Virus record (IMG/VR): IMGVR_UViG_3300036781_000493
Location: 1 to 50,647 of that record
Reading direction: 5' to 3' (one strand)
DNA from: a virus
Length of the DNA: 50,647 nt
Shown: in pieces, positions 1-50,647 of the stretch
How the letters are laid out: each line of letters starts with the position of its first letter
Numbering within the stretch: the first letter of the stretch is position 1
Notes under the pieces: generated by a model
Database searches by the model: none
Told to the model about the DNA's origin: nothing
What the model saw: the letters and a program-made list of their open reading frames with translations, nothing else
Position numbers and translations under genes: made by a program

Positions 1-127
1 ATCGATTGAATCCATGTTGAGTTCTCCGGAAGCTCAAGCGGTGGCTCCGCGAACGTTCCTTTGAATCGAATTCCTGTTTTCGGATCAGCTTCTTTCATCG
101 GCGATCCGCCACCGACTCTATCGATCT
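1..127. repeat. Terminal direct repeat, left copy (circular-contig overlap)
   Basis: These bases are identical to the last 127 bases of the window. The Sak4-like ATPase gene reads in frame across the joint, so the repeat most likely shows that the assembly is circular rather than marking a packaged terminal repeat. An overlap of 127 equals a k-mer size often used by assemblers (inference). The unique length is then 50,520 bp. Confidence 0.95.
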
Positions 128-887
128 TCTGACGAAAATCAATTTCGAACTTGCCTTGAATGTTGATTTGCATCCAGCCAACTTCATTGAAGAATTTGCT
201 CATGGCGAATCCATGAGGCTTGGAGCAAGAAGAAACCGAGGTGATGTTCTCCTTGACAATCATGTCTTTGGCTTTAGGGGCCGCAGAACCTCTTGGCTTT
301 TCGAGTCTCTCGTAGTGCTCAGGGTGTGCCTGAACAATAACATGGACTGGGCAGTGTTGTATATAACTACCGAGTAGATTCGCCCGTCGACTCGCATCAC
401 CGTAAGCAGCTTGCCCTCCTTCATTGAAGGTTTCAAACGAGACTCCATTGCGCTTTGCTGAGTCTTGGAGGAGTTGAAGCATCGCCGCAGTCCAGGAATC
501 GAGGACGATGATAATTCCGTAAGGTACGTTGGTGGTTCGAATTTGCAGAATCGTGTCGGTAGGGAGAGGCGCACCTTGACCATATGGCATCTCCAGTCTT
601 TTGTTCCAGCGAAAGAGTCGTTTCGTGTGGAATGCACCGAACAATTCAATAGCGAAGTCATATGGCATATGGGTCGCAACATAATGCGTTCTGCCCATGG
701 CCTCAGGGCTGTGCTTGATTCTTTTCTTGACAGTGCTCAAACCATTGTCAGCGTCGATATAAAGAACTGTGAATCCATCCAAGATCGCATCCGCTACCCA
801 ATCGGTCTTGCCGGTTTTACTTGCTCCAACCAACAGAAGATGAACTGGTGATGGAGTCTCGGGTTCGTCCTGTAGAGTAGTTGACAC
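1..887 (-). CDS. Sak4/AAA_24-like RecA-fold ATPase, N-terminal part (gene crosses the contig joint)
   Basis: This is the first 295 codons of a 344-residue P-loop ATPase whose end lies at 50373-50520 on the circle. A Walker A motif GASKTGKT is at residues 21-28, directly after a hydrophobic strand LLLV, and a Walker B-like strand IIIVLDSW is near 125-132. This is the layout of phage Sak4/RecA-core recombinases (AAA_24 family), which promote single-strand annealing with a partner ssDNA-binding protein. The next gene upstream of the joint, at 49784-50338, is a plausible partner. I chose the GTG at 887 because the frame is closed by a TAA at 921-923, there is no ATG before the P-loop, and an AAGGA lies about 10 bases upstream. 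The ATPase call is firm; the Sak4 label is an inference. Confidence 0.85.
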   Translation of the reverse strand, partial: MSTTLQDEPETPSPVHLLLVGASKTGKTDWVADAILDGFTVLYIDADNGLSTVKKRIKHSPEAMGRTHYVATHMPYDFAIELFGAFHTKRLFRWNKRLEMPYGQGAPLPTDTILQIRTTNVPYGIIIVLDSWTAAMLQLLQDSAKRNGVSFETFNEGGQAAYGDASRRANLLGSYIQHCPVHVIVQAHPEHYERLEKPRGSAAPKAKDMIVKENITSVSSCSKPHGFAMSKFFNEVGWMQINIQGKFEIDFRQKIDRVGGGSPMKEADPKTGIRFKGTFAEPPLELPENSTWIQS

Positions 888-931
888 GATCTTGGTATCC
901 TTATGATTCAGTAATGAACGTTAATGGAGTC

Positions 932-1426
932 TTAACGCTCTATCGAGGTTTCATTCATGATCATGGCACGATCCATGATCTCCTGTTCCATGTGCATTGC
1001 GTCATCTGCGAGTCGCTTATTGAGCGGAACGACCGAAGCGCTTTTCAATCCTTTGAATCGCCGAGTCCCTTCCAGTGCAGCAACATTTCCAGTCTTAACA
1101 TACTCTGAAACCGCGTCTTTGTCAAGACCCCCCGCAATTTTCTCCAAGTAGTCTGAGTCACTCGACGCCTCACCGCTGGCTTCCGATGCAGGCTTACCCG
1201 TCATCACTCTCGGCTCAAGATCATGAGCGACAGCGATGTTGTATGGAATCCTGACGAGGCACTTCACTCGATCATAAGACAGCGGCTGAAAATTGTTGAC
1301 TGGAGTCAAATCCACGATGTCATCCGTGTCGATACGGATTTTGCCGACCATTGAGTCGGTGACAGTGAATACAGCGCGCGAGCGAGTGATCGAGTGCAGG
1401 AACAGATAAACTTGAACGTCTTTCAT
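932..1426 (-). CDS. Hypothetical early protein (164 aa)
   Basis: I do not recognise this protein. The first 75 residues look beta-rich, with the hydrophobic strands VQVYLFLHS and KCLVRIPYNIAVA. An acidic Ser/Asp linker follows, and the C-terminal half is helical and charged. A good ribosome site (GGAGAG, about 5 bases before ATG) supports the start. It lies 44 bases upstream of the ATPase gene and shares its transcript, so a role in early or replication functions is possible but unproven. Confidence 0.8.
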   Translation of the reverse strand: MKDVQVYLFLHSITRSRAVFTVTDSMVGKIRIDTDDIVDLTPVNNFQPLSYDRVKCLVRIPYNIAVAHDLEPRVMTGKPASEASGEASSDSDYLEKIAGGLDKDAVSEYVKTGNVAALEGTRRFKGLKSASVVPLNKRLADDAMHMEQEIMDRAMIMNETSIER

Positions 1427-1492
1427 TGAGTCTCTCCAGGGTTGAATCCGAGTGATAAAAGCTGAGTGGCTGGATTAGTTCCGCTCAGAAAC

Positions 1493-1645
1493 TTAAAGCC
1501 AGAGTCCCCAAGGGCTAGCAAGCCCCTGAATGAATCGAATGAGCCAGACAACAGCGAGAGTTGCGCAGGCTACGCAAGTGATGACTGTGATGAAGGCAAC
1601 GATAGATTCGACAATGAGTAGAATCCACTTAAAGATTTTACTCAT
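1493..1645 (-). CDS. Small one- or two-pass membrane protein (50 aa)
   Basis: This short gene begins at the ATG at 1645, 8 bases inside the end of the preceding secreted-protein gene, so the two are probably translationally coupled. The product begins MSKIFKWILLIVES and is almost entirely hydrophobic to about residue 38. It then has one Arg and ends in a short aromatic tail. It must sit in the inner membrane. A longer version of the same frame, starting near 1807, would merely shadow the upstream gene. Its function is unknown; the pairing suggests an envelope-directed function such as superinfection exclusion (inference). Confidence 0.6.
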   Translation of the reverse strand: MSKIFKWILLIVESIVAFITVITCVACATLAVVWLIRFIQGLASPWGLWL

Positions 1646-2018
1646 TGAACTTAATCCGCAGCATTGCCACGCAGAACTTGTGCCGCTGCTGTTGAGTCTG
1701 CAGCTTCTCAGTGATGAACTGATCGGCCTGCAAAAGCACCTCAGCATAGACTCTATCGACGCTATCGACATTGAGTCCCTGAATGAGGATGGCGGCGGTG
1801 ATAGCATTCTGCGTGTCGGTGTCGGTGAACGGCTTGATCGAGCAAACTCGATTCGCTGCGATCATGCCAACCGAGGAAGTCAGATATTCGACTGCGAGTC
1901 GATTGACTCCAGGCGGAAGACTTGTTTCCTCCGCCTTAGCCGGTTTCAAGATAGCCGCTGTGAGGGCAACGCTGGCCGCTGCCAATGCTATCAAATGCCA
2001 ATTGAGTCTCATTGCCAT
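1638..2018 (-). CDS. Exported early protein with signal peptide (126 aa)
   Basis: The N terminus is a classic Sec signal: a positively charged MAMRLNW start, a hydrophobic stretch HLIALAAASVALTAAIL and a cleavage site after AKA near residue 29. The mature part of about 97 residues is mostly helical, with two cysteines that could form one disulphide. I do not recognise the family. It is unusual to export a protein from an early phage operon. Together with the overlapping 50-residue membrane protein it suggests an early change to the host envelope, for example exclusion of other phages (inference). It lies between unknown genes in the leftward operon. Confidence 0.75.
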   Translation of the reverse strand: MAMRLNWHLIALAAASVALTAAILKPAKAEETSLPPGVNRLAVEYLTSSVGMIAANRVCSIKPFTDTDTQNAITAAILIQGLNVDSVDRVYAEVLLQADQFITEKLQTQQQRHKFCVAMLRIKFNE

Positions 2019-2023
2019 ATCTC

Positions 2024-2446
2024 CTACTCGTTATTGGTTTTGGAGAGAGCAGCTTCTTCTCGAGTCACCTCATCCAACTTTTGGCCGCCACTGTCAAGCC
2101 AGAGTTGGAATCTTTCATCCCATGTCTTACCCATTCTAAAGGCTTGCAGCCGGCAGATTGGCATGAGATTCATGAGCTTTTCGATATCATCGACTCCGTA
2201 AATTATCATCACGGAGTCCAATTGCTGTCGAAGAGAGATCGTCGTGTCGGTCTCATCTTCCATGGTGACTTGCTCAGGAATCAACTGCAAAGTTGTGTGA
2301 GCGATCTTACAAAAATAGGCGGCGGCATGCGAATAGAATCGCATATCGCCATCGGGCAAGAGTCCGCCTTCAGCCTGCGTCCAACCGTGCATGATCGGAC
2401 CAATCAGGATGGCATGTCCTTCAAGGGTTTCTCGATTCTTGGCCAT
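2024..2446 (-). CDS. Hypothetical early protein (140 aa)
   Basis: I do not recognise this family. The protein is soluble and mixed alpha/beta, with a Gly-rich start (HAILIGPIMHGW) and a helical acidic C-terminal half. Its ATG overlaps the stop of the MazG-type gene as TGATG, which indicates translational coupling. The tight coupling to nucleotide metabolism genes hints at a DNA-metabolism role, without direct evidence. Confidence 0.8.
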   Translation of the reverse strand: MAKNRETLEGHAILIGPIMHGWTQAEGGLLPDGDMRFYSHAAAYFCKIAHTTLQLIPEQVTMEDETDTTISLRQQLDSVMIIYGVDDIEKLMNLMPICRLQAFRMGKTWDERFQLWLDSGGQKLDEVTREEAALSKTNNE

Positions 2447-2865
2447 CAGACTACCGGAATCTCATGACGCGCAACCAGTTTCCTGATATTACGCTCAGCG
2501 AGGTGATCGAAAGAGAGTCCAAAGAAAGTGAGGGCTTCACTGAGATAGTAAAGTGCGTCCCCCATTTCATCCAGAATCTTTGTCTTTCTTTCTGCCGACA
2601 CGGTCATCTTTCCTTTGGAATCCATGGCCCAGTCCTCCTCACGAATCACCTTGCCGAGTTCGTCGGCCACTTCACCAGCTTCACCCGCCAGTTTCAGGAA
2701 CACGTAACATGCACCTTCGAAAGAATCGGGACGGTTGGTAGTCCGCATCGACCTAGTGAATGCCTGATAAGCATCGAGCGTATGGTATTCACCCTTGTTG
2801 TCGAGTGCGTTGAATTTTTCGACTCTCAAGGCAACGAGGGTTTTATCGAGTGGTTTCTTGGTCAT
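2446..2865 (-). CDS. MazG-like nucleotide pyrophosphohydrolase
   Basis: The 139-residue protein has the MazG/all-alpha NTP-PPase signature. A helix with AGEAGEVADELGK supplies the ExxE pair, and a second helix with KILDEMGDALYYL supplies ExxD. These residues bind Mg2+ and cleave NTPs or (p)ppGpp to monophosphate and PPi. Phage versions are thought to clean the nucleotide pool or lower (p)ppGpp during infection. The ATG at 2865 was preferred to longer starts because GGAGG lies 9 bases upstream and the next gene ends at 2870. It is coupled by TGATG to the gene downstream. The family call is confident; the natural substrate is unknown. Confidence 0.9.
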   Translation of the reverse strand: MTKKPLDKTLVALRVEKFNALDNKGEYHTLDAYQAFTRSMRTTNRPDSFEGACYVFLKLAGEAGEVADELGKVIREEDWAMDSKGKMTVSAERKTKILDEMGDALYYLSEALTFFGLSFDHLAERNIRKLVARHEIPVV

Positions 2866-2869
2866 GACT

Positions 2870-3847
2870 CTAGGCCTCCAATACCCAGTAGGGTTCATAA
2901 ATGCGCGACTCCTTACGGAAGTCTTGACGCTCTGCAGCGAACCAATTCTGCAAAAATTCCGGTTCACGACGATGGCACACATCCAGGAATCCGCATGGTG
3001 TGCCATAGAACGAGCAGCCGTGAGAACGACGTGGCCAGAATCCTCTCTGGCCCATGTCAATCATTCTACGGAGACGTTCGTTCTTTGCTTCAATAGATTC
3101 GAATATCTCATCAGACTCCAAATGGTATGTCTGAGGGTTTGTCTCCGGAAGTCCATGCTCCCCGAATTCGGCGATGAAATACGTAACATCCATCCCTTCT
3201 TCTCGCCACGGGAGTCCAATGGCTTCACTGAGAACGAAACCGTATTGTCCTGCCTGCCCAGAGAATCGAAAACTTGCCTGTTGAGCTTGCTCTCCCAGAA
3301 TCGTGGTTTTAAGGTCACAAACCATGTATCGGTTTCGTTGCCGACGATGACGGAGAACCCAATCGATCTTCCCTTGAGTCGCAAGGTAAACCGGTGTTCC
3401 ATGAACAGGGTGCGGGAAGCTTCCAAGTGAAATATGATCGATTCGCCAGGGCAATTCAATAGCATATTTGCCATCCGGAAGCCGAGCCACTTCCCAATCC
3501 TGCCAAAAGGAATCGTTTCGAATTGCTTCAAGTAGAAGGAATGCGTTGCCGAGAGTTCGCCGGTGATCAATAAGCCCCGAGTCACGTCGTTTATCCTCCA
3601 GTTTCCAAGGCCAAAATTTGAGCAGAGTCAAATCACTGGCAGTGATGTTACCTTCCTTTGTCCACTCCTGAGTGGCCTCATGAAGGGCGGTTCCTACCTC
3701 AGCCGCGAGTCCCATTGTTTCTTGAAGAGGAAACTCTTCATAGATGTGACGGAACTCAAAGCGTCGAGGGCAAGACTCAAAGGTGCCATCAATAGAATGG
3801 GAAGTGATGATGTATCTGGGCTTCGGTGGGTTGACAAGCTGAGCCAT
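2870..3847 (-). CDS. PD-(D/E)XK nuclease of the Cas4/RecB type with likely Fe-S cluster
   Basis: The 325-residue protein starts with the TSHSIDGTFESCPRRF pattern of the PDDEXK_1/Cas4 family, giving Cys26. A conserved ALHEA helix is near residue 55, then GKIDWVL and VCDLKTT (around 160-182) give the catalytic Asp and D-x-K residues, followed by the QAGQYGFVL helix. Three C-terminal cysteines (C-x6-C-x5-C around 277-290) complete the four needed for a 4Fe-4S cluster, as in Cas4 and AddB. Such enzymes are ssDNA exonucleases that process ends for recombination or degrade host DNA. It probably works with the RecD-like helicase and the Sak4-like ATPase in the same operon. Confidence 0.88.
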   Translation of the reverse strand: MAQLVNPPKPRYIITSHSIDGTFESCPRRFEFRHIYEEFPLQETMGLAAEVGTALHEATQEWTKEGNITASDLTLLKFWPWKLEDKRRDSGLIDHRRTLGNAFLLLEAIRNDSFWQDWEVARLPDGKYAIELPWRIDHISLGSFPHPVHGTPVYLATQGKIDWVLRHRRQRNRYMVCDLKTTILGEQAQQASFRFSGQAGQYGFVLSEAIGLPWREEGMDVTYFIAEFGEHGLPETNPQTYHLESDEIFESIEAKNERLRRMIDMGQRGFWPRRSHGCSFYGTPCGFLDVCHRREPEFLQNWFAAERQDFRKESRIYEPYWVLEA

Positions 3848-3848
3848 T

Positions 3849-4007
3849 TTACATTCCTATTGTGTCGAGTCGATAAGCCCAACTTATGTTCATAATGATA
3901 CCATCTTTATCTCGATAGCATCCTTCAATATAAGCGATGACTCGACACTCGGTTGCATTCATTTGTTTAAAGGATTGACAAACTTTAAACGAGCGAGTGG
4001 CCCACAT
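3849..4007 (-). CDS. Small hypothetical protein (52 aa), translationally coupled
   Basis: This gene fills what would otherwise be a 159-base gap. Its ATG at 4007 overlaps the stop of the upstream gene as TGATG and has GGAG six bases before it. Its TAA lies just ahead of the nuclease gene start at 3847. The product begins MWATRSFKVCQSFKQ and contains IAYIEGCYRDKDG and NISWAYRLDT, which look like beta strands. It has three cysteines. Both ends fit tightly with its neighbours, which supports a real gene. The function is unknown. Confidence 0.75.
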   Translation of the reverse strand: MWATRSFKVCQSFKQMNATECRVIAYIEGCYRDKDGIIMNISWAYRLDTIGM

Positions 4008-4624
4008 CAAAGACTCCAATCATCGCCGCCAATATCGGCAAGCTTTTGAATGGTGTCTGCCGGCAATGCATTAAGATCAAGAGTCATTGCATTGTCGCCG
4101 AAGCGATTCTTAGCCTTGACATTACCAGCCTTGGCCTTAGCTTTGTCGGACTTCTTGATTCCAGTCTCAAGTGCACGTTCACGCACTGTTCGAATGAAGT
4201 GAATGATGTTGGCAATGTCCTTGTCAATCATCAGTCCTTCGAGTTCGGGCTGAGTCTGGAGTTCTGTGTAGATTTTCTTGACGTAGTTTCTGCAGGTATC
4301 GACATTGAAATCATCGATACCAGTATCTCTGGCGAGAAGTGAGTCAAACCTTGCCAAGAGCTCACGGAAGTCCTTCGGCTCTTCTGCGAATAAGTATGAA
4401 TGATCTTGCTCAATAGCCACCGTCTTCGCTTGAGCCTTAGCGACCGAGGATGAAAGTAGATTCTTGGGCTTGACGGCAGGAACCATCGGAATCGACGCAA
4501 CCGTCTCCGTGTTAACTTCTGGCGTGACGACAGGCGTAGAATCGACAATTTTGGCATCTTCGATAGACTCCTTAGCCTTCATCGATTGAATGAGGCTAGT
4601 CTTTGAGAACGAAAACTTAGTCAT
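4007..4624 (-). CDS. Hypothetical early protein (205 aa) with RFG motif
   Basis: I do not recognise this protein. The first 75 residues are a low-complexity linker rich in Val, Pro, Thr and Ala. Residues 75-160 form a helical domain (DFRELLARFDSLLARD, IANIIHFIRTVRERA). A basic Lys/Ala stretch follows, then KNRFGDNAMTLDLN. That RFG-plus-acidic segment resembles the ends of two other early proteins in this genome (at 7835 and 9177). The ATG overlaps the end of the gene upstream and has GAGG eight bases before it. The disordered, basic tail suggests binding to nucleic acid or a partner protein (inference). Confidence 0.8.
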   Translation of the reverse strand: MTKFSFSKTSLIQSMKAKESIEDAKIVDSTPVVTPEVNTETVASIPMVPAVKPKNLLSSSVAKAQAKTVAIEQDHSYLFAEEPKDFRELLARFDSLLARDTGIDDFNVDTCRNYVKKIYTELQTQPELEGLMIDKDIANIIHFIRTVRERALETGIKKSDKAKAKAGNVKAKNRFGDNAMTLDLNALPADTIQKLADIGGDDWSL

Positions 4625-4965
4625 AAATCAACCTCACAAGAGTTGGCAAGATTCCGCATCATTTGCAACTGCGTCATGCGGAATTTCAAGGCGTAGCTTT
4701 CTTTGACGACTCCATCAAGTTTGAAGTCGCCGAATGGGATAGCTTCGAAACCGAATAGACTCACAGTCTGCCCAGCCTTGGCCTTCATGGATCGAAGCCG
4801 AGTTAGTTCACTGCGAAGAATCTTCACAGTATGCAGGCCGCGTCCTTTGACGGTCAAGAGAACCACCGGTTCAGACGTGTCTTGCTTAAACATACGAAGC
4901 ATGGTTTCCAGAATCTGCGGCCCGGAAAGATCATGAATCGATGCGTCAATCAGTCTGTGAGTCAT
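4621..4965 (-). CDS. Hypothetical early protein (114 aa)
   Basis: This is an unrecognised small soluble protein, with a beta strand EPVVLLTVKGRGLHTVKI followed by helices and a Gly/Phe-rich loop. It overlaps both neighbours: TAATG at its start with the 146-residue gene, and 4 bases at its end with the 205-residue gene. Such tight packing implies coupled translation and a shared process. No catalytic motif is visible. Confidence 0.78.
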   Translation of the reverse strand: MTHRLIDASIHDLSGPQILETMLRMFKQDTSEPVVLLTVKGRGLHTVKILRSELTRLRSMKAKAGQTVSLFGFEAIPFGDFKLDGVVKESYALKFRMTQLQMMRNLANSCEVDL

Positions 4966-5405
4966 TACAGTCCCACTTTCCGATTGAGCATATCACGTGG
5001 TCTTATGGGAGCCAACTTAAATGTTATCTCTTCAATCGCTTCTGCCCGGAGGTCAACGTAGCCTTGACTGGTTGCAGTAACTGAGAGAGCGTCCAAGTAG
5101 GCTTGAAGTGACTCAAGCACTTTCTTGTATGCCACCACTTCAGCCGATTGATCCTGATGCTCAGGCAACTCAACTACCTGAATATGCAACGGAGGCCAAC
5201 CGTCTCCGAGAATACCTATCTGAATCAATGCGCCACCATTTAAGGCAGACACCTCACGCTCGGTGGGTTCCCAGAGAGTCACCATTTCATTGCACAAGGC
5301 TCCATCAGGAGTGTGTGCAGGACGATCCAGAATGCAAAGCCCCAGGTAGCCCTGCTGTTTGCCAACGTTGACTCTTGTCGCCCCTGCGACCATTTTATTC
5401 ATCAT
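4965..5405 (-). CDS. Hypothetical early protein (146 aa)
   Basis: This is an unrecognised protein. The N-terminal half is beta-rich and Gly-rich (GYLGLCILDRPAH, LIQIGILGDGW) and the C-terminal half is helical (KKVLESLQAYLDALS). I chose the ATG at 5405, the first of a Met-Met pair, because GGAG lies eight bases upstream. A start ten codons further out would run deep into the previous gene. It overlaps the preceding zinc-finger-like gene by 11 bases and the next gene by one. Confidence 0.75.
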   Translation of the reverse strand: MMNKMVAGATRVNVGKQQGYLGLCILDRPAHTPDGALCNEMVTLWEPTEREVSALNGGALIQIGILGDGWPPLHIQVVELPEHQDQSAEVVAYKKVLESLQAYLDALSVTATSQGYVDLRAEAIEEITFKLAPIRPRDMLNRKVGL

Positions 5406-5616
5406 GGTGCCAACTCCAGAATTGATTGATTCCAACGGCTGCCGTAGACAACTTAGTTATCTCCATCAGCTCATTTGCGATTTCGACTCCGCATTTATCA
5501 TGTAAGACAACCTTAGGAAACTTAGAGAGCTGCCCAAAACAGTTATACGGAGTCGTTCCGAATTGATTCGTAGACGCATTTCCGCACCAACAGCAGTGAA
5601 AACGACGAAGAGTCAT
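5395..5616 (-). CDS. Small cysteine-rich protein, possible zinc binder (73 aa)
   Basis: The start codon follows directly after the stop of the helicase gene. The product has a cysteine cluster near its N terminus (HCCWCGN), another Cys at YNCFG and a HDKCG further on, which could make a small zinc ribbon. This is a pattern-level guess, not a family match. Its position directly behind the helicase suggests that it is co-expressed and may assist in DNA metabolism. Confidence 0.65.
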   Translation of the reverse strand: MTLRRFHCCWCGNASTNQFGTTPYNCFGQLSKFPKVVLHDKCGVEIANELMEITKLSTAAVGINQFWSWHHDE

Positions 5617-7677
5617 CTACCGATTGCCTATTTCGTACGAAAAGGTATTTTGCGTGTCATCGAATTCTTCGATGCTAAGTGGTACGTTAACTCGGAGACG
5701 AACCCCCGGCGCCACTTGCTTACCCTCAGTGGCCATCTTACGATACGACTCGACTTTTTCCGCAATGGTGCGTCCAAAAATCTTTTGTTTCTGAATAGCG
5801 TGGTTAAGACCACTTGTCGTATAGAGTATGATGACTCTCTTAGTCGCACGAGTGATAGCTGTGTATAGCCACTCTCGGCACAGTTGTTGCTTCTGACCAT
5901 GGTGTACGATGATAATAGCAGTATCGAACTGCGAGCCTTGGCATTTAGCGACGGTGGAGCAGAACGCCAAGTGTAAGGACTCAACACCGGCTTTTGATGA
6001 GAAAGTGCGTGACGCGCCGTTATCGAATTTAACAACGACCGAGTGGGATGCAAGCCCGCCGCCTTCCGCGTCATCTTCTTCGTCGTCCTCATGATTGAAT
6101 CCCTCAGCGTTGATGTCATCAAAATCGGTATTGGCCAGCGCGTCAAGGTCGTCTAGGGCTTTCGTTCGGCCAAGGTTGATATGAGCAATACGAGTCCGTA
6201 CCTCAACTTGCACTTCATCCTCAGCACCGAAAAGCTTATAGTCGCCTGAGTATTTGACATTGCGGAAAATGTCTTGGATGACTCCAGTCATCCCATTAGT
6301 GACTCTCTCATCCTTATCCGGAGCTTCATTCTTTGTAGCCATGACACGAAGTCCGACTCCGAACTTAGGCTGTCGGCGGCCCGCATCGATGATGTACCGA
6401 ACGTGGCCTTCCTTTGGTGGTTGAATCAAGATGCTGAGAGCCTCATTCAATGGAGCTTGCTGAACCATTGAGGTGTCAACGGAGTCATCAAACCCATTTC
6501 CAGCCGTCATTACCCGGTCCCGATATGGATCGTAAACGAGTGGACTCGTCGGATCGCTTTCGTCTATCCTGCGTGTTCGGACCTGTTGAAGAATAGCGAG
6601 AATCTGTTGTTGTGCTTTCCTTGGATTCCCGTCCAATTCGAACCCAGCCACTCGCCAGTCCGGATTGTCTTTTGTAGTATCGAATGTTGGGCGCTTTCCG
6701 TTCAGCACCTGATGGGCCACTTCCACGATTCGATTCGCTCCGGCCTCCTTCTGCCTGTGCACTTTCGTTAGCTCGAACACGGGCCACCGCGAGAGCGCAT
6801 ACGCGAAGACAGGTTGGCCAATGATTGGAGGTAGCTGATTCAAATCCCCGGTCATATACACACGGGTTCCCGGTTTCAGGGCAGCTAAGAGTTGCTTCCA
6901 TAGGTCGAGTCCTACCATTGATGCTTCATCGATGATGACTACATCGTGTTCGCATTTGTTAGTGTTGTGGCGGGTGGGCACAAAGATTCGAGTCTTCTTG
7001 CCGGTCTTAGTGGAAATGGTTTCCTCCGGCTTGAATTCTAAAAAGCCATGTATTGTCTTACAAGCTGCTCCCATCCAATCTGGCTGGTTGTACTTGATGA
7101 CTTGGCTTGCCATCCCTGTGAATGCAATGAGAGCGATGTTGAGTCCTTGCCCTCCTGGAAGCTGTCGTACATGAATAATGTTCCCTCCTGACTCTGTGAC
7201 TCCGTAGATGAGTTCTTGGAGCACAAATTTCTGGACGGTAGTCTTTCCCGTTCCAGCCGCGCCAATAAGGCAAGCGTACTGATGTTTGACAAGCTGCCGG
7301 ACAGCCTCAGCTTGAGACTCATCGAGTTCGATGTCCGTGGGAGCAAGTCCGGAACTTTCAGCCGGTGGGACTCTGAATCCATGATAAACTGCACCATCGA
7401 TGTCGTAGTCTCTATCTTCATATTCGCGGTGCGAGTCATCGATCGAATCCTCTCTGTCAATATCTCGAACTGAGTTGAATGCTTCCTCGTCCTTGACGAT
7501 CTGTTCGGCGACGATTTCGGAAGATTCAAGAATCTCAGCGACAATTTCGTTTACTTTGTCCTCTTCCGGTTTGGTGAGGGCAATGGTTGACTCAAGCTCA
7601 CGTGCCTGTTCCAGAAAGGATTTGCGGGCAAGCGCACGGGCAAAGAGAGAGTTGTTACGTGGCATTGGATTCGACAT
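5617..7677 (-). CDS. RecD/TraA-like superfamily 1B DNA helicase
   Basis: The 686-residue ATPase has Walker A GAAGTGKTT at about 138-146, Walker B VVIIDEASMV at about 245-254 and the helicase segment LTKVHRQ. The C-terminal motif TAITRATKRVIIL, near residue 603, is typical of RecD2, Dda and TraA helicases. These unwind DNA 5' to 3'. In phages they act in recombination, replication start or repair. The first 110 residues are acidic and probably regulatory. An acidic stretch (DDEEDDAEGGG) is inserted in the C-terminal half before motif VI. The neighbouring Cas4-like nuclease suggests a RecBCD/AddAB-like pairing (inference). The start fits a 46-residue gene that ends one base upstream. Confidence 0.92.
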   Translation of the reverse strand: MSNPMPRNNSLFARALARKSFLEQARELESTIALTKPEEDKVNEIVAEILESSEIVAEQIVKDEEAFNSVRDIDREDSIDDSHREYEDRDYDIDGAVYHGFRVPPAESSGLAPTDIELDESQAEAVRQLVKHQYACLIGAAGTGKTTVQKFVLQELIYGVTESGGNIIHVRQLPGGQGLNIALIAFTGMASQVIKYNQPDWMGAACKTIHGFLEFKPEETISTKTGKKTRIFVPTRHNTNKCEHDVVIIDEASMVGLDLWKQLLAALKPGTRVYMTGDLNQLPPIIGQPVFAYALSRWPVFELTKVHRQKEAGANRIVEVAHQVLNGKRPTFDTTKDNPDWRVAGFELDGNPRKAQQQILAILQQVRTRRIDESDPTSPLVYDPYRDRVMTAGNGFDDSVDTSMVQQAPLNEALSILIQPPKEGHVRYIIDAGRRQPKFGVGLRVMATKNEAPDKDERVTNGMTGVIQDIFRNVKYSGDYKLFGAEDEVQVEVRTRIAHINLGRTKALDDLDALANTDFDDINAEGFNHEDDEEDDAEGGGLASHSVVVKFDNGASRTFSSKAGVESLHLAFCSTVAKCQGSQFDTAIIIVHHGQKQQLCREWLYTAITRATKRVIILYTTSGLNHAIQKQKIFGRTIAEKVESYRKMATEGKQVAPGVRLRVNVPLSIEEFDDTQNTFSYEIGNR

Positions 7678-7678
7678 T

Positions 7679-7819
7679 TTACAACCCCAATGTTTCTTGA
7701 TTCAAGTAATAAAACCAGCCATTGAAATCCTTAATGGCGATGACTTCATCTTCTTGATTCCAAACAAGCCAAATGTAAGGCCAATAATCCCAATCGATCA
7801 TATTATCATAATTGGTCAT
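7679..7819 (-). CDS. Small acidic/aromatic protein (46 aa)
   Basis: This gene was found in the gap before the helicase. The ATG at 7819 has AGGGA about 10 bases upstream, and the TAA lies one base before the helicase ATG. The product is strikingly aromatic: it starts MTNYDNMIDWDYWPYIWLVW and continues with acidic residues and GWFYYLNQE. The aromatic and acidic make-up resembles small phage proteins that bind and inhibit host enzymes, but that comparison is only suggestive. No homologue is recognised. Confidence 0.7.
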   Translation of the reverse strand: MTNYDNMIDWDYWPYIWLVWNQEDEVIAIKDFNGWFYYLNQETLGL

Positions 7820-7834
7820 GACTCAATACTTCCC

Positions 7835-8833
7835 TTAAAAGTCAATGTCGACGTTACCGAAACGCGCCATTGCTTTTTTCTTATTGGTTTCCGTGGCTTT
7901 CTTGTCGCCTGCCTTAGTGGCTTCCTTCGGCTTCTTGAGGATGTTGCCAGAAGAGTCAACAACTACCTTACGGCTAGCCAATTCAGCTTTATACTGTTCA
8001 GCCAATGCCTCGGGCAGCTTATCGACCACATCAACCAAGGCGAAGAGAGTCTTGACACCGCGACGAATTGAAGTGTTGCCATGGGAATAAGAGCCAACGG
8101 ATGCAATAGCCGCTCTTCTCTGTTCAACTTGCTTTTGATGCTTTTCTTCCGCCCTAACGATATTGTCGGGAGTCAGACCATGCTGGTCAAGAGCGGCAAG
8201 TAGGGAGAACTGATTGCCAGTTGGCGGAGTCTTCATCGTTGCAAGTTTGATGAATCCGCAATTTTCCACTTCGTCGACAAAGACTAGCAGATAATCAAAG
8301 TTGAATTCACTTGTGCGAAGCGACTCAGCAGCAGCGGCAATATGCGTATCATAGATGGCTTGGCGCACATTGTGAATCGCGTCTAAACGCACAAGTTGTT
8401 CAAGCGTAGCTTGATGGGCGTCCGTCCAATCCGAGATAGAGTCATTAAGCTCTATCAGCCATTGGAGTCTACGCTGAGCCAAATTTGTATTAAACTTAAC
8501 GTCGTATTTGATCCGAAGAGAGTCGAACAAAAGACGACTTGCCAAAATGGCGAATAAGTCCTTCGGATAATTGTTGCGAAGAAACTTGAATCCAGTAGGG
8601 GAAGAGTGTCCAACCAAGTGCGGAGCTGGCTTGCTGGACTGGATGAACCATTTCAATTGCAGAGAATCCATGACGGACTCGTCATCTGCAATGGGGTGCT
8701 GATAAAGCTCAAATGAGATAGCCTTATCAATGGATTCATCCGAAAGTTGACCTAAAATGGCTCCGGTCAAATTGCAGCGGATATTGTGAATCCCGTGCTG
8801 CTTGGCAAGGTTCACTAGTTTTTCGTTTTGCAT
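7835..8833 (-). CDS. Hypothetical early protein (332 aa) with RFG...DF C-terminal tail
   Basis: This is a large unrecognised soluble protein. It is mostly helical to residue 250, followed by a Lys/Ala-rich linker and the C-terminal tail ARFGNVDIDF. The tail resembles that of the 287-residue protein nearby (GRFGPNQVDF). An acidic tail ending in DF also recalls the C-terminal peptide by which ssDNA-binding proteins recruit partners. The start is backed by GAGGAAAA eight bases upstream. A structural or scaffolding role in replication is possible, but nothing catalytic is seen. Confidence 0.82.
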   Translation of the reverse strand: MQNEKLVNLAKQHGIHNIRCNLTGAILGQLSDESIDKAISFELYQHPIADDESVMDSLQLKWFIQSSKPAPHLVGHSSPTGFKFLRNNYPKDLFAILASRLLFDSLRIKYDVKFNTNLAQRRLQWLIELNDSISDWTDAHQATLEQLVRLDAIHNVRQAIYDTHIAAAAESLRTSEFNFDYLLVFVDEVENCGFIKLATMKTPPTGNQFSLLAALDQHGLTPDNIVRAEEKHQKQVEQRRAAIASVGSYSHGNTSIRRGVKTLFALVDVVDKLPEALAEQYKAELASRKVVVDSSGNILKKPKEATKAGDKKATETNKKKAMARFGNVDIDF

Positions 8834-8863
8834 GGTGATTTTCCTCGGGATTGTAGAGTTGAA

Positions 8864-9088
8864 TTAAAAGGAGATTCGCTTAACTGCGAAGTCAATGCTT
8901 CGATTCCCTGCCCATATGGCAAATTTGGAAAAGGATACTCTCCCTTCATGAGTGCCAAGATCGAATAGGCGAGTCTTATTATCCTCTGATTCGCCATCAT
9001 TGAAGATTACGACCATGTGAAGGCTCTGAGTCATCTCAGGCTTTGTAGTCTTGGATTCAGTAACAGTTTGCATTTGCGGATTTCCCAT
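8864..9088 (-). CDS. Small hypothetical early protein (74 aa)
   Basis: The product is soluble, with a beta-rich core (LHMVVIFNDG, RVSFSKFAIWAG). The ATG at 9088 has no clear ribosome site. An in-frame ATG at 9073 is an alternative, giving 69 residues. It is the first gene downstream of an AT-rich gap that contains a TTGACA promoter-like sequence. The function is unknown. Confidence 0.6.
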   Translation of the reverse strand: MGNPQMQTVTESKTTKPEMTQSLHMVVIFNDGESEDNKTRLFDLGTHEGRVSFSKFAIWAGNRSIDFAVKRISF

Positions 9089-9150
9089 TTTGGAATTGTG
9101 GCATTAACTATTGAAGTTTAGAGAAAATTGCCAGGAATAGCAAGTAGAAA

Positions 9151-9180
9151 TTTTTACCCCAATTTTAGGGTTTTTGTCAA
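9151..9180 (-). promoter_or_regulatory. Possible internal early promoter (leftward)
   Basis: Read on the minus strand this has a perfect -35 TTGACA (9175-9180), an 18-base spacer and a weak -10 TAAAAA (9151-9156) within AT-rich DNA just past the end of the 287-residue gene. It could boost the 74- and 332-residue genes and the helicase. The -10 matches consensus at four of six positions only. Confidence 0.35.
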
Positions 9181-10040
9181 AAATCTACCTGATTTGGCCC
9201 AAATCTACCCGGTTTTTTAGAATTTTTTTCTACTTTCCCTTCCAATGCCTGAATCTCTTTCTCGACAACCGCGTCTCGAATCTGCCTGCGAAGCAAATGA
9301 AAATCCTCAAATACCAATTGCGGATTCTGCCTTACGGCAGCCTTGGCCTCCATGTAAGCAAGAGCCCAATTATTGGCCGTAGTCGTGTTAAGAAATCTGA
9401 ACAATAGACGATTGATCTTGATGAGTCGATTATCATCAGCGAATAGATTCCAAGCGGGTATTCCGTATCCCGCCAAGAACTCGGCTCTTTCGCGAATTTG
9501 ACTTTGACTCGAAACCGGATCAATATCAGCCCACCAATACTTCCCGAGGATCTGGGACTCGCTAAGATCAGACCTTTGAACCCTGGCCCGGATTGCAGTA
9601 GAGGCCTGGCTTTTAGTATCGAGTCTCGCAATGTATACTTCGCCCCAAACAAGTCTGCCGGTTGAATCCCTGGCATGGTGCTTAGACTTCGTAGAAAGTG
9701 AGCTAAGGCGTCTTCCTGACTCTTGAATCCCCCCACCGGTTTCGTCCTCCATGGATATTGATGGTAAAAATGGCAAAATGAAAGTCTTTGAGTGCATGTG
9801 ACCGATTCGACACAGCCTATCCCAAGCATGAATCGTTGCTGGGCGTGGCTGCGGAATCAACTCATCGCTAAAGAAGAACTGTCCGGGGTGTTCACCCAAA
9901 AAATTCCCAGGTTGATTCGTGATGTGCAAGCCAAAAGCAATGAGGGAAGTGCGCAGCTCTGGAGTCTCCCATCCCTGAATATATGATGACTCAGGGATAG
10001 GGAACCATTGGGAATTGAGATTATGGTAAAGAATCGACAT
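9177..10040 (-). CDS. Hypothetical early protein (287 aa) with RFG...DF C-terminal tail
   Basis: I do not recognise this protein. It has an aromatic N-terminal region, a central segment WWADIDPVSSQ, then helices rich in Ala and charged residues, and ends in KKPGRFGPNQVDF. The tail closely resembles that of the 332-residue protein two genes downstream. Its TAATG start overlaps the preceding gene. The gene is long for an unknown in this block and may be part of the replication machinery; I saw no primase or nuclease motif that would prove it. Confidence 0.78.
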   Translation of the reverse strand: MSILYHNLNSQWFPIPESSYIQGWETPELRTSLIAFGLHITNQPGNFLGEHPGQFFFSDELIPQPRPATIHAWDRLCRIGHMHSKTFILPFLPSISMEDETGGGIQESGRRLSSLSTKSKHHARDSTGRLVWGEVYIARLDTKSQASTAIRARVQRSDLSESQILGKYWWADIDPVSSQSQIRERAEFLAGYGIPAWNLFADDNRLIKINRLLFRFLNTTTANNWALAYMEAKAAVRQNPQLVFEDFHLLRRQIRDAVVEKEIQALEGKVEKNSKKPGRFGPNQVDF

Positions 10041-10342
10041 TATTCAGCTTTCATGAAATTGACTTCAAAGTTAGACTCAGTATATACATTGAGCACAGGC
10101 TTCCCCCATCTGTACTCTTGCACAATCCAGTCTCCGACTGTGAGATGAAGATTCCGAAAACGATCGAGTCTGAATTGCTTAGTTGCGTTGTTATACTCGA
10201 TCTGTCCTTCCGCTAAGGCCACAATAAACCATTTGGGCCACGCTTGAGTCAAATCACCACCGTCTCCAGTGAATCTGATGGCCTCAACCAGATCGCCATC
10301 TAAGTCACGGTACGAAAACTGATTAATGGTAGGTTTCTGCAT
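10040..10342 (-). CDS. Small phage protein with GDWI-type C-terminal fold (100 aa)
   Basis: The product has the layout of a widespread small phage protein: an EAIRFTGDGGD opening, PKWFIVALAEGQI, then LTVGDWIVQE and a C-terminal NFEVNF strand. The cellular role of that group is unknown. The start has GGAGG nine bases upstream and overlaps the preceding lipoprotein-like gene by 20 bases. Confidence 0.75.
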   Translation of the reverse strand: MQKPTINQFSYRDLDGDLVEAIRFTGDGGDLTQAWPKWFIVALAEGQIEYNNATKQFRLDRFRNLHLTVGDWIVQEYRWGKPVLNVYTESNFEVNFMKAE

Positions 10343-10448
10343 TTTGAATCGCCTCCGCTAAGTTTTTTTCGGTCCAAGCTTTACGGTCTGCCTGTTGGGT
10401 TGCGCATGATGCTAACAAAAGAGTCAGCAAAAGGATCAGGTTTGCCAT
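10323..10448 (-). CDS. Tiny lipoprotein-like protein (41 aa)
   Basis: This frame encodes MANLILLLTLLLASCATQQ, a hydrophobic signal with a lipobox (LLASC), then a short charged tail. That is what a very small membrane lipoprotein looks like. It overlaps the 95-residue gene by 68 bases in another frame and the next gene by 20. No strong ribosome site is visible, and an in-frame ATG at 10460 is an alternative start. It resembles an Rz1-type outer-membrane spanin in shape, but it lies far from the lysis genes, so that role is doubtful. Confidence 0.5.
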   Translation of the reverse strand: MANLILLLTLLLASCATQQADRKAWTEKNLAEAIQNAETYH

Positions 10449-10668
10449 GAAGGTTGTCATGAATGATGATTCCATCAAGTCGATGAAGATTGATATAATC
10501 GGAAAGGCCGAGTGCATTAACCCGCCCGAACCATTTTCTCTCTTCGGATATGGCTGACTTGAGTCTAGCCACTTCACTCTCATTAAAAGATGCTTGCACG
10601 TAACAGAATCCGTCGTCTGTTTCATCCTTTACTGAGTAACGAAACGTTACAGTGATCAGCTCAGTCAT
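10381..10668 (-). CDS. Hypothetical early protein (95 aa)
   Basis: This is an unrecognised soluble protein with strands at both ends (ELITVTFRYSV, DGIIIHDN) around a helix (VARLKSAISEERKW). Its ATG overlaps the stop of the 42-residue membrane protein gene as ATGA. A small lipoprotein frame overlaps its 3' end. Confidence 0.72.
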   Translation of the reverse strand: MTELITVTFRYSVKDETDDGFCYVQASFNESEVARLKSAISEERKWFGRVNALGLSDYINLHRLDGIIIHDNLHGKPDPFADSFVSIMRNPTGRP

Positions 10669-10793
10669 TTATAACTCCCAGTCGTTGCAATCATAAAGAA
10701 AAGAAGACTCACCAATGAGCAGGCAGCCCAATAGTCCCACCCAAAAGTATGATAGTGATGCATAGAGACTATTGGACTCACCCAGGGCATCAT
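10665..10793 (-). CDS. Small membrane protein (42 aa)
   Basis: This gene fills the gap between the 59- and 95-residue genes and overlaps both as ATGA. The product begins MMPWVSPIVSMHHYH and has one transmembrane helix (WAACSLVSLLFFMIATTG) near its C terminus. A GGAG lies 10 bases before the first ATG. The overlap at both ends is strong evidence for a real gene. The function is unknown; it adds to the unusual number of tiny envelope-directed proteins in this operon. Confidence 0.7.
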   Translation of the reverse strand: MMPWVSPIVSMHHYHTFGWDYWAACSLVSLLFFMIATTGSYK

Positions 10794-10969
10794 TTCACAG
10801 TGACTCCATCTTGATACGCACGGCGTTTGATCTCATTGATTTTTTCAAGAAAGTACTCGCCGTCTCGCTCAGCGGAGTTACGCACGAGTCTATTTGTGCG
10901 AAGCAATCCGCGCCAATGATCAAGTGTCTCTTGAAGATTCCGCTCATAGATTTTCGGATTCTCTATCAT
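10790..10969 (-). CDS. Small charged helical protein (59 aa)
   Basis: The start at 10969 overlaps the stop of the preceding gene as ATGA and has GAGGAG nine bases upstream, so it is preferred to the ATG at 10990. The product is a single charged helical protein (TLDHWRGLLRTNRL, YFLEKINEIKRRAY). No family is recognised. Confidence 0.7.
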   Translation of the reverse strand: MIENPKIYERNLQETLDHWRGLLRTNRLVRNSAERDGEYFLEKINEIKRRAYQDGVTVK

Positions 10970-11388
10970 TCCATGAATCTCCTCTCGCATGGCCCGTCAC
11001 AATGCAGCCAAAGGGCTTTCTTCTCACCAACGATTCGACCATGCCACTTGCCGCTACACTCACAGCATTGAACGGCAGCGCGTTTGAGTTTTTCGCTGAG
11101 CATTTTCTTCTTGAAAAGCTCAATCTGTCGAATCACTTTCTCAAACGCATACTCCTCGACGGCTTCCTCAAGAGGAACGATTCGGCCCGAGGAGTCAAGA
11201 TCAGTGACTGGAATACGGTCCGTCGTTGTCGCCGATAATTGACGGAGACTTTTCATTGCGGGCTGAATCGGCAACCGCCTCTTCTCCACTTGACTGTCCT
11301 TGTGTTTCTGCCACCTCTCTGAAGCTTGATCCTGCTCCTTCTGAGTCTTCGAAGTTTGCTGCCGCCTGAATTTGTTTTGCCAGCCCAT
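10966..11388 (-). CDS. Hypothetical protein with C-terminal zinc-finger-like cysteines (140 aa)
   Basis: The C-terminal 35 residues carry CCECSGKW and LHCDGPCERRF, four to five cysteines spaced like a zinc ribbon. The first 44 residues are Lys/Gln-rich and lie entirely inside the preceding gene in another frame. The start at 11388 has AGGA eight bases upstream. The alternative ATG at 11256 would shorten the overlap to 56 bases but lacks a ribosome site. A nucleic-acid-binding role is plausible. Confidence 0.65.
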   Translation of the reverse strand: MGWQNKFRRQQTSKTQKEQDQASERWQKHKDSQVEKRRLPIQPAMKSLRQLSATTTDRIPVTDLDSSGRIVPLEEAVEEYAFEKVIRQIELFKKKMLSEKLKRAAVQCCECSGKWHGRIVGEKKALWLHCDGPCERRFME

Positions 11389-12400
11389 CTTTCATATCCT
11401 GAATCCGCTCACGAAACAATGACGTGAGGCTTTTGTCGTTAGAAGTGTTCTCATGCAGAAATGACATGAGAGTCGAGAACAGTTCGTTTGGAAGAGTCTG
11501 CAAGCGATCGTCAAGGGCGAGAATAATTTTCTTCGCCACATCGTCAATGTCAGACTCAAATGAAATTTGAATCGCTTTACGATGGATTTGCATATCTTCT
11601 TTCGAAAATACTCGATAGCCATGCTTATGCATGAATACTTTCATATCATCGAAGCTATCGAGTGTTCGAATCGCATGCCACTGCTCACCATTGAATCGCG
11701 TGTCGACCACAGGCGCGGGAGTGTCATCAACCGTACTGATACCTGCACTGATATCCTGATTATTCTCCTTGTGTATTTGAGTCAAAATCTCATTCATTTG
11801 CAGATTCTGGCCTCGAACTCGGTCCATGTCGTTCTGATCGAGTGGGATGAAAACATCAGAAGTAAGCGATAACGGTGCAGGCGTTGGAATCCCACCAGGT
11901 GCACCAATTACGTGGGTATGATCTAGTGCCCGATCGAATGGTTTCAGGTCGGCTGCAGTCGGCACTGGATTCAGTAAATGAGGAGCGATTGAGACAGTGT
12001 TCGGGTCGAAAGGCTGAATCGGTTTCTGGATTGCCTTGATTCGTCCATTCTCAATTAGCACTTGAAGCCCAGGCCCTGTTGAGTGCATGCACCCATACTC
12101 ATAACCAGGAATCCAAGTGTAAGTAGCCTCGAATCCCAGACGAGTAAATTTCAACGGCAAATTGAAACGCGGCCCCATCACATAAAAATAACCTTCTTCG
12201 AGCAAGACTCGATACTTAAGACTCTGTTCATTAACTGGTGTCAACCAGTCAGAGTCGCTTTCAAGTCTCATGTCTCGAATCCATGCAGGTTGCATGTGAT
12301 ATGGAGTGTTCATCGAGTGGGTATAGAAGGCAATGATCGAGTGATCATGGTTGGCACGTGCGAATCCGCAATTCTCGGTAATATGTTCAGGCATTTTCAT
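11201..12400 (-). CDS. Large hypothetical early protein (399 aa)
   Basis: I do not recognise this protein. The first 130 residues look like a folded beta-rich domain (YRVLLEEGYFYVMGPRF, ATYTWIPGYEYGC). A Pro-rich linker follows, then a helical domain around 200-340 and a disordered Ser/Glu-rich end that overlaps the next gene by 188 bases. It is coupled to the second regulator gene by an ATGA overlap. Being third from the early promoter it should be made early and in quantity, which fits a host-takeover role (inference). Confidence 0.78.
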   Translation of the reverse strand: MKMPEHITENCGFARANHDHSIIAFYTHSMNTPYHMQPAWIRDMRLESDSDWLTPVNEQSLKYRVLLEEGYFYVMGPRFNLPLKFTRLGFEATYTWIPGYEYGCMHSTGPGLQVLIENGRIKAIQKPIQPFDPNTVSIAPHLLNPVPTAADLKPFDRALDHTHVIGAPGGIPTPAPLSLTSDVFIPLDQNDMDRVRGQNLQMNEILTQIHKENNQDISAGISTVDDTPAPVVDTRFNGEQWHAIRTLDSFDDMKVFMHKHGYRVFSKEDMQIHRKAIQISFESDIDDVAKKIILALDDRLQTLPNELFSTLMSFLHENTSNDKSLTSLFRERIQDMKDGLAKQIQAAANFEDSEGAGSSFREVAETQGQSSGEEAVADSARNEKSPSIIGDNDGPYSSH

Positions 12401-12759
12401 TCTCCAGCTTTAAGTTCAAGGGCCGTCGACTCATCGAACTCGCGAATCACTCTTTTAATCATCGAGCGGAGCAACTCAGCTCTTGTGATCTGCTTTTCCT
12501 TCGCGATTTCGATCAATCGATCTCGATCTGATTCAATAACATGCACACCGATCTCACAGTTGAAAGGGGCGTGCGGAGCATAAATGTCAAGGGCAATTAA
12601 CTTTGCACGAATCGAATGTTGAGAACGCTTTAGGATAATTGCCATTGACTGAGTCATCAGCCCGTCTGCATGCATTTCACGCAAGTGGCGAAGCTCGGAC
12701 TGCTTCCATCCCATGTGCAGCTTGGAATTGTCGATAATGATTCTGGCTGGTTTGGACAT
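12397..12759 (-). CDS. Second early regulator: GcrA/SANT-like HTH plus ribbon-helix-helix-like domain (120 aa)
   Basis: Residues 16-60 read W....L..L...HADGL....MAIILKRSQHSIRAKLIALDI. This is the same trihelical pattern as in the first regulator and as in GcrA, ending in a recognition helix with RSQHSIRAK. The second half (residues 72-110: VHVIESDRDRLIEIAKEK, then RAELLRSMIKRVI) looks like a ribbon-helix-helix DNA-binding or dimerising unit. It is probably a diverged paralogue of the gene 11 bases upstream. The start has GGGAG seven bases before it. It probably binds operators in the divergent control region. The GcrA link is weaker here than for the first gene. Confidence 0.75.
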   Translation of the reverse strand: MSKPARIIIDNSKLHMGWKQSELRHLREMHADGLMTQSMAIILKRSQHSIRAKLIALDIYAPHAPFNCEIGVHVIESDRDRLIEIAKEKQITRAELLRSMIKRVIREFDESTALELKAGE

Positions 12760-12770
12760 TTGATGACTCC

Positions 12771-13121
12771 CTAATCAACATCAGCGCCGGAACGAAGAAC
12801 GTCTTCAATTGCCGTTTTCCTTTCTTCATTCTCTCTGCTTTCAATCGCATATGTGATACTCATTCGAATCACCTCTGAGATCGAAACTCTCAGACTTTTA
12901 GTTCTTTCAAACAAATAATCATACTGTTCAACCGAGAGAGTGACATTAACTTTCGAATGAATCTGCTTATCTTTCGATTTAGTGATTCCAAGTTCGGTTA
13001 ATTTGCCGGTAACAGACCATCGAGTCCGATTAAGACGATCTGCGATGTAAAGTGGATTGTGACCAGCCCGAAACAATCGAGTCAAAGCATCAATCTCATC
13101 TTGACTCCAGTTCTTTTGCAT
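12771..13121 (-). CDS. First early regulator: GcrA-like HTH fused to ribbon-helix-helix-like domain (116 aa)
   Basis: The N-terminal 45 residues match the GcrA DNA-binding domain layout: W-S-x-x-E, a leucine-rich first helix, AGHNPLYIADRLN, then a recognition helix with TR-x-x-V-x-GK and a final LGI. GcrA is the alphaproteobacterial cell-cycle activator that binds methylated GANTC and sigma70. Residues 63-100 (KVNVTLSVEQYDYLFERT, SISEVIRMSITYAI) form a ribbon-helix-helix-like domain, which GcrA itself lacks. I prefer the ATG at 13121, with GGAG six bases upstream; 13142 is an alternative. It is the first gene after the leftward promoter, so it should be made at once on infection. Whether it reads GANTC methylation is an inference. 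Confidence 0.82.
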   Translation of the reverse strand: MQKNWSQDEIDALTRLFRAGHNPLYIADRLNRTRWSVTGKLTELGITKSKDKQIHSKVNVTLSVEQYDYLFERTKSLRVSISEVIRMSITYAIESRENEERKTAIEDVLRSGADVD

Positions 13122-13153
13122 TTGACTCTCCAATTTTTTCATTTATTCCCACA

Positions 13154-13181
13154 ATTTTAAACTATTTCTTTGCGAAGTCAA
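13154..13181 (-). promoter_or_regulatory. Main early leftward promoter (sigma70-like)
   Basis: On the minus strand a -35 TTGACT (13176-13181), a 16-base spacer and a -10 TAAAAT (13154-13159) lie just upstream of the first regulator gene. It is the best sigma70-type match in the control region and is placed to drive the whole leftward block. TCGAGT/ACTCGA words begin 30 bases upstream of the -35. Confidence 0.6.
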
Positions 13182-13199
13182 CATGCAATTTTTCATTTC

Positions 13200-13390
13200 A
13201 ACTTGACTCACTCGATCATTCACACTCGATTCAAACCATTCACCCACATTTATCCCCATCTATTCCCATTTTTGATCGAGTGCAACTCTTAATCGAGTCA
13301 TCAAGTGGTGCAAAGTCGGGGCAAATGAGGATACCCAAGTTCAGATCGAGTGAGAGTCAATGATGATTGAGTGTAATCGAGTCGTAGGAA
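13200..13390. promoter_or_regulatory. Operator-like cluster of TCGAGT/ACTCGA words
   Basis: Six copies of TCGAGT or its complement lie at 13210, 13224, 13276, 13293, 13346 and 13377. Chance would give about one per 2 kb. GANTC sites interleave with them. The cluster sits between the leftward promoter and the rightward genes, next to the two regulator genes, so it is a strong candidate for their binding region. Confidence 0.5.
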
Positions 13391-13705
13391 TTAATAATCG
13401 AGCAATAGAGTCATTAGGGAAGTGATTTCCGTACGTGAGTATGTATAAAATAATGTCCCCATTTTTATTATTATAAAGACTTGATTTTATCCTGTATTAA
13501 AAGAATAATTATGAGGACATGTGCTGGCCTCACGCGGGCGCGCGTTGACGTGCAGGTCAATTGGAGTCGTCACCGAATTGCGAGAAATAGGAGGGCATAC
13601 AGAGCGTGAGAGGATCGGGATGGACGATTGGACGGAAAACCCGAGAAAACGCGCCAGCGAGCCGCTGTGAGGCAGGAAATGATGGTTTGAGCGAATACCG
13701 CCCAT

Positions 13706-13732
13706 ACGCGGGCGCGGGCACGCATCTATAAT
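13706..13732 (+). promoter_or_regulatory. Rightward promoter with operator-like repeat
   Basis: A perfect TATAAT is at 13727-13732, but its -35 position holds no consensus. Instead the second copy of ACGCGGGCGCG (13706-13716) overlaps it. This pattern suggests activator-dependent transcription of the 223-residue gene. The proposed activator is unknown. Confidence 0.4.
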
Positions 13733-13757
13733 GAACAATCCTAGGAGATTTTCCGAA

Positions 13758-14429
13758 ATGGTTAGAGTCAGAATGAACCAAACACGCATTACTGAGCAAC
13801 TTGAAGACATGGAGCGATTGCTCTTAATGCCTATGAGTCAAGCAAGTGAACGAATTCATGGATATCTTCCAGCCCCTAAATTAACCATGGACTGGGCAAC
13901 TCGATTCTTGCATCGAATCACACAATACGGAAATTACATGGAGAAAGAGCATCGATCTGGATCATTCGAGACTCGATGGGTAGCCATGTGGGAAACACTG
14001 AAAAAAAGAGAAGCAGCAAAATCAAATGATATAGTTTTTGATTCTGAGGAATTTAGGAATCGAGTCGACAAAGTTGCACTTGTCGGGGAAACCTCAGCGA
14101 CTAGACCGTTTCATGTATTGAAAAGACTCGCTTTAGATAAAGACATTCCACTTGTTGAGTTTGCCTATTCAGCATATCAATGGAGCGAATTCAGGTCGGA
14201 TGGGAGAAAATGGAATCGTCATCAACAAGAACTAGACAGAAATAGAAATAACTGCATTGACTCGATAGCTAAACTTAAACTCAAAATAGAAAAAGCAGAA
14301 TTAGAAATCAAACCACTTAGAGACAGACTAGCCAGTTATGAGGCAGACCTTGCAGGATTCGATGAACCAACTGACGATGAAATCATAACCCAAGATGAGA
14401 CGGAAAACTTTGAACAGAGTCGGGATTGA
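13758..14429 (+). CDS. Hypothetical protein with C-terminal coiled coil (223 aa)
   Basis: This is the first rightward gene. I chose the ATG at 13758 because an AGGAG lies 10 bases upstream and the earlier ATG at 13731 overlaps the TATAAT. The first half is helical and basic. Residues 160-205 form a charged coiled coil (CIDSIAKLKLKIEKAELEIK), and the end is very acidic (DEPTDDEIITQDETE). Codons are more AT-rich than in the next gene. No family is recognised. Its placement alone between two control regions suggests a regulatory or early role. Confidence 0.78.
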   Translation: MVRVRMNQTRITEQLEDMERLLLMPMSQASERIHGYLPAPKLTMDWATRFLHRITQYGNYMEKEHRSGSFETRWVAMWETLKKREAAKSNDIVFDSEEFRNRVDKVALVGETSATRPFHVLKRLALDKDIPLVEFAYSAYQWSEFRSDGRKWNRHQQELDRNRNNCIDSIAKLKLKIEKAELEIKPLRDRLASYEADLAGFDEPTDDEIITQDETENFEQSRD

Positions 14430-14693
14430 ATTGGGTGGGCCCCCGGCCGACCGCGCACGCGAGTCATGCGCACATGAGGCAGGCAGGCATACGTGGGCGT
14501 GTTCGATCTACCCGGCAAATCACTCGATCAAAACTTGCACTCGAACGATTTTGGGAAATCGACCGACAAGCGATTTATTTTTAGGCAAGGGGTTTACAAT
14601 CGAGTGGAATGGTTCATAGTAGTTTCAGTCAACCGGCAATTCCGCCACGTTGATTGAGCAGTGACTCAACAAAACTGGAAAGGCTAGACTCAA
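14430..14693. other. Intergenic region with possible promoter
   Basis: No gene is seen. It holds a GC-rich piece (14440-14500), a small hairpin CGATTT-TGGG-AAATCG at 14546-14561 and, at 14593-14620, a TTTACA with 16-base spacer and CATAGT that could be the promoter of the next gene. ACTCGA and TCGAGT words occur here too. Confidence 0.45.
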
Positions 14694-15692
14694 ATGGCAA
14701 ACGAAAACGCAAAGACGGCTGCAGTTGCAGCAAAGGCAACTGACTCGGCAGCAACCGGCACGACCACGGCAGCAGGTGCTGCTACTCCGGTTGTGGAGTC
14801 CAATCCGAATGCGGCTATCGTTCCGTTGACGGATAAGGACAAAATCAAGTCCATCAAAGCGGCGCTTGGAAGTGACCGCGTTTCGTTCACGACTCAGACG
14901 ATCAAGGACGCCAACGGCAAGGATGTCGTTTCGACGGCATTTGAGCAGGCGGAAGCCAAACTCTTTGAGGCCGCTGGCAAGACGAATTCCTTCCATGGAC
15001 TCGAGGTCATCGCACGTGATGGCATCGAAACGGCCGACCGGATCGTTGTCGCAACCGTCGGCGTTCGCATCAAGGCAGTTGGCGACTCGCCCGCAGTCAA
15101 CGGTTACAAGGCAATCGTGGCTTTCAGCCAGCCCACGGTCGAGGAATTCTTGCAGTCGCTGGAAGAATCGGCAATGGACTTCGTTCGCAAGCTGATCGAA
15201 CGTGAAGCGACGGACGTACAGTTCTCGCAGATTCGTCAGGCCGAAACGATTGCACAGTTGCAGCAAGCCGTTGAAGGCGTTCCTCAGGATGTCAGCGGCA
15301 TCGTCGTTACCAGTCGTGAGACTGGCAACGGACTCGATACGGATGTATTCGATACCATGTGGTCGCCCTTCCGCATCGGCTGGCTGAAAGAGAAGGCTCC
15401 CGCTCTTGTCGAGTTGCTGCCTCAGAAGCCGGAAGTCATCAAGGCGATTCGTTCAAAGGCATATGCCCTTGCCAATCCGAAGACGGCAGCAATCGAGGAA
15501 CGCGACTTCTTCGTTCGTATCGCCAACGCCATGATCGCGCTTGCTCCGAACTTCAAGGACAAAGACGGCAAGGATGCGCCTCAGGATACGTCAGTTATCG
15601 AATCGTGGCTTGCAGAGCGCGACACGCTGGCACTGAATTACAAGGCCGAGATTGTTCCGGATGCCAGCAAGCTGGCCGGGCTGGACTTCTAA
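14694..15692 (+). CDS. Abundant-looking hypothetical protein (332 aa) ending in LDF
   Basis: This is an unrecognised protein with a disordered Ala/Thr N-terminal 45 residues, a folded alpha/beta core (RIVVATVGVRIKAV, YKAIVAFSQPTVEEF) and a helical C-terminal half ending KLAGLDF. Its codons are GC-rich and regular, as in the capsid and ssDNA-binding protein genes, which suggests high expression. It has its own promoter-like sequence and two strong hairpins downstream, so it is probably a single-gene transcript. The acidic DF tail recalls ssDNA-binding protein tips and two early proteins here; an ssDNA or replication role is only an inference. Confidence 0.85.
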   Translation: MANENAKTAAVAAKATDSAATGTTTAAGAATPVVESNPNAAIVPLTDKDKIKSIKAALGSDRVSFTTQTIKDANGKDVVSTAFEQAEAKLFEAAGKTNSFHGLEVIARDGIETADRIVVATVGVRIKAVGDSPAVNGYKAIVAFSQPTVEEFLQSLEESAMDFVRKLIEREATDVQFSQIRQAETIAQLQQAVEGVPQDVSGIVVTSRETGNGLDTDVFDTMWSPFRIGWLKEKAPALVELLPQKPEVIKAIRSKAYALANPKTAAIEERDFFVRIANAMIALAPNFKDKDGKDAPQDTSVIESWLAERDTLALNYKAEIVPDASKLAGLDF

Positions 15693-15709
15693 GCCACTCG
15701 ATCATTCAA

Positions 15710-15747
15710 TAGTCGCCAATCAACTCAACTCACTCGATTGGCGACTA
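15710..15747. terminator. 12-bp perfect hairpin after the 332-aa gene
   Basis: TAGTCGCCAATC (15710-15721) and its exact complement (15736-15747) enclose a 14-base loop. There is no T-run directly after it, so it may protect or process the RNA end rather than terminate. A true terminator follows 30 bases on. Confidence 0.6.
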
Positions 15748-15776
15748 CCAGCATAAACAACCTACCCAAACTAATG

Positions 15777-15808
15777 ACTCGACTATCACTCGATAGCCGA
15801 GTTTTTTC
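15777..15808 (+). terminator. Rho-independent terminator
   Basis: A stem ACTCG-a-CTATC / GATAG-c-CGAGT with a 4-base loop runs straight into TTTTTT. This fits an intrinsic terminator for the 332-residue gene. Confidence 0.75.
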
Positions 15809-15860
15809 GTTTTAATAGATGCTATGCATTGTTCGATGGCTGTTGACAGTGAGTCGATAT

Positions 15861-15874
15861 TGTTCACGTGAACA
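15861..15874. promoter_or_regulatory. 14-bp perfect palindrome, operator-like
   Basis: TGTTCACGTGAACA is a perfect palindrome 12 bases downstream of a TTGACA hexamer. It sits where a dimeric regulator would control transcription of the 228-residue gene. The binding protein is unknown. Confidence 0.5.
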
Positions 15875-16022
15875 AAACGGGAAACTCGCGGCAGCACAGG
15901 CAGATGGGGAATGCATGCGGCAAAGTCGAACCCGCGCCAGTGACGCGCTATGAGTCAAATAGAGCCTATTGCTATTGAGTCGTTAAAATGTTAGATTTGG
16001 GAAGACAGCAATAGGGCTGTTT

Positions 16023-16046
16023 CACTCGATCACTCGATCACTCGAT
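16023..16046. repeat. Three tandem copies of CACTCGAT
   Basis: The 8-base unit CACTCGAT is repeated three times without a gap, followed by CA and the ribosome site of the next gene. The same word recurs many times inside that gene and in intergenic regions nearby. Confidence 0.9.
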
Positions 16047-16063
16047 CAAAAGGACTCAATCTA

Positions 16064-16750
16064 ATGTTCACTCACTCGCTGGTTTCTCACTCGATCAATA
16101 CCGTTAAGTCTCAGGTCGCACAGATGTTTAACGTTTCGACTCGCAAGCATGGTGGACTACGGTTCTTTAAGCTCGGCAGGATCAATATCAGTGTGTCAGT
16201 GTCGAGGGCCGCCAAGTCACTCGATATAGAGTCAAACACACTCGATAGCCGCTATCACTCGATCAACACCTCTCTGGCGCAGTCCACATTCATGCCAAGC
16301 GACTCGATCCTCGATTTCAATGGTGAAACGCCCGTCTTTGACTCGTTTACCATTGATGAAATGGCTCGCCGCAACGCAGTTGCACGGCACTATGCTCAAG
16401 TGCCCCTCGAACTGGTCGACACTGACTCAGACTATCGAAACCTGATTGACTCACTAGCAAACCACGACTTCGGTCCTGTTGAGCCACTCGATCCTATCTC
16501 ACTCGATCACGTAACGGCATCGACTCGATTGCCACCTGCCCAAATCCCTCTTCCGCGCACCTGCTTTGACTCCCTCGACCCCTACGATTACGCAGCTGTT
16601 GATCATGGATTCGAACGGTATGTTGATCGGAGCGAAGAGTTCAATAATAAAGGGGGAAAATGGCTTGGCTTGCTCATATTGATTCTCATTCCCATTTGCA
16701 TGCTTATTGGGATTCAATTGGGCGTGCTTTTGTTCAATTGGATTGGGTAA
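16064..16750 (+). CDS. C-tail-anchored membrane protein in motif-rich DNA (228 aa)
   Basis: This is an unrecognised protein. A Ser-rich N-terminal half is followed by an acidic middle (LVDTDSDYRNLIDSL) and a single C-terminal membrane helix (WLGLLILILIPICMLIGI) that would anchor it. The coding DNA is packed with ACTCGAT and GACTC, often read as Ser-Leu-Asp or His-Ser, so the DNA word seems to shape the protein sequence. AAAGGA nine bases before the ATG supports the start. It stands alone between two structured intergenic regions. A host-membrane role is inferred from the tail anchor. Confidence 0.75.
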   Translation: MFTHSLVSHSINTVKSQVAQMFNVSTRKHGGLRFFKLGRINISVSVSRAAKSLDIESNTLDSRYHSINTSLAQSTFMPSDSILDFNGETPVFDSFTIDEMARRNAVARHYAQVPLELVDTDSDYRNLIDSLANHDFGPVEPLDPISLDHVTASTRLPPAQIPLPRTCFDSLDPYDYAAVDHGFERYVDRSEEFNNKGGKWLGLLILILIPICMLIGIQLGVLLFNWIG

Positions 16751-17091
16751 AACCTTGAGCCGCCAACCTATTCGGCCTATGACTCATGCAAATGATAGGC
16801 CGAATACTCTTCCTGCCTACCACAACCTGACCTTGAATCCTTAATACTCTACTTAATGACTCAACATTCGCTCGCTTCGCTCGTCTTAAATGGAACTCAC
16901 TCCGTTCGTGTTTGTTGTTCGTCTTCGACTCACGACGCAGCTTATGCTACGCAAGCGCTGCTTTTCTCGAACCGGGGGGTATAAGCCCCCCATTCCCGCG
17001 GCGGATTCCGCGCAATAATATAGCTCTCTAACCAAACGACTTGTGCACAGTCGGGCCAACCGCCCAGGAATCAGGAAGTCAGGAGATAAAG
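16751..17091. other. Structured intergenic region before the terminase operon
   Basis: No gene is seen. Besides the hairpin at 16770 it contains the repeat CGCTCG-CTT-CGCTCG (16869-16883), a stem-loop followed by TTTT (16937-16965), a G6/C6 hairpin with a TATAAG loop (16974-16991) and a small GC stem (16998-17011). It could hold the late promoter, an RNA element or a packaging site, as it lies just before the terminase genes. None of these roles is proven. Confidence 0.5.
16770..16805. terminator. 11-bp perfect hairpin after the 228-aa gene
   Basis: ATTCGGCCTAT (16770-16780) and its exact complement (16795-16805) enclose a 14-base loop. It has no T-run. It matches the size plan of the hairpins at 15710 and 23085. 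Confidence 0.55.
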
Positions 17092-17961
17092 ATGAATATT
17101 CTGCAGAAGGCGATGCAGGGGGGGCAGGAGAGACTCGCGCAGAGGATCGGCAACGGGGGGAATGTTTATGTTGAGAGGGAGCCCGCGGAGGATTTGATAG
17201 TGAGTCAGATCGATGAGGACCCGTTGGCAAGAGCTGAGAGAGAGTTGAACTCAGCAGTGAATCAGATTGATGGCTACACTGAAGAGAGTCAGAAGAATAT
17301 TGATTCGGGGCCCCAACCCAGTGTTCCAGCGATTCTCAAGTGGGGACAGCTTCATGAGTCTATGCTGATCGCATGGATCACAGATGGGGACTGGTGGGGG
17401 GAGGATATGCAGGCGCTGGCCAAGCGACTCAACTCCGATGGCAGTGAGTTTGAATCAATAAGAAAACAGATTCCGGATGAAACCTGGCACGGCAAGCGGA
17501 TGGAAAAGCTGCTGGAGTTGGAAGAACTAAAGCAACGCGGATTCAATTGGGATAAGCTGGAAGGGGCCGCAATCAGCAAGTTAGTGACTCTCGTCACGAC
17601 AAAGCGATTGACTCTTCCTGAAATGCTAGCCGTGGCACGAGTGGCTAACCAAGCGACTAGAAGAGGCTCAACAGCAGGAGGAGCCATCATGGAAAAGCCT
17701 ATGGGTGGTAATGCGAATCAAACCAATGTTCAAGTGAACATGTATGGGCAGCCGATCGGTGATACCGCTCTTCCTGGACAGGGTGGAATCGGTAAGGTTA
17801 CCCTTAGTTTGAGTCAGAGAACGGTTAGCCAGCTGGGAAAAGGCAAAACGATCGAGGGTGAAGCCGAGCGTTTGCATGACACCGTGGAAATGTTGACTCC
17901 TGAAGATGTCAAAGGTCTGAATGAGTTGATTGAGCCTAAGGTTATTTCAGACGATGCATGA
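17092..17961 (+). CDS. Probable terminase small subunit / packaging protein (289 aa)
   Basis: The ATG at 17092 has AGGAG seven bases upstream, so it is preferred to an in-frame start at 17041. The protein has a disordered N terminus, a helical middle (PAILKWGQLHESMLIAWITDG, KLLELEELKQRGFNWDKLE) and a Gln/Gly-rich stretch near residue 200. It shows no clear motif. It overlaps the large terminase gene by 8 bases, which is the usual place for the DNA-recognition subunit. The call rests on position and helical character. Confidence 0.6.
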   Translation: MNILQKAMQGGQERLAQRIGNGGNVYVEREPAEDLIVSQIDEDPLARAERELNSAVNQIDGYTEESQKNIDSGPQPSVPAILKWGQLHESMLIAWITDGDWWGEDMQALAKRLNSDGSEFESIRKQIPDETWHGKRMEKLLELEELKQRGFNWDKLEGAAISKLVTLVTTKRLTLPEMLAVARVANQATRRGSTAGGAIMEKPMGGNANQTNVQVNMYGQPIGDTALPGQGGIGKVTLSLSQRTVSQLGKGKTIEGEAERLHDTVEMLTPEDVKGLNELIEPKVISDDA

Positions 17962-19516
17962 TTCTTTGGAAGTTCAAGTCGATATCAGTGATCTAATCGA
18001 GGCCATGCGCACCGACTGCGTAACCTTTTTTGGATTCTATCTTGAGGATGAACTGACTCAGGAGGTGCCAGATCTCCATGATGAGATCTGGTCTGAGTTG
18101 GTTGCTATCGTCCAGAAGGTAAATGCTGGAGACTGGACGGATTCACTGGGCGCAGCCATTGATCACTTGCAAAAAGTGTTCTGCGTGCCGCGCGGTCATG
18201 CTAAATCGACTCTCATTAAGCTCGCTGTCATCCTTTTTATGCGTTATAGCGTGCTTTCCTTCACGATGTATGTGTCTCTAACGAGCCCAGTGGCCAAAGC
18301 AGCCTGCAAAGACATCTTCAACTGGCTTACATCTGATCGAGAGTCGACTGTTTATGGCAAGCCAACGATTCACAAGGCGAATGAGACCGAGGGATTGTGG
18401 GAACTTACGATTCACACGCCAGACTGGGGTCTCAAGAGAATCTTGCTCAAGTCACTTGGGTCGGATCAGCAGGTACGTGGCACGAATCTTAACTCAAGAC
18501 GTCCTCAGTTGGTGATTGTAGATGACTGTGAGGACAATTCGACTGCATCTACAGATGAATCTCAGAAGAAACATGACATCTGGCTCTTTGGTAACATGCT
18601 AAAAGCGAGTGCGAAGAGGTCAGTTCGAATCTGGGTTGGCAATATGATCAATCAGAGGACGATGCTATATCGAATCTCGAAAGATCCTGACTGGAATCCC
18701 ACTGTCTATGGCGCGATCATCCGCGACAAGAAGACTGGACAGCTTAGAGCTTTGTGGGAAGGGATGTTTACCCTTGAGGGACTCCTGAAAGAATACAAAG
18801 ACTACCGAGCGAAAGGCGTTGGCCACGTTTGGATATATGAAATGATGAACATGACTCAAGATACAGTCATGCGAACTGGAATGGATGGAGCAGACAGACG
18901 TCCGCGTCCCACCCCCGACCAGGTCATCTCTGGATTCATCTGCATTGACCCAGCCTTTGGCGAGAATAAGTGGAATGACTTCTCTGGAATCACTGTTCAT
19001 GTCAAAACGCGGGATACGGTGCTGCCGTGGATGGTCCAATCAGAAAAATTTAGGTATTCGGAAGAAAAATTGCTTGATGAGGTGATGGCTCTCAGCTACT
19101 ATTGGAATATCACGACCTGGACGATCGAAGCGAACGCAGCTCAGAAGCTTTTGATTCCATTGTGGAAAGCTCTGCTCAAGATTCGAGGAATCGAAGACAA
19201 TCTTTTCGTTATGTTGCCTATGAATGGGGGCGGCCAATCGAAACAGTCAAGAATCTGGGCCTTTACCCACGTAGTTGAGTCAGGCGGTTATATCATTGCC
19301 GAAGAAGAGCAGGAATTTGTCGATGAGTTGGAGAAGTATGATCCAGAGTCGAAGGATCATGAAGACAGAATCGACTCAGGCGCCTATGGAATAATTGTGT
19401 GGGAAAAGCAAGGCCGATTGGTTAAAGATGCAATTAACGTTGGGGAGGCACTTGCGCTTATGCAGGATGGTTCGACTCCTCAGAACATACACCAATCGGA
19501 TTTGATTCCATATTAA
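17954..19516 (+). CDS. terL: Terminase large subunit
   Basis: The 520-residue packaging motor has an ATPase half with the Walker A-like CVPRGHAKST (about 77-86) and Walker B LVIVDDCED (about 186-194). The nuclease half begins near residue 329 with CIDPAFGENKWNDFSG, which supplies a metal-binding Asp. It pumps DNA into the prohead through the portal and cuts the concatemer. The ATG at 17954 overlaps the preceding stop (ATGCATGA). A TTG start eight codons earlier is possible but unlikely. It is followed after 10 bases by the portal gene. Confidence 0.93.
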   Translation: MHDSLEVQVDISDLIEAMRTDCVTFFGFYLEDELTQEVPDLHDEIWSELVAIVQKVNAGDWTDSLGAAIDHLQKVFCVPRGHAKSTLIKLAVILFMRYSVLSFTMYVSLTSPVAKAACKDIFNWLTSDRESTVYGKPTIHKANETEGLWELTIHTPDWGLKRILLKSLGSDQQVRGTNLNSRRPQLVIVDDCEDNSTASTDESQKKHDIWLFGNMLKASAKRSVRIWVGNMINQRTMLYRISKDPDWNPTVYGAIIRDKKTGQLRALWEGMFTLEGLLKEYKDYRAKGVGHVWIYEMMNMTQDTVMRTGMDGADRRPRPTPDQVISGFICIDPAFGENKWNDFSGITVHVKTRDTVLPWMVQSEKFRYSEEKLLDEVMALSYYWNITTWTIEANAAQKLLIPLWKALLKIRGIEDNLFVMLPMNGGGQSKQSRIWAFTHVVESGGYIIAEEEQEFVDELEKYDPESKDHEDRIDSGAYGIIVWEKQGRLVKDAINVGEALALMQDGSTPQNIHQSDLIPY

Positions 19517-19526
19517 GGAGAATAGC

Positions 19527-21506
19527 ATGTCTTATGACGGTCGAATCGATCCGACTCTGGATAAATACAAGATTCAGATGAACACGAGTAAGGTTCCTGC
19601 TGATGGCATGCAGTCGGACATTGTTCAGATCACGGATAAACAGAACAATGAGTTGATTGAGTATTTGCTTTGCCGCTTACAGCATGCCAATCAGAAGAGA
19701 ACTACCCGGATTCAACGCTACGCCAAAGTCGATCAGTTGATTTCGACATGGCAGAAGTTGAGTCCTGAAGATTCCAAACGAGATGTGCGCGAGGAGAATA
19801 CTGGCAAGCTGCAGGCGCTGCCGATGAATCTTCCTATCGCTGCTGCACACATTGATGATGCCGTTGCCTACTATGCTGAGGTCTTCGCTCCTCTCGGTGG
19901 TAACTTCTATCAGAATCCCAGCAAGCAAGAGACAACTGCTCAAATGAAAGAGCTCGTTCGGATGATGAACGAGGACACGCAGTTGAATCAATACTACATG
20001 CACGTGTGCAAGACTATGCGTGCATTGAACAAATACAACTTCGGCGGATTCCATGTTTCCTGGACAGATGGTGACCCCACTTCAGTTGGCGGTGAGACTC
20101 AGCCAGGCAACGTTGTCGAGAGTCTTGACATGTACAACTTCATTTATGATGAAGAAGTCAAGGACATGGATCGACTTCACAAAGAGGCTGAGTATGCCGC
20201 TCGAATCAGAAACCGATCGCGCTTGTGGCTCCTGAAGCAGTGGCGCAAGGGCAAGGTGATTCGAGTCGACAAGGTGGTTGGGCTCGGAAAAGCCAAGGCC
20301 GAGACTGGTTCGAACAATCCAAATACCAACAGTGCCAAGTTTTATAAGAATCCTCCTGCTAATACCAGGATGGAAAAGGATGGTCAGGATACGCGCACGA
20401 GCGATCAGGACTCAGGCCATGAAGTTGACTGGCATTCCTATGGGTTGAGTCTTGACTCAGATGTAGAGACTGAAATCAATGGCCATGAGATTATCCACAT
20501 GTATTGCTGGATCAATCCCAACCAGTTTGAACTTACTGAAGATGATGAGGACTCCCTTGAGCTTTGGGAGTTTACAATCTGCGATGCAGTCAACATCATT
20601 AATCTTCGTCCAGTTCCAGAGGCCACTGAGATTCCAATCTACGTGACCCGCATGAACATCGATGACATGAAGGAAGCGGCTAGGTCGATCGCTGAGTATC
20701 TTCGTCCCTTCCAACGATTCGTTTCCTTCTTGATGAATACTCACATCGAAGGAATCAAGGGATCTGTATGGGGACTCAAGGCCATTGACCCCAACATGTT
20801 CGATCCAAGCACCATCAAGAATGGTGAGACCTCAGGCTTGCTGGTTTCCAAGAAGCCTGGCTCTGATGTTCGTTCCGGATTCATGCAGCTTCAACAAAAC
20901 AATTCCGACACCCGCCAGAACATGCAGGATACCGGCGTGGTCATGGACTTGATGAAGCAGTTCTTCCCGAATCAAGCTATCCCAGCCCAAGTGGCAGGAA
21001 TGGATCGGGCGGTAAACAGCCAAGTCGCAGCCGTCATGCAGAGCGGTATGCGCAAGATGATCATGATGACTCGTCTTGTTGACTCCTCTCTGATGCTGCC
21101 AACAAGAATGGCTCAGTACCGCAACATTGCCCTCTATGATCCAGACAAGGCAATGATCAAGAACATTACCGAAGCACAAGTCGCCAATTTGCTCAACAGC
21201 GGCCTAGGCCAGATCGGCCGCGAAGCCGCCGCTGAGTCCGTGCGCAGCGTTCTGTTCGCCATCATCCAAAACCAAGAAGCAATGGGGACATTCGATGTAC
21301 CAGGACTCTTCACCCTCTGGAGTCAGCTACTCAACCTTGGAACCGACCTCGGTGACTTCGCCAAACAGCCCGTCGCTGCGGCAGTGGACGCGAACGGTAA
21401 CCCAATTGCGGGTGCAAGTCCTGAGTCAGCACCTGTCACAAGTGGCGGTGGGGATCAACCAGGCGGAACGGCTCCGGGAGTTGGCGGTGCGGCAGCTCCG
21501 GTATGA
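19527..21506 (+). CDS. Portal protein
   Basis: The 659-residue protein directly follows the terminase and has the helical, mid-length layout of podovirus portals: a dodecameric ring at the capsid vertex that docks the motor and later the tail. The region around residues 70-200 (AHIDDAVAYYAEVFAP, MHVCKTMRALNKYNFGGFHVSW) matches the portal wing style. The end is a disordered Gly/Ala/Pro tail. AAGGAG lies before the ATG. Assignment rests on position and overall sequence character, not a single motif. Confidence 0.88.
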   Translation: MSYDGRIDPTLDKYKIQMNTSKVPADGMQSDIVQITDKQNNELIEYLLCRLQHANQKRTTRIQRYAKVDQLISTWQKLSPEDSKRDVREENTGKLQALPMNLPIAAAHIDDAVAYYAEVFAPLGGNFYQNPSKQETTAQMKELVRMMNEDTQLNQYYMHVCKTMRALNKYNFGGFHVSWTDGDPTSVGGETQPGNVVESLDMYNFIYDEEVKDMDRLHKEAEYAARIRNRSRLWLLKQWRKGKVIRVDKVVGLGKAKAETGSNNPNTNSAKFYKNPPANTRMEKDGQDTRTSDQDSGHEVDWHSYGLSLDSDVETEINGHEIIHMYCWINPNQFELTEDDEDSLELWEFTICDAVNIINLRPVPEATEIPIYVTRMNIDDMKEAARSIAEYLRPFQRFVSFLMNTHIEGIKGSVWGLKAIDPNMFDPSTIKNGETSGLLVSKKPGSDVRSGFMQLQQNNSDTRQNMQDTGVVMDLMKQFFPNQAIPAQVAGMDRAVNSQVAAVMQSGMRKMIMMTRLVDSSLMLPTRMAQYRNIALYDPDKAMIKNITEAQVANLLNSGLGQIGREAAAESVRSVLFAIIQNQEAMGTFDVPGLFTLWSQLLNLGTDLGDFAKQPVAAAVDANGNPIAGASPESAPVTSGGGDQPGGTAPGVGGAAAPV

Positions 21507-21733
21507 CTCAGTACCTTCACGCATCAATAAAGAATCCTAAAGGCACTTTGCACGGCTACGCAAAGTACTCTGGAAACTTTCTTGAGTCTTGGGGACTGTT
21601 AATAGACGATGACCCAATCTGGGACTCCAAACTTCTCAACGTGCATGGAATCGAAGATCACAATTTCAAAGAGCAGCATGTTCATTGTGTCTTCATCTAT
21701 AAACCAGTCTCTGAATCTCTAGCGCGGATTTAA
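21503..21733 (+). CDS. Small hypothetical protein after portal (76 aa)
   Basis: Its ATG overlaps the portal stop as ATGA. The product is soluble, with Gly/Tyr/Trp-rich strands (GTLHGYAKYSGNF, HVHCVFIYKP). Being coupled to the portal it may assist head assembly, but no family is recognised. Confidence 0.7.
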   Translation: MTQYLHASIKNPKGTLHGYAKYSGNFLESWGLLIDDDPIWDSKLLNVHGIEDHNFKEQHVHCVFIYKPVSESLARI

Positions 21734-21743
21734 GAAGATGTTG

Positions 21744-21992
21744 TGTGTCCCTGCTGCTGAGTCGTCATCGAGGTATCCAGGCCAAACGTCGGACGGGGTG
21801 ACGAATCGGGGCGTCAATGACTATTTAGAAAAAATCGTAGGAGGAGCGAGCGAAGCGAAGCGAGTCCGTCAAGCGATTTTTTATCAAGAGTCATTGACGA
21901 ATCGATCGGCGGCCCGTACAGTTGGGGCTGGATACCTCGTCATGGCGCTCGGCTTTGCAGGATTCGCGACTTCTTCCTGTGTCCCTGCTGCT
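21744..21992. repeat. Compact insertion-like element: direct repeats around a long hairpin
   Basis: TGTGTCCCTGCTGCT occurs at 21744-21758 and 21978-21992. Between them two 25-base arms (21813-21837 and 21874-21898) are complementary at 22 of 25 positions, around a purine-rich 36-base loop with GAGCGAGCGAAGCG. The element fills the only sizeable gap in the head operon. It resembles a miniature palindromic mobile element or a structured RNA. An open frame that spans it (21738-22037) has no believable protein features. Confidence 0.6.
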
Positions 21993-22033
21993 AGATCGGA
22001 TTCAGGAAACTGGCTTTTAAAAGGAGAAACACA

Positions 22034-22270
22034 ATGACATTTTCAATCAACGAACTCATGCAGGTTCTTAAAGGGAACAATCCCACTGAAACGAATCTGC
22101 TTGCTCAATTCAAACAGAAACTCAAACAGGATGTCATTGATACTCTTGAATCTTGCGAAAATCCAGAGGTGGCTTATGAGCATGTGCTCAAACTCAGGGT
22201 CATCGATCGTTTCTTTTTTGAGCTTGAACAGTTAGGGGAATCACCCTCTGCTGAAGAACATCTGAACTGA
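22034..22270 (+). CDS. Small helical protein before scaffold (78 aa)
   Basis: A clear AAGGAG precedes the ATG. The product is an all-helical acidic protein (LLAQFKQKLKQDVIDTLESC, KLRVIDRFFFELEQL). Proteins of this size between portal and scaffold are common in podoviruses but have no agreed role. Confidence 0.75.
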   Translation: MTFSINELMQVLKGNNPTETNLLAQFKQKLKQDVIDTLESCENPEVAYEHVLKLRVIDRFFFELEQLGESPSAEEHLN

Positions 22271-22281
22271 AAGGAAAGGCT

Positions 22282-23067
22282 ATGCGTACTCTTCTTGGAC
22301 AATATGGCGGTAAAATTTCTTGGAATTCCGCGTTGCGGTCGCCTCCGGATGACAACAATATGAGTGGGACAGGAGCGGCTGATTCCAGTGGGGCAGGTGA
22401 CTCCGGAACAGGGACTGGTGAAGGTGACGCCAGCGGAACGAAGACTCCAAAGAGCGAAGATGATTTCGATCTCTCTGATCTTTACTCTGGTGACTCTGAA
22501 GAGGAACTCAACAAGCTGAATGTCCCCGGTGAGGACAAGCTGAACGACGGAATCGAGAGTATCACTGAGAGTGAGAAGGAAGCCAATCAAGCGCTCGGTA
22601 CGTCTATTGCCGGTGCGATTGATAGCTACAAGTTCAGTGAGTCGGACGTGCCTGATGATTTCGACCCGACGGATAAGCGCTCAGTCGCGAACTTCATGAC
22701 GTCGGTTCATCAAAAGGCAGTTCGGCACGCAATCTCGCTCACGGCGCCTATCATCACTCACGCGTTGAAGACTGTGATTCCGAAGCTGGAAAAGCGAATC
22801 GAGAATCAAGTTCAGCGCCACGGCAAGGTCAGCGAGGCTGACAAGGCATTCAATTCTCTCGGGTTTACGAATCCGGAAGACAAGGCACTGGCCAAGCAGT
22901 TCTTCGAACGTGGTCTTGCCAAGAATATGACTCATACGGCCGCAGCCTCTGCGACCAGAAATGCGATGAAGGCGCTGGGAAAGTCGGGGGCGACTCCGAA
23001 GACCGGCGGCCAAGAGAGCCCCTCTACTAAGTTTGGTGCAGACGCTCTCGATTCGATGTTTAACTAA
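22282..23067 (+). CDS. Probable scaffolding protein (261 aa)
   Basis: The protein begins with a low-complexity Gly/Ser/Asp-rich part (residues 25-60), then an acidic region and helices (HALKTVIPKLEKRIENQVQ, KALAKQFFERGLAKN). It ends in a short conserved-looking tail TKFGADALDSMFN. Acidic, helical, largely disordered proteins immediately before the capsid gene are typically scaffolds, which bind the coat protein through a C-terminal helix and leave the prohead. AAGGAAAGG precedes the ATG. Assignment is by position and composition. Confidence 0.75.
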   Translation: MRTLLGQYGGKISWNSALRSPPDDNNMSGTGAADSSGAGDSGTGTGEGDASGTKTPKSEDDFDLSDLYSGDSEEELNKLNVPGEDKLNDGIESITESEKEANQALGTSIAGAIDSYKFSESDVPDDFDPTDKRSVANFMTSVHQKAVRHAISLTAPIITHALKTVIPKLEKRIENQVQRHGKVSEADKAFNSLGFTNPEDKALAKQFFERGLAKNMTHTAAASATRNAMKALGKSGATPKTGGQESPSTKFGADALDSMFN

Positions 23068-23084
23068 ATTCCAGGACGGACTCT

Positions 23085-23122
23085 GAGCCATCCGTCCATG
23101 GATTCCCGAAGACGGATGGCTC
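23085..23122. promoter_or_regulatory. 12-bp perfect hairpin in the capsid gene leader
   Basis: GAGCCATCCGTC (23085-23096) and its exact complement (23111-23122) enclose a 14-base loop, ending just before the capsid ribosome site. It could act as an RNA processing or stability element that raises capsid expression over scaffold. It shares its stem and loop sizes with hairpins at 15710 and 16770. Confidence 0.65.
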
Positions 23123-23138
23123 CTGAAAGGAAAGTAAA

Positions 23139-24338
23139 ATGGCGGTTCGTGGCGTTTTCGCTTCGCATTCCGGTATCGTAGGGGAACGTCAGAACACCCT
23201 CTCCAGCCGGATTCTCATGAAGGGCTTTGCGGGCACTGCTCCGCTTTTGGCTCTTTCGTCTGGCATGGGTGAAGAGTCCATTGGTGACTCCAACTGGTCC
23301 TGGATCGAAGATCAGCACATCTCTGGCAATACGAAGTCAACTGCCGGCGTTGCGTCGACTGTCACCACTGTGATTCCGGTGGACGATGCCAATATTTGGG
23401 TCAAGAACAACATCCTCCTGGTTGAGGCTACAGCTGAAATGCTGTTCGTTGTCTCGGTTGATTCGAACACTCAGATCACAGTTCGTCGTGGATTCGCTGG
23501 AACGACTGCTACCAATATTCCAGCCAATGGCACGATTCAGCTGATCGGATCGGCATATGCTGAAGGCTCGGGCAAGCCTGATCCAATCAGTCAGGGCGGT
23601 CAGTCCTACAACAACTTCGCTCAGATCTTCAAGAATGGCTGGGCTATCACTGGCACGGCCAAGGCAGTCCAGTATATCACTGGCAACAAGCTGGCTCAGA
23701 ACAAAGAGCAATGCATCGGCTACCACGCCGAAGACATCGAACGCACGTTCTTCTTTGGTCGCAAGGCCATCACGGCAGTCAACAGCCAGGAGCTGCGCAC
23801 CACGAATGGTCTCGTGCCGCAGATTCAGGACTACGGTGGTGTGGTCGTTTCTGCGAACTACGGCTCAGTTGCTGGTCAGATGTCCATGGCTGGACTCCGC
23901 GACTTCATGCGACAGATTTTCCGCAAGAATGTCAAGGGCATGCCGAATGAGCGCATCGCATTCTGCGGTGACTCCGTTCTCTGGCTGCTCCAAACCATGG
24001 CGCAGAAGGATACTCAGTATTGGCTTGACGTCAAAACTGATACCTATGGACTCAACGTCACCAAGCTGAACAATCTTGGTCATCAATTGACTCTGCTGAG
24101 TCATCCGCTTCTGACTGAAAACGCCAACTGGGACAAGTCGCTGTACGTGTTCCATCCTGGCCTGATCAAGAAGAAGGTTCTTCGCAAGACTTGGACTCAG
24201 GAATTCACCGCTGGTGCCAATACCAACAATGGTGTGGATGCCGATGAGGGATTCATTGCTGACGAGATGGGCTTCGAGCTTAAGGGCGCTGAGCTTCACG
24301 GGATTCTGACGAACATCACCACGGCCGTCGCCTCATAA
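23139..24338 (+). CDS. Major capsid protein
   Basis: The 399-residue protein follows the scaffold gene and has the regular, GC-leaning codons of a highly expressed gene. The sequence has the HK97-type style: a Gly-rich N-terminal arm, a beta-rich domain (NTQITVRRGFAGTTATNIPA) and a long C-terminal part with FCGDSVLWLLQTMAQ and LYVFHPGLIKKK. AAAGGAAAG precedes the ATG. A hairpin lies on each side of the gene. It forms the icosahedral shell. Confidence 0.88.
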   Translation: MAVRGVFASHSGIVGERQNTLSSRILMKGFAGTAPLLALSSGMGEESIGDSNWSWIEDQHISGNTKSTAGVASTVTTVIPVDDANIWVKNNILLVEATAEMLFVVSVDSNTQITVRRGFAGTTATNIPANGTIQLIGSAYAEGSGKPDPISQGGQSYNNFAQIFKNGWAITGTAKAVQYITGNKLAQNKEQCIGYHAEDIERTFFFGRKAITAVNSQELRTTNGLVPQIQDYGGVVVSANYGSVAGQMSMAGLRDFMRQIFRKNVKGMPNERIAFCGDSVLWLLQTMAQKDTQYWLDVKTDTYGLNVTKLNNLGHQLTLLSHPLLTENANWDKSLYVFHPGLIKKKVLRKTWTQEFTAGANTNNGVDADEGFIADEMGFELKGAELHGILTNITTAVAS

Positions 24339-24384
24339 CACAATCACGGAAGCTCTTCTTAGGCTTGACCAGGAAGAGTCCGTG

Positions 24385-24422
24385 GCCCGCGCACGTTAGA
24401 AGCCTTTCCAGCTTGCGCGGGC
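24385..24422. terminator. GC-rich hairpin after the capsid gene
   Basis: GCCCGCGCA (24385-24393) pairs exactly with TGCGCGGGC (24414-24422) across a 20-base loop. It lacks a T-run, so it is more likely an attenuator or RNA-stabilising stem that makes a step in expression after the capsid gene. Confidence 0.5.
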
Positions 24423-24451
24423 ACCCTTCCTCAAACGATATGGAGAGTCAC

Positions 24452-25252
24452 ATGGCCAAGCTTGGAGCAGGCGTTCCAAAGACGCCGGAGCAGACAGGGA
24501 ATCTGGACAATCTCGATCCGAATGCAAAGCTGTCGCCGCCCGTCGATTTGAACGGTGATTCCGGAACTTCGACTGAAACGACGACTCAGTCGAACGATTC
24601 CGAGGCGACCAACGAGCAGATTACTCAGGACAACCTAGATTCGTTGGCAACGAACAACGAAGATGGTTCGCCGAAGACGTCGGAAAGTGCTATCGATCCG
24701 GAAGCTGTCAAGGCGACTCCGGTGACTCAGGAACCGACTCCGGCTGCTACCGGATCGATTCTCGATAATCCTTCTGTCGATTTCAACTTCAATTTCGGCG
24801 ACGACGACGATGACGATGACGATGCTGAAAATGTGCCAGGTTCTGTCTGGACTTCCCGGTCGAATGACTCGGGAACAGCTTCCCGCAACAATGACCAGCC
24901 CTTCGAAGGACAGCGAATGCCCAATCTCACTGAAGAATACGAACAGCCGATTCAGCGAGCGACTGTGAAGTCGACCGAGCCTGTTGTTGTCTACAAGCAT
25001 CGGCTGATTCGGAACTTCCAGGTCGGCCGATTCCATTTCGTCAATCATCTGATGCCGATTCATTCGGCTGAAGAAAACGATGAATGGCTGGAATGCTTCG
25101 ACGGACTCATGGACGTCGACAAGAACAACATCGTCGAATACAATTACAAGGCTGCTGCCAAGCTGGAACAGCCTGTGTCGAATCTGTCGAGCCGCTCCAT
25201 CCGTGGTGCGCTTTCGACGAAGGGAATCCCGGATCAGAAGATCGTCAAGTAA
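24452..25252 (+). CDS. Hypothetical virion-region protein with poly-Asp stretch (266 aa)
   Basis: I chose the ATG at 24452, with GGAG six bases upstream; earlier in-frame ATGs lie at the capsid hairpin or lack a ribosome site. Residues 1-150 are disordered and acidic (rich in Thr, Ser, Asp, Asn) and end in a run of eight Asp near residue 110. The C-terminal 100 residues are a compact domain (VYKHRLIRNFQVGRFHFVNH, WLECFDGLMDVDKNNIVEYN). It may be a capsid-associated or head-completion protein by position. No family is recognised. Confidence 0.7.
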   Translation: MAKLGAGVPKTPEQTGNLDNLDPNAKLSPPVDLNGDSGTSTETTTQSNDSEATNEQITQDNLDSLATNNEDGSPKTSESAIDPEAVKATPVTQEPTPAATGSILDNPSVDFNFNFGDDDDDDDDAENVPGSVWTSRSNDSGTASRNNDQPFEGQRMPNLTEEYEQPIQRATVKSTEPVVVYKHRLIRNFQVGRFHFVNHLMPIHSAEENDEWLECFDGLMDVDKNNIVEYNYKAAAKLEQPVSNLSSRSIRGALSTKGIPDQKIVK

Positions 25253-25290
25253 TTCGATCCGGCGATAAGTGAACTCAAAGTGGGAAAGGC

Positions 25291-25599
25291 ATGAAGATGA
25301 AACGCATGATTCTTACTGCGTTTGCTCTGATTGCCGTATCCTGTGGCCTTGCTGCTTGTGAAATCAGCAATGCCAAGGATGCGGCGAGTCAGGCATACGA
25401 CAAGCTCTGCCAGAACGAACCTCAGATTTACGCAGCTTTGCTGTTGTTCAAGCCGAATCCATCTATCAAGGTGCAAGCGGCTCATGATGGCATTGTTCAG
25501 CTTTGTTTGAGCAAACCCACAAATATCGTTGCTGGCCTTGTGACTCTGACCGCCATGTACAAAACCGTCTACGACGATCTGCACCCCAAACCAAGTTAG
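25291..25599 (+). CDS. Small lipoprotein (102 aa)
   Basis: The N terminus MKMKRMILTAFALIAVSCGLAAC is a lipoprotein signal with lipobox LAAC. The mature part is about 78 residues, helical, with two more cysteines. It would be exported and anchored in a membrane. Sitting among head and tail genes it may act in late envelope functions or block superinfection. It lies away from the lysis genes and is longer than usual Rz1 spanins. GGGAAAGG precedes the ATG. Confidence 0.75.
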   Translation: MKMKRMILTAFALIAVSCGLAACEISNAKDAASQAYDKLCQNEPQIYAALLLFKPNPSIKVQAAHDGIVQLCLSKPTNIVAGLVTLTAMYKTVYDDLHPKPS

Positions 25600-25648
25600 T
25601 CGGCGAATCGTTCCTCCCAGGGTTTTCGCTGATTCGATTGAGGTAGTT

Positions 25649-26386
25649 ATGACAACATTTTCACAAATCGTAGACGAGCTTTACACTGAGTTGGTTCGTC
25701 CCGACATGATAAGAATGTTGCCTGACTACCTCAATCAGACTCTGCGGGAGCTGCACTATGACTCTCGTACAAACACACCTGTGTTTTATTCAGATAATCG
25801 TCAGGAAGATGAACTGACTGTGACTGGATTGTCTGATTCAAATACAGTATTTCTGTGGGAAATTCCCATTGTTGCTCAGCTTCAGGCTATTGAAGCTATC
25901 TATTATGATTATCGTCGTCGATATGCCAGACTCCAAAATCCGACGATAGCAAGACTCCATAATATGTCAAACGTGGATGACAAGTATTACTGGTATCGCA
26001 CCGGTAAGTACATTGCATTCTCTGGGCATGGTGGAAATAATCAAAAGATTCAGATCTCTTGGTTTGAATTTCCACGTGCTCTCATGTATTACTATGCAAA
26101 GAATCGTCCTGTGACTTATGACATTGAGTCGCAGATGTATGTAGTAAATGCAGCTTATCGGAATTTAGCTGGCCAGCCAATCACTGCTGATCAAGCGATT
26201 GCATATTCTACGAACTGGATTCTTGATCGCCATCCTGATCTCCTTAAAGAGGGAGTTCGGTCGAAGGCATATAAGCGCATGGGCGATAACGATCGCGCGA
26301 GTCGTGCGTATTCTCTCTATGAAACTATGCGAGCTGGCATGTTAACTGGAGAGACCATTGACTTCACTCCACATTACAACAAATAG
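25649..26386 (+). CDS. Head-tail adaptor / tail tubular protein A-like (245 aa)
   Basis: The protein opens with a short helical segment (FSQIVDELYTELVRPDM, LPDYLNQTLRELHYDS) followed by beta strands and a C-terminal helical region rich in Arg and Tyr. This is the style of podovirus adaptor proteins (T7 gp11-like) that attach the tail to the portal. Position after the capsid and before the tail genes agrees. GAGG lies five bases before the ATG. The codons are more AT-rich than in the capsid gene. The call is probable, not certain. Confidence 0.7.
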   Translation: MTTFSQIVDELYTELVRPDMIRMLPDYLNQTLRELHYDSRTNTPVFYSDNRQEDELTVTGLSDSNTVFLWEIPIVAQLQAIEAIYYDYRRRYARLQNPTIARLHNMSNVDDKYYWYRTGKYIAFSGHGGNNQKIQISWFEFPRALMYYYAKNRPVTYDIESQMYVVNAAYRNLAGQPITADQAIAYSTNWILDRHPDLLKEGVRSKAYKRMGDNDRASRAYSLYETMRAGMLTGETIDFTPHYNK

Positions 26387-26395
26387 GAGGCCTAA

Positions 26396-26677
26396 GTGGC
26401 TACTACGATCGTAAGACTCGCTACCACCTCGGCCAATTATATTCAGTTGACGGCTGGTGAAACGAACGCATTGATTCGTAATGTCGGAGGTTTCCCGATT
26501 CGAGTAGCTGCAGCCGCAACTGTCCCTGCTGCAGCTGTCACTGATTATATAACTGTGGATAGTGGTGAGTCATTGGCAGCTGGATCATTGACTCAGAATC
26601 TTTGGGGTTTGTTGACTCCATCAACGGATGTGAATCCTGTGACTAGAGTTAGTGTTGTAGAAGTGATGAAGGGTTAA
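26396..26677 (+). CDS. Small beta-rich virion-region protein (93 aa), GTG start
   Basis: The GTG at 26396 has a perfect AGGAGG five bases upstream. The product is all-beta in style (TTIVRLATTSANYIQLTAGE, NVGGFPIRVAAAATVPAA) and ends in RVSVVEVMKG. It may be a decoration or small tail protein. No family is recognised. Confidence 0.75.
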   Translation: MATTIVRLATTSANYIQLTAGETNALIRNVGGFPIRVAAAATVPAAAVTDYITVDSGESLAAGSLTQNLWGLLTPSTDVNPVTRVSVVEVMKG

Positions 26678-26679
26678 TC

Positions 26680-28032
26680 ATGCGTCACAAACGACAATTA
26701 AGATTCGATGCACCTGCTTTTAATTTTAGAAGCGGGGGAGATATTATCTCCGGTTTTGGCCAAGGTGTCACGACGAATCTAATGTCGTTTAGCGAAGACC
26801 TTCGATTCCATTGGACGTTCGGCACAGGCGGTACTGGAGCACCGACAACTGCGCCTAATCTGACTCGATTAACTTCTGTTCTTTTACCGGATGCATCTGG
26901 CGGTGATGTAGGAAAAGGATTCACCTGCACAGGATTAGCAAAAGATCCGGATTTAAATTGGTGGATTGGGAATGACGGTAGAAATCAAGATGGTGATTCT
27001 AGTTATTTAACTAGCATTGTCAAGATTTCTGCCGATGGAACGACAAAACTAGCTGAATGGCCGATTCCTCAGTTAGGTGTGCAAGGAGTCGCATACGATA
27101 CGTCGAATGACACTCTTTGGTATTGCGGTAACGCGGATCAATTCATTTTTCATCTGAATAAAAATACTGGCGCATCGCTCGGATCGATTCCATTCGTTGG
27201 GGCACAACCCAATGGTCTAGCTTATGACAGTTTTAGAGACAAATTGTGGTGCTTATTCGGACAGAGTATCTCAAGAGTCAATAAAGCCACAGGTGCGATT
27301 GAATTCAGTTATGATTTGCAGGGCATAGGTGGCGATCATATCAGCTATGACTCAGCTCGTGACTATCTTTGGATAAGTGCTGGGGCTAATGCGACTCCAG
27401 GACTTTTGTTAGCTTATGACATTAAAAAGGATAGAATAGTCTGGCAAGGAACACTTACCAGTACTGAGGCAGTTGAAGGAGTCTATATTGCTGGATCACT
27501 CATTACTGTTGTAACAGATGGTTGGTTTCATGCGACTCCTCCTGGTAGTGTACCAGCACCGTATAATATTAATGCCATTGAAACATACACTCTTCCAGCG
27601 TTGACTGGTTGTGTGTTTCAGCGTGCTTTTGGGCAATACGCTATGGGACCATTTGGTCGTATGGCTGATAGAATCATCTTGAATAAAGGTGCTGGTACAG
27701 CAGGTACTGATTTTGCCAATGTCAATCGTAATGGTGACTTAACCATAGCACAACAAAAGACTCTATCATTCTATGTGAAACCTACATGGGATGATGAAAG
27801 TCCAACAACCGGAATCAGGGTAGCCTCAGCTGCTCAACAACAACGTGCTCTTGTTGGCGGAGCTGGCTGGCAAAGAATCTCTGTCACGGGGGCGGCTGAT
27901 GCTCAACCTAATTGCCAGCTTGTTCTCAGAGGAACATTTGGCACAGCCGACTATGCCGACTTGTTGGTTACTGCTTGCCAACTTGAGTCAGGCACTATTT
28001 TAACACCATATAACCCAAGGTTGGGAGCTTAA
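26680..28032 (+). CDS. Probable receptor-binding/tail protein: beta-propeller inserted in a split carbohydrate-binding-like module (450 aa)
   Basis: Near residue 32 the chain reads TNLMSFSEDLRFHWTFG, the usual opening of CBM-like modules in phage virion proteins. It then enters a beta-propeller (about 65-310) with repeated blades such as GLAKDPDLNWWIGND, GVAYDTSNDTLWYCGN and GLAYDSFRDKLWCLFG. The C-terminal 130 residues return to the CBM-like fold (KTLSFYVKPTW, GWQRISVTGAA) and end with the hallmark QLESGTILTPYNP. This nested layout suggests a surface receptor binder. AT-rich codons hint at a separate origin (inference). Confidence 0.72.
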   Translation: MRHKRQLRFDAPAFNFRSGGDIISGFGQGVTTNLMSFSEDLRFHWTFGTGGTGAPTTAPNLTRLTSVLLPDASGGDVGKGFTCTGLAKDPDLNWWIGNDGRNQDGDSSYLTSIVKISADGTTKLAEWPIPQLGVQGVAYDTSNDTLWYCGNADQFIFHLNKNTGASLGSIPFVGAQPNGLAYDSFRDKLWCLFGQSISRVNKATGAIEFSYDLQGIGGDHISYDSARDYLWISAGANATPGLLLAYDIKKDRIVWQGTLTSTEAVEGVYIAGSLITVVTDGWFHATPPGSVPAPYNINAIETYTLPALTGCVFQRAFGQYAMGPFGRMADRIILNKGAGTAGTDFANVNRNGDLTIAQQKTLSFYVKPTWDDESPTTGIRVASAAQQQRALVGGAGWQRISVTGAADAQPNCQLVLRGTFGTADYADLLVTACQLESGTILTPYNPRLGA

Positions 28033-28033
28033 C

Positions 28034-28690
28034 ATGAACGAGTCAATTCTATTCGCCAAACTCAGAGCAACTGTTTTTGAGGGTCATTTGACTCAGACGC
28101 AAATTGATGCATTTCATTCAATTCTTGCGGCTTGTCAAAAATGGAATGTCATCGATCTGGCCGAAATTGCCTCTGCTTTGACTCCGCCTATGATTGAAAC
28201 GGGCGGGAGTTATAAACTCGTTGAAGAAGATTTGCATTATCGTGCGGCTGGACTCAGAAAGACTTTCAAAAAATATTTCACCACGGATGCAATCGCGAAT
28301 AAGTATGCGATGCAACCAGAGCGAATCGCTAATCGAGCATATGCAAATCGCAATGGAAATGGCAATGAGGCCAGTGGGGATGGTTGGAAGTATAGAGGCA
28401 GAGGATGGCCGCAGTTGACAGGTCGAGCAAACTATGAAAAGCTCGGACTCGTTCTGAGTCTTCCATTGATTGAAAAGCCAGAGCTTGCACTTGATCCGAA
28501 TGTTTCGGCTCAGATTCTTGTTCTCGGCATGAAAAATGGTATTTTCACCAGCCGCAAATTGAGTCAGTATCACACGAAAATTGGATACGATTTCAAGGGC
28601 GCTAGGGATATCATCAATCCGGGCGACAGAAACGCCGACAACGAACGATTCGGAAAGCAGATTTATGCTGCATTAGCTGCGGCCGAATGA
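28034..28690 (+). CDS. Endolysin, glycoside hydrolase family 19-like
   Basis: The 218-residue enzyme has the GH19 lysozyme/chitinase layout. A likely catalytic Glu is in PPMIETGGSY, an ANRNGNGNEASGDGWKYRGRGWPQLTGRANY segment spans the active site (second acid and substrate strand), and a helical end follows. It would cut peptidoglycan glycan strands at lysis. It has no signal peptide, so it needs the holin to reach the wall. GGGAG lies seven bases before the ATG. Membrane protein genes follow it directly. Confidence 0.88.
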   Translation: MNESILFAKLRATVFEGHLTQTQIDAFHSILAACQKWNVIDLAEIASALTPPMIETGGSYKLVEEDLHYRAAGLRKTFKKYFTTDAIANKYAMQPERIANRAYANRNGNGNEASGDGWKYRGRGWPQLTGRANYEKLGLVLSLPLIEKPELALDPNVSAQILVLGMKNGIFTSRKLSQYHTKIGYDFKGARDIINPGDRNADNERFGKQIYAALAAAE

Positions 28691-28730
28691 TCGAATCACT
28701 TAACCAATGCAGTCTGGAAAGGAAAGGCAA

Positions 28731-28922
28731 ATGGGTAATGTCTCTAAAGCAATTGCAGGTGCAATCGTCGGTGGAGTCACAGGCATTGGTACGGTTGCGG
28801 CAGGCGCGCAGCTCATCCCGGATGGAGTCACTGCTCCCTGGTGGGCCTACCTACTCGTTCCGCTCGTCCAAGCAGCTGTGGGATTCGTTGGTGTCTATAT
28901 CGCCCCGAAGAATACCAACTGA
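28731..28922 (+). CDS. Holin-like small membrane protein (63 aa)
   Basis: The ATG at 28731 follows GGAAAGG. Two hydrophobic helices (KAIAGAIVGGVTGIGTVAAG and WWAYLLVPLVQAAVGFVGVY) are separated by a short turn, and the end is charged (APKNTN). This is the layout of class II holins. It directly follows the endolysin gene. Pore formation is inferred from shape and position. Confidence 0.72.
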   Translation: MGNVSKAIAGAIVGGVTGIGTVAAGAQLIPDGVTAPWWAYLLVPLVQAAVGFVGVYIAPKNTN

Positions 28923-28926
28923 GACG

Positions 28927-29388
28927 TTGGCCAGCAGCATCATCATACGGATTCGGCATAAATTTCGACTCCGTTTTGTCGAATGGGTTGGGGCTTTTCA
29001 GATCATGATGCTCGGCATCGTTCTGTTGAGTCCCAAAGCCACCTTCGACAACAATGCCAACTTTGCTTTTATGGCACAGATGGCAACTGAGTCCACATGG
29101 TCTGTTGGACTTTTCCTGTTTGGTTTCTTCCGTATATGTGGACTCATTATTAATGGGTCCATGGAAGGGGCTACTTCTGTAATCAGGACGCTTGGCGCTG
29201 TTACGGGATTCATGATATTTTTCATGATCGGTTTTAGCATGATTGTGTCTTGGTTGGTGCTGGGTAATGCCCCATCCACTGGACTCGCAATGTATATTCC
29301 TGCCTGTGGTGCGGAGATTGCGGCCATCATCTGTGCATCACATGACGCAAGGGTATATCAGAATGGCAGAGGTCGCTCTACTTCCTGA
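28927..29388 (+). CDS. Multi-pass membrane protein in the lysis region (153 aa)
   Basis: I place the start at a TTG (28927) right after the holin-like gene because the N-terminal basic segment RIRHKFRLRFVEW fits in frame. An ATG at 29005 is the safer minimum start (127 residues). The protein has about four membrane helices (QIMMLGIVLLSP, VGLFLFGFFRICGLII, GFMIFFMIGFSMIVSWLVLG, PACGAEIAAIICA). It may be a holin partner, antiholin or membrane anchor. No family is recognised. Confidence 0.6.
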   Translation: MASSIIIRIRHKFRLRFVEWVGAFQIMMLGIVLLSPKATFDNNANFAFMAQMATESTWSVGLFLFGFFRICGLIINGSMEGATSVIRTLGAVTGFMIFFMIGFSMIVSWLVLGNAPSTGLAMYIPACGAEIAAIICASHDARVYQNGRGRSTS

Positions 29389-29701
29389 TTCTGTGCAGGT
29401 TATAGCTGGTATCGTCGGAGTAGCAGTAGCGGCAGGTACAGTGGTTATTGGTTGGGTCAGAGCTAAAGGGACTCAACCAACTACCAACGTTGAAGCTGCG
29501 ATGGGCATTGTCGATAATCGTGGCGTCAAGGCACTTGTTGAGTCTATTGACGGTGCTGTTGAATCGTTTGATGAATTTTATCAAAAAGATAATCGAGCAC
29601 GTAAAGATATGAGAGAGTCACTTGATCGTCTTTGTGATGAGTTGAGTGATCTGAATGCACACCTCGGCCGTCTGGTCAGACAAAACGCTCTAAAGGATTG
29701 A
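29363..29701 (+). CDS. Membrane-anchored coiled-coil protein, possible inner spanin (112 aa)
   Basis: The ATG at 29363 overlaps the preceding gene by 26 bases. One N-terminal membrane helix (VIAGIVGVAVAAGTVVIGWV) is followed by a charged helical domain with coiled-coil heptads (SLDRLCDELSDLNAHLGRLV). Inner-membrane spanins have this shape and lie in this place. No overlapping outer spanin (lipoprotein) frame was found here, so the role is uncertain; a holin accessory is also possible. Confidence 0.6.
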   Translation: MAEVALLPDSVQVIAGIVGVAVAAGTVVIGWVRAKGTQPTTNVEAAMGIVDNRGVKALVESIDGAVESFDEFYQKDNRARKDMRESLDRLCDELSDLNAHLGRLVRQNALKD

Positions 29702-29705
29702 TTCC

Positions 29706-31316
29706 ATGGCAAATGACACCAATGGCGACAGCCGAGGCACCAGTGCTGAGAGCCGTGGTATGGACTCCGGTTCTTCAAAGGGTGCGAATCAATCAGGTGG
29801 CAAGGCCGAAGGTGGAGCGGATAGCAGAACCAATTCGGGTTCTAGCTCGTCCAGTTCAAAGGGAGCTAATCAATCAGGTGCAAAAGCTGAAGGCGGTGCT
29901 GATTCTAGGACGAATACTGGTTCCAACTCGTCCTCCGGCGGGTCCAAGAATCAATCGGGATCGAAAGCCAATGGAGCGGACAGCAATACCGGATATACGG
30001 GGTCGAGCTATAATTCCACCTCTGGTTTGTCGAGTCTCGGGCACTCCCTGGGCGCTGCTATTGGCGCTATTGGTGGGGCCATTGGCTCTGCTCTTGGCTT
30101 TAATACTGCGAGTCCTAATCTGGGGATTGGGAGTCTAACTGGCAATCCAGGTGTGATGGCCAAAGAGATGAGAGCAGCTGGATACCCTGAGGCAGCAATT
30201 GCTGGATTCGTTGGTCGTATGCAGACTGAGTCATACGGACGCATGGACCCCAAAGCCAGGAATAAAGGTGACGCGGTTGATGGAACTGATTCGATTGGTA
30301 TCGGTCAGTGGAACATGTCTAGAGCAGATGCACTTAATTCGTTTGCGAAGGAGCAAGGACTCGATCCAATGTCGATTGATGCACAGGCAAAGTTTGCTGT
30401 GCATGAGTTGTCAACAACTGAAGCTAAGGCTGGTAAAGCATTGATGAATGCTAAGTCAGTTGATGATGGAGTCAAGGCAGCTATCAGCTATGAAAGGCCG
30501 CAAGGATATAAAGAGGCGGTTAAGAGTGGAGATTATACTGGAGTCATTGGATACAATGACACGGTTAATAATGCTAATGCTGTGGCTGCCTCTTTGCGTG
30601 GGCAGACTGCTACTGCTTCGCAGGATGACTCTGATCCTTACGGAGCCAGTGCGGCAGTTAATACGTCGATCTCAAAAGCGACTGGGACGCCGACAACGTC
30701 AACGACTGGATACACTGATCCTCAGGTAACGACTCAGTTTCGTGATAATCCAGCGGCCCATAAGGCTGCTCAGGAGAAAGCTGCAGTAACAGGGAGTCCT
30801 GCTGTTGCTTCAACCACGCCAACGAATACAACAGGTCCGACTCCGAAAGCGGATATCCCAAACACGGATCCGGCTGCGTCAGTGCCGAAACAAAAGGATG
30901 ATTTGCTGGGTACGCTTGGCACTGTTTTGCATGCTGCTGTGGATCCGGTTGGATTCTTGGTGGGCACGGTCACGGGCATCGGCAAGGATAAAAAGTCGAA
31001 TCCAGATGATCCTCTTGGCGTTGCGACTGCTCTTTCGCATTTAGCATCTGGGGCCCCTAACGGGGTAAAGATGGACTCATCGAAAAACAACTCGAAGAAT
31101 GATGGCGAGCAAGTTGCCACGTCTCCTGTTGATTCAGGTCCGTCTTCCACGAACACGCTCAGCATTCAAGATCAGTTTGCTCAAATGTCTAAGGACTTCT
31201 TTGCTAGCAAAGGTGCTCAGACAGGTGGGCCGACTCTGCAACCTTTGGACATTGCCATGCTAGCGCCATTCAGCTGGAGCAAACTGACTGATACGAATAC
31301 TGACAAGAAAGCTTAA
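29706..31316 (+). CDS. Virion-associated lysozyme (phage tail lysozyme domain, 536 aa)
   Basis: Residues 150-260 match the phage tail lysozyme domain: AAGYPEAAIAGFVGRMQTES with the likely catalytic Glu, DPKARNKGD, then GIGQWNMSRADAL and the FAVHEL helix. It would open the peptidoglycan during DNA entry. Before it lies a Ser/Gly-rich region with repeats of about 25 residues (SSKGANQSGGKAEGGADSRT appears twice nearly unchanged, and a third time in part). The C-terminal half is Thr/Pro/Asp-rich and disordered, with one Gly-rich hydrophobic segment. It is probably an ejected internal virion protein. Confidence 0.85.
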   Translation: MANDTNGDSRGTSAESRGMDSGSSKGANQSGGKAEGGADSRTNSGSSSSSSKGANQSGAKAEGGADSRTNTGSNSSSGGSKNQSGSKANGADSNTGYTGSSYNSTSGLSSLGHSLGAAIGAIGGAIGSALGFNTASPNLGIGSLTGNPGVMAKEMRAAGYPEAAIAGFVGRMQTESYGRMDPKARNKGDAVDGTDSIGIGQWNMSRADALNSFAKEQGLDPMSIDAQAKFAVHELSTTEAKAGKALMNAKSVDDGVKAAISYERPQGYKEAVKSGDYTGVIGYNDTVNNANAVAASLRGQTATASQDDSDPYGASAAVNTSISKATGTPTTSTTGYTDPQVTTQFRDNPAAHKAAQEKAAVTGSPAVASTTPTNTTGPTPKADIPNTDPAASVPKQKDDLLGTLGTVLHAAVDPVGFLVGTVTGIGKDKKSNPDDPLGVATALSHLASGAPNGVKMDSSKNNSKNDGEQVATSPVDSGPSSTNTLSIQDQFAQMSKDFFASKGAQTGGPTLQPLDIAMLAPFSWSKLTDTNTDKKA

Positions 31317-31318
31317 CC

Positions 31319-31474
31319 ATGGCCGTCAAGCCCAAGAAGCGATTCAATCGCTATCCGCAACCTCCGATCGATACGATACTTGTCGACTGTCGAGATTTGC
31401 AGGAACAGGTTGACTCTCTGCAAAATCTTGTGGAGGCCCTTGTCAAAAGAGTTGAAACTCTGGAGAATCCATAA
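31319..31474 (+). CDS. Small coiled-coil protein (51 aa)
   Basis: This short gene was found between the lysozyme and tail-tube-B genes. The ATG at 31319 closely follows the preceding stop, and its TAA overlaps the next ATG as TAATG. The product begins MAVKPKKRFNRYPQPP (basic) and continues as a 30-residue leucine coiled coil (LQEQVDSLQNLVEALVKRVE). Tight packing supports a real gene. It may bind DNA or a virion partner. Confidence 0.75.
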   Translation: MAVKPKKRFNRYPQPPIDTILVDCRDLQEQVDSLQNLVEALVKRVETLENP

Positions 31475-33309
31475 TGCCTACTACTCGTATTGTACAGCCT
31501 GAGATTCAATCTTGGACACCTGCTATCGATGCGAGGGCTGCTGAAAGTGGCAGCATTTTTGTGCTCAATGGGAAGAATTATGCTTTTGACTCGAAAGGGC
31601 CAAAGAGCATGTTCGGTTCTACTGTGTTGCAAGGTGGCAGCATTGAATCAGATTTGTATAATGTTTATTACAATGAACAGGATGATCGATCGATTCTATT
31701 CACGGGTGAGGCCGCCTTAGAATATAGACATTCGATCATTGAGACTGATGACTCCCTCCCCACCGATGGATACTGGTTCAAGCTGGCTGATTTGACAGTT
31801 GAGCCGGCTACCAGTATTGGGCAGACTGCATGGACTCATGCATATGTTGGATACTCGAATTATTCCTGTCGGCCGTCACTTGGCATTTTCAAGATTCTTG
31901 GGGATTCAATAGAGCCATATGCCGGTACGGTTGAATTTGACAATGTCATTGCTATTGCTGAGGCAAACGGCAGACTCATTGTCATTGATCAATTTACGGC
32001 CTACTGGTCAAATTCATTCGATGCAGAAGATATGAGTCCTGCCCTTGGAGGGGCCGGCTTCCAGGTCATCAATGAGTCAGTACCCGGCACCCCCATCATG
32101 GTAACTACTTTTCAGGGTGGGTTCCTTGTCTGGACCACTGGTGGGTGCCTGATTGCTGAGTATGTGGGTGGTGAGACCGTCTATCGATTCGATCGAGTGA
32201 TCACAGATCAGTTACTGTATAATGCGGCTGCCTTCACCACGCTTGCATCCGGTTTGACCGTAATGATGACTCAACAGGGACTCTACCAATCGAGTCCTCA
32301 AGCTGGCCTGACTCCGTTGTCTGCTTTGTTCAATGAGTATCTTCGTGGAGTCATGAAGGAAAATCCTGACGTTAAATTCAGATTAAATTACATTACAGAG
32401 TCGGATCATCTTTATGTTCAACTTTTGGACGCTGGCCCGTTCTATGCAACCACCTATGTCTATTCGATGGGCGTGGATAAGTGGGGCACTTTCAATCGTA
32501 ACCATAAAGGCATTTGCCGATTTTCCAGTACACCTGGAGACTATGGTTACATTGATGTTGATGGATACCCACATCGATTCCACGACCTTCCATTCGATGA
32601 AACTGTTGACGGTGGAATCGAAGGGCTGAATTCAGAGATTGAGTTAGGATACATCCGGCCTGCTTCCGGATCCTTGTCGGCTGATATTGAATTCGAGATT
32701 CAGGAAATTGTTACTTCGGCAGTCTCAACTCTTAGCGTTGACTACGTAGTCATTGAAGAGGATTGGAACGGAGATGATGCTTTCGTTTCATTCAACATTG
32801 GATTCTACAATCACGACGAAGATTGGAATGGTTTCGGTGTCGCCGATTTCGACGAAGACATGAACGCGGAGTCAGGTGATGAAGATTACAATGATGGCAC
32901 TGGCGATACTGATCTCAATGATTCTGTGGCTGGTGTTCATGATTTTGATTGGAATGATGCTGGAGCACCTATCGATTGGGGGGCTACGCCAGTTGGTGGG
33001 GTCGATACTAGCTATATTATTGATTGGCAAGATGGCACTCTTAATGCTCCTGACGAAGATTGGAATGGCCCTCAGGCTTTTGTGAATGACGTTTCATATC
33101 AACTTGAGTCAATTTCCAATCTTGATGGCGTTCAAGAGGATCTGTCTGTGATTCCAACCTTGGCTGTCCGTAAGCAGAATATGGATTTGTGGACAATGTT
33201 TACGAGTGGACAAAACCATAGGTTCATTTACAGAGCCACCGAGCCATGGGAAAAATTTCATGTAAAATTCCTTGCAACTACTGTAAGTTTTCAGGGTCAG
33301 ATAAGCTGA
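31474..33309 (+). CDS. Tail tubular protein B-like with DxDWN repeats (611 aa)
   Basis: The protein is beta-rich throughout (SGSIFVLNGKNYAFDSKG, GGFLVWTTGGCLIAEYVGG, GLTVMMTQQGLYQSSP), as in podovirus tail nozzle/tube B or P22-type stabilising proteins. The FSSTPGDYGYIDVDGYPH region is typical. Residues 427-533 carry a series of Asp/Trp/Asn repeats (EDWNG, DEDMN, DEDYNDG, DTDLND, DFDWND), much like calcium-binding thrombospondin-3 or dockerin loops. They are inserted before the C-terminal strand domain. The tail role is probable; calcium binding is an inference. Confidence 0.75.
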   Translation: MPTTRIVQPEIQSWTPAIDARAAESGSIFVLNGKNYAFDSKGPKSMFGSTVLQGGSIESDLYNVYYNEQDDRSILFTGEAALEYRHSIIETDDSLPTDGYWFKLADLTVEPATSIGQTAWTHAYVGYSNYSCRPSLGIFKILGDSIEPYAGTVEFDNVIAIAEANGRLIVIDQFTAYWSNSFDAEDMSPALGGAGFQVINESVPGTPIMVTTFQGGFLVWTTGGCLIAEYVGGETVYRFDRVITDQLLYNAAAFTTLASGLTVMMTQQGLYQSSPQAGLTPLSALFNEYLRGVMKENPDVKFRLNYITESDHLYVQLLDAGPFYATTYVYSMGVDKWGTFNRNHKGICRFSSTPGDYGYIDVDGYPHRFHDLPFDETVDGGIEGLNSEIELGYIRPASGSLSADIEFEIQEIVTSAVSTLSVDYVVIEEDWNGDDAFVSFNIGFYNHDEDWNGFGVADFDEDMNAESGDEDYNDGTGDTDLNDSVAGVHDFDWNDAGAPIDWGATPVGGVDTSYIIDWQDGTLNAPDEDWNGPQAFVNDVSYQLESISNLDGVQEDLSVIPTLAVRKQNMDLWTMFTSGQNHRFIYRATEPWEKFHVKFLATTVSFQGQIS

Positions 33310-33321
33310 GGCAGAATTCGA

Positions 33322-33945
33322 ATGGCTATTGAAGAGCTTAACAAGCGAGTCCAACAGCCTCGCAACACAACTCAGACCAATGATCAATACATCGGGCCTC
33401 CTGGTCAGCTTGTCGTTGATACGGATCGTTGGGAGTTTAGACTCCACAATGGTCGCCGTAAAGGTGGATTCCGTTTTCCGAATCTTGATCAGTTGAAGAG
33501 AATGTTTATCTCGGCTAGCTCTGAGCTAGGTGGGGTGACATTTCCTTCTGAGTCGAGAGGCTTCATGGTTCGTGTAGCTGATAAGGTTTATCGGCTTAGA
33601 AACATTGTTGGCCAAGATGGTGGAATCACTGTCGACAATGCTGACGGCGCGGCCGGCAATCCCACCATTAAGCTTCCTTTGAGACTCGTCAACCAGACGG
33701 CACAACTTGATCTTGTGACCAATCTTGATGCGGCCGTGGACTCAGGAAGATATATTACAACAAAGACTGCGAATGCTTTGCCGGCTGGTTTGGCTGGAAT
33801 CGCAAATGCAGCTTTAGACGTCTACGCTGGTGTTGACGAAGGTGCTGACCTGAAGATTCTTCAAGTCGCCATTTCTCTATCCACTGGCACAAACACCATC
33901 TATCGTCGTCGTTTCGCCGCTGGAGTCTGGGGCGCTTGGGCTTGA
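33322..33945 (+). CDS. Short tail fibre protein (207 aa)
   Basis: The N-terminal 50 residues (KRVQQP, GQLVVDTDRWEFRLHNG) match the anchor module seen in many phage tail proteins, and the next protein shares it. The middle has KVYRLRNIVGQDGGITVDNA, a typical fibre repeat. The end reads TIYRRRFAAGVWGAWA, a pyocin-knob-like ending. It is probably a tail-attached fibre or adhesin. A GAGG about 10 bases before the ATG supports the start. Confidence 0.72.
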   Translation: MAIEELNKRVQQPRNTTQTNDQYIGPPGQLVVDTDRWEFRLHNGRRKGGFRFPNLDQLKRMFISASSELGGVTFPSESRGFMVRVADKVYRLRNIVGQDGGITVDNADGAAGNPTIKLPLRLVNQTAQLDLVTNLDAAVDSGRYITTKTANALPAGLAGIANAALDVYAGVDEGADLKILQVAISLSTGTNTIYRRRFAAGVWGAWA

Positions 33946-33961
33946 TTCTTAGGAGATTAAA

Positions 33962-35635
33962 ATGACTTTTCCTTCTGACTACAAAAGAGTCCAGCAGCCC
34001 GGTGGCACGGCAGGTGTGGTCAATGCTGAGATTGGCTTGGCTCGGCAACTGCTCGTTGATACTACGAACTGGAATCTTCGTCTTATGGACGGAGGGACTC
34101 CAGGCGGTTTTGAGATTTCAATGGTCAAGGATTTGCCTGATCTGCTTCAGTTGAATTCAGATCTTCCAGATGTTTTGGGAATCATCGGCCAGATCAGCAA
34201 AACTCAGGTCGAAATTGGCACTGATCCAGATGCTCGACTCATTACACCCATTGTTCTGAAATCCATTTTCGACAAGTTCGTTGATACGTCAACGGCCGGC
34301 TCGTGGAAGATCAAGCCAACTGGGATGCCGGATGCGTTCAAGGGAGTCGCTGAGCAAATTACAGATGCCGATGATGCGGTTCTGAATGGGTTCTACGTTG
34401 CCGACCCGTCGATTTGCCTCAATCTTCCTGATGCGGTTCCAGATAACAATAACCTGAATGTGGCGATCAATGTCATCGCGCAGTCGATTGACAATCTGAT
34501 TCAGATTCTTTATATTCGTGATGATTCCACGCGTATCTGGACACGCGTGAAGAAGGATACTGTGTGGCATGCTTGGCTCTTGGCAACTAGTGTCACTGCG
34601 GCTGATATCCTTCTCAAGTTGAGTCGCGATGGCTCGTTGCCAATGACTGGCAATTTGAACATGGATATACACGGTATCAACAACCTCACGCAGATTAACC
34701 TTGGCCGAATCGGTCGCACCGATCATTGCATCAATGGGTGTTTTGACGTGTGGCAAAGAGGGCCAGGACCTCAGACTATTAATGGTTATCAGGCCGCAGA
34801 TCGTTGGCGTTCTGATTCAGTTGGTTCTACCAAATCTATCACTCAACAATCGCATACTATTGGTCAGACTCTAGTGCCTGGAAATGACACCTTCTTTCAA
34901 AGGTCTGTCATCACTTCGGTTACAGGCGCAAACAACTTTGCTAGCAACAGTCAACGAGTGGAAGATGTAAGAAGACTCGCAGGCAAAAAGGTCACTTGGC
35001 TGTTTGCTGCTAAGGCAGACTCGGCCAAGGACATTGCCATTAGCATCAATCAAAATTTTGGCACTGGCGGCTCTCCGAGTGCTGAAGTGACTGCGATTGG
35101 CGCTCAGAGAAAGACACTTGCAGTTGGATTCCAACTCTATTCAGCTGTGATCGATATTCCTCCGATCAATGGCAAGACTCTGGGATCGGATAACAACTCG
35201 TATACTGAGTTTAAGTTCTGGTATGATGCCGGATCGTCCTTTAATGCTCAAACTGCGAGTCTTGGTCAACAGAGCGGTACATTCGATATTTCACATGTTG
35301 GATTCATTGAAGGTGATGTCTCGAAAGAGATTGACCCGATTCCTAAGCTGAAGTTGAGTGAAATCACTTCGCAGTGTGAGAGATACTATGAAATATCTGC
35401 TCGATACAATGAGCAGTCCTATATGACATTGAGTCAAAATATCGTGATGTCTCGTCCTTGGAGAACTCGCAAGCGAGCTGCTCCGTCGGTTGGTTTCACT
35501 TTAAACAGTGGTGTCAATGCGAATCCAAATAGTGTGGGTGGTAGCACTCTTGTGATGACTACACTATTTGTAAAGGATGGCACATCTGGAGCGTACAATA
35601 TCGTCTTCGAAGCATCAGCAGACGCGGAGCTTTAA
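33962..35635 (+). CDS. Tail fibre/spike protein with C-terminal CBM-like domain (557 aa)
   Basis: The N terminus (YKRVQQPGGT, RQLLVDTTNWNLRLMDGG) is related to that of the 207-residue protein. Residues 130-200 form a pyocin-knob-like unit ending in TRVKKDTVWHAWL. LPMTGNLNMDIHGINNL then leads into the module starting NGCFDVWQRGPGPQ and YQAADRW, which is a common phage receptor-binding domain that ends in TSQCERYYE. The final part is a beta-rich cap. AGGAG precedes the ATG. It is probably the main receptor binder together with the propeller protein. Confidence 0.82.
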   Translation: MTFPSDYKRVQQPGGTAGVVNAEIGLARQLLVDTTNWNLRLMDGGTPGGFEISMVKDLPDLLQLNSDLPDVLGIIGQISKTQVEIGTDPDARLITPIVLKSIFDKFVDTSTAGSWKIKPTGMPDAFKGVAEQITDADDAVLNGFYVADPSICLNLPDAVPDNNNLNVAINVIAQSIDNLIQILYIRDDSTRIWTRVKKDTVWHAWLLATSVTAADILLKLSRDGSLPMTGNLNMDIHGINNLTQINLGRIGRTDHCINGCFDVWQRGPGPQTINGYQAADRWRSDSVGSTKSITQQSHTIGQTLVPGNDTFFQRSVITSVTGANNFASNSQRVEDVRRLAGKKVTWLFAAKADSAKDIAISINQNFGTGGSPSAEVTAIGAQRKTLAVGFQLYSAVIDIPPINGKTLGSDNNSYTEFKFWYDAGSSFNAQTASLGQQSGTFDISHVGFIEGDVSKEIDPIPKLKLSEITSQCERYYEISARYNEQSYMTLSQNIVMSRPWRTRKRAAPSVGFTLNSGVNANPNSVGGSTLVMTTLFVKDGTSGAYNIVFEASADAEL

Positions 35636-35636
35636 C

Positions 35637-35837
35637 ATGATCTGGGAAGTAATAGGCTATCAATACTTTGGAAATATCAAGGCCATTCGAGATGGCATGA
35701 CTCTTTTTGTCCCAGATGACATGGCGAATTCGGATCGCTATTCCATCTGGGATACATGGGAGATGGGGCCTCCGGATCCTGAAACTGGCGAACGTGTTCG
35801 AATCAACACGATTCCGCCTTACAATCCAGGAGTGTAA
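35637..35837 (+). CDS. Small protein after the tail fibre (66 aa)
   Basis: The ATG at 35637 follows the fibre stop by one base. The product begins MIWEVIGYQYFGNIKAIRDG and is aromatic and acidic, with a Pro-rich end. Such genes behind fibres can be assembly chaperones, but no match is recognised. Confidence 0.68.
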   Translation: MIWEVIGYQYFGNIKAIRDGMTLFVPDDMANSDRYSIWDTWEMGPPDPETGERVRINTIPPYNPGV

Positions 35838-35841
35838 GTAA

Positions 35842-36645
35842 ATGGGCCTCCTTGATAGTCTGCTTGGAGTCGGCAAACTTGCCACCAATGTTCTCGGTGG
35901 TGGTGCCGGCTCTACGAAAAATACGAACCAGAGCTCAAGCTCGACTCAGAATTCTGTTCAGGCAACTGATCAGGTTCAAAGTTCGACTCAGAATGGTGTT
36001 CAAAACACGACTGGCAGTCAATCCAGCCAGCAGTTTTCGAGTGCCTTTTTGGCTCAGCTTGAGAAGATCACCTCTGATTCACTCGGAGCCAGCCAACTTG
36101 GAACAGCAGCTATCGGTGATCAGATTGTTGACAACTCGAAACCGGCCATGGATTTCGATGTTGATTCATTTGTCAACGGGATTACATCGGCAGCTTCAAG
36201 CCAGATTAACTCAGGTCTTGAATCAGGGATTAACCAGACGGCGGCCAACACAGGGGGCAGCGTCGGGGCTAATAGTGCATCAGCTCTTCTGGCAGGTAAA
36301 CTACGGAATGAGGCAACTGCCAGTTTGGCTGGAGTCAAATCCAGCGCGACCGCACAGGGTGCTCAGATCAAAGACCAGTTGATGAATGACCAGGTATCGA
36401 GATCGACGAGTCTTGCCGGGGCGCAGAGCACTGGGCTGGCTCAATTGCTGTCTGCTCTCAAGGGCGGCGCTGCGACTCAAACTGGTCAACAGTCTGTAGT
36501 CTCTCAGACAACGGCACAGGCCACTGGATCGACTCAGCAGGCAGGTCAAACCCAGTCTAACACGAAGGGAACTGCCACTGAGTCTACTCCATTCAATTGG
36601 ACGGCTGGGCTCGGCAATCTCTTCAACGTTAAACTTGATTCATAA
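35842..36645 (+). CDS. Ejection-type internal virion protein, small (267 aa)
   Basis: An amphipathic, Gly-rich start (MGLLDSLLGVGKLATNVLGG) is followed by a protein dominated by Ser, Thr, Gln, Ala and Gly, with few aromatics. This is the composition of podovirus DNA-ejection proteins (P22 gp7/gp20-like, T7 gp14-like). It is the first of three consecutive genes of this kind. Such proteins leave the virion and form a conduit across the cell envelope. Confidence 0.65.
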   Translation: MGLLDSLLGVGKLATNVLGGGAGSTKNTNQSSSSTQNSVQATDQVQSSTQNGVQNTTGSQSSQQFSSAFLAQLEKITSDSLGASQLGTAAIGDQIVDNSKPAMDFDVDSFVNGITSAASSQINSGLESGINQTAANTGGSVGANSASALLAGKLRNEATASLAGVKSSATAQGAQIKDQLMNDQVSRSTSLAGAQSTGLAQLLSALKGGAATQTGQQSVVSQTTAQATGSTQQAGQTQSNTKGTATESTPFNWTAGLGNLFNVKLDS

Positions 36646-36653
36646 GGTGAAGC

Positions 36654-39143
36654 ATGCCTGACAACCAGCACAATCCTAAGAATGCAGACGTTCCAGTAGT
36701 TTCTGGGACTCCAGACTCAGGTGCTCCTAGCACAGCTGCGTCTTCGGATTTTGGCCTTGGGGCGCTGAATCAGAGTCTTGCTCAGCAGGATGCTCTGAGA
36801 GAACAGCGTCAACTTGAACAGCAGAAGCAGGCTCTTCGAGTCGATCAGGGCCAGAAAGACATGGCCAAGATTGCTGTGGCTGGCACTCAGGTGAGTCAGC
36901 AAGTAGTCGACTCTATGGCTGGGTTGACAAAGGTTGTTGGTGAGAATCAAAAAGCCGAACAGGAGATGCGCGATCTTCAGACGTCTGGTAACGCTGGGGA
37001 TTTCATTCAGGCCATCGGTAAGACAATTTCTGATCCGCAGAGATACACTGCAGCTGGTCGTGCGAAGAGGTTGGCTGAAGAGTCAAACAATGTTCAGGCC
37101 TTGACAGCTGTGGCTTCCGCCAAACAGAACATGCTTTCGATGGCGGCTGGCGCTGTTGACGCTCAAGTGAAGGCTCAGGCTGGCCCATTGAATATGGCTC
37201 AGTTGCAAGAGACTCAAGGTAATGAGCGCATTCAGGCAGAGCTGGCCAGGACTCAGACTCAAGCTCAGACTCTTGCAACGAACAATCAGTTGCAGGAACA
37301 GCAGTTGGCTATGATGAGTCCAGCTGATACCAAAGCTGCACTCGCTAAGAGCGGCGGTAAGCCAATTGATGTTGGTGGTGTTATCATTTCGCCCGGTCAG
37401 CTTCAGTCGAGAGTCGACCAGCTTGATGCACGACAGGATATCGCTGATGCTCGGCAGGCCGCTCAGGAGACTAAGCGACTCGATTTGAATGATAAACTCG
37501 CTCGCAGAGAGCTTGAGACCTATTCAGTTGAAGAGTTGCGCCCAATGCTGTTGAATGGTGACCCGACTGGTAAGTTTAAGTTGAATGATATCAAGCAGGT
37601 TTATGACACGAAAACTGCTGCACAGACGGATGCGATTCAGACAGCAGTCAAGGCATTTCAGTTTCAGGATTTTGGTGCCAGTACTATTGCGCCGGCAGCG
37701 GATGAGATTAATAAGATTCAGCCGAATGTCACGCCAGGGACTCCGTTGGCAAGGCAGCTTCAACAGTTTAAAAGCACGGTAGGGGCAGTTGCGAATACGG
37801 CTGAGCAATTCAGGAATAAAGAGACAGGTGGGTATGACATGCCTCCTGCTGTGGCCGCTGCTTCGAATCTTGCTGTCAATGATGCGCACGACAAGCTCAT
37901 GGCTGAAGTCAACAAGCAAGCCAAGCAACAGGCTAAGGGGGATAAGAATGTTGAGGAGATTCTTAACAATACTCTTGTCGGGAATCCTGCGCCGAAGGAA
38001 ACTGTCCAGGCGGCGATTCTAGATCGACTCGATAACAATCGGCCACTTAATGATATTCTCTCGGATGCGACCGCGACAAAAGTTAAGCAGATTTACACCC
38101 AGACATATCAGAATCTGTTAAGCCAGGCCATTGCGAATCCAATGGCTAACAGCGCTGAGTCGAAGAAGTTGCTGAAAGAACAGGCTCAACAAGAGGCGAT
38201 CAAGCAGGGAATCGGACAGGAGATCACTTCCCGCACTGTCGATCTCGTTACGAATCAGATCGACATGCCGGATAATCCACTCGTTGGCCAGTACGACAAA
38301 AACTCATTCTTGAGAGAAGTGGCTAATGCGGACTCGCGTGGTCGCAAGATTTTCAAAGACACCTATAATTTGACTGATGAGGAAATGGCTCGAGTCAGTC
38401 AGGGCCAGGCTGTGCCTGATAAGGGGGTCGGCCCTGAGCAGATTGCGAACTTGACTACGACACAGAATCAGGAGTTGTTCTTGGAGCTTGACTCACATCA
38501 GAATGGACTTGCCAAGAAATACGTGGATTGGTGGGGCCAAAAGGGTGGGGATTATATCAATCGAGTCCAAGACGCGAGACACCAGGAAGCTCAAAAAGGT
38601 GGCATTCAAGGACTCTCTTATGAGTCCTATGCCTCTGAAATGGAAACGCAGCAGAGCCAGGATTATGTTGGGTCTCTTCAAGACTCCTTCAACAATGGTT
38701 ACGACCAGACGAAGAAAGAGCGTTATCATAATCTGGTTTCATTTGATACTCGTCCGGAGTATCGTCAGGCTGCTTTGCTTCAACTTGACTCGAGTCTCAC
38801 TGACTCAGAAAAACAGAAATTTATGGGTGACTTTCTGCTCCCTGCCATTAAAGACATGGCGGCCAAGGGGGGCACCTATACCTATATCAATGACCAGGTT
38901 GAGCAGATGATTCAAGCTGGTGTATCCAACTCGCCGGAAGTGCAGAAGATTCTGCAGAAGGTGTCGAAGAATCGAACCAATAATGTGAATACTCTTGAGG
39001 GTATTCTTGTTAAGCCGTTCTGGAATCGAGTCGCTCTTTCGATGACCCCATTTGCATCTGATCCGGAGTCAACACTTGAGCGCTCTGTATCGAGTCGTCG
39101 TGAGTACCAGTGGTTTGAAGATCTTTACAAGGAACAAAAATAA
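36654..39143 (+). CDS. Ejection-type internal virion protein, middle (829 aa)
   Basis: This is a long Gln/Ala-rich helical protein (LAQQDALREQRQLEQQKQAL, DQLDARQDIADARQAAQE) lacking membrane segments. Its place, size and helical make-up fit the middle internal core protein (T7 gp15-like). AAGGTG precedes the ATG, and the stop overlaps the next ATG as TAATG, so the two largest ejection proteins are probably made in fixed ratio. Confidence 0.72.
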   Translation: MPDNQHNPKNADVPVVSGTPDSGAPSTAASSDFGLGALNQSLAQQDALREQRQLEQQKQALRVDQGQKDMAKIAVAGTQVSQQVVDSMAGLTKVVGENQKAEQEMRDLQTSGNAGDFIQAIGKTISDPQRYTAAGRAKRLAEESNNVQALTAVASAKQNMLSMAAGAVDAQVKAQAGPLNMAQLQETQGNERIQAELARTQTQAQTLATNNQLQEQQLAMMSPADTKAALAKSGGKPIDVGGVIISPGQLQSRVDQLDARQDIADARQAAQETKRLDLNDKLARRELETYSVEELRPMLLNGDPTGKFKLNDIKQVYDTKTAAQTDAIQTAVKAFQFQDFGASTIAPAADEINKIQPNVTPGTPLARQLQQFKSTVGAVANTAEQFRNKETGGYDMPPAVAAASNLAVNDAHDKLMAEVNKQAKQQAKGDKNVEEILNNTLVGNPAPKETVQAAILDRLDNNRPLNDILSDATATKVKQIYTQTYQNLLSQAIANPMANSAESKKLLKEQAQQEAIKQGIGQEITSRTVDLVTNQIDMPDNPLVGQYDKNSFLREVANADSRGRKIFKDTYNLTDEEMARVSQGQAVPDKGVGPEQIANLTTTQNQELFLELDSHQNGLAKKYVDWWGQKGGDYINRVQDARHQEAQKGGIQGLSYESYASEMETQQSQDYVGSLQDSFNNGYDQTKKERYHNLVSFDTRPEYRQAALLQLDSSLTDSEKQKFMGDFLLPAIKDMAAKGGTYTYINDQVEQMIQAGVSNSPEVQKILQKVSKNRTNNVNTLEGILVKPFWNRVALSMTPFASDPESTLERSVSSRREYQWFEDLYKEQK

Positions 39144-42100
39144 TGCCTGATATGGGTGTATACGGCGAAGCAGCCCGCTCGGTTAATGTTCTGACTCCAC
39201 GCATTGGTATTACTCCAGGCTCGAATGCGGCTACGACTAACAATCTTGGCTCGTCTACTGATGACATCGCTCGTCGTCAGTCAATGACAGAGCAGCTGTT
39301 TCACAATAAATATGATGAACAGGATTCAACGACGTTCCACGTTGCTAAGCTGGTGACAGCTGCTGGCGTTGACATGGCTGATATGGTATCGAGTGCCTTT
39401 CCAGGAGTCGATCGAGGTGCCGTTTGGCAGCAAGCCAGAAACATGGGACTCAATGGGCTAGCCGATTTTGCGGTCAGAAATGATGCGTCGGTTGGACTCA
39501 CGAGTGGTTTGGTCGCTGGCGTTGTGACGGCTGGTATTGCTGATGCTTATCTAGCTCCTGCCATTGGGGCAAGACTAGCAAGTTCCACTTTTCTCAATTC
39601 CACCAAGCTTTATAAGTGGGGCCAGGCGACTCTAGGTGGAGCTAAACAGCTTGCTATTGACTCGGCGGCAAGTGCTGGGGTGAATGGTGAGTTGGCAACT
39701 GTGTTGGCTACATCAGGGGGCCGCCAGTTGCTTCGAGCAAGAGTCGCTGGCGCTGTCGGTAAGGGAGTCGTTAGCGAAGTCGCAGTGGCGGGAGTAACTC
39801 ATACGAATCAGCAGATGTGGTCTGATGACATGAGCACCAATCTTGCTTTGAGTGCACTTGGAATCGGAGCTGCTGGTGCACTTGGTGCGCTCGGAGCTAG
39901 ATTCGAGATGAGGCAAATTGCCAATTCTGATGAAGTCATGTACAAGCGAGCAGCAGCCAGTGACCCGTATGGGTATACTTGGAATCGAGAATATCAGCCT
40001 ACTAAAGCTGAGTTAGATGCGCTCGGTGCTGGGGCTCAATACAAGGAATCGGTGAATCTCACTGACTTGATGCTTCAAGCTCGCCAGCAGGTTCCTGAGA
40101 CTGTTGGTAACAAACGTGCTCAGTTGATCACGAATGAGTCCAAGCAGGTTCAACAGCAAGCTAACGAGTCCTTGCAAAAGATTACAAACAAGGGCATTGA
40201 TGGTGTACCTAATACATCGTTTGCTTTGAATGACCCGACGAAGAGACTCGAGACTCAACACCTTACCGCAAGTCTCCACGATGATCCTACTTCAATGTTC
40301 GGATTTGATTCAGTCGGCGGTGGCAACTTCGCTGATAACGTGATCACTCGCAATAAGACGATTGAAAAGTTGAAGGATTCTGATCAAGTCAAGGATCTTC
40401 GTCAGGCCCAAGTACTCGAGTCTCAGGAGCCGTTGACACTGGTCAACAAGACTTGGATGCCGGATTCACCGGAAGCCAGACAGCTTTCGAAGTTTACTCC
40501 CGCTCCTGTGGATTTGAAGCCGACTACCCGCGCAGCTGGGAATTTCGACTACACAATGAATCTTCAGAATGGTGGCAAGATTTCCATCAATGAAGGCGGC
40601 AATATTCCGAATTTTGAAAAGCTCAATATCACTGATCAGATGAATGCTATTCAAGGTCTGACTCAAGTCGCCCGAAAGATGGTGTCGAATAAGGCGGAAT
40701 TCATCGTTCCGAAGAATCCAACTTGGTTGCAGGCTGATTTCGCTCAACATTTTGCTGACCTCGGTGGCAAGGTTGATACTATGACCTTTGCTGGTTTCCA
40801 TGACATGGATGAACTTGCTATGGATTCATTCCGTAACAAGACACAAGCTGCACTGGCAATGAGTAAGGCCGGGAAGTTTGATTATTGGGCCAGGCTGAAA
40901 TTGAATCTGCCTCTGCCCAGTTCGCTGGAACGCATTCACTCCGGCAACGGTGACACTCTGACTCAGGTCATGAATGGAGCATTGAAGAATCCAAACATGA
41001 CTGCTCAGGAGGCCCGTGAGGCTAGAACTACGCTTCTGTCGACACTTGATCTGAGAGATGGAATCAAAACCCAACCCAGCCAAATCTCTGGTGATCTGTT
41101 CAATTTCAACAGGAATCAAGAAGGACAGTGGATGCCGATGCTGACTGGTTATTCCAGTTTTAATCGAATCACTCCCGAGTTGGCAGGGAGTCGTGAGCAT
41201 CTGTTGATTGCCACTGCGGAGAATAAGATTTTTCGCATGGCGGAATTGAACAAAGGGATTCTTTCGGCTGAAATGACTAAAGGTCTTTTGGCCGCTCCTG
41301 AGTTTCAATCGAGCATGAAGATACTCGGACTCGCTGCTGATCAAGTAACTGGACTCGGCAGTGAGGTGTCTCAGGGCCTCGGCACTATTTTGACTCGATC
41401 GATGAGGTATAGGGATTCCCCGACTATGCTGGCTACTCTTAAAGTGAGAGAAGCAGTCAATAAGGGGATTGAGAATTACACTAACAAGTTCATGACGACC
41501 GTGTATAATGGGGTTCAGAATGAACTCGCGAGTGTTCCGAATCGAGGCAGTAAAGCTTTGGTGGATCAGTGGTACTCGTTTGCCGGCGGTTGGGATTTGA
41601 AAAAGGCGCCAGTACCGCAGGCTGATGGCACATTTGCGTTTGCTCTGGATTCAACTGCAAAGAACGAACAGAGACTCGGCAGAGCCGTTGGCGACGATGA
41701 TCTTTTGCTGAACCCCAATACTCAAAAGGCAGTTGTCGTTGATGACAAGGCCATGCAGTTCCTGGTGTCGAGCCAAGCTGGCTATAAGACTCTTCTGAAA
41801 GACACAAACGCGATTCGCTCTTCGAGAGGCTTGTCGCCCATCAATGAAAAGAGCTGGTATGTGCCGCCCCCGTCCACTAAAGGTAAGATCGTTGGATTCA
41901 CTATTGGCGCTGATGGCAAAACCGTTCCTGGCGGAGCTATTGTCGCAGGGAGTCAGGAGGAGTTTAATGCGCTCCGTGCTTCGAAAGAAAAGACACTTCA
42001 GCCAGGCCAGAGGTTCTTTTCTCAGGCGGAGATTGAGTCAACAGCAGACCTTTGGGATTCTGCTGAAATGGGCTGGATCGACCCAGGGTTCATCGGTGGG

Positions 42101-44131
42101 AAAAAAGAAAGTCAGACTGGTTCGCTTTTTGGTAACAAAATGAACCCGAGTGCCATGCAGGATTCTCTTGCATGGGTGTCAGACCGGATTCAGGACATTG
42201 GCCAAGGGACGGTAAGGTCGCTTTATGATCAGCAGCTTTCCATTGCGAGAGCCAGGTCAGCTGCGGAGTCAGCTGTGGCCGGTGGCACCAATAATCGAAC
42301 CATTTATGATGAATGGGAAGCTACGATTCTTGGCCGTCCGCTATCGAGTGTCAAGCCCGGTGAAGGCACAAAGGTCATCAAGGCTACTGAAGGACTCGCA
42401 CAAAGCGTGATCAATTCTAGCTGGCCTATCATCAAGGCCGTGCCTGCGACTCAAGTCGGCCAATGGATCAGCGACCTTTCCGCTCGACTGGGCATGAAGC
42501 CAATCACCAGCTTCAAGAGCTTTGATGATCTTGCGACTCAGCTTGGACCGCATACCCCATATGCCAAGGTTTCGGAGTATATGGAAGCTAACTTGCGAGT
42601 CTCGACTCCGCCGGAATTGAAAGCTATCACGTCTGGGATCAATCGACTCAGTGCAAGCTTGTTACTTCGCTGGTTTGAAATTCCCAATGCAGCAATGAAC
42701 ATGCTTGGCATTGTGACCAACATGCCGTCGATTCTTCGCTCCCCTTCCACTCCATTGATTGGAACATTGACCAGTCAGACTGGGAAGAAGATTGGGGTCG
42801 TGGACTCGTATAAGATTCTTGCTCAAGGTTTCAACGATATGCTCCATGGAAAGAAGCACATTGAGTGGGACACGATGGTCAAGAATGGAGACACGACTCA
42901 ATCGATTGCTGAGTTGAACAAACAACTGAGTCTGATCAACTCACGCGGAGCCGTGTCGAGAGTTCTCTTGGGAGACCCAAATGCTAAAGGATTCGCAGCC
43001 CGAAAGGGAGTGGATGGACTTATTTCTCTTGCCACCGATACTACTGAGTCTATGTCTCGTGCTTGGGCTCATTTCGTTGGACTGCGTTTGGCGGATGCTA
43101 ATGGGGTGGTGGGCACTGAAGCTCGTCATTCGTTCGCTCGTGAAGTAGCGAATCAAGCTATTGCCAACTACAATCCTCTGAATAAGCCAGAGCTCTTCCA
43201 GAGTTCAATCGGCAGTATGTTTGGGCTGTTCACCAGCTACATGCAACAGTACAATCAGCGACTCTTTCGCTGGGCCGAAGTCGGGGATTACAGGTCGATC
43301 GGCCGGCAGCTTGCCACTCAGTCGGCTCTCTTTGGTGTGGCCAGTACCCCCGGTTACAACATGTTTGCGAGTCTCTATCAAGGGCATGGTGAGAATCCGG
43401 AAGCTACCCTGACGGACGCAATCTATGCGAAGTTCGGTCCGAAGGTTGGTGCCATGATTGCCAATGGCGGCATTCAGGAGATTCCCAAGATATTCGGGCT
43501 TGACCAGGGAATTGCACTTTACTCTCGTGGAGATGCGAATCTGCGGTCGCCTACACTCGATCCGACCAAGTTGATGGCAGGTCTCAATATGCTTTCTGCT
43601 GTCGGAGATACCGCTTGGCAGGTTGCCGGCAAGGCACTCGATGGTGACTCAGATCTCACTATGCGAGGTGTGAGCGAAATCGTTGCTAGGAACATGCCGA
43701 ATCGTGCAATGAAAGGTGCATTGACTGTGTTGGCAAATGGCGGGCAAGACACGGATGTGAGTGGCCAGATTGTCTCTGATACCCAAACTTGGCTTGAGTC
43801 TGGACTCCGTGTTGCTGGCCTTCGCTCGACTCGTCAACAGGGTGAGATTGAAGCCTACTATGCGAATTCTGCCCAGAGACGTCGACTCGCTGGCCGCATG
43901 GAAACGCTCAGAACCGAAACACGCGCTGCTCTCCGAAGTGGGACTCAGCCAGATATCATGGCTCTATTCAATAAGTATACGAAAAGTGGTGGCAGCCCGA
44001 CTCACTTCAGTCAATGGCTGCAAGACCAGATGATGACGACGAAAGACACACGTGGGATGAATAACTACATGGACTCTTTACGAAGTCCACAGACCCAGCT
44101 TGAAGCTTGGCGATATGAGATGCGCCGTTGA
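39143..44131 (+). CDS. Ejection-type internal virion protein, large (1662 aa)
   Basis: This is the largest gene. Residues 115-145 and 233-252 are Ala/Gly-rich hydrophobic segments (GLVAGVVTAGIADAYLAP, LGIGAAGALGALGA) that could insert in the membrane. The rest is mostly helical, with folded segments around 450-1000 and helices near the C terminus (NSAQRRRLAGRMETLRTET). Size and last position in the late operon match T7 gp16-like ejection proteins, but I see no transglycosylase motif; the lysozyme lies in a separate protein here. A bidirectional terminator follows. Confidence 0.78.
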   Translation: MPDMGVYGEAARSVNVLTPRIGITPGSNAATTNNLGSSTDDIARRQSMTEQLFHNKYDEQDSTTFHVAKLVTAAGVDMADMVSSAFPGVDRGAVWQQARNMGLNGLADFAVRNDASVGLTSGLVAGVVTAGIADAYLAPAIGARLASSTFLNSTKLYKWGQATLGGAKQLAIDSAASAGVNGELATVLATSGGRQLLRARVAGAVGKGVVSEVAVAGVTHTNQQMWSDDMSTNLALSALGIGAAGALGALGARFEMRQIANSDEVMYKRAAASDPYGYTWNREYQPTKAELDALGAGAQYKESVNLTDLMLQARQQVPETVGNKRAQLITNESKQVQQQANESLQKITNKGIDGVPNTSFALNDPTKRLETQHLTASLHDDPTSMFGFDSVGGGNFADNVITRNKTIEKLKDSDQVKDLRQAQVLESQEPLTLVNKTWMPDSPEARQLSKFTPAPVDLKPTTRAAGNFDYTMNLQNGGKISINEGGNIPNFEKLNITDQMNAIQGLTQVARKMVSNKAEFIVPKNPTWLQADFAQHFADLGGKVDTMTFAGFHDMDELAMDSFRNKTQAALAMSKAGKFDYWARLKLNLPLPSSLERIHSGNGDTLTQVMNGALKNPNMTAQEAREARTTLLSTLDLRDGIKTQPSQISGDLFNFNRNQEGQWMPMLTGYSSFNRITPELAGSREHLLIATAENKIFRMAELNKGILSAEMTKGLLAAPEFQSSMKILGLAADQVTGLGSEVSQGLGTILTRSMRYRDSPTMLATLKVREAVNKGIENYTNKFMTTVYNGVQNELASVPNRGSKALVDQWYSFAGGWDLKKAPVPQADGTFAFALDSTAKNEQRLGRAVGDDDLLLNPNTQKAVVVDDKAMQFLVSSQAGYKTLLKDTNAIRSSRGLSPINEKSWYVPPPSTKGKIVGFTIGADGKTVPGGAIVAGSQEEFNALRASKEKTLQPGQRFFSQAEIESTADLWDSAEMGWIDPGFIGGKKESQTGSLFGNKMNPSAMQDSLAWVSDRIQDIGQGTVRSLYDQQLSIARARSAAESAVAGGTNNRTIYDEWEATILGRPLSSVKPGEGTKVIKATEGLAQSVINSSWPIIKAVPATQVGQWISDLSARLGMKPITSFKSFDDLATQLGPHTPYAKVSEYMEANLRVSTPPELKAITSGINRLSASLLLRWFEIPNAAMNMLGIVTNMPSILRSPSTPLIGTLTSQTGKKIGVVDSYKILAQGFNDMLHGKKHIEWDTMVKNGDTTQSIAELNKQLSLINSRGAVSRVLLGDPNAKGFAARKGVDGLISLATDTTESMSRAWAHFVGLRLADANGVVGTEARHSFAREVANQAIANYNPLNKPELFQSSIGSMFGLFTSYMQQYNQRLFRWAEVGDYRSIGRQLATQSALFGVASTPGYNMFASLYQGHGENPEATLTDAIYAKFGPKVGAMIANGGIQEIPKIFGLDQGIALYSRGDANLRSPTLDPTKLMAGLNMLSAVGDTAWQVAGKALDGDSDLTMRGVSEIVARNMPNRAMKGALTVLANGGQDTDVSGQIVSDTQTWLESGLRVAGLRSTRQQGEIEAYYANSAQRRRLAGRMETLRTETRAALRSGTQPDIMALFNKYTKSGGSPTHFSQWLQDQMMTTKDTRGMNNYMDSLRSPQTQLEAWRYEMRR

Positions 44132-44133
44132 GT

Positions 44134-44165
44134 CAAAAAAGAAGGGAGCCATTAGGCTCCCTTTT
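44134..44165. terminator. Bidirectional intrinsic terminator between convergent operons
   Basis: GGGAGCC (44144-44150), an ATTA loop and GGCTCCC (44155-44161) form a strong stem, with AAAAAAGAA on the left and TTTTC on the right, so it works for both strands. The loop contains the stop codon of the leftward DUF3987-type gene. Confidence 0.88.
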
Positions 44166-45627
44166 CAATTACTTTAAATTTATCTTTTTTATTTACTTTC
44201 CAGGGCCGGAACTCATCCGGTTGTGGAGTCGTTCTTTCGAACGTTTGTGAGTCAACTCCGAACCCATCGGTCAAAAGCGCTAAAGCTTTCTCTTGGGCCG
44301 TTGTGTTGAACGTCCATTTATCTTGACGTTTGTGGACTCCAGCTTCCGTCAGTTTTCCCTGCTCTGATAGAGACGTCATCATGCGAGTGATGGATTCACG
44401 ATCGGCAAGGTGCCCCGCATGACTTTGCATCATGGCTAGGTCAACTTCGTTATTGGACGATCCTTCGATCAACTCGGCAGCCGCGCATAGCACCTTGGAA
44501 TAGACGCCTGTTTCTAGGCCATAGTAGGCCCGTGGCATAAGCATTTCGGTAAGGCATAGGATAACGTGCGCCAAACGCACATCGCTTGCTATGACCTCTG
44601 TGTGGGCGCCTGAGCCACGCATTAGGGCCAATAGGGCGCTAACCTTGAGCATGTGCTCCGCACGTCGCCCGGAATAGGCTTGCATCCTCACATCAGCGAG
44701 TGGCGGCTGATACCCATACAAATCTGTATAAGTCTTTGTGGCACTCTCTGTGAGAGTCAATGACTGATGGCTTTCTTCCATAGCAGCTCGAATGCGATCA
44801 TGGAGTCCATTCTTGACGGCTTCCTGTTGCTTGGTCCAATTTGTTGGAATCGGCACAGCCTTGGAAATAACATCGCTATGAACGAACACAAGCCTGCTCA
44901 GGAATCCATGCTCACTTGCTCCCCTTGGCATCATGTGGCCAAGTGAACTCGGAGTTGTCGCGCCAATGATATTCACCATTGGTTTGTTGATGCGAGTGTT
45001 TTGACTCTTGAGCTGATAATGAATGCTATTGCCGTCGAGTGCGTCATTGAAGAAGTCAAGAAGCTCTCTGGTCGTGGAGGCAATGAGCCGACCGAGTTCT
45101 TTGGCCACGAAATAAATTTCACTGGAGCTTCCTACCTCAATGGAATCCACTCCAGCTTGTACATGATCAGTATCCAAATTAGCAAAGTCATCCAAAGTGC
45201 TAATTCTCTGCTGAATCGCATCTTTATCATCGGACGGCCCTTTCTGCCACTTTGGCGTCATTGCAGCCATGAGTCCCTGGCGCTGCCCAGCCGTATCCGT
45301 CGGACCATAGGCAATCGGAAGACCTTCAGCGAATCGCTGCATCATGGAAAGAGCGGTGGACTTTCGGAGGGCTGGAGCGCCGGTCAGGACAATTCCAAGA
45401 TTGAGTCTAAGCTGGCCCAATGGGCCGTGATTCAGAGTGATCCTGCTTCCGCAGAGAGCCGCTGTCAAAGACAAAAAGCTCCAGATGTTGTAGGGGACGG
45501 GTGACTCAAGTCCCTCAGTCAACTTCAGATAGTCTTTAATCGCTTGGCTTGAATGACTGTATCTCGGATCGTCTAGGCAGCTCAACCACACCTCATAAGG
45601 TGAGGAGCTTTGTGTCAACGAATCCAC
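44152..45627 (-). CDS. DUF3987-type replicative helicase/ATPase (491 aa)
   Basis: The protein shows the DUF3987 plan: a helical start, LRLNLGIVLTGAPALRKSTAL as the P-loop (about residue 80), ISTLDDFANLD, an acid-rich strand and RPPLADVRMQAYSGRRAEHMLKVSALLALM near the lid/arginine region. The end is a small winged-helix-like domain. The P-loop is unusual: the Gly before the catalytic Lys is Arg (GAPALRKST). The family often acts as the phage DNA helicase or helicase-primase. It lies next to the polymerase and kinase genes, and its start overlaps the kinase gene by 13 bases. Confidence 0.78.
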   Translation of the reverse strand: MDSLTQSSSPYEVWLSCLDDPRYSHSSQAIKDYLKLTEGLESPVPYNIWSFLSLTAALCGSRITLNHGPLGQLRLNLGIVLTGAPALRKSTALSMMQRFAEGLPIAYGPTDTAGQRQGLMAAMTPKWQKGPSDDKDAIQQRISTLDDFANLDTDHVQAGVDSIEVGSSSEIYFVAKELGRLIASTTRELLDFFNDALDGNSIHYQLKSQNTRINKPMVNIIGATTPSSLGHMMPRGASEHGFLSRLVFVHSDVISKAVPIPTNWTKQQEAVKNGLHDRIRAAMEESHQSLTLTESATKTYTDLYGYQPPLADVRMQAYSGRRAEHMLKVSALLALMRGSGAHTEVIASDVRLAHVILCLTEMLMPRAYYGLETGVYSKVLCAAAELIEGSSNNEVDLAMMQSHAGHLADRESITRMMTSLSEQGKLTEAGVHKRQDKWTFNTTAQEKALALLTDGFGVDSQTFERTTPQPDEFRPWKVNKKDKFKVIEKGA

Positions 45628-46184
45628 CCACGACGTTCGAGTGCGGCAATAAGCTTACCGTAAAGTTCATTTGAGTCTTTTGCTACGATTGCACACTTAT
45701 GAGCAAGGTTGACTCGACTGTCACCAGGAGTCCAGAGCTCACCACGCGGAGGAGATCCGGGGGGTTCAATACAGCAAGTAAGCAAATCAATCTCTTCGCG
45801 TCCACGAAGAAAATCAATTTCAACTTCAAAGCCATTGGAATCAGCAACGAACAAAGGCACAAAATGCTTTTGATCATTTGCTCTAATCAGTAATTGACTC
45901 AACATAACTTTACTAAAAAAATTAGGGTCTATTGGTTTTGCCAGTTCTTCCGAAATTTTAATCATCCAGGCACGACCTGTGAGTCCAAGAAAATTTGATA
46001 TTTTAAATTGATCGTAATCCATTCCAGTGACACCCAAAAGTGCCATCGTAGCGATTCGAAGAGGATCCTGAAAACTGACTCGTTCTACTCTTGTGTACGA
46101 ACTAGCAGAAAGAAACCCTTCAAGCTTGTTAGCTGTCCAGGATTTGCCCGAGCCCAGCGGACCATTAATTGTAACGAGTCGCAT
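45615..46184 (-). CDS. P-loop (deoxy)nucleotide kinase (189 aa)
   Basis: The start at 46184 has a strong GGAGGG about five bases upstream. The protein opens with MRLVTINGPLGSGKSWT, a canonical P-loop. A lid/substrate region follows (VERVSFQDPLRIATMALLG, LTGRAWMIKISEEL), and PLFVADSNGFEVEIDFLRGR forms the core strand. This is the plan of phage dNMP kinases (T4 gp1 group), which would feed DNA synthesis. Substrate choice cannot be read from the sequence. Confidence 0.8.
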   Translation of the reverse strand: MRLVTINGPLGSGKSWTANKLEGFLSASSYTRVERVSFQDPLRIATMALLGVTGMDYDQFKISNFLGLTGRAWMIKISEELAKPIDPNFFSKVMLSQLLIRANDQKHFVPLFVADSNGFEVEIDFLRGREEIDLLTCCIEPPGSPPRGELWTPGDSRVNLAHKCAIVAKDSNELYGKLIAALERRGWIR

Positions 46185-46215
46185 GATTCCCTCCAAGGAT
46201 TCAAAGAATATATAG

Positions 46216-46257
46216 AAAAAGCGGCCGAGGTGAATTGCGGAAAACTCCTCGGCCGCT
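46216..46257 (-). terminator. Hairpin terminator or attenuator inside the replication operon
   Basis: AGCGGCCGAGG (46220-46230) pairs exactly with CCTCGGCCGCT (46247-46257) around a 16-base loop. Read on the minus strand the stem is followed by TTTTCT, as in an intrinsic terminator. It would lower transcription of the kinase and helicase genes relative to those upstream. Confidence 0.65.
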
Positions 46258-46295
46258 CTATCAATCAAGACACTGCGGCGGTAGTCTTGACTGAA

Positions 46296-46523
46296 TCAGG
46301 TAACAGCGGCCTCAAGTGCCGTGAGGGCAACGTAGAGACCGGCACGCGCATTCGGATCCATCTTGTCGAGATTCATGCGCGATTCAGACGCATTGTGATT
46401 CTCGTGCGAGATGAAATCCCGAAGAGCACGCACTTTCAGCTTGTCGGTGCCAGGAGTCGTGAAATCGATTTGATTGTCGATTCCTTTGACGATGGCTGCC
46501 ATGTTGGTATTGGAAGTGGACAA
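46296..46523 (-). CDS. Small hypothetical protein (75 aa), TTG start
   Basis: A TTG at 46523 has AGGAG at ideal spacing (six bases), so it is preferred to the internal ATG at 46502. The product is soluble and charged (VKGIDNQIDFTTPGTDKLKV) with a helical end (ARAGLYVALTALEAAV). It lies just before an intrinsic terminator, so it may be strongly expressed. The function is unknown. Confidence 0.7.
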   Translation of the reverse strand: MSTSNTNMAAIVKGIDNQIDFTTPGTDKLKVRALRDFISHENHNASESRMNLDKMDPNARAGLYVALTALEAAVT

Positions 46524-46599
46524 TGGAGTCTCCTTTCGTCCAGTTGAGAGGGCAACGGAATTAGTTTACAGTGTCGGAAAATTGCACGATAGCATAAGT

Positions 46600-48681
46600 T
46601 CAGTAATATTTCAGATTATTTTCATCCAGCCATGGAGTCAAATCATCAACAGTTTTGACACCCACTCCCTTGGCTCCCCAGGCAATACTGGCATCACCTT
46701 CAATGCCGACCTTGACCACCTCTCCGTGAATGATGATTGGGCGTTTGAAACTCTTATAGATTCGCTCCACGCCCTCTCTCCAACGATTATGGCGAGGGTC
46801 GATATTAAAGGTAATTGAATCGTGGGTCTGGAGTCGCACTGAGCAGCCGTTAAGAGTCGATGACACCAAGCATGGCTCGTCACCGTAGTTAGGGTTCTCA
46901 CCATCACGCAGGTATCTAGGAATATAGCCGTGCAACAACTCATCCATAACCATGTTGATTCTGCCAGCTGTTCCGGCTTGACCTGCTGTGGCCGCCACTG
47001 CTCGAAGCGTTGAGTCATCATAAGGATCAGAAAGGAATCGCTGGAGATACCGAAATGGCGTGAGGAAGCCACCCGTGCGAACAACTTCTTGTCGAAGGTC
47101 GCGATACCAAGAATCAGCGCTATCTTCGATACGTTTGAAGCGAGAGTAATGCGATCGGAATGCATGATCCAAGTCGTCACAAAAGATGATGAGTCTTTCT
47201 TGAGTCCAACTACCAGCATCATGGAATCCAGATTCGAGCGCCGCTGCAACAATTGCTTCCCTCCCTGCGTTCATATAGAGAGTCATGGCTGCCATTAGAT
47301 AGTGACAGCCATGAACTACCTTCTTGGTTATTTGTCTGATTCCGGTGATGGGGTGGACGACTTTCGGGTCTTCGGCTTTTTTGCCTTCGACGATTCCGTC
47401 GTATGTCCAGTTTTTGAAGAAGATGAGGGCGTTCGTGGCGTGTGAATCTCGTCCGGACAAAACAAGGTCAATTTTTTTCCGCTCACCTGATTCGTAGGCG
47501 ACGAAGACGTCGTCGGCCGCTGAGTAATCGACTTCGAGAAGAAAGCATCCATCATCCGCTTTTGCGAATCGACGATACTTCTTTCGAACATTTTGAGCAT
47601 TACCTCCATGACCAAAGGCGGAACCTCGTGATGAATAACGGGTGGTGGTGGTGCCAACTCCGTCGTACGAAGTAAGGAATCTGCTTCCTGTCGATCCAGC
47701 CCTGAATCTAGCAAGGCCGACAACATTAGAAATTTGCTTGGCGGGTTCGATGGCGGCAAGAGTAGCATCAGCGACTCGCCGGAGAATAGGGTGCTCACTT
47801 CGCATGATCCGCAATGGAGTCTTACCAGTTGATGCGTCCGCAATGTTTCGGACGGCTCGTCCTTTGGCGTTTTTGAGCTTTGCTCCAAGGATTCCGTGGA
47901 AGAGTTCTCGCTTTTGGAGATATGAATTCGGGTTGAATTCTGGGTCGGCGACAAGATTCCTAAGCGTTGAAAGAGCGTTTGCAGCTTCGACATCCAACTG
48001 TTCCTTTATTTGAGTCATCACTGTCTCATCAACTGCGATTCCTAAAGCACTCATGTGGAGGCCCGATAAGCATCGCATGTGAGCATGGAAGAAGTTGAGT
48101 CGCATGGCCTCATCATTGGCTGCCATCTCAATCAACTTCAATGTGTTGAGGAGAGTGGACTCAGTATCAGACATAGCGTAGTTCTGATACTCAACCCAGT
48201 CATCACTCTTTCGATCACCCTTCCAATACTGATAGTGATCTAATAGTACGGATGATATAAAGTCCAGTCGCTTAGGTAGGTCAGGGAATCTTGACCACCA
48301 AAGCGACATGGAATCGTATGCATAGTTCTTGACAGGCAAACCATAAAACAGCTTCCATGCCAAGTCATACACGCCATTCTGGTAGGTCTTTGGGATATCT
48401 GTCTGTCCGAGTTGTAGACTCGTGTCATATATGTACTCGATATCCGGTGGTGCGCCAGAGGCAGCCGACTTGGATTGGAGGAAAGGAAGCGAGAATGAAT
48501 AGAGTTTATCATCGATGAGTCCCGTCCAAGCGTCAACTGTCATGCAGAATGGATTTTTCTTTTTCTTATCGTAGGGAATCGTCTCAATGTCGTTGGCGTT
48601 CAGAGTTGATTCTTTGAGGGTGTCGATTGCATCACGGCAAGCGTAACGATCCCAGCAGATGACACGTTGAGTCTCAAGCAT
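46600..48681 (-). CDS. Family A DNA polymerase (divergent)
   Basis: The 693-residue protein has the size and order of T7-type polymerases. The exonuclease domain has YDLAWKLF and YAMSDTEST motifs, but its first motif reads VDAWTG where DIETTG is usual. Polymerase motif A is EVDYSAADDVF (about 380-390), motif B is RQITKKVVHGCHYL (about 447-460) and motif C is QTHDSITF (about 617-624). The residue equivalent to E. coli Phe762 is His, and motif C has Asp-Ser for Asp-Glu. The key Asp residues are kept, so the polymerase is probably active. The proofreading site lacks one acid in my reading. Confidence 0.88.
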   Translation of the reverse strand: MLETQRVICWDRYACRDAIDTLKESTLNANDIETIPYDKKKKNPFCMTVDAWTGLIDDKLYSFSLPFLQSKSAASGAPPDIEYIYDTSLQLGQTDIPKTYQNGVYDLAWKLFYGLPVKNYAYDSMSLWWSRFPDLPKRLDFISSVLLDHYQYWKGDRKSDDWVEYQNYAMSDTESTLLNTLKLIEMAANDEAMRLNFFHAHMRCLSGLHMSALGIAVDETVMTQIKEQLDVEAANALSTLRNLVADPEFNPNSYLQKRELFHGILGAKLKNAKGRAVRNIADASTGKTPLRIMRSEHPILRRVADATLAAIEPAKQISNVVGLARFRAGSTGSRFLTSYDGVGTTTTRYSSRGSAFGHGGNAQNVRKKYRRFAKADDGCFLLEVDYSAADDVFVAYESGERKKIDLVLSGRDSHATNALIFFKNWTYDGIVEGKKAEDPKVVHPITGIRQITKKVVHGCHYLMAAMTLYMNAGREAIVAAALESGFHDAGSWTQERLIIFCDDLDHAFRSHYSRFKRIEDSADSWYRDLRQEVVRTGGFLTPFRYLQRFLSDPYDDSTLRAVAATAGQAGTAGRINMVMDELLHGYIPRYLRDGENPNYGDEPCLVSSTLNGCSVRLQTHDSITFNIDPRHNRWREGVERIYKSFKRPIIIHGEVVKVGIEGDASIAWGAKGVGVKTVDDLTPWLDENNLKYY

Positions 48682-49325
48682 TACCTAGGAATCCTATTCA
48701 AAATACGACCGCATTTCTGTAAATCGAATCTAATGACCGCTCTGCCGTATGGAACCACTATTGGCTCGTGCCATTCCATCTTGGCAGCTTCGTCTTCCTC
48801 ATCATCTGAATCCTCTTCACTAACCTGATCGGCAGCCCAATCGGATTTTTCAGTGAATCCCTCATTCAACTTTGCAATATCCGCCTTCTTCATCTTCGTA
48901 TGGAAAGCAGTGATCGGAAGCATGACTAGCCAAGGGATAGAGTCAATGACATAAGTGCCACCGCGCAAACGATCGAGCGTTCCTTGATTCCACTCTTTGT
49001 TCACCATAAACAACATAGACGGATCTTGGCAGATGACAAAATCCGGCCGAAATGCAACGATGCAGGCTTGAGTCCACTTAGCGAGTTCCCACTGAGTCTT
49101 GATGTTAGTCGACCAGCCGGGTTGCTTTCTAGCTTTGTGCCACTCAAGAATTTGATTCTTACGAAAATGCGTATAGGCCGAGCGAAGCTGAACTTCAACC
49201 AATCTATTTGGGAGTCCATTCTCTTCGAGCAAACCTTTCCAAATATTCAAATAGTTGTGGGTGATGCCCACTGAGTCCTGAAATACCAGAACCCGATACT
49301 TTCTGACAACCTCAGGCTTCTTCAT
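48681..49325 (-). CDS. Hypothetical protein next to the polymerase (214 aa)
   Basis: Its stop overlaps the polymerase start, which suggests coupled synthesis. The protein has alternating strands and helices (YRVLVFQDSVGITHNYLNIW, FRPDFVICQDPSMLFMVN, IDSIPWLVMLPITAFHTK). The last segment recalls the uracil-DNA glycosylase fold or an associated phage protein, but the match is vague. An acidic linker precedes the C-terminal strand. The ATG at 49325 was preferred to an upstream start that overlaps the previous gene further. It may be a polymerase accessory factor. Confidence 0.65.
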   Translation of the reverse strand: MKKPEVVRKYRVLVFQDSVGITHNYLNIWKGLLEENGLPNRLVEVQLRSAYTHFRKNQILEWHKARKQPGWSTNIKTQWELAKWTQACIVAFRPDFVICQDPSMLFMVNKEWNQGTLDRLRGGTYVIDSIPWLVMLPITAFHTKMKKADIAKLNEGFTEKSDWAADQVSEEDSDDEEDEAAKMEWHEPIVVPYGRAVIRFDLQKCGRILNRIPR

Positions 49326-49719
49326 GATTCTTGACCTGAGTATAAACCAAATTGCAAAACACCTCAAGCTCTTTGACCAGCTCGTCGATCACCATCTGAC
49401 TCGAGCGATCAATGGAGAAGTGAGTCCCTACGAAGTGCTGAGGCTGAACAATCAGAAGATTGTCGCAAAGCTGCTTGTTTACCATGATGCAGTCATTGGT
49501 GATTCCAAGAAAGGAAAAGCTCTCCGCAGTCGGGTCATTTTGGAGAGCCGAATATTGATCAGCACTGAGTGAGCAATAAATGCAGAAATAGGAGTCATGA
49601 GACTGAGGCTTGACTCTCTTGACGACAAGCCCAAAGAACATCTGCTTGCCGGCACTGATCAAAGCAGTTGCTCGGTTGTAGCGTTCGTCTCGTTCAATGA
49701 ATCTAAGAATTTCAACCAT
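49312..49719 (-). CDS. Hypothetical protein (135 aa)
   Basis: This is an unrecognised soluble protein with mixed strands and helices (MFFGLVVKRVKPQ, SYFCIYCSLSADQYSAL) and a helical C terminus. It overlaps the next gene by 14 bases. It sits between the probable ssDNA-binding protein and the polymerase, so a replication role is plausible. Confidence 0.72.
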   Translation of the reverse strand: MVEILRFIERDERYNRATALISAGKQMFFGLVVKRVKPQSHDSYFCIYCSLSADQYSALQNDPTAESFSFLGITNDCIMVNKQLCDNLLIVQPQHFVGTHFSIDRSSQMVIDELVKELEVFCNLVYTQVKNHEEA

Positions 49720-49742
49720 CTCTGAATCCCTAATGAAATTGA

Positions 49743-49766
49743 CTGGCGGAGATTGCTCCCCGCCAG
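49743..49766 (-). terminator. Hairpin after the ssDNA-binding protein gene
   Basis: CTGGCGG (49743-49749) pairs with CCGCCAG (49760-49766) across a 10-base loop, 18 bases past the stop. On the minus strand TCAATTTC follows, a weak T-run, so it is perhaps a partial terminator that keeps expression of this gene higher than the rest. Confidence 0.5.
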
Positions 49767-49783
49767 CTATTCAGTTCCCTGGA

Positions 49784-50338
49784 TTATGCTGCCTGCGAGT
49801 CCGAGTCGGCTTCGCCGGTGGCGCCGGCTTCACCTTCTTCCAGTGCAAACCAGGAGAAGTTGGCGCGAGTCTCGCCGTTGCGAACAGCATGCTTGATCTT
49901 GAGACCAATGATGCCTTCACGTGCCGAGTCGAGCCAGCCAGGAGCACCGCCTTCGAGGCCGCCGAGACGTCCGACATTTTCAAAGCCGACCTTGGCGTAG
50001 CGACCCTTCAGGAGTCCGATCATGTCATTCATAGCCGACGGCCAGAAGGTGTGACGATCGTTCAGAACCTTGCCCTTGAGTCCTTCGATGTCGACAGTGC
50101 GATCGAGCGGTTCGCCATCGAGAATCTCGTACTTGAAGGCGACGAAGAAGAGCGGGAGGTAGGGTGCGCCAGTCTTCGGATCGATTCCTTCCTTGACGTC
50201 ATTCTCGCCGAGAGCCAGGTCATTGATCTTGACTGCGAAACTGCCAGCCGCCGGAAGCAGCGTGTCCAGTGCCTTGATTTCGTCAGTGACCTGTTCAGAG
50301 AAGTCGGCGAGCGAGAAACCTGCATTCATAGTAGACAT
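49784..50338 (-). CDS. Probable single-stranded DNA-binding protein (DUF2815-like, 184 aa)
   Basis: The protein is a compact beta-rich domain (AGSFAVKINDLALGENDV, LPLFFVAFKYEILDGEPL, VRNGETRANFSWFALEEG) with a very acidic, disordered C-terminal tail (EEGEAGATGEADSDSQ). Size, OB-fold-like strands and acidic tail are typical of phage ssDNA-binding proteins. Codons are GC-rich and regular, suggesting abundance. It directly follows the Sak4-like ATPase gene on the circle, and such pairs catalyse single-strand annealing. AAAGGA lies seven bases before the ATG. Confidence 0.72.
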   Translation of the reverse strand: MSTMNAGFSLADFSEQVTDEIKALDTLLPAAGSFAVKINDLALGENDVKEGIDPKTGAPYLPLFFVAFKYEILDGEPLDRTVDIEGLKGKVLNDRHTFWPSAMNDMIGLLKGRYAKVGFENVGRLGGLEGGAPGWLDSAREGIIGLKIKHAVRNGETRANFSWFALEEGEAGATGEADSDSQAA

Positions 50339-50372
50339 GATTCAATCCTTTATCTTGTCTGTTTGGTTGTTG

Positions 50373-50647
50373 TCATTTGCCCGGCATTCTGAAAGTCTTC
50401 TTCGGCGCTGCCGGCTTAGGCGCTGAAGCATCAATGATTCCTGCCGCAACATCCGCTGCATACTTTTCTGCTTTGGCTTTTTCCGCCTCGGCAGCTGCAT
50501 TGCGAATCTCTTGAACAGTCATCGATTGAATCCATGTTGAGTTCTCCGGAAGCTCAAGCGGTGGCTCCGCGAACGTTCCTTTGAATCGAATTCCTGTTTT
50601 CGGATCAGCTTCTTTCATCGGCGATCCGCCACCGACTCTATCGATCT
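50373..50647 (-). CDS. Sak4/AAA_24-like ATPase, C-terminal part (gene crosses the contig joint)
   Basis: This is the end of the ATPase that begins at 887 on the left. The bases from 50521 repeat positions 1-127, so the unique part is 50373-50520. The joined frame is 1,035 bases (344 codons plus stop) with no interruption. The segment contains TGIRFKGTF, a helix rich in Ala, Glu and Lys (NAAAEAEKAKAEKYAADV) and a basic end KKTFRMPGK. It has no catalytic motif. An ATG at 50618 is internal and is not the true start. Confidence 0.85.
   Translation of the reverse strand, partial: IDRVGGGSPMKEADPKTGIRFKGTFAEPPLELPENSTWIQSMTVQEIRNAAAEAEKAKAEKYAADVAAGIIDASAPKPAAPKKTFRMPGK
50521..50647. repeat. Terminal direct repeat, right copy
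   Basis: Identical to positions 1-127. The genome closes here into a circle of 50,520 bp. Confidence 0.95.

Follow-up and report, generated by a model that had tools for sequence, protein, structure and literature searches.

Tandem boxes of 8 bp are the binding sites of ribbon-helix-helix (RHH) proteins like MetJ, and on plasmids RHH proteins act as centromere binders. Chi, KOPS and DNA uptake sequences are examples of recognition motifs that are over-represented genome-wide. For the alphaproteobacterial regulator GcrA, a consensus of YGAKTCG has been reported (PMC7987155), and its σ2-interacting C-terminal domain comprises residues 108–173 in Caulobacter (PMC7403470). GcrA homologues are also encoded by phiCbK-like phages; they resemble host GcrA, and an RHH domain is not described in them (PMC3556154). 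The statement in an earlier note on the DNA studied here, that no phage system of this kind had been described, is therefore too strong. In addition, many predicted phage structures are labelled 'GcrA cell cycle regulator'.

Here we analyse a viral genome of 50,647 nucleotides (IMG/VR record IMGVR_UViG_3300036781_000493; this whole stretch is called the window), which encodes a GcrA-like head joined to an RHH domain and is rich in GANTC sites. The earlier note had connected the two. On balance, we lean towards two separate things: HTH-RHH proteins that would be early regulators of octamer arrays, and an older GANTC lattice that would be read by another factor.

Results

A tandem pair of HTH-RHH genes in a phage family

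The window was compared with seven relatives, which were reached through terminase and nuclease and whose terminases are 45–57% identical to that of the window. A single-sequence search of viral contigs with HTH-RHH protein 1 found no relatives, and a host search found no relative in genome contigs. The window carries a 127-bp direct terminal repeat (1–127 and 50521–50647) and looks like a complete circular map of 50,520 bp. A 127-bp terminal repeat is present in six of the eight genomes (window, G001, G003, G005, G006 and G007) and is a feature that complete circular maps assembled from reads have.

The gene for HTH-RHH protein 1 opens a leftward block and adjoins a divergent intergenic region of 588 bp (Table 1). 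The earlier note had given its open reading frame as 12771–13121. The gene itself is real, but it lies on the minus strand and its true start is the ATG at 13142, position 13121 being an internal Met from which 116 instead of 123 residues would be read; the plus strand has no open frame at 12771–13142. Neither the second HTH-RHH gene (12397–12759) nor the regular spacing of GANTC appeared in that note. HTH-RHH protein 2 shares 24% identity with protein 1 over residues 6–106 (E = 7.3e-4).

HTH-RHH genes occur in five of the eight related genomes (the window, G001, G003, G004 and G005), at the same place and in one or two copies in each of the four relatives; most members possessing the family have two. 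In G006, G007 and G008 no HTH-RHH gene was found in the syntenic slot, nor was there a profile match or a Pfam GcrA match. An alignment of nine members contains not a single invariant column. The heads of two of the nine touch Pfam GcrA and the rest resemble generic HTH families, those of the G004 and G005 proteins being non-GcrA. Moreover, the recognition-helix residues of HTH-RHH protein 1 differ in the tandem copy and in the nearest relatives, and an alignment of four sequences was too diverse for use as a scan profile. Judged by their sequences, the HTH-RHH proteins are a fast-evolving family of putative regulators.

Table 1. Features of the window discussed in the text
Feature	Coordinates	Strand	Remarks
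HTH-RHH protein 1 (123 aa)	12771..13142	-	trihelical GcrA-DBD-like head 11-50 + C-terminal ribbon-helix-helix ~61-120
HTH-RHH protein 2 (120 aa), diverged tandem paralogue, same architecture	12397..12759	-	24% identity
Divergent intergenic region, candidate operator of HTH-RHH genes	13143..13730	.	four ATCGAGTG: 13209-, 13223-, 13275+, 13345+
Second octamer array, 12 CACTCGAT in transcription direction	15695..16530	-	three tandem, exact 8-bp pitch: 16023, 16031, 16039
Conserved 332-aa protein, rightward block, in 8/8 genomes	14694..15692	+	one candidate lattice reader
Genome-wide GANTC lattice	1..50647	.	827 sites; quantised gaps averaging 61 bp (CV 0.59)

Two DNA-binding domains in one protein

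The earlier note had named a structure prediction and an HMM search against the GcrA family as checks on its GcrA-like DNA-binding domain. The former returned the fold of the GcrA DNA-binding domain (DBD) and not an unrelated one. In the AlphaFold2 model of the HTH-RHH protein 1 monomer (overall pLDDT 85.5) the head consists of helices 14–25, 30–37 and 41–50 (pLDDT about 95), which Foldseek matches to GcrA-DBD 5yiu with a probability of 1.00, an rmsd of 0.8 Å over 43 residues and 32% identity; the E-value of this match is only 0.1 because the trihelical domain is short. In alignments, HTH-RHH protein 1 also retains two pairs of residues, T-R and G-K, from the recognition helix of GcrA. The HMM search did yield a match to Pfam GcrA (PF07750; E = 2.3e-4, residues 11–73, profile positions 2–64 of 155), but the whole-protein score of 22.0 bits stays under the curated cut-off of 26.9 bits. 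Pfam GcrA matches were obtained in two of the eight related genomes, both below the cut-off, and in none above it. Such sub-threshold matches are not specific, because control genomes (B. subtilis, Thermotoga, archaeal) give them too.

A profile search of the PDB with HTH-RHH protein 1, its neighbour and two relatives as query matched the CRISPR-repeat-binding HTH protein 2lvs (E = 2.6e-4), GcrA-DBD 5yiu (4.8e-4) and the RHH protein ORF56 (2k9i; 8.6e-4). The best PHROG for the head is 323 (T5 D5-like transcription regulator; E = 3.7e-8, residues 2–61). Phage matches of the head in KP27 and KLEB27-3 were set aside as generic trihelical matches, GANTC being normal in these phages.

The C-terminal RHH domain proposed in the earlier note is upheld by the match to 2k9i and by predicted helices 71–84 and 88–120, which are preceded by a strand-length segment and thus make up the strand-helix-helix unit of CopG/Arc/MetJ-like proteins; the Pfam RHH_1 match (E = 0.018, residues 65–100) is weak and below its cut-off. 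RHH strand residues expected to contact DNA vary freely in the alignment of the family. HTH-RHH protein 1 is not a member of the GcrA family, because its score is below the cut-off and the σ-interacting C-terminal domain is missing: the protein ends at 123 residues with the RHH domain at its C-terminus. Taken alone, it is novel in that a phage protein combines these two DNA-binding domains, each of a known kind, and it has a candidate operator.

GANTC sites are in excess throughout the phage family

That the genome is full of GANTC, as claimed earlier, is confirmed by 827 sites as opposed to 313 ± 17 expected from dinucleotide shuffles. Coding DNA contains 690 sites, whereas synonymous shuffles of it contain 318 ± 12 (z about 30), and density is alike in non-coding and coding DNA (17.4 against 16.0 per kb), which places the signal at the DNA level. 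In the core genes of five genomes the excess has z values of 11–17. The sites fill coding DNA evenly and are not concentrated in promoters. In the window their central base is evenly distributed, their codon phase is mildly biased (304, 203 and 183 sites) and their flanks show a weak YGANTCR bias.

All eight related genomes are saturated with GANTC, with observed/expected ratios of 2.64 (window), 2.39, 2.89, 2.74, 2.66, 2.72, 1.90 and 2.58 and coefficients of variation (CV) of the gaps between 0.45 and 0.76. G007 (L037–L039) is the weakest of them (1.90, CV 0.76) and possibly represents a lineage losing the lattice. The ratios for distant or unrelated phages, which rest on sampled stretches (49 kb for phiCbK and T5), are 0.94 (Tiera), 1.03 (EPV3), 1.00 (T5), 0.88 (KP27), 0.89 (KLEB27-3) and 0.36 (phiCbK). 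Relatives with 55–57% nucleotide identity share 20–26% of GANTC positions, which is not far above other pentamers. Since positions turn over while density and spacing persist, selection acts on the latter two and not on particular sites. A literature search of partial coverage revealed no prior description of such a lattice, and no described counterpart could be found.

GANTC gaps follow a spacing rule

In the window, GANTC gaps are under-dispersed (CV 0.59; Fano factor of 500-bp counts 0.39), as opposed to gap CVs and Fano factors near 1 for other NNxNN motifs; GANTC alone among the 16 two-fold symmetric motifs of this form shows saturation together with regular gaps. Favoured gaps are near 24, 41, 54, 67 and 80 bp, and gaps of 28–37 bp are avoided. 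When the 3,834 sites of five genomes are pooled, the hazard of the next site has maxima at about 24, 54, 81 and 107 bp and minima at 31–37, 61, 90 and 114 bp; hazard peaks in the outgroup trio lie near 23, 41, 54, 67, 80 and 93 bp. When compared with a null of smoothed gap histograms, periodicity over gaps of 15–150 bp was significant in five of five in-group genomes (z 6.5–9.7; null 99% about 3.5). Leaving out the 24-bp peak, pooled in-group gaps of 40–150 bp give a z of 7.8; in this range single in-group genomes are weak and the window alone is not significant. The outgroup trio has a period of about 13.0–13.6 bp (z 6.2 with gaps of 36–150 bp pooled; G008 alone 8.4), and in-group gaps have periods of both 13.6 and 29.4 bp. 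Pooled gaps of 36–150 bp are quantised at about 13 and 27–29 bp with z values of 6–7 (null 99% 3.4–3.6), and control motifs did not show a GANTC-like gap period.

The spacing rule acts between neighbouring sites, because pair correlation fades past about 110 bp and successive gaps are nearly uncorrelated. Inspection of sequence context and repeats as a cause of the regular gaps revealed nothing past the weak YGANTCR flanks, and no clear near-cognate GANTC sites filling long gaps were found. A-tracts (AAATTT, AAAAAT) and CGCG words are over-represented in gaps longer than 110 bp in the five in-group genomes.

A compositional, protein-driven or artefactual (assembly) origin of the pattern counts as already refuted, with a negligible probability left to it. 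The only point in its favour, the mild codon-phase bias (304/203/183), is no real support, whereas the excess survives dinucleotide and synonymous shuffles, is alike in non-coding DNA and is seen in independent assemblies; furthermore, control motifs have a gap CV of about 1 and control phages reach 0.36–1.03 of expectation.

HTH-RHH protein 1 is probably not the reader of GANTC

If the idea of the earlier note were right, the GcrA-like head would read or mask GANTC, perhaps in its host-methylated form, and the RHH part would dimerise, enabling the phage to sense or hide host methylation marks. The 0.8 Å match to GcrA-DBD, the retained T-R and G-K of the recognition helix and the GANTC saturation of the genome are compatible with such a role, as is the YGANTCR lean, which partly resembles the GcrA consensus. 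The relatives, however, argue against it. GANTC is equally saturated in G006 and G008, and more weakly so in G007, all three of which lack an HTH-RHH gene, and saturation is undiminished in G004 and G005 despite their non-GcrA heads. For these reasons HTH-RHH protein 1, as far as can be judged from the genomes compared, is probably not the reader of the lattice. Likewise, the recognition-helix residues are not retained in the tandem copy and the nearest relatives, the sites are spread evenly through coding DNA instead of promoters, and a phage methyltransferase was not found in the families tested: CcrM/HinfI-type (PF01555) and Dam-type (PF02086) enzymes are both absent in seven genomes, and any GANTC methylation would therefore have to be host-made. 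Phages with GcrA-like domains (phiCbK, KP27 and KLEB27-3) are not GANTC-rich, phiCbK being depleted to 0.36 of expectation. In a genome saturated with GANTC, a head of the GcrA type could have been recruited later to bind these sites, and in G006–G008 this task could fall to a protein of unrelated origin; nonetheless, we consider recognition of GANTC by the head unlikely.

A further possibility is that HTH-RHH proteins form a chromatin-like coat which nucleates on GANTC and covers the genome, the gap rule reflecting its footprint. We regard this as very improbable. Although the gaps are quantised, the RHH dimer is two-fold symmetric as is GANTC, and most carriers have two copies per genome, the same lattice exists where the family is absent, and the RHH strand residues expected at the DNA vary freely.

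Octamer arrays as candidate targets of the HTH-RHH proteins

The octamer ATCGAGTG/CACTCGAT occurs 30 times in the window, compared with about 3 expected, clustered at 11.6–16.5 kb and mostly reading CACTCGAT along the transcription direction. Its form depends on the lineage: G001 has AGCGAGTG (55 versus 2 expected) and G003 ATCGAGTG (40 versus 3.3). These forms, CACTCGAT or CACTCGCT, share the core CACTCG and differ in their flanks (AT, AG, AT); the HTH-RHH recognition helices also vary from lineage to lineage. Copies with an exact 8-bp pitch are present in the window and in G001. CACTCG octamer clusters oriented along divergent transcription were observed at 11657–16530 of the window and at 6600–8300 and 10600–11971 of L007. 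Since only two of the 30 octamers in the window overlap GANTC, we take the octamer as a separate signal.

Over the 8 kb that precede the terminase, the five HTH-RHH genomes contain 26, 46, 30, 21 and 22 copies of CACTCG (6.1–8.3 expected), as against 4, 12 and 5 (6.2–8.6 expected) in the three genomes without the gene. Because enrichment of the core tracks the gene and the tandem 8-bp copies resemble MetJ-type boxes, we take the HTH-RHH proteins as putative regulators of the octamer arrays, and by analogy their binding to the octamer appears slightly more probable than its opposite. Genes and arrays may have been gained in one event in one clade, which makes their association weak as independent evidence.

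Alternatively, genes and arrays might constitute a centromere-like partition or replication-origin module and not a transcription switch. The dense, oriented and tandem arrangement of the arrays would suit such a module, for which the RHH centromere binders of plasmids set a precedent. However, the proteins that were scanned include no recognisable partition ATPase, and the arrays lie beside divergent gene starts and reach into early genes, so that we attach a low probability to this explanation.

Discussion

We propose that the HTH-RHH pair are fast-evolving early DNA-binding regulators. Their RHH part would form a dimer, which in CopG/Arc/MetJ-like proteins sets a two-stranded ribbon into the major groove, and would bring a pair of trihelical heads with the GcrA fold to the DNA. 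The likeliest predicted target is the CACTCG-core octamers (CACTCGAT in the window phage) around divergent early promoters, where the proteins may repress or time early and late gene blocks, their own genes included. GANTC saturation, by contrast, would be an older property, common to the entire phage family and separate from HTH-RHH, with selection holding the genome as a lattice that has a site about every 60 bp and quantised gaps. The reader of this lattice would be a factor other than HTH-RHH. It could be one of the conserved proteins of the phage, or else a protein of the host that binds or methylates DNA; in either case it would need a site within almost every 100 bp, e.g. to coat, protect or mark phage DNA. 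It is tempting to speculate, with somewhat less than even confidence, that these genomes of roughly 50 kb are kept as a GANTC lattice (one site per about 60 bp, with gap quanta near 13 and 27 bp) which serves as binding register of a coat, protection or marking system, i.e., a viral chromatin-like code that retains its spacing rule despite the turnover of its sites.

One candidate for the lattice reader is the conserved 332-aa protein (Table 1), whose predicted structure is of modest confidence and for which a fold match was not found. Similar C-terminal tails (RFG..DF, RFGNLDIDF, LAGLDF) are present in three unrelated conserved early proteins of the window (9177–10040 and 7835–8833, minus strand; 14694–15692, plus strand) and in their relatives; by analogy, they look like a shared partner-binding peptide, e.g. 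an SSB tail. A 75-aa protein (46296–46523, minus strand) that is very conserved (56–77% identity) adjoins the DNA polymerase gene. Among the most conserved early proteins are an AddB/Cas4-type PD-(D/E)XK exonuclease (2870–3847) and a RecD-like helicase (5617–7677), both encoded on the minus strand; they could form part of a recombination or nuclease system with a possible link to a genome-wide motif.

The lattice outweighs the protein in significance, as it is a pattern that runs through whole phage genomes and is seen even in synonymous codon choice. Its favoured (24, 41, 54, 67 and 80 bp) and avoided (28–37 bp) gaps would provide a measurable ruler for an assembly packaging, protecting or marking DNA. 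The case also calls for caution: function should not be inferred from one gene and one motif in one genome.

Comparison with known systems

HTH-RHH protein 1 has its trihelical DNA-binding head in common with GcrA of the Alphaproteobacteria (PF07750; rmsd to 5yiu 0.8 Å over 43 residues). The two proteins differ in that the phage protein has an RHH domain in place of the σ-interacting C-terminal domain and falls below the Pfam cut-off, and its relatives do not support a link with GANTC. A phage-borne GcrA-type domain is also found in phiCbK gp222 and other phage GcrA homologues (PMC3556154), which, unlike HTH-RHH protein 1, score as Pfam GcrA members; the sampled 49 kb of the phiCbK genome are depleted of GANTC, whereas the genome of the window phage is saturated. 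PHROG 323, the T5 D5-like family, is the best PHROG match of the head, but the match is partial (87–142 of 319), and GANTC is normal in the 49 kb of T5 sampled.

With regulators of the CopG/MetJ/Omega type, the HTH-RHH proteins share the RHH unit and, as candidate targets, short tandem boxes near their own promoter, to which they add an N-terminal trihelical head, two tandem genes and fast change in both domains. Finally, the GANTC lattice is akin to Chi, KOPS and DNA uptake sequences in being a short, presumably protein-read motif that is far above expectation genome-wide. In contrast to these, it is viral and consists of a two-fold symmetric pentamer that recurs about 16 times per kb, under-dispersed and with quantised gaps.
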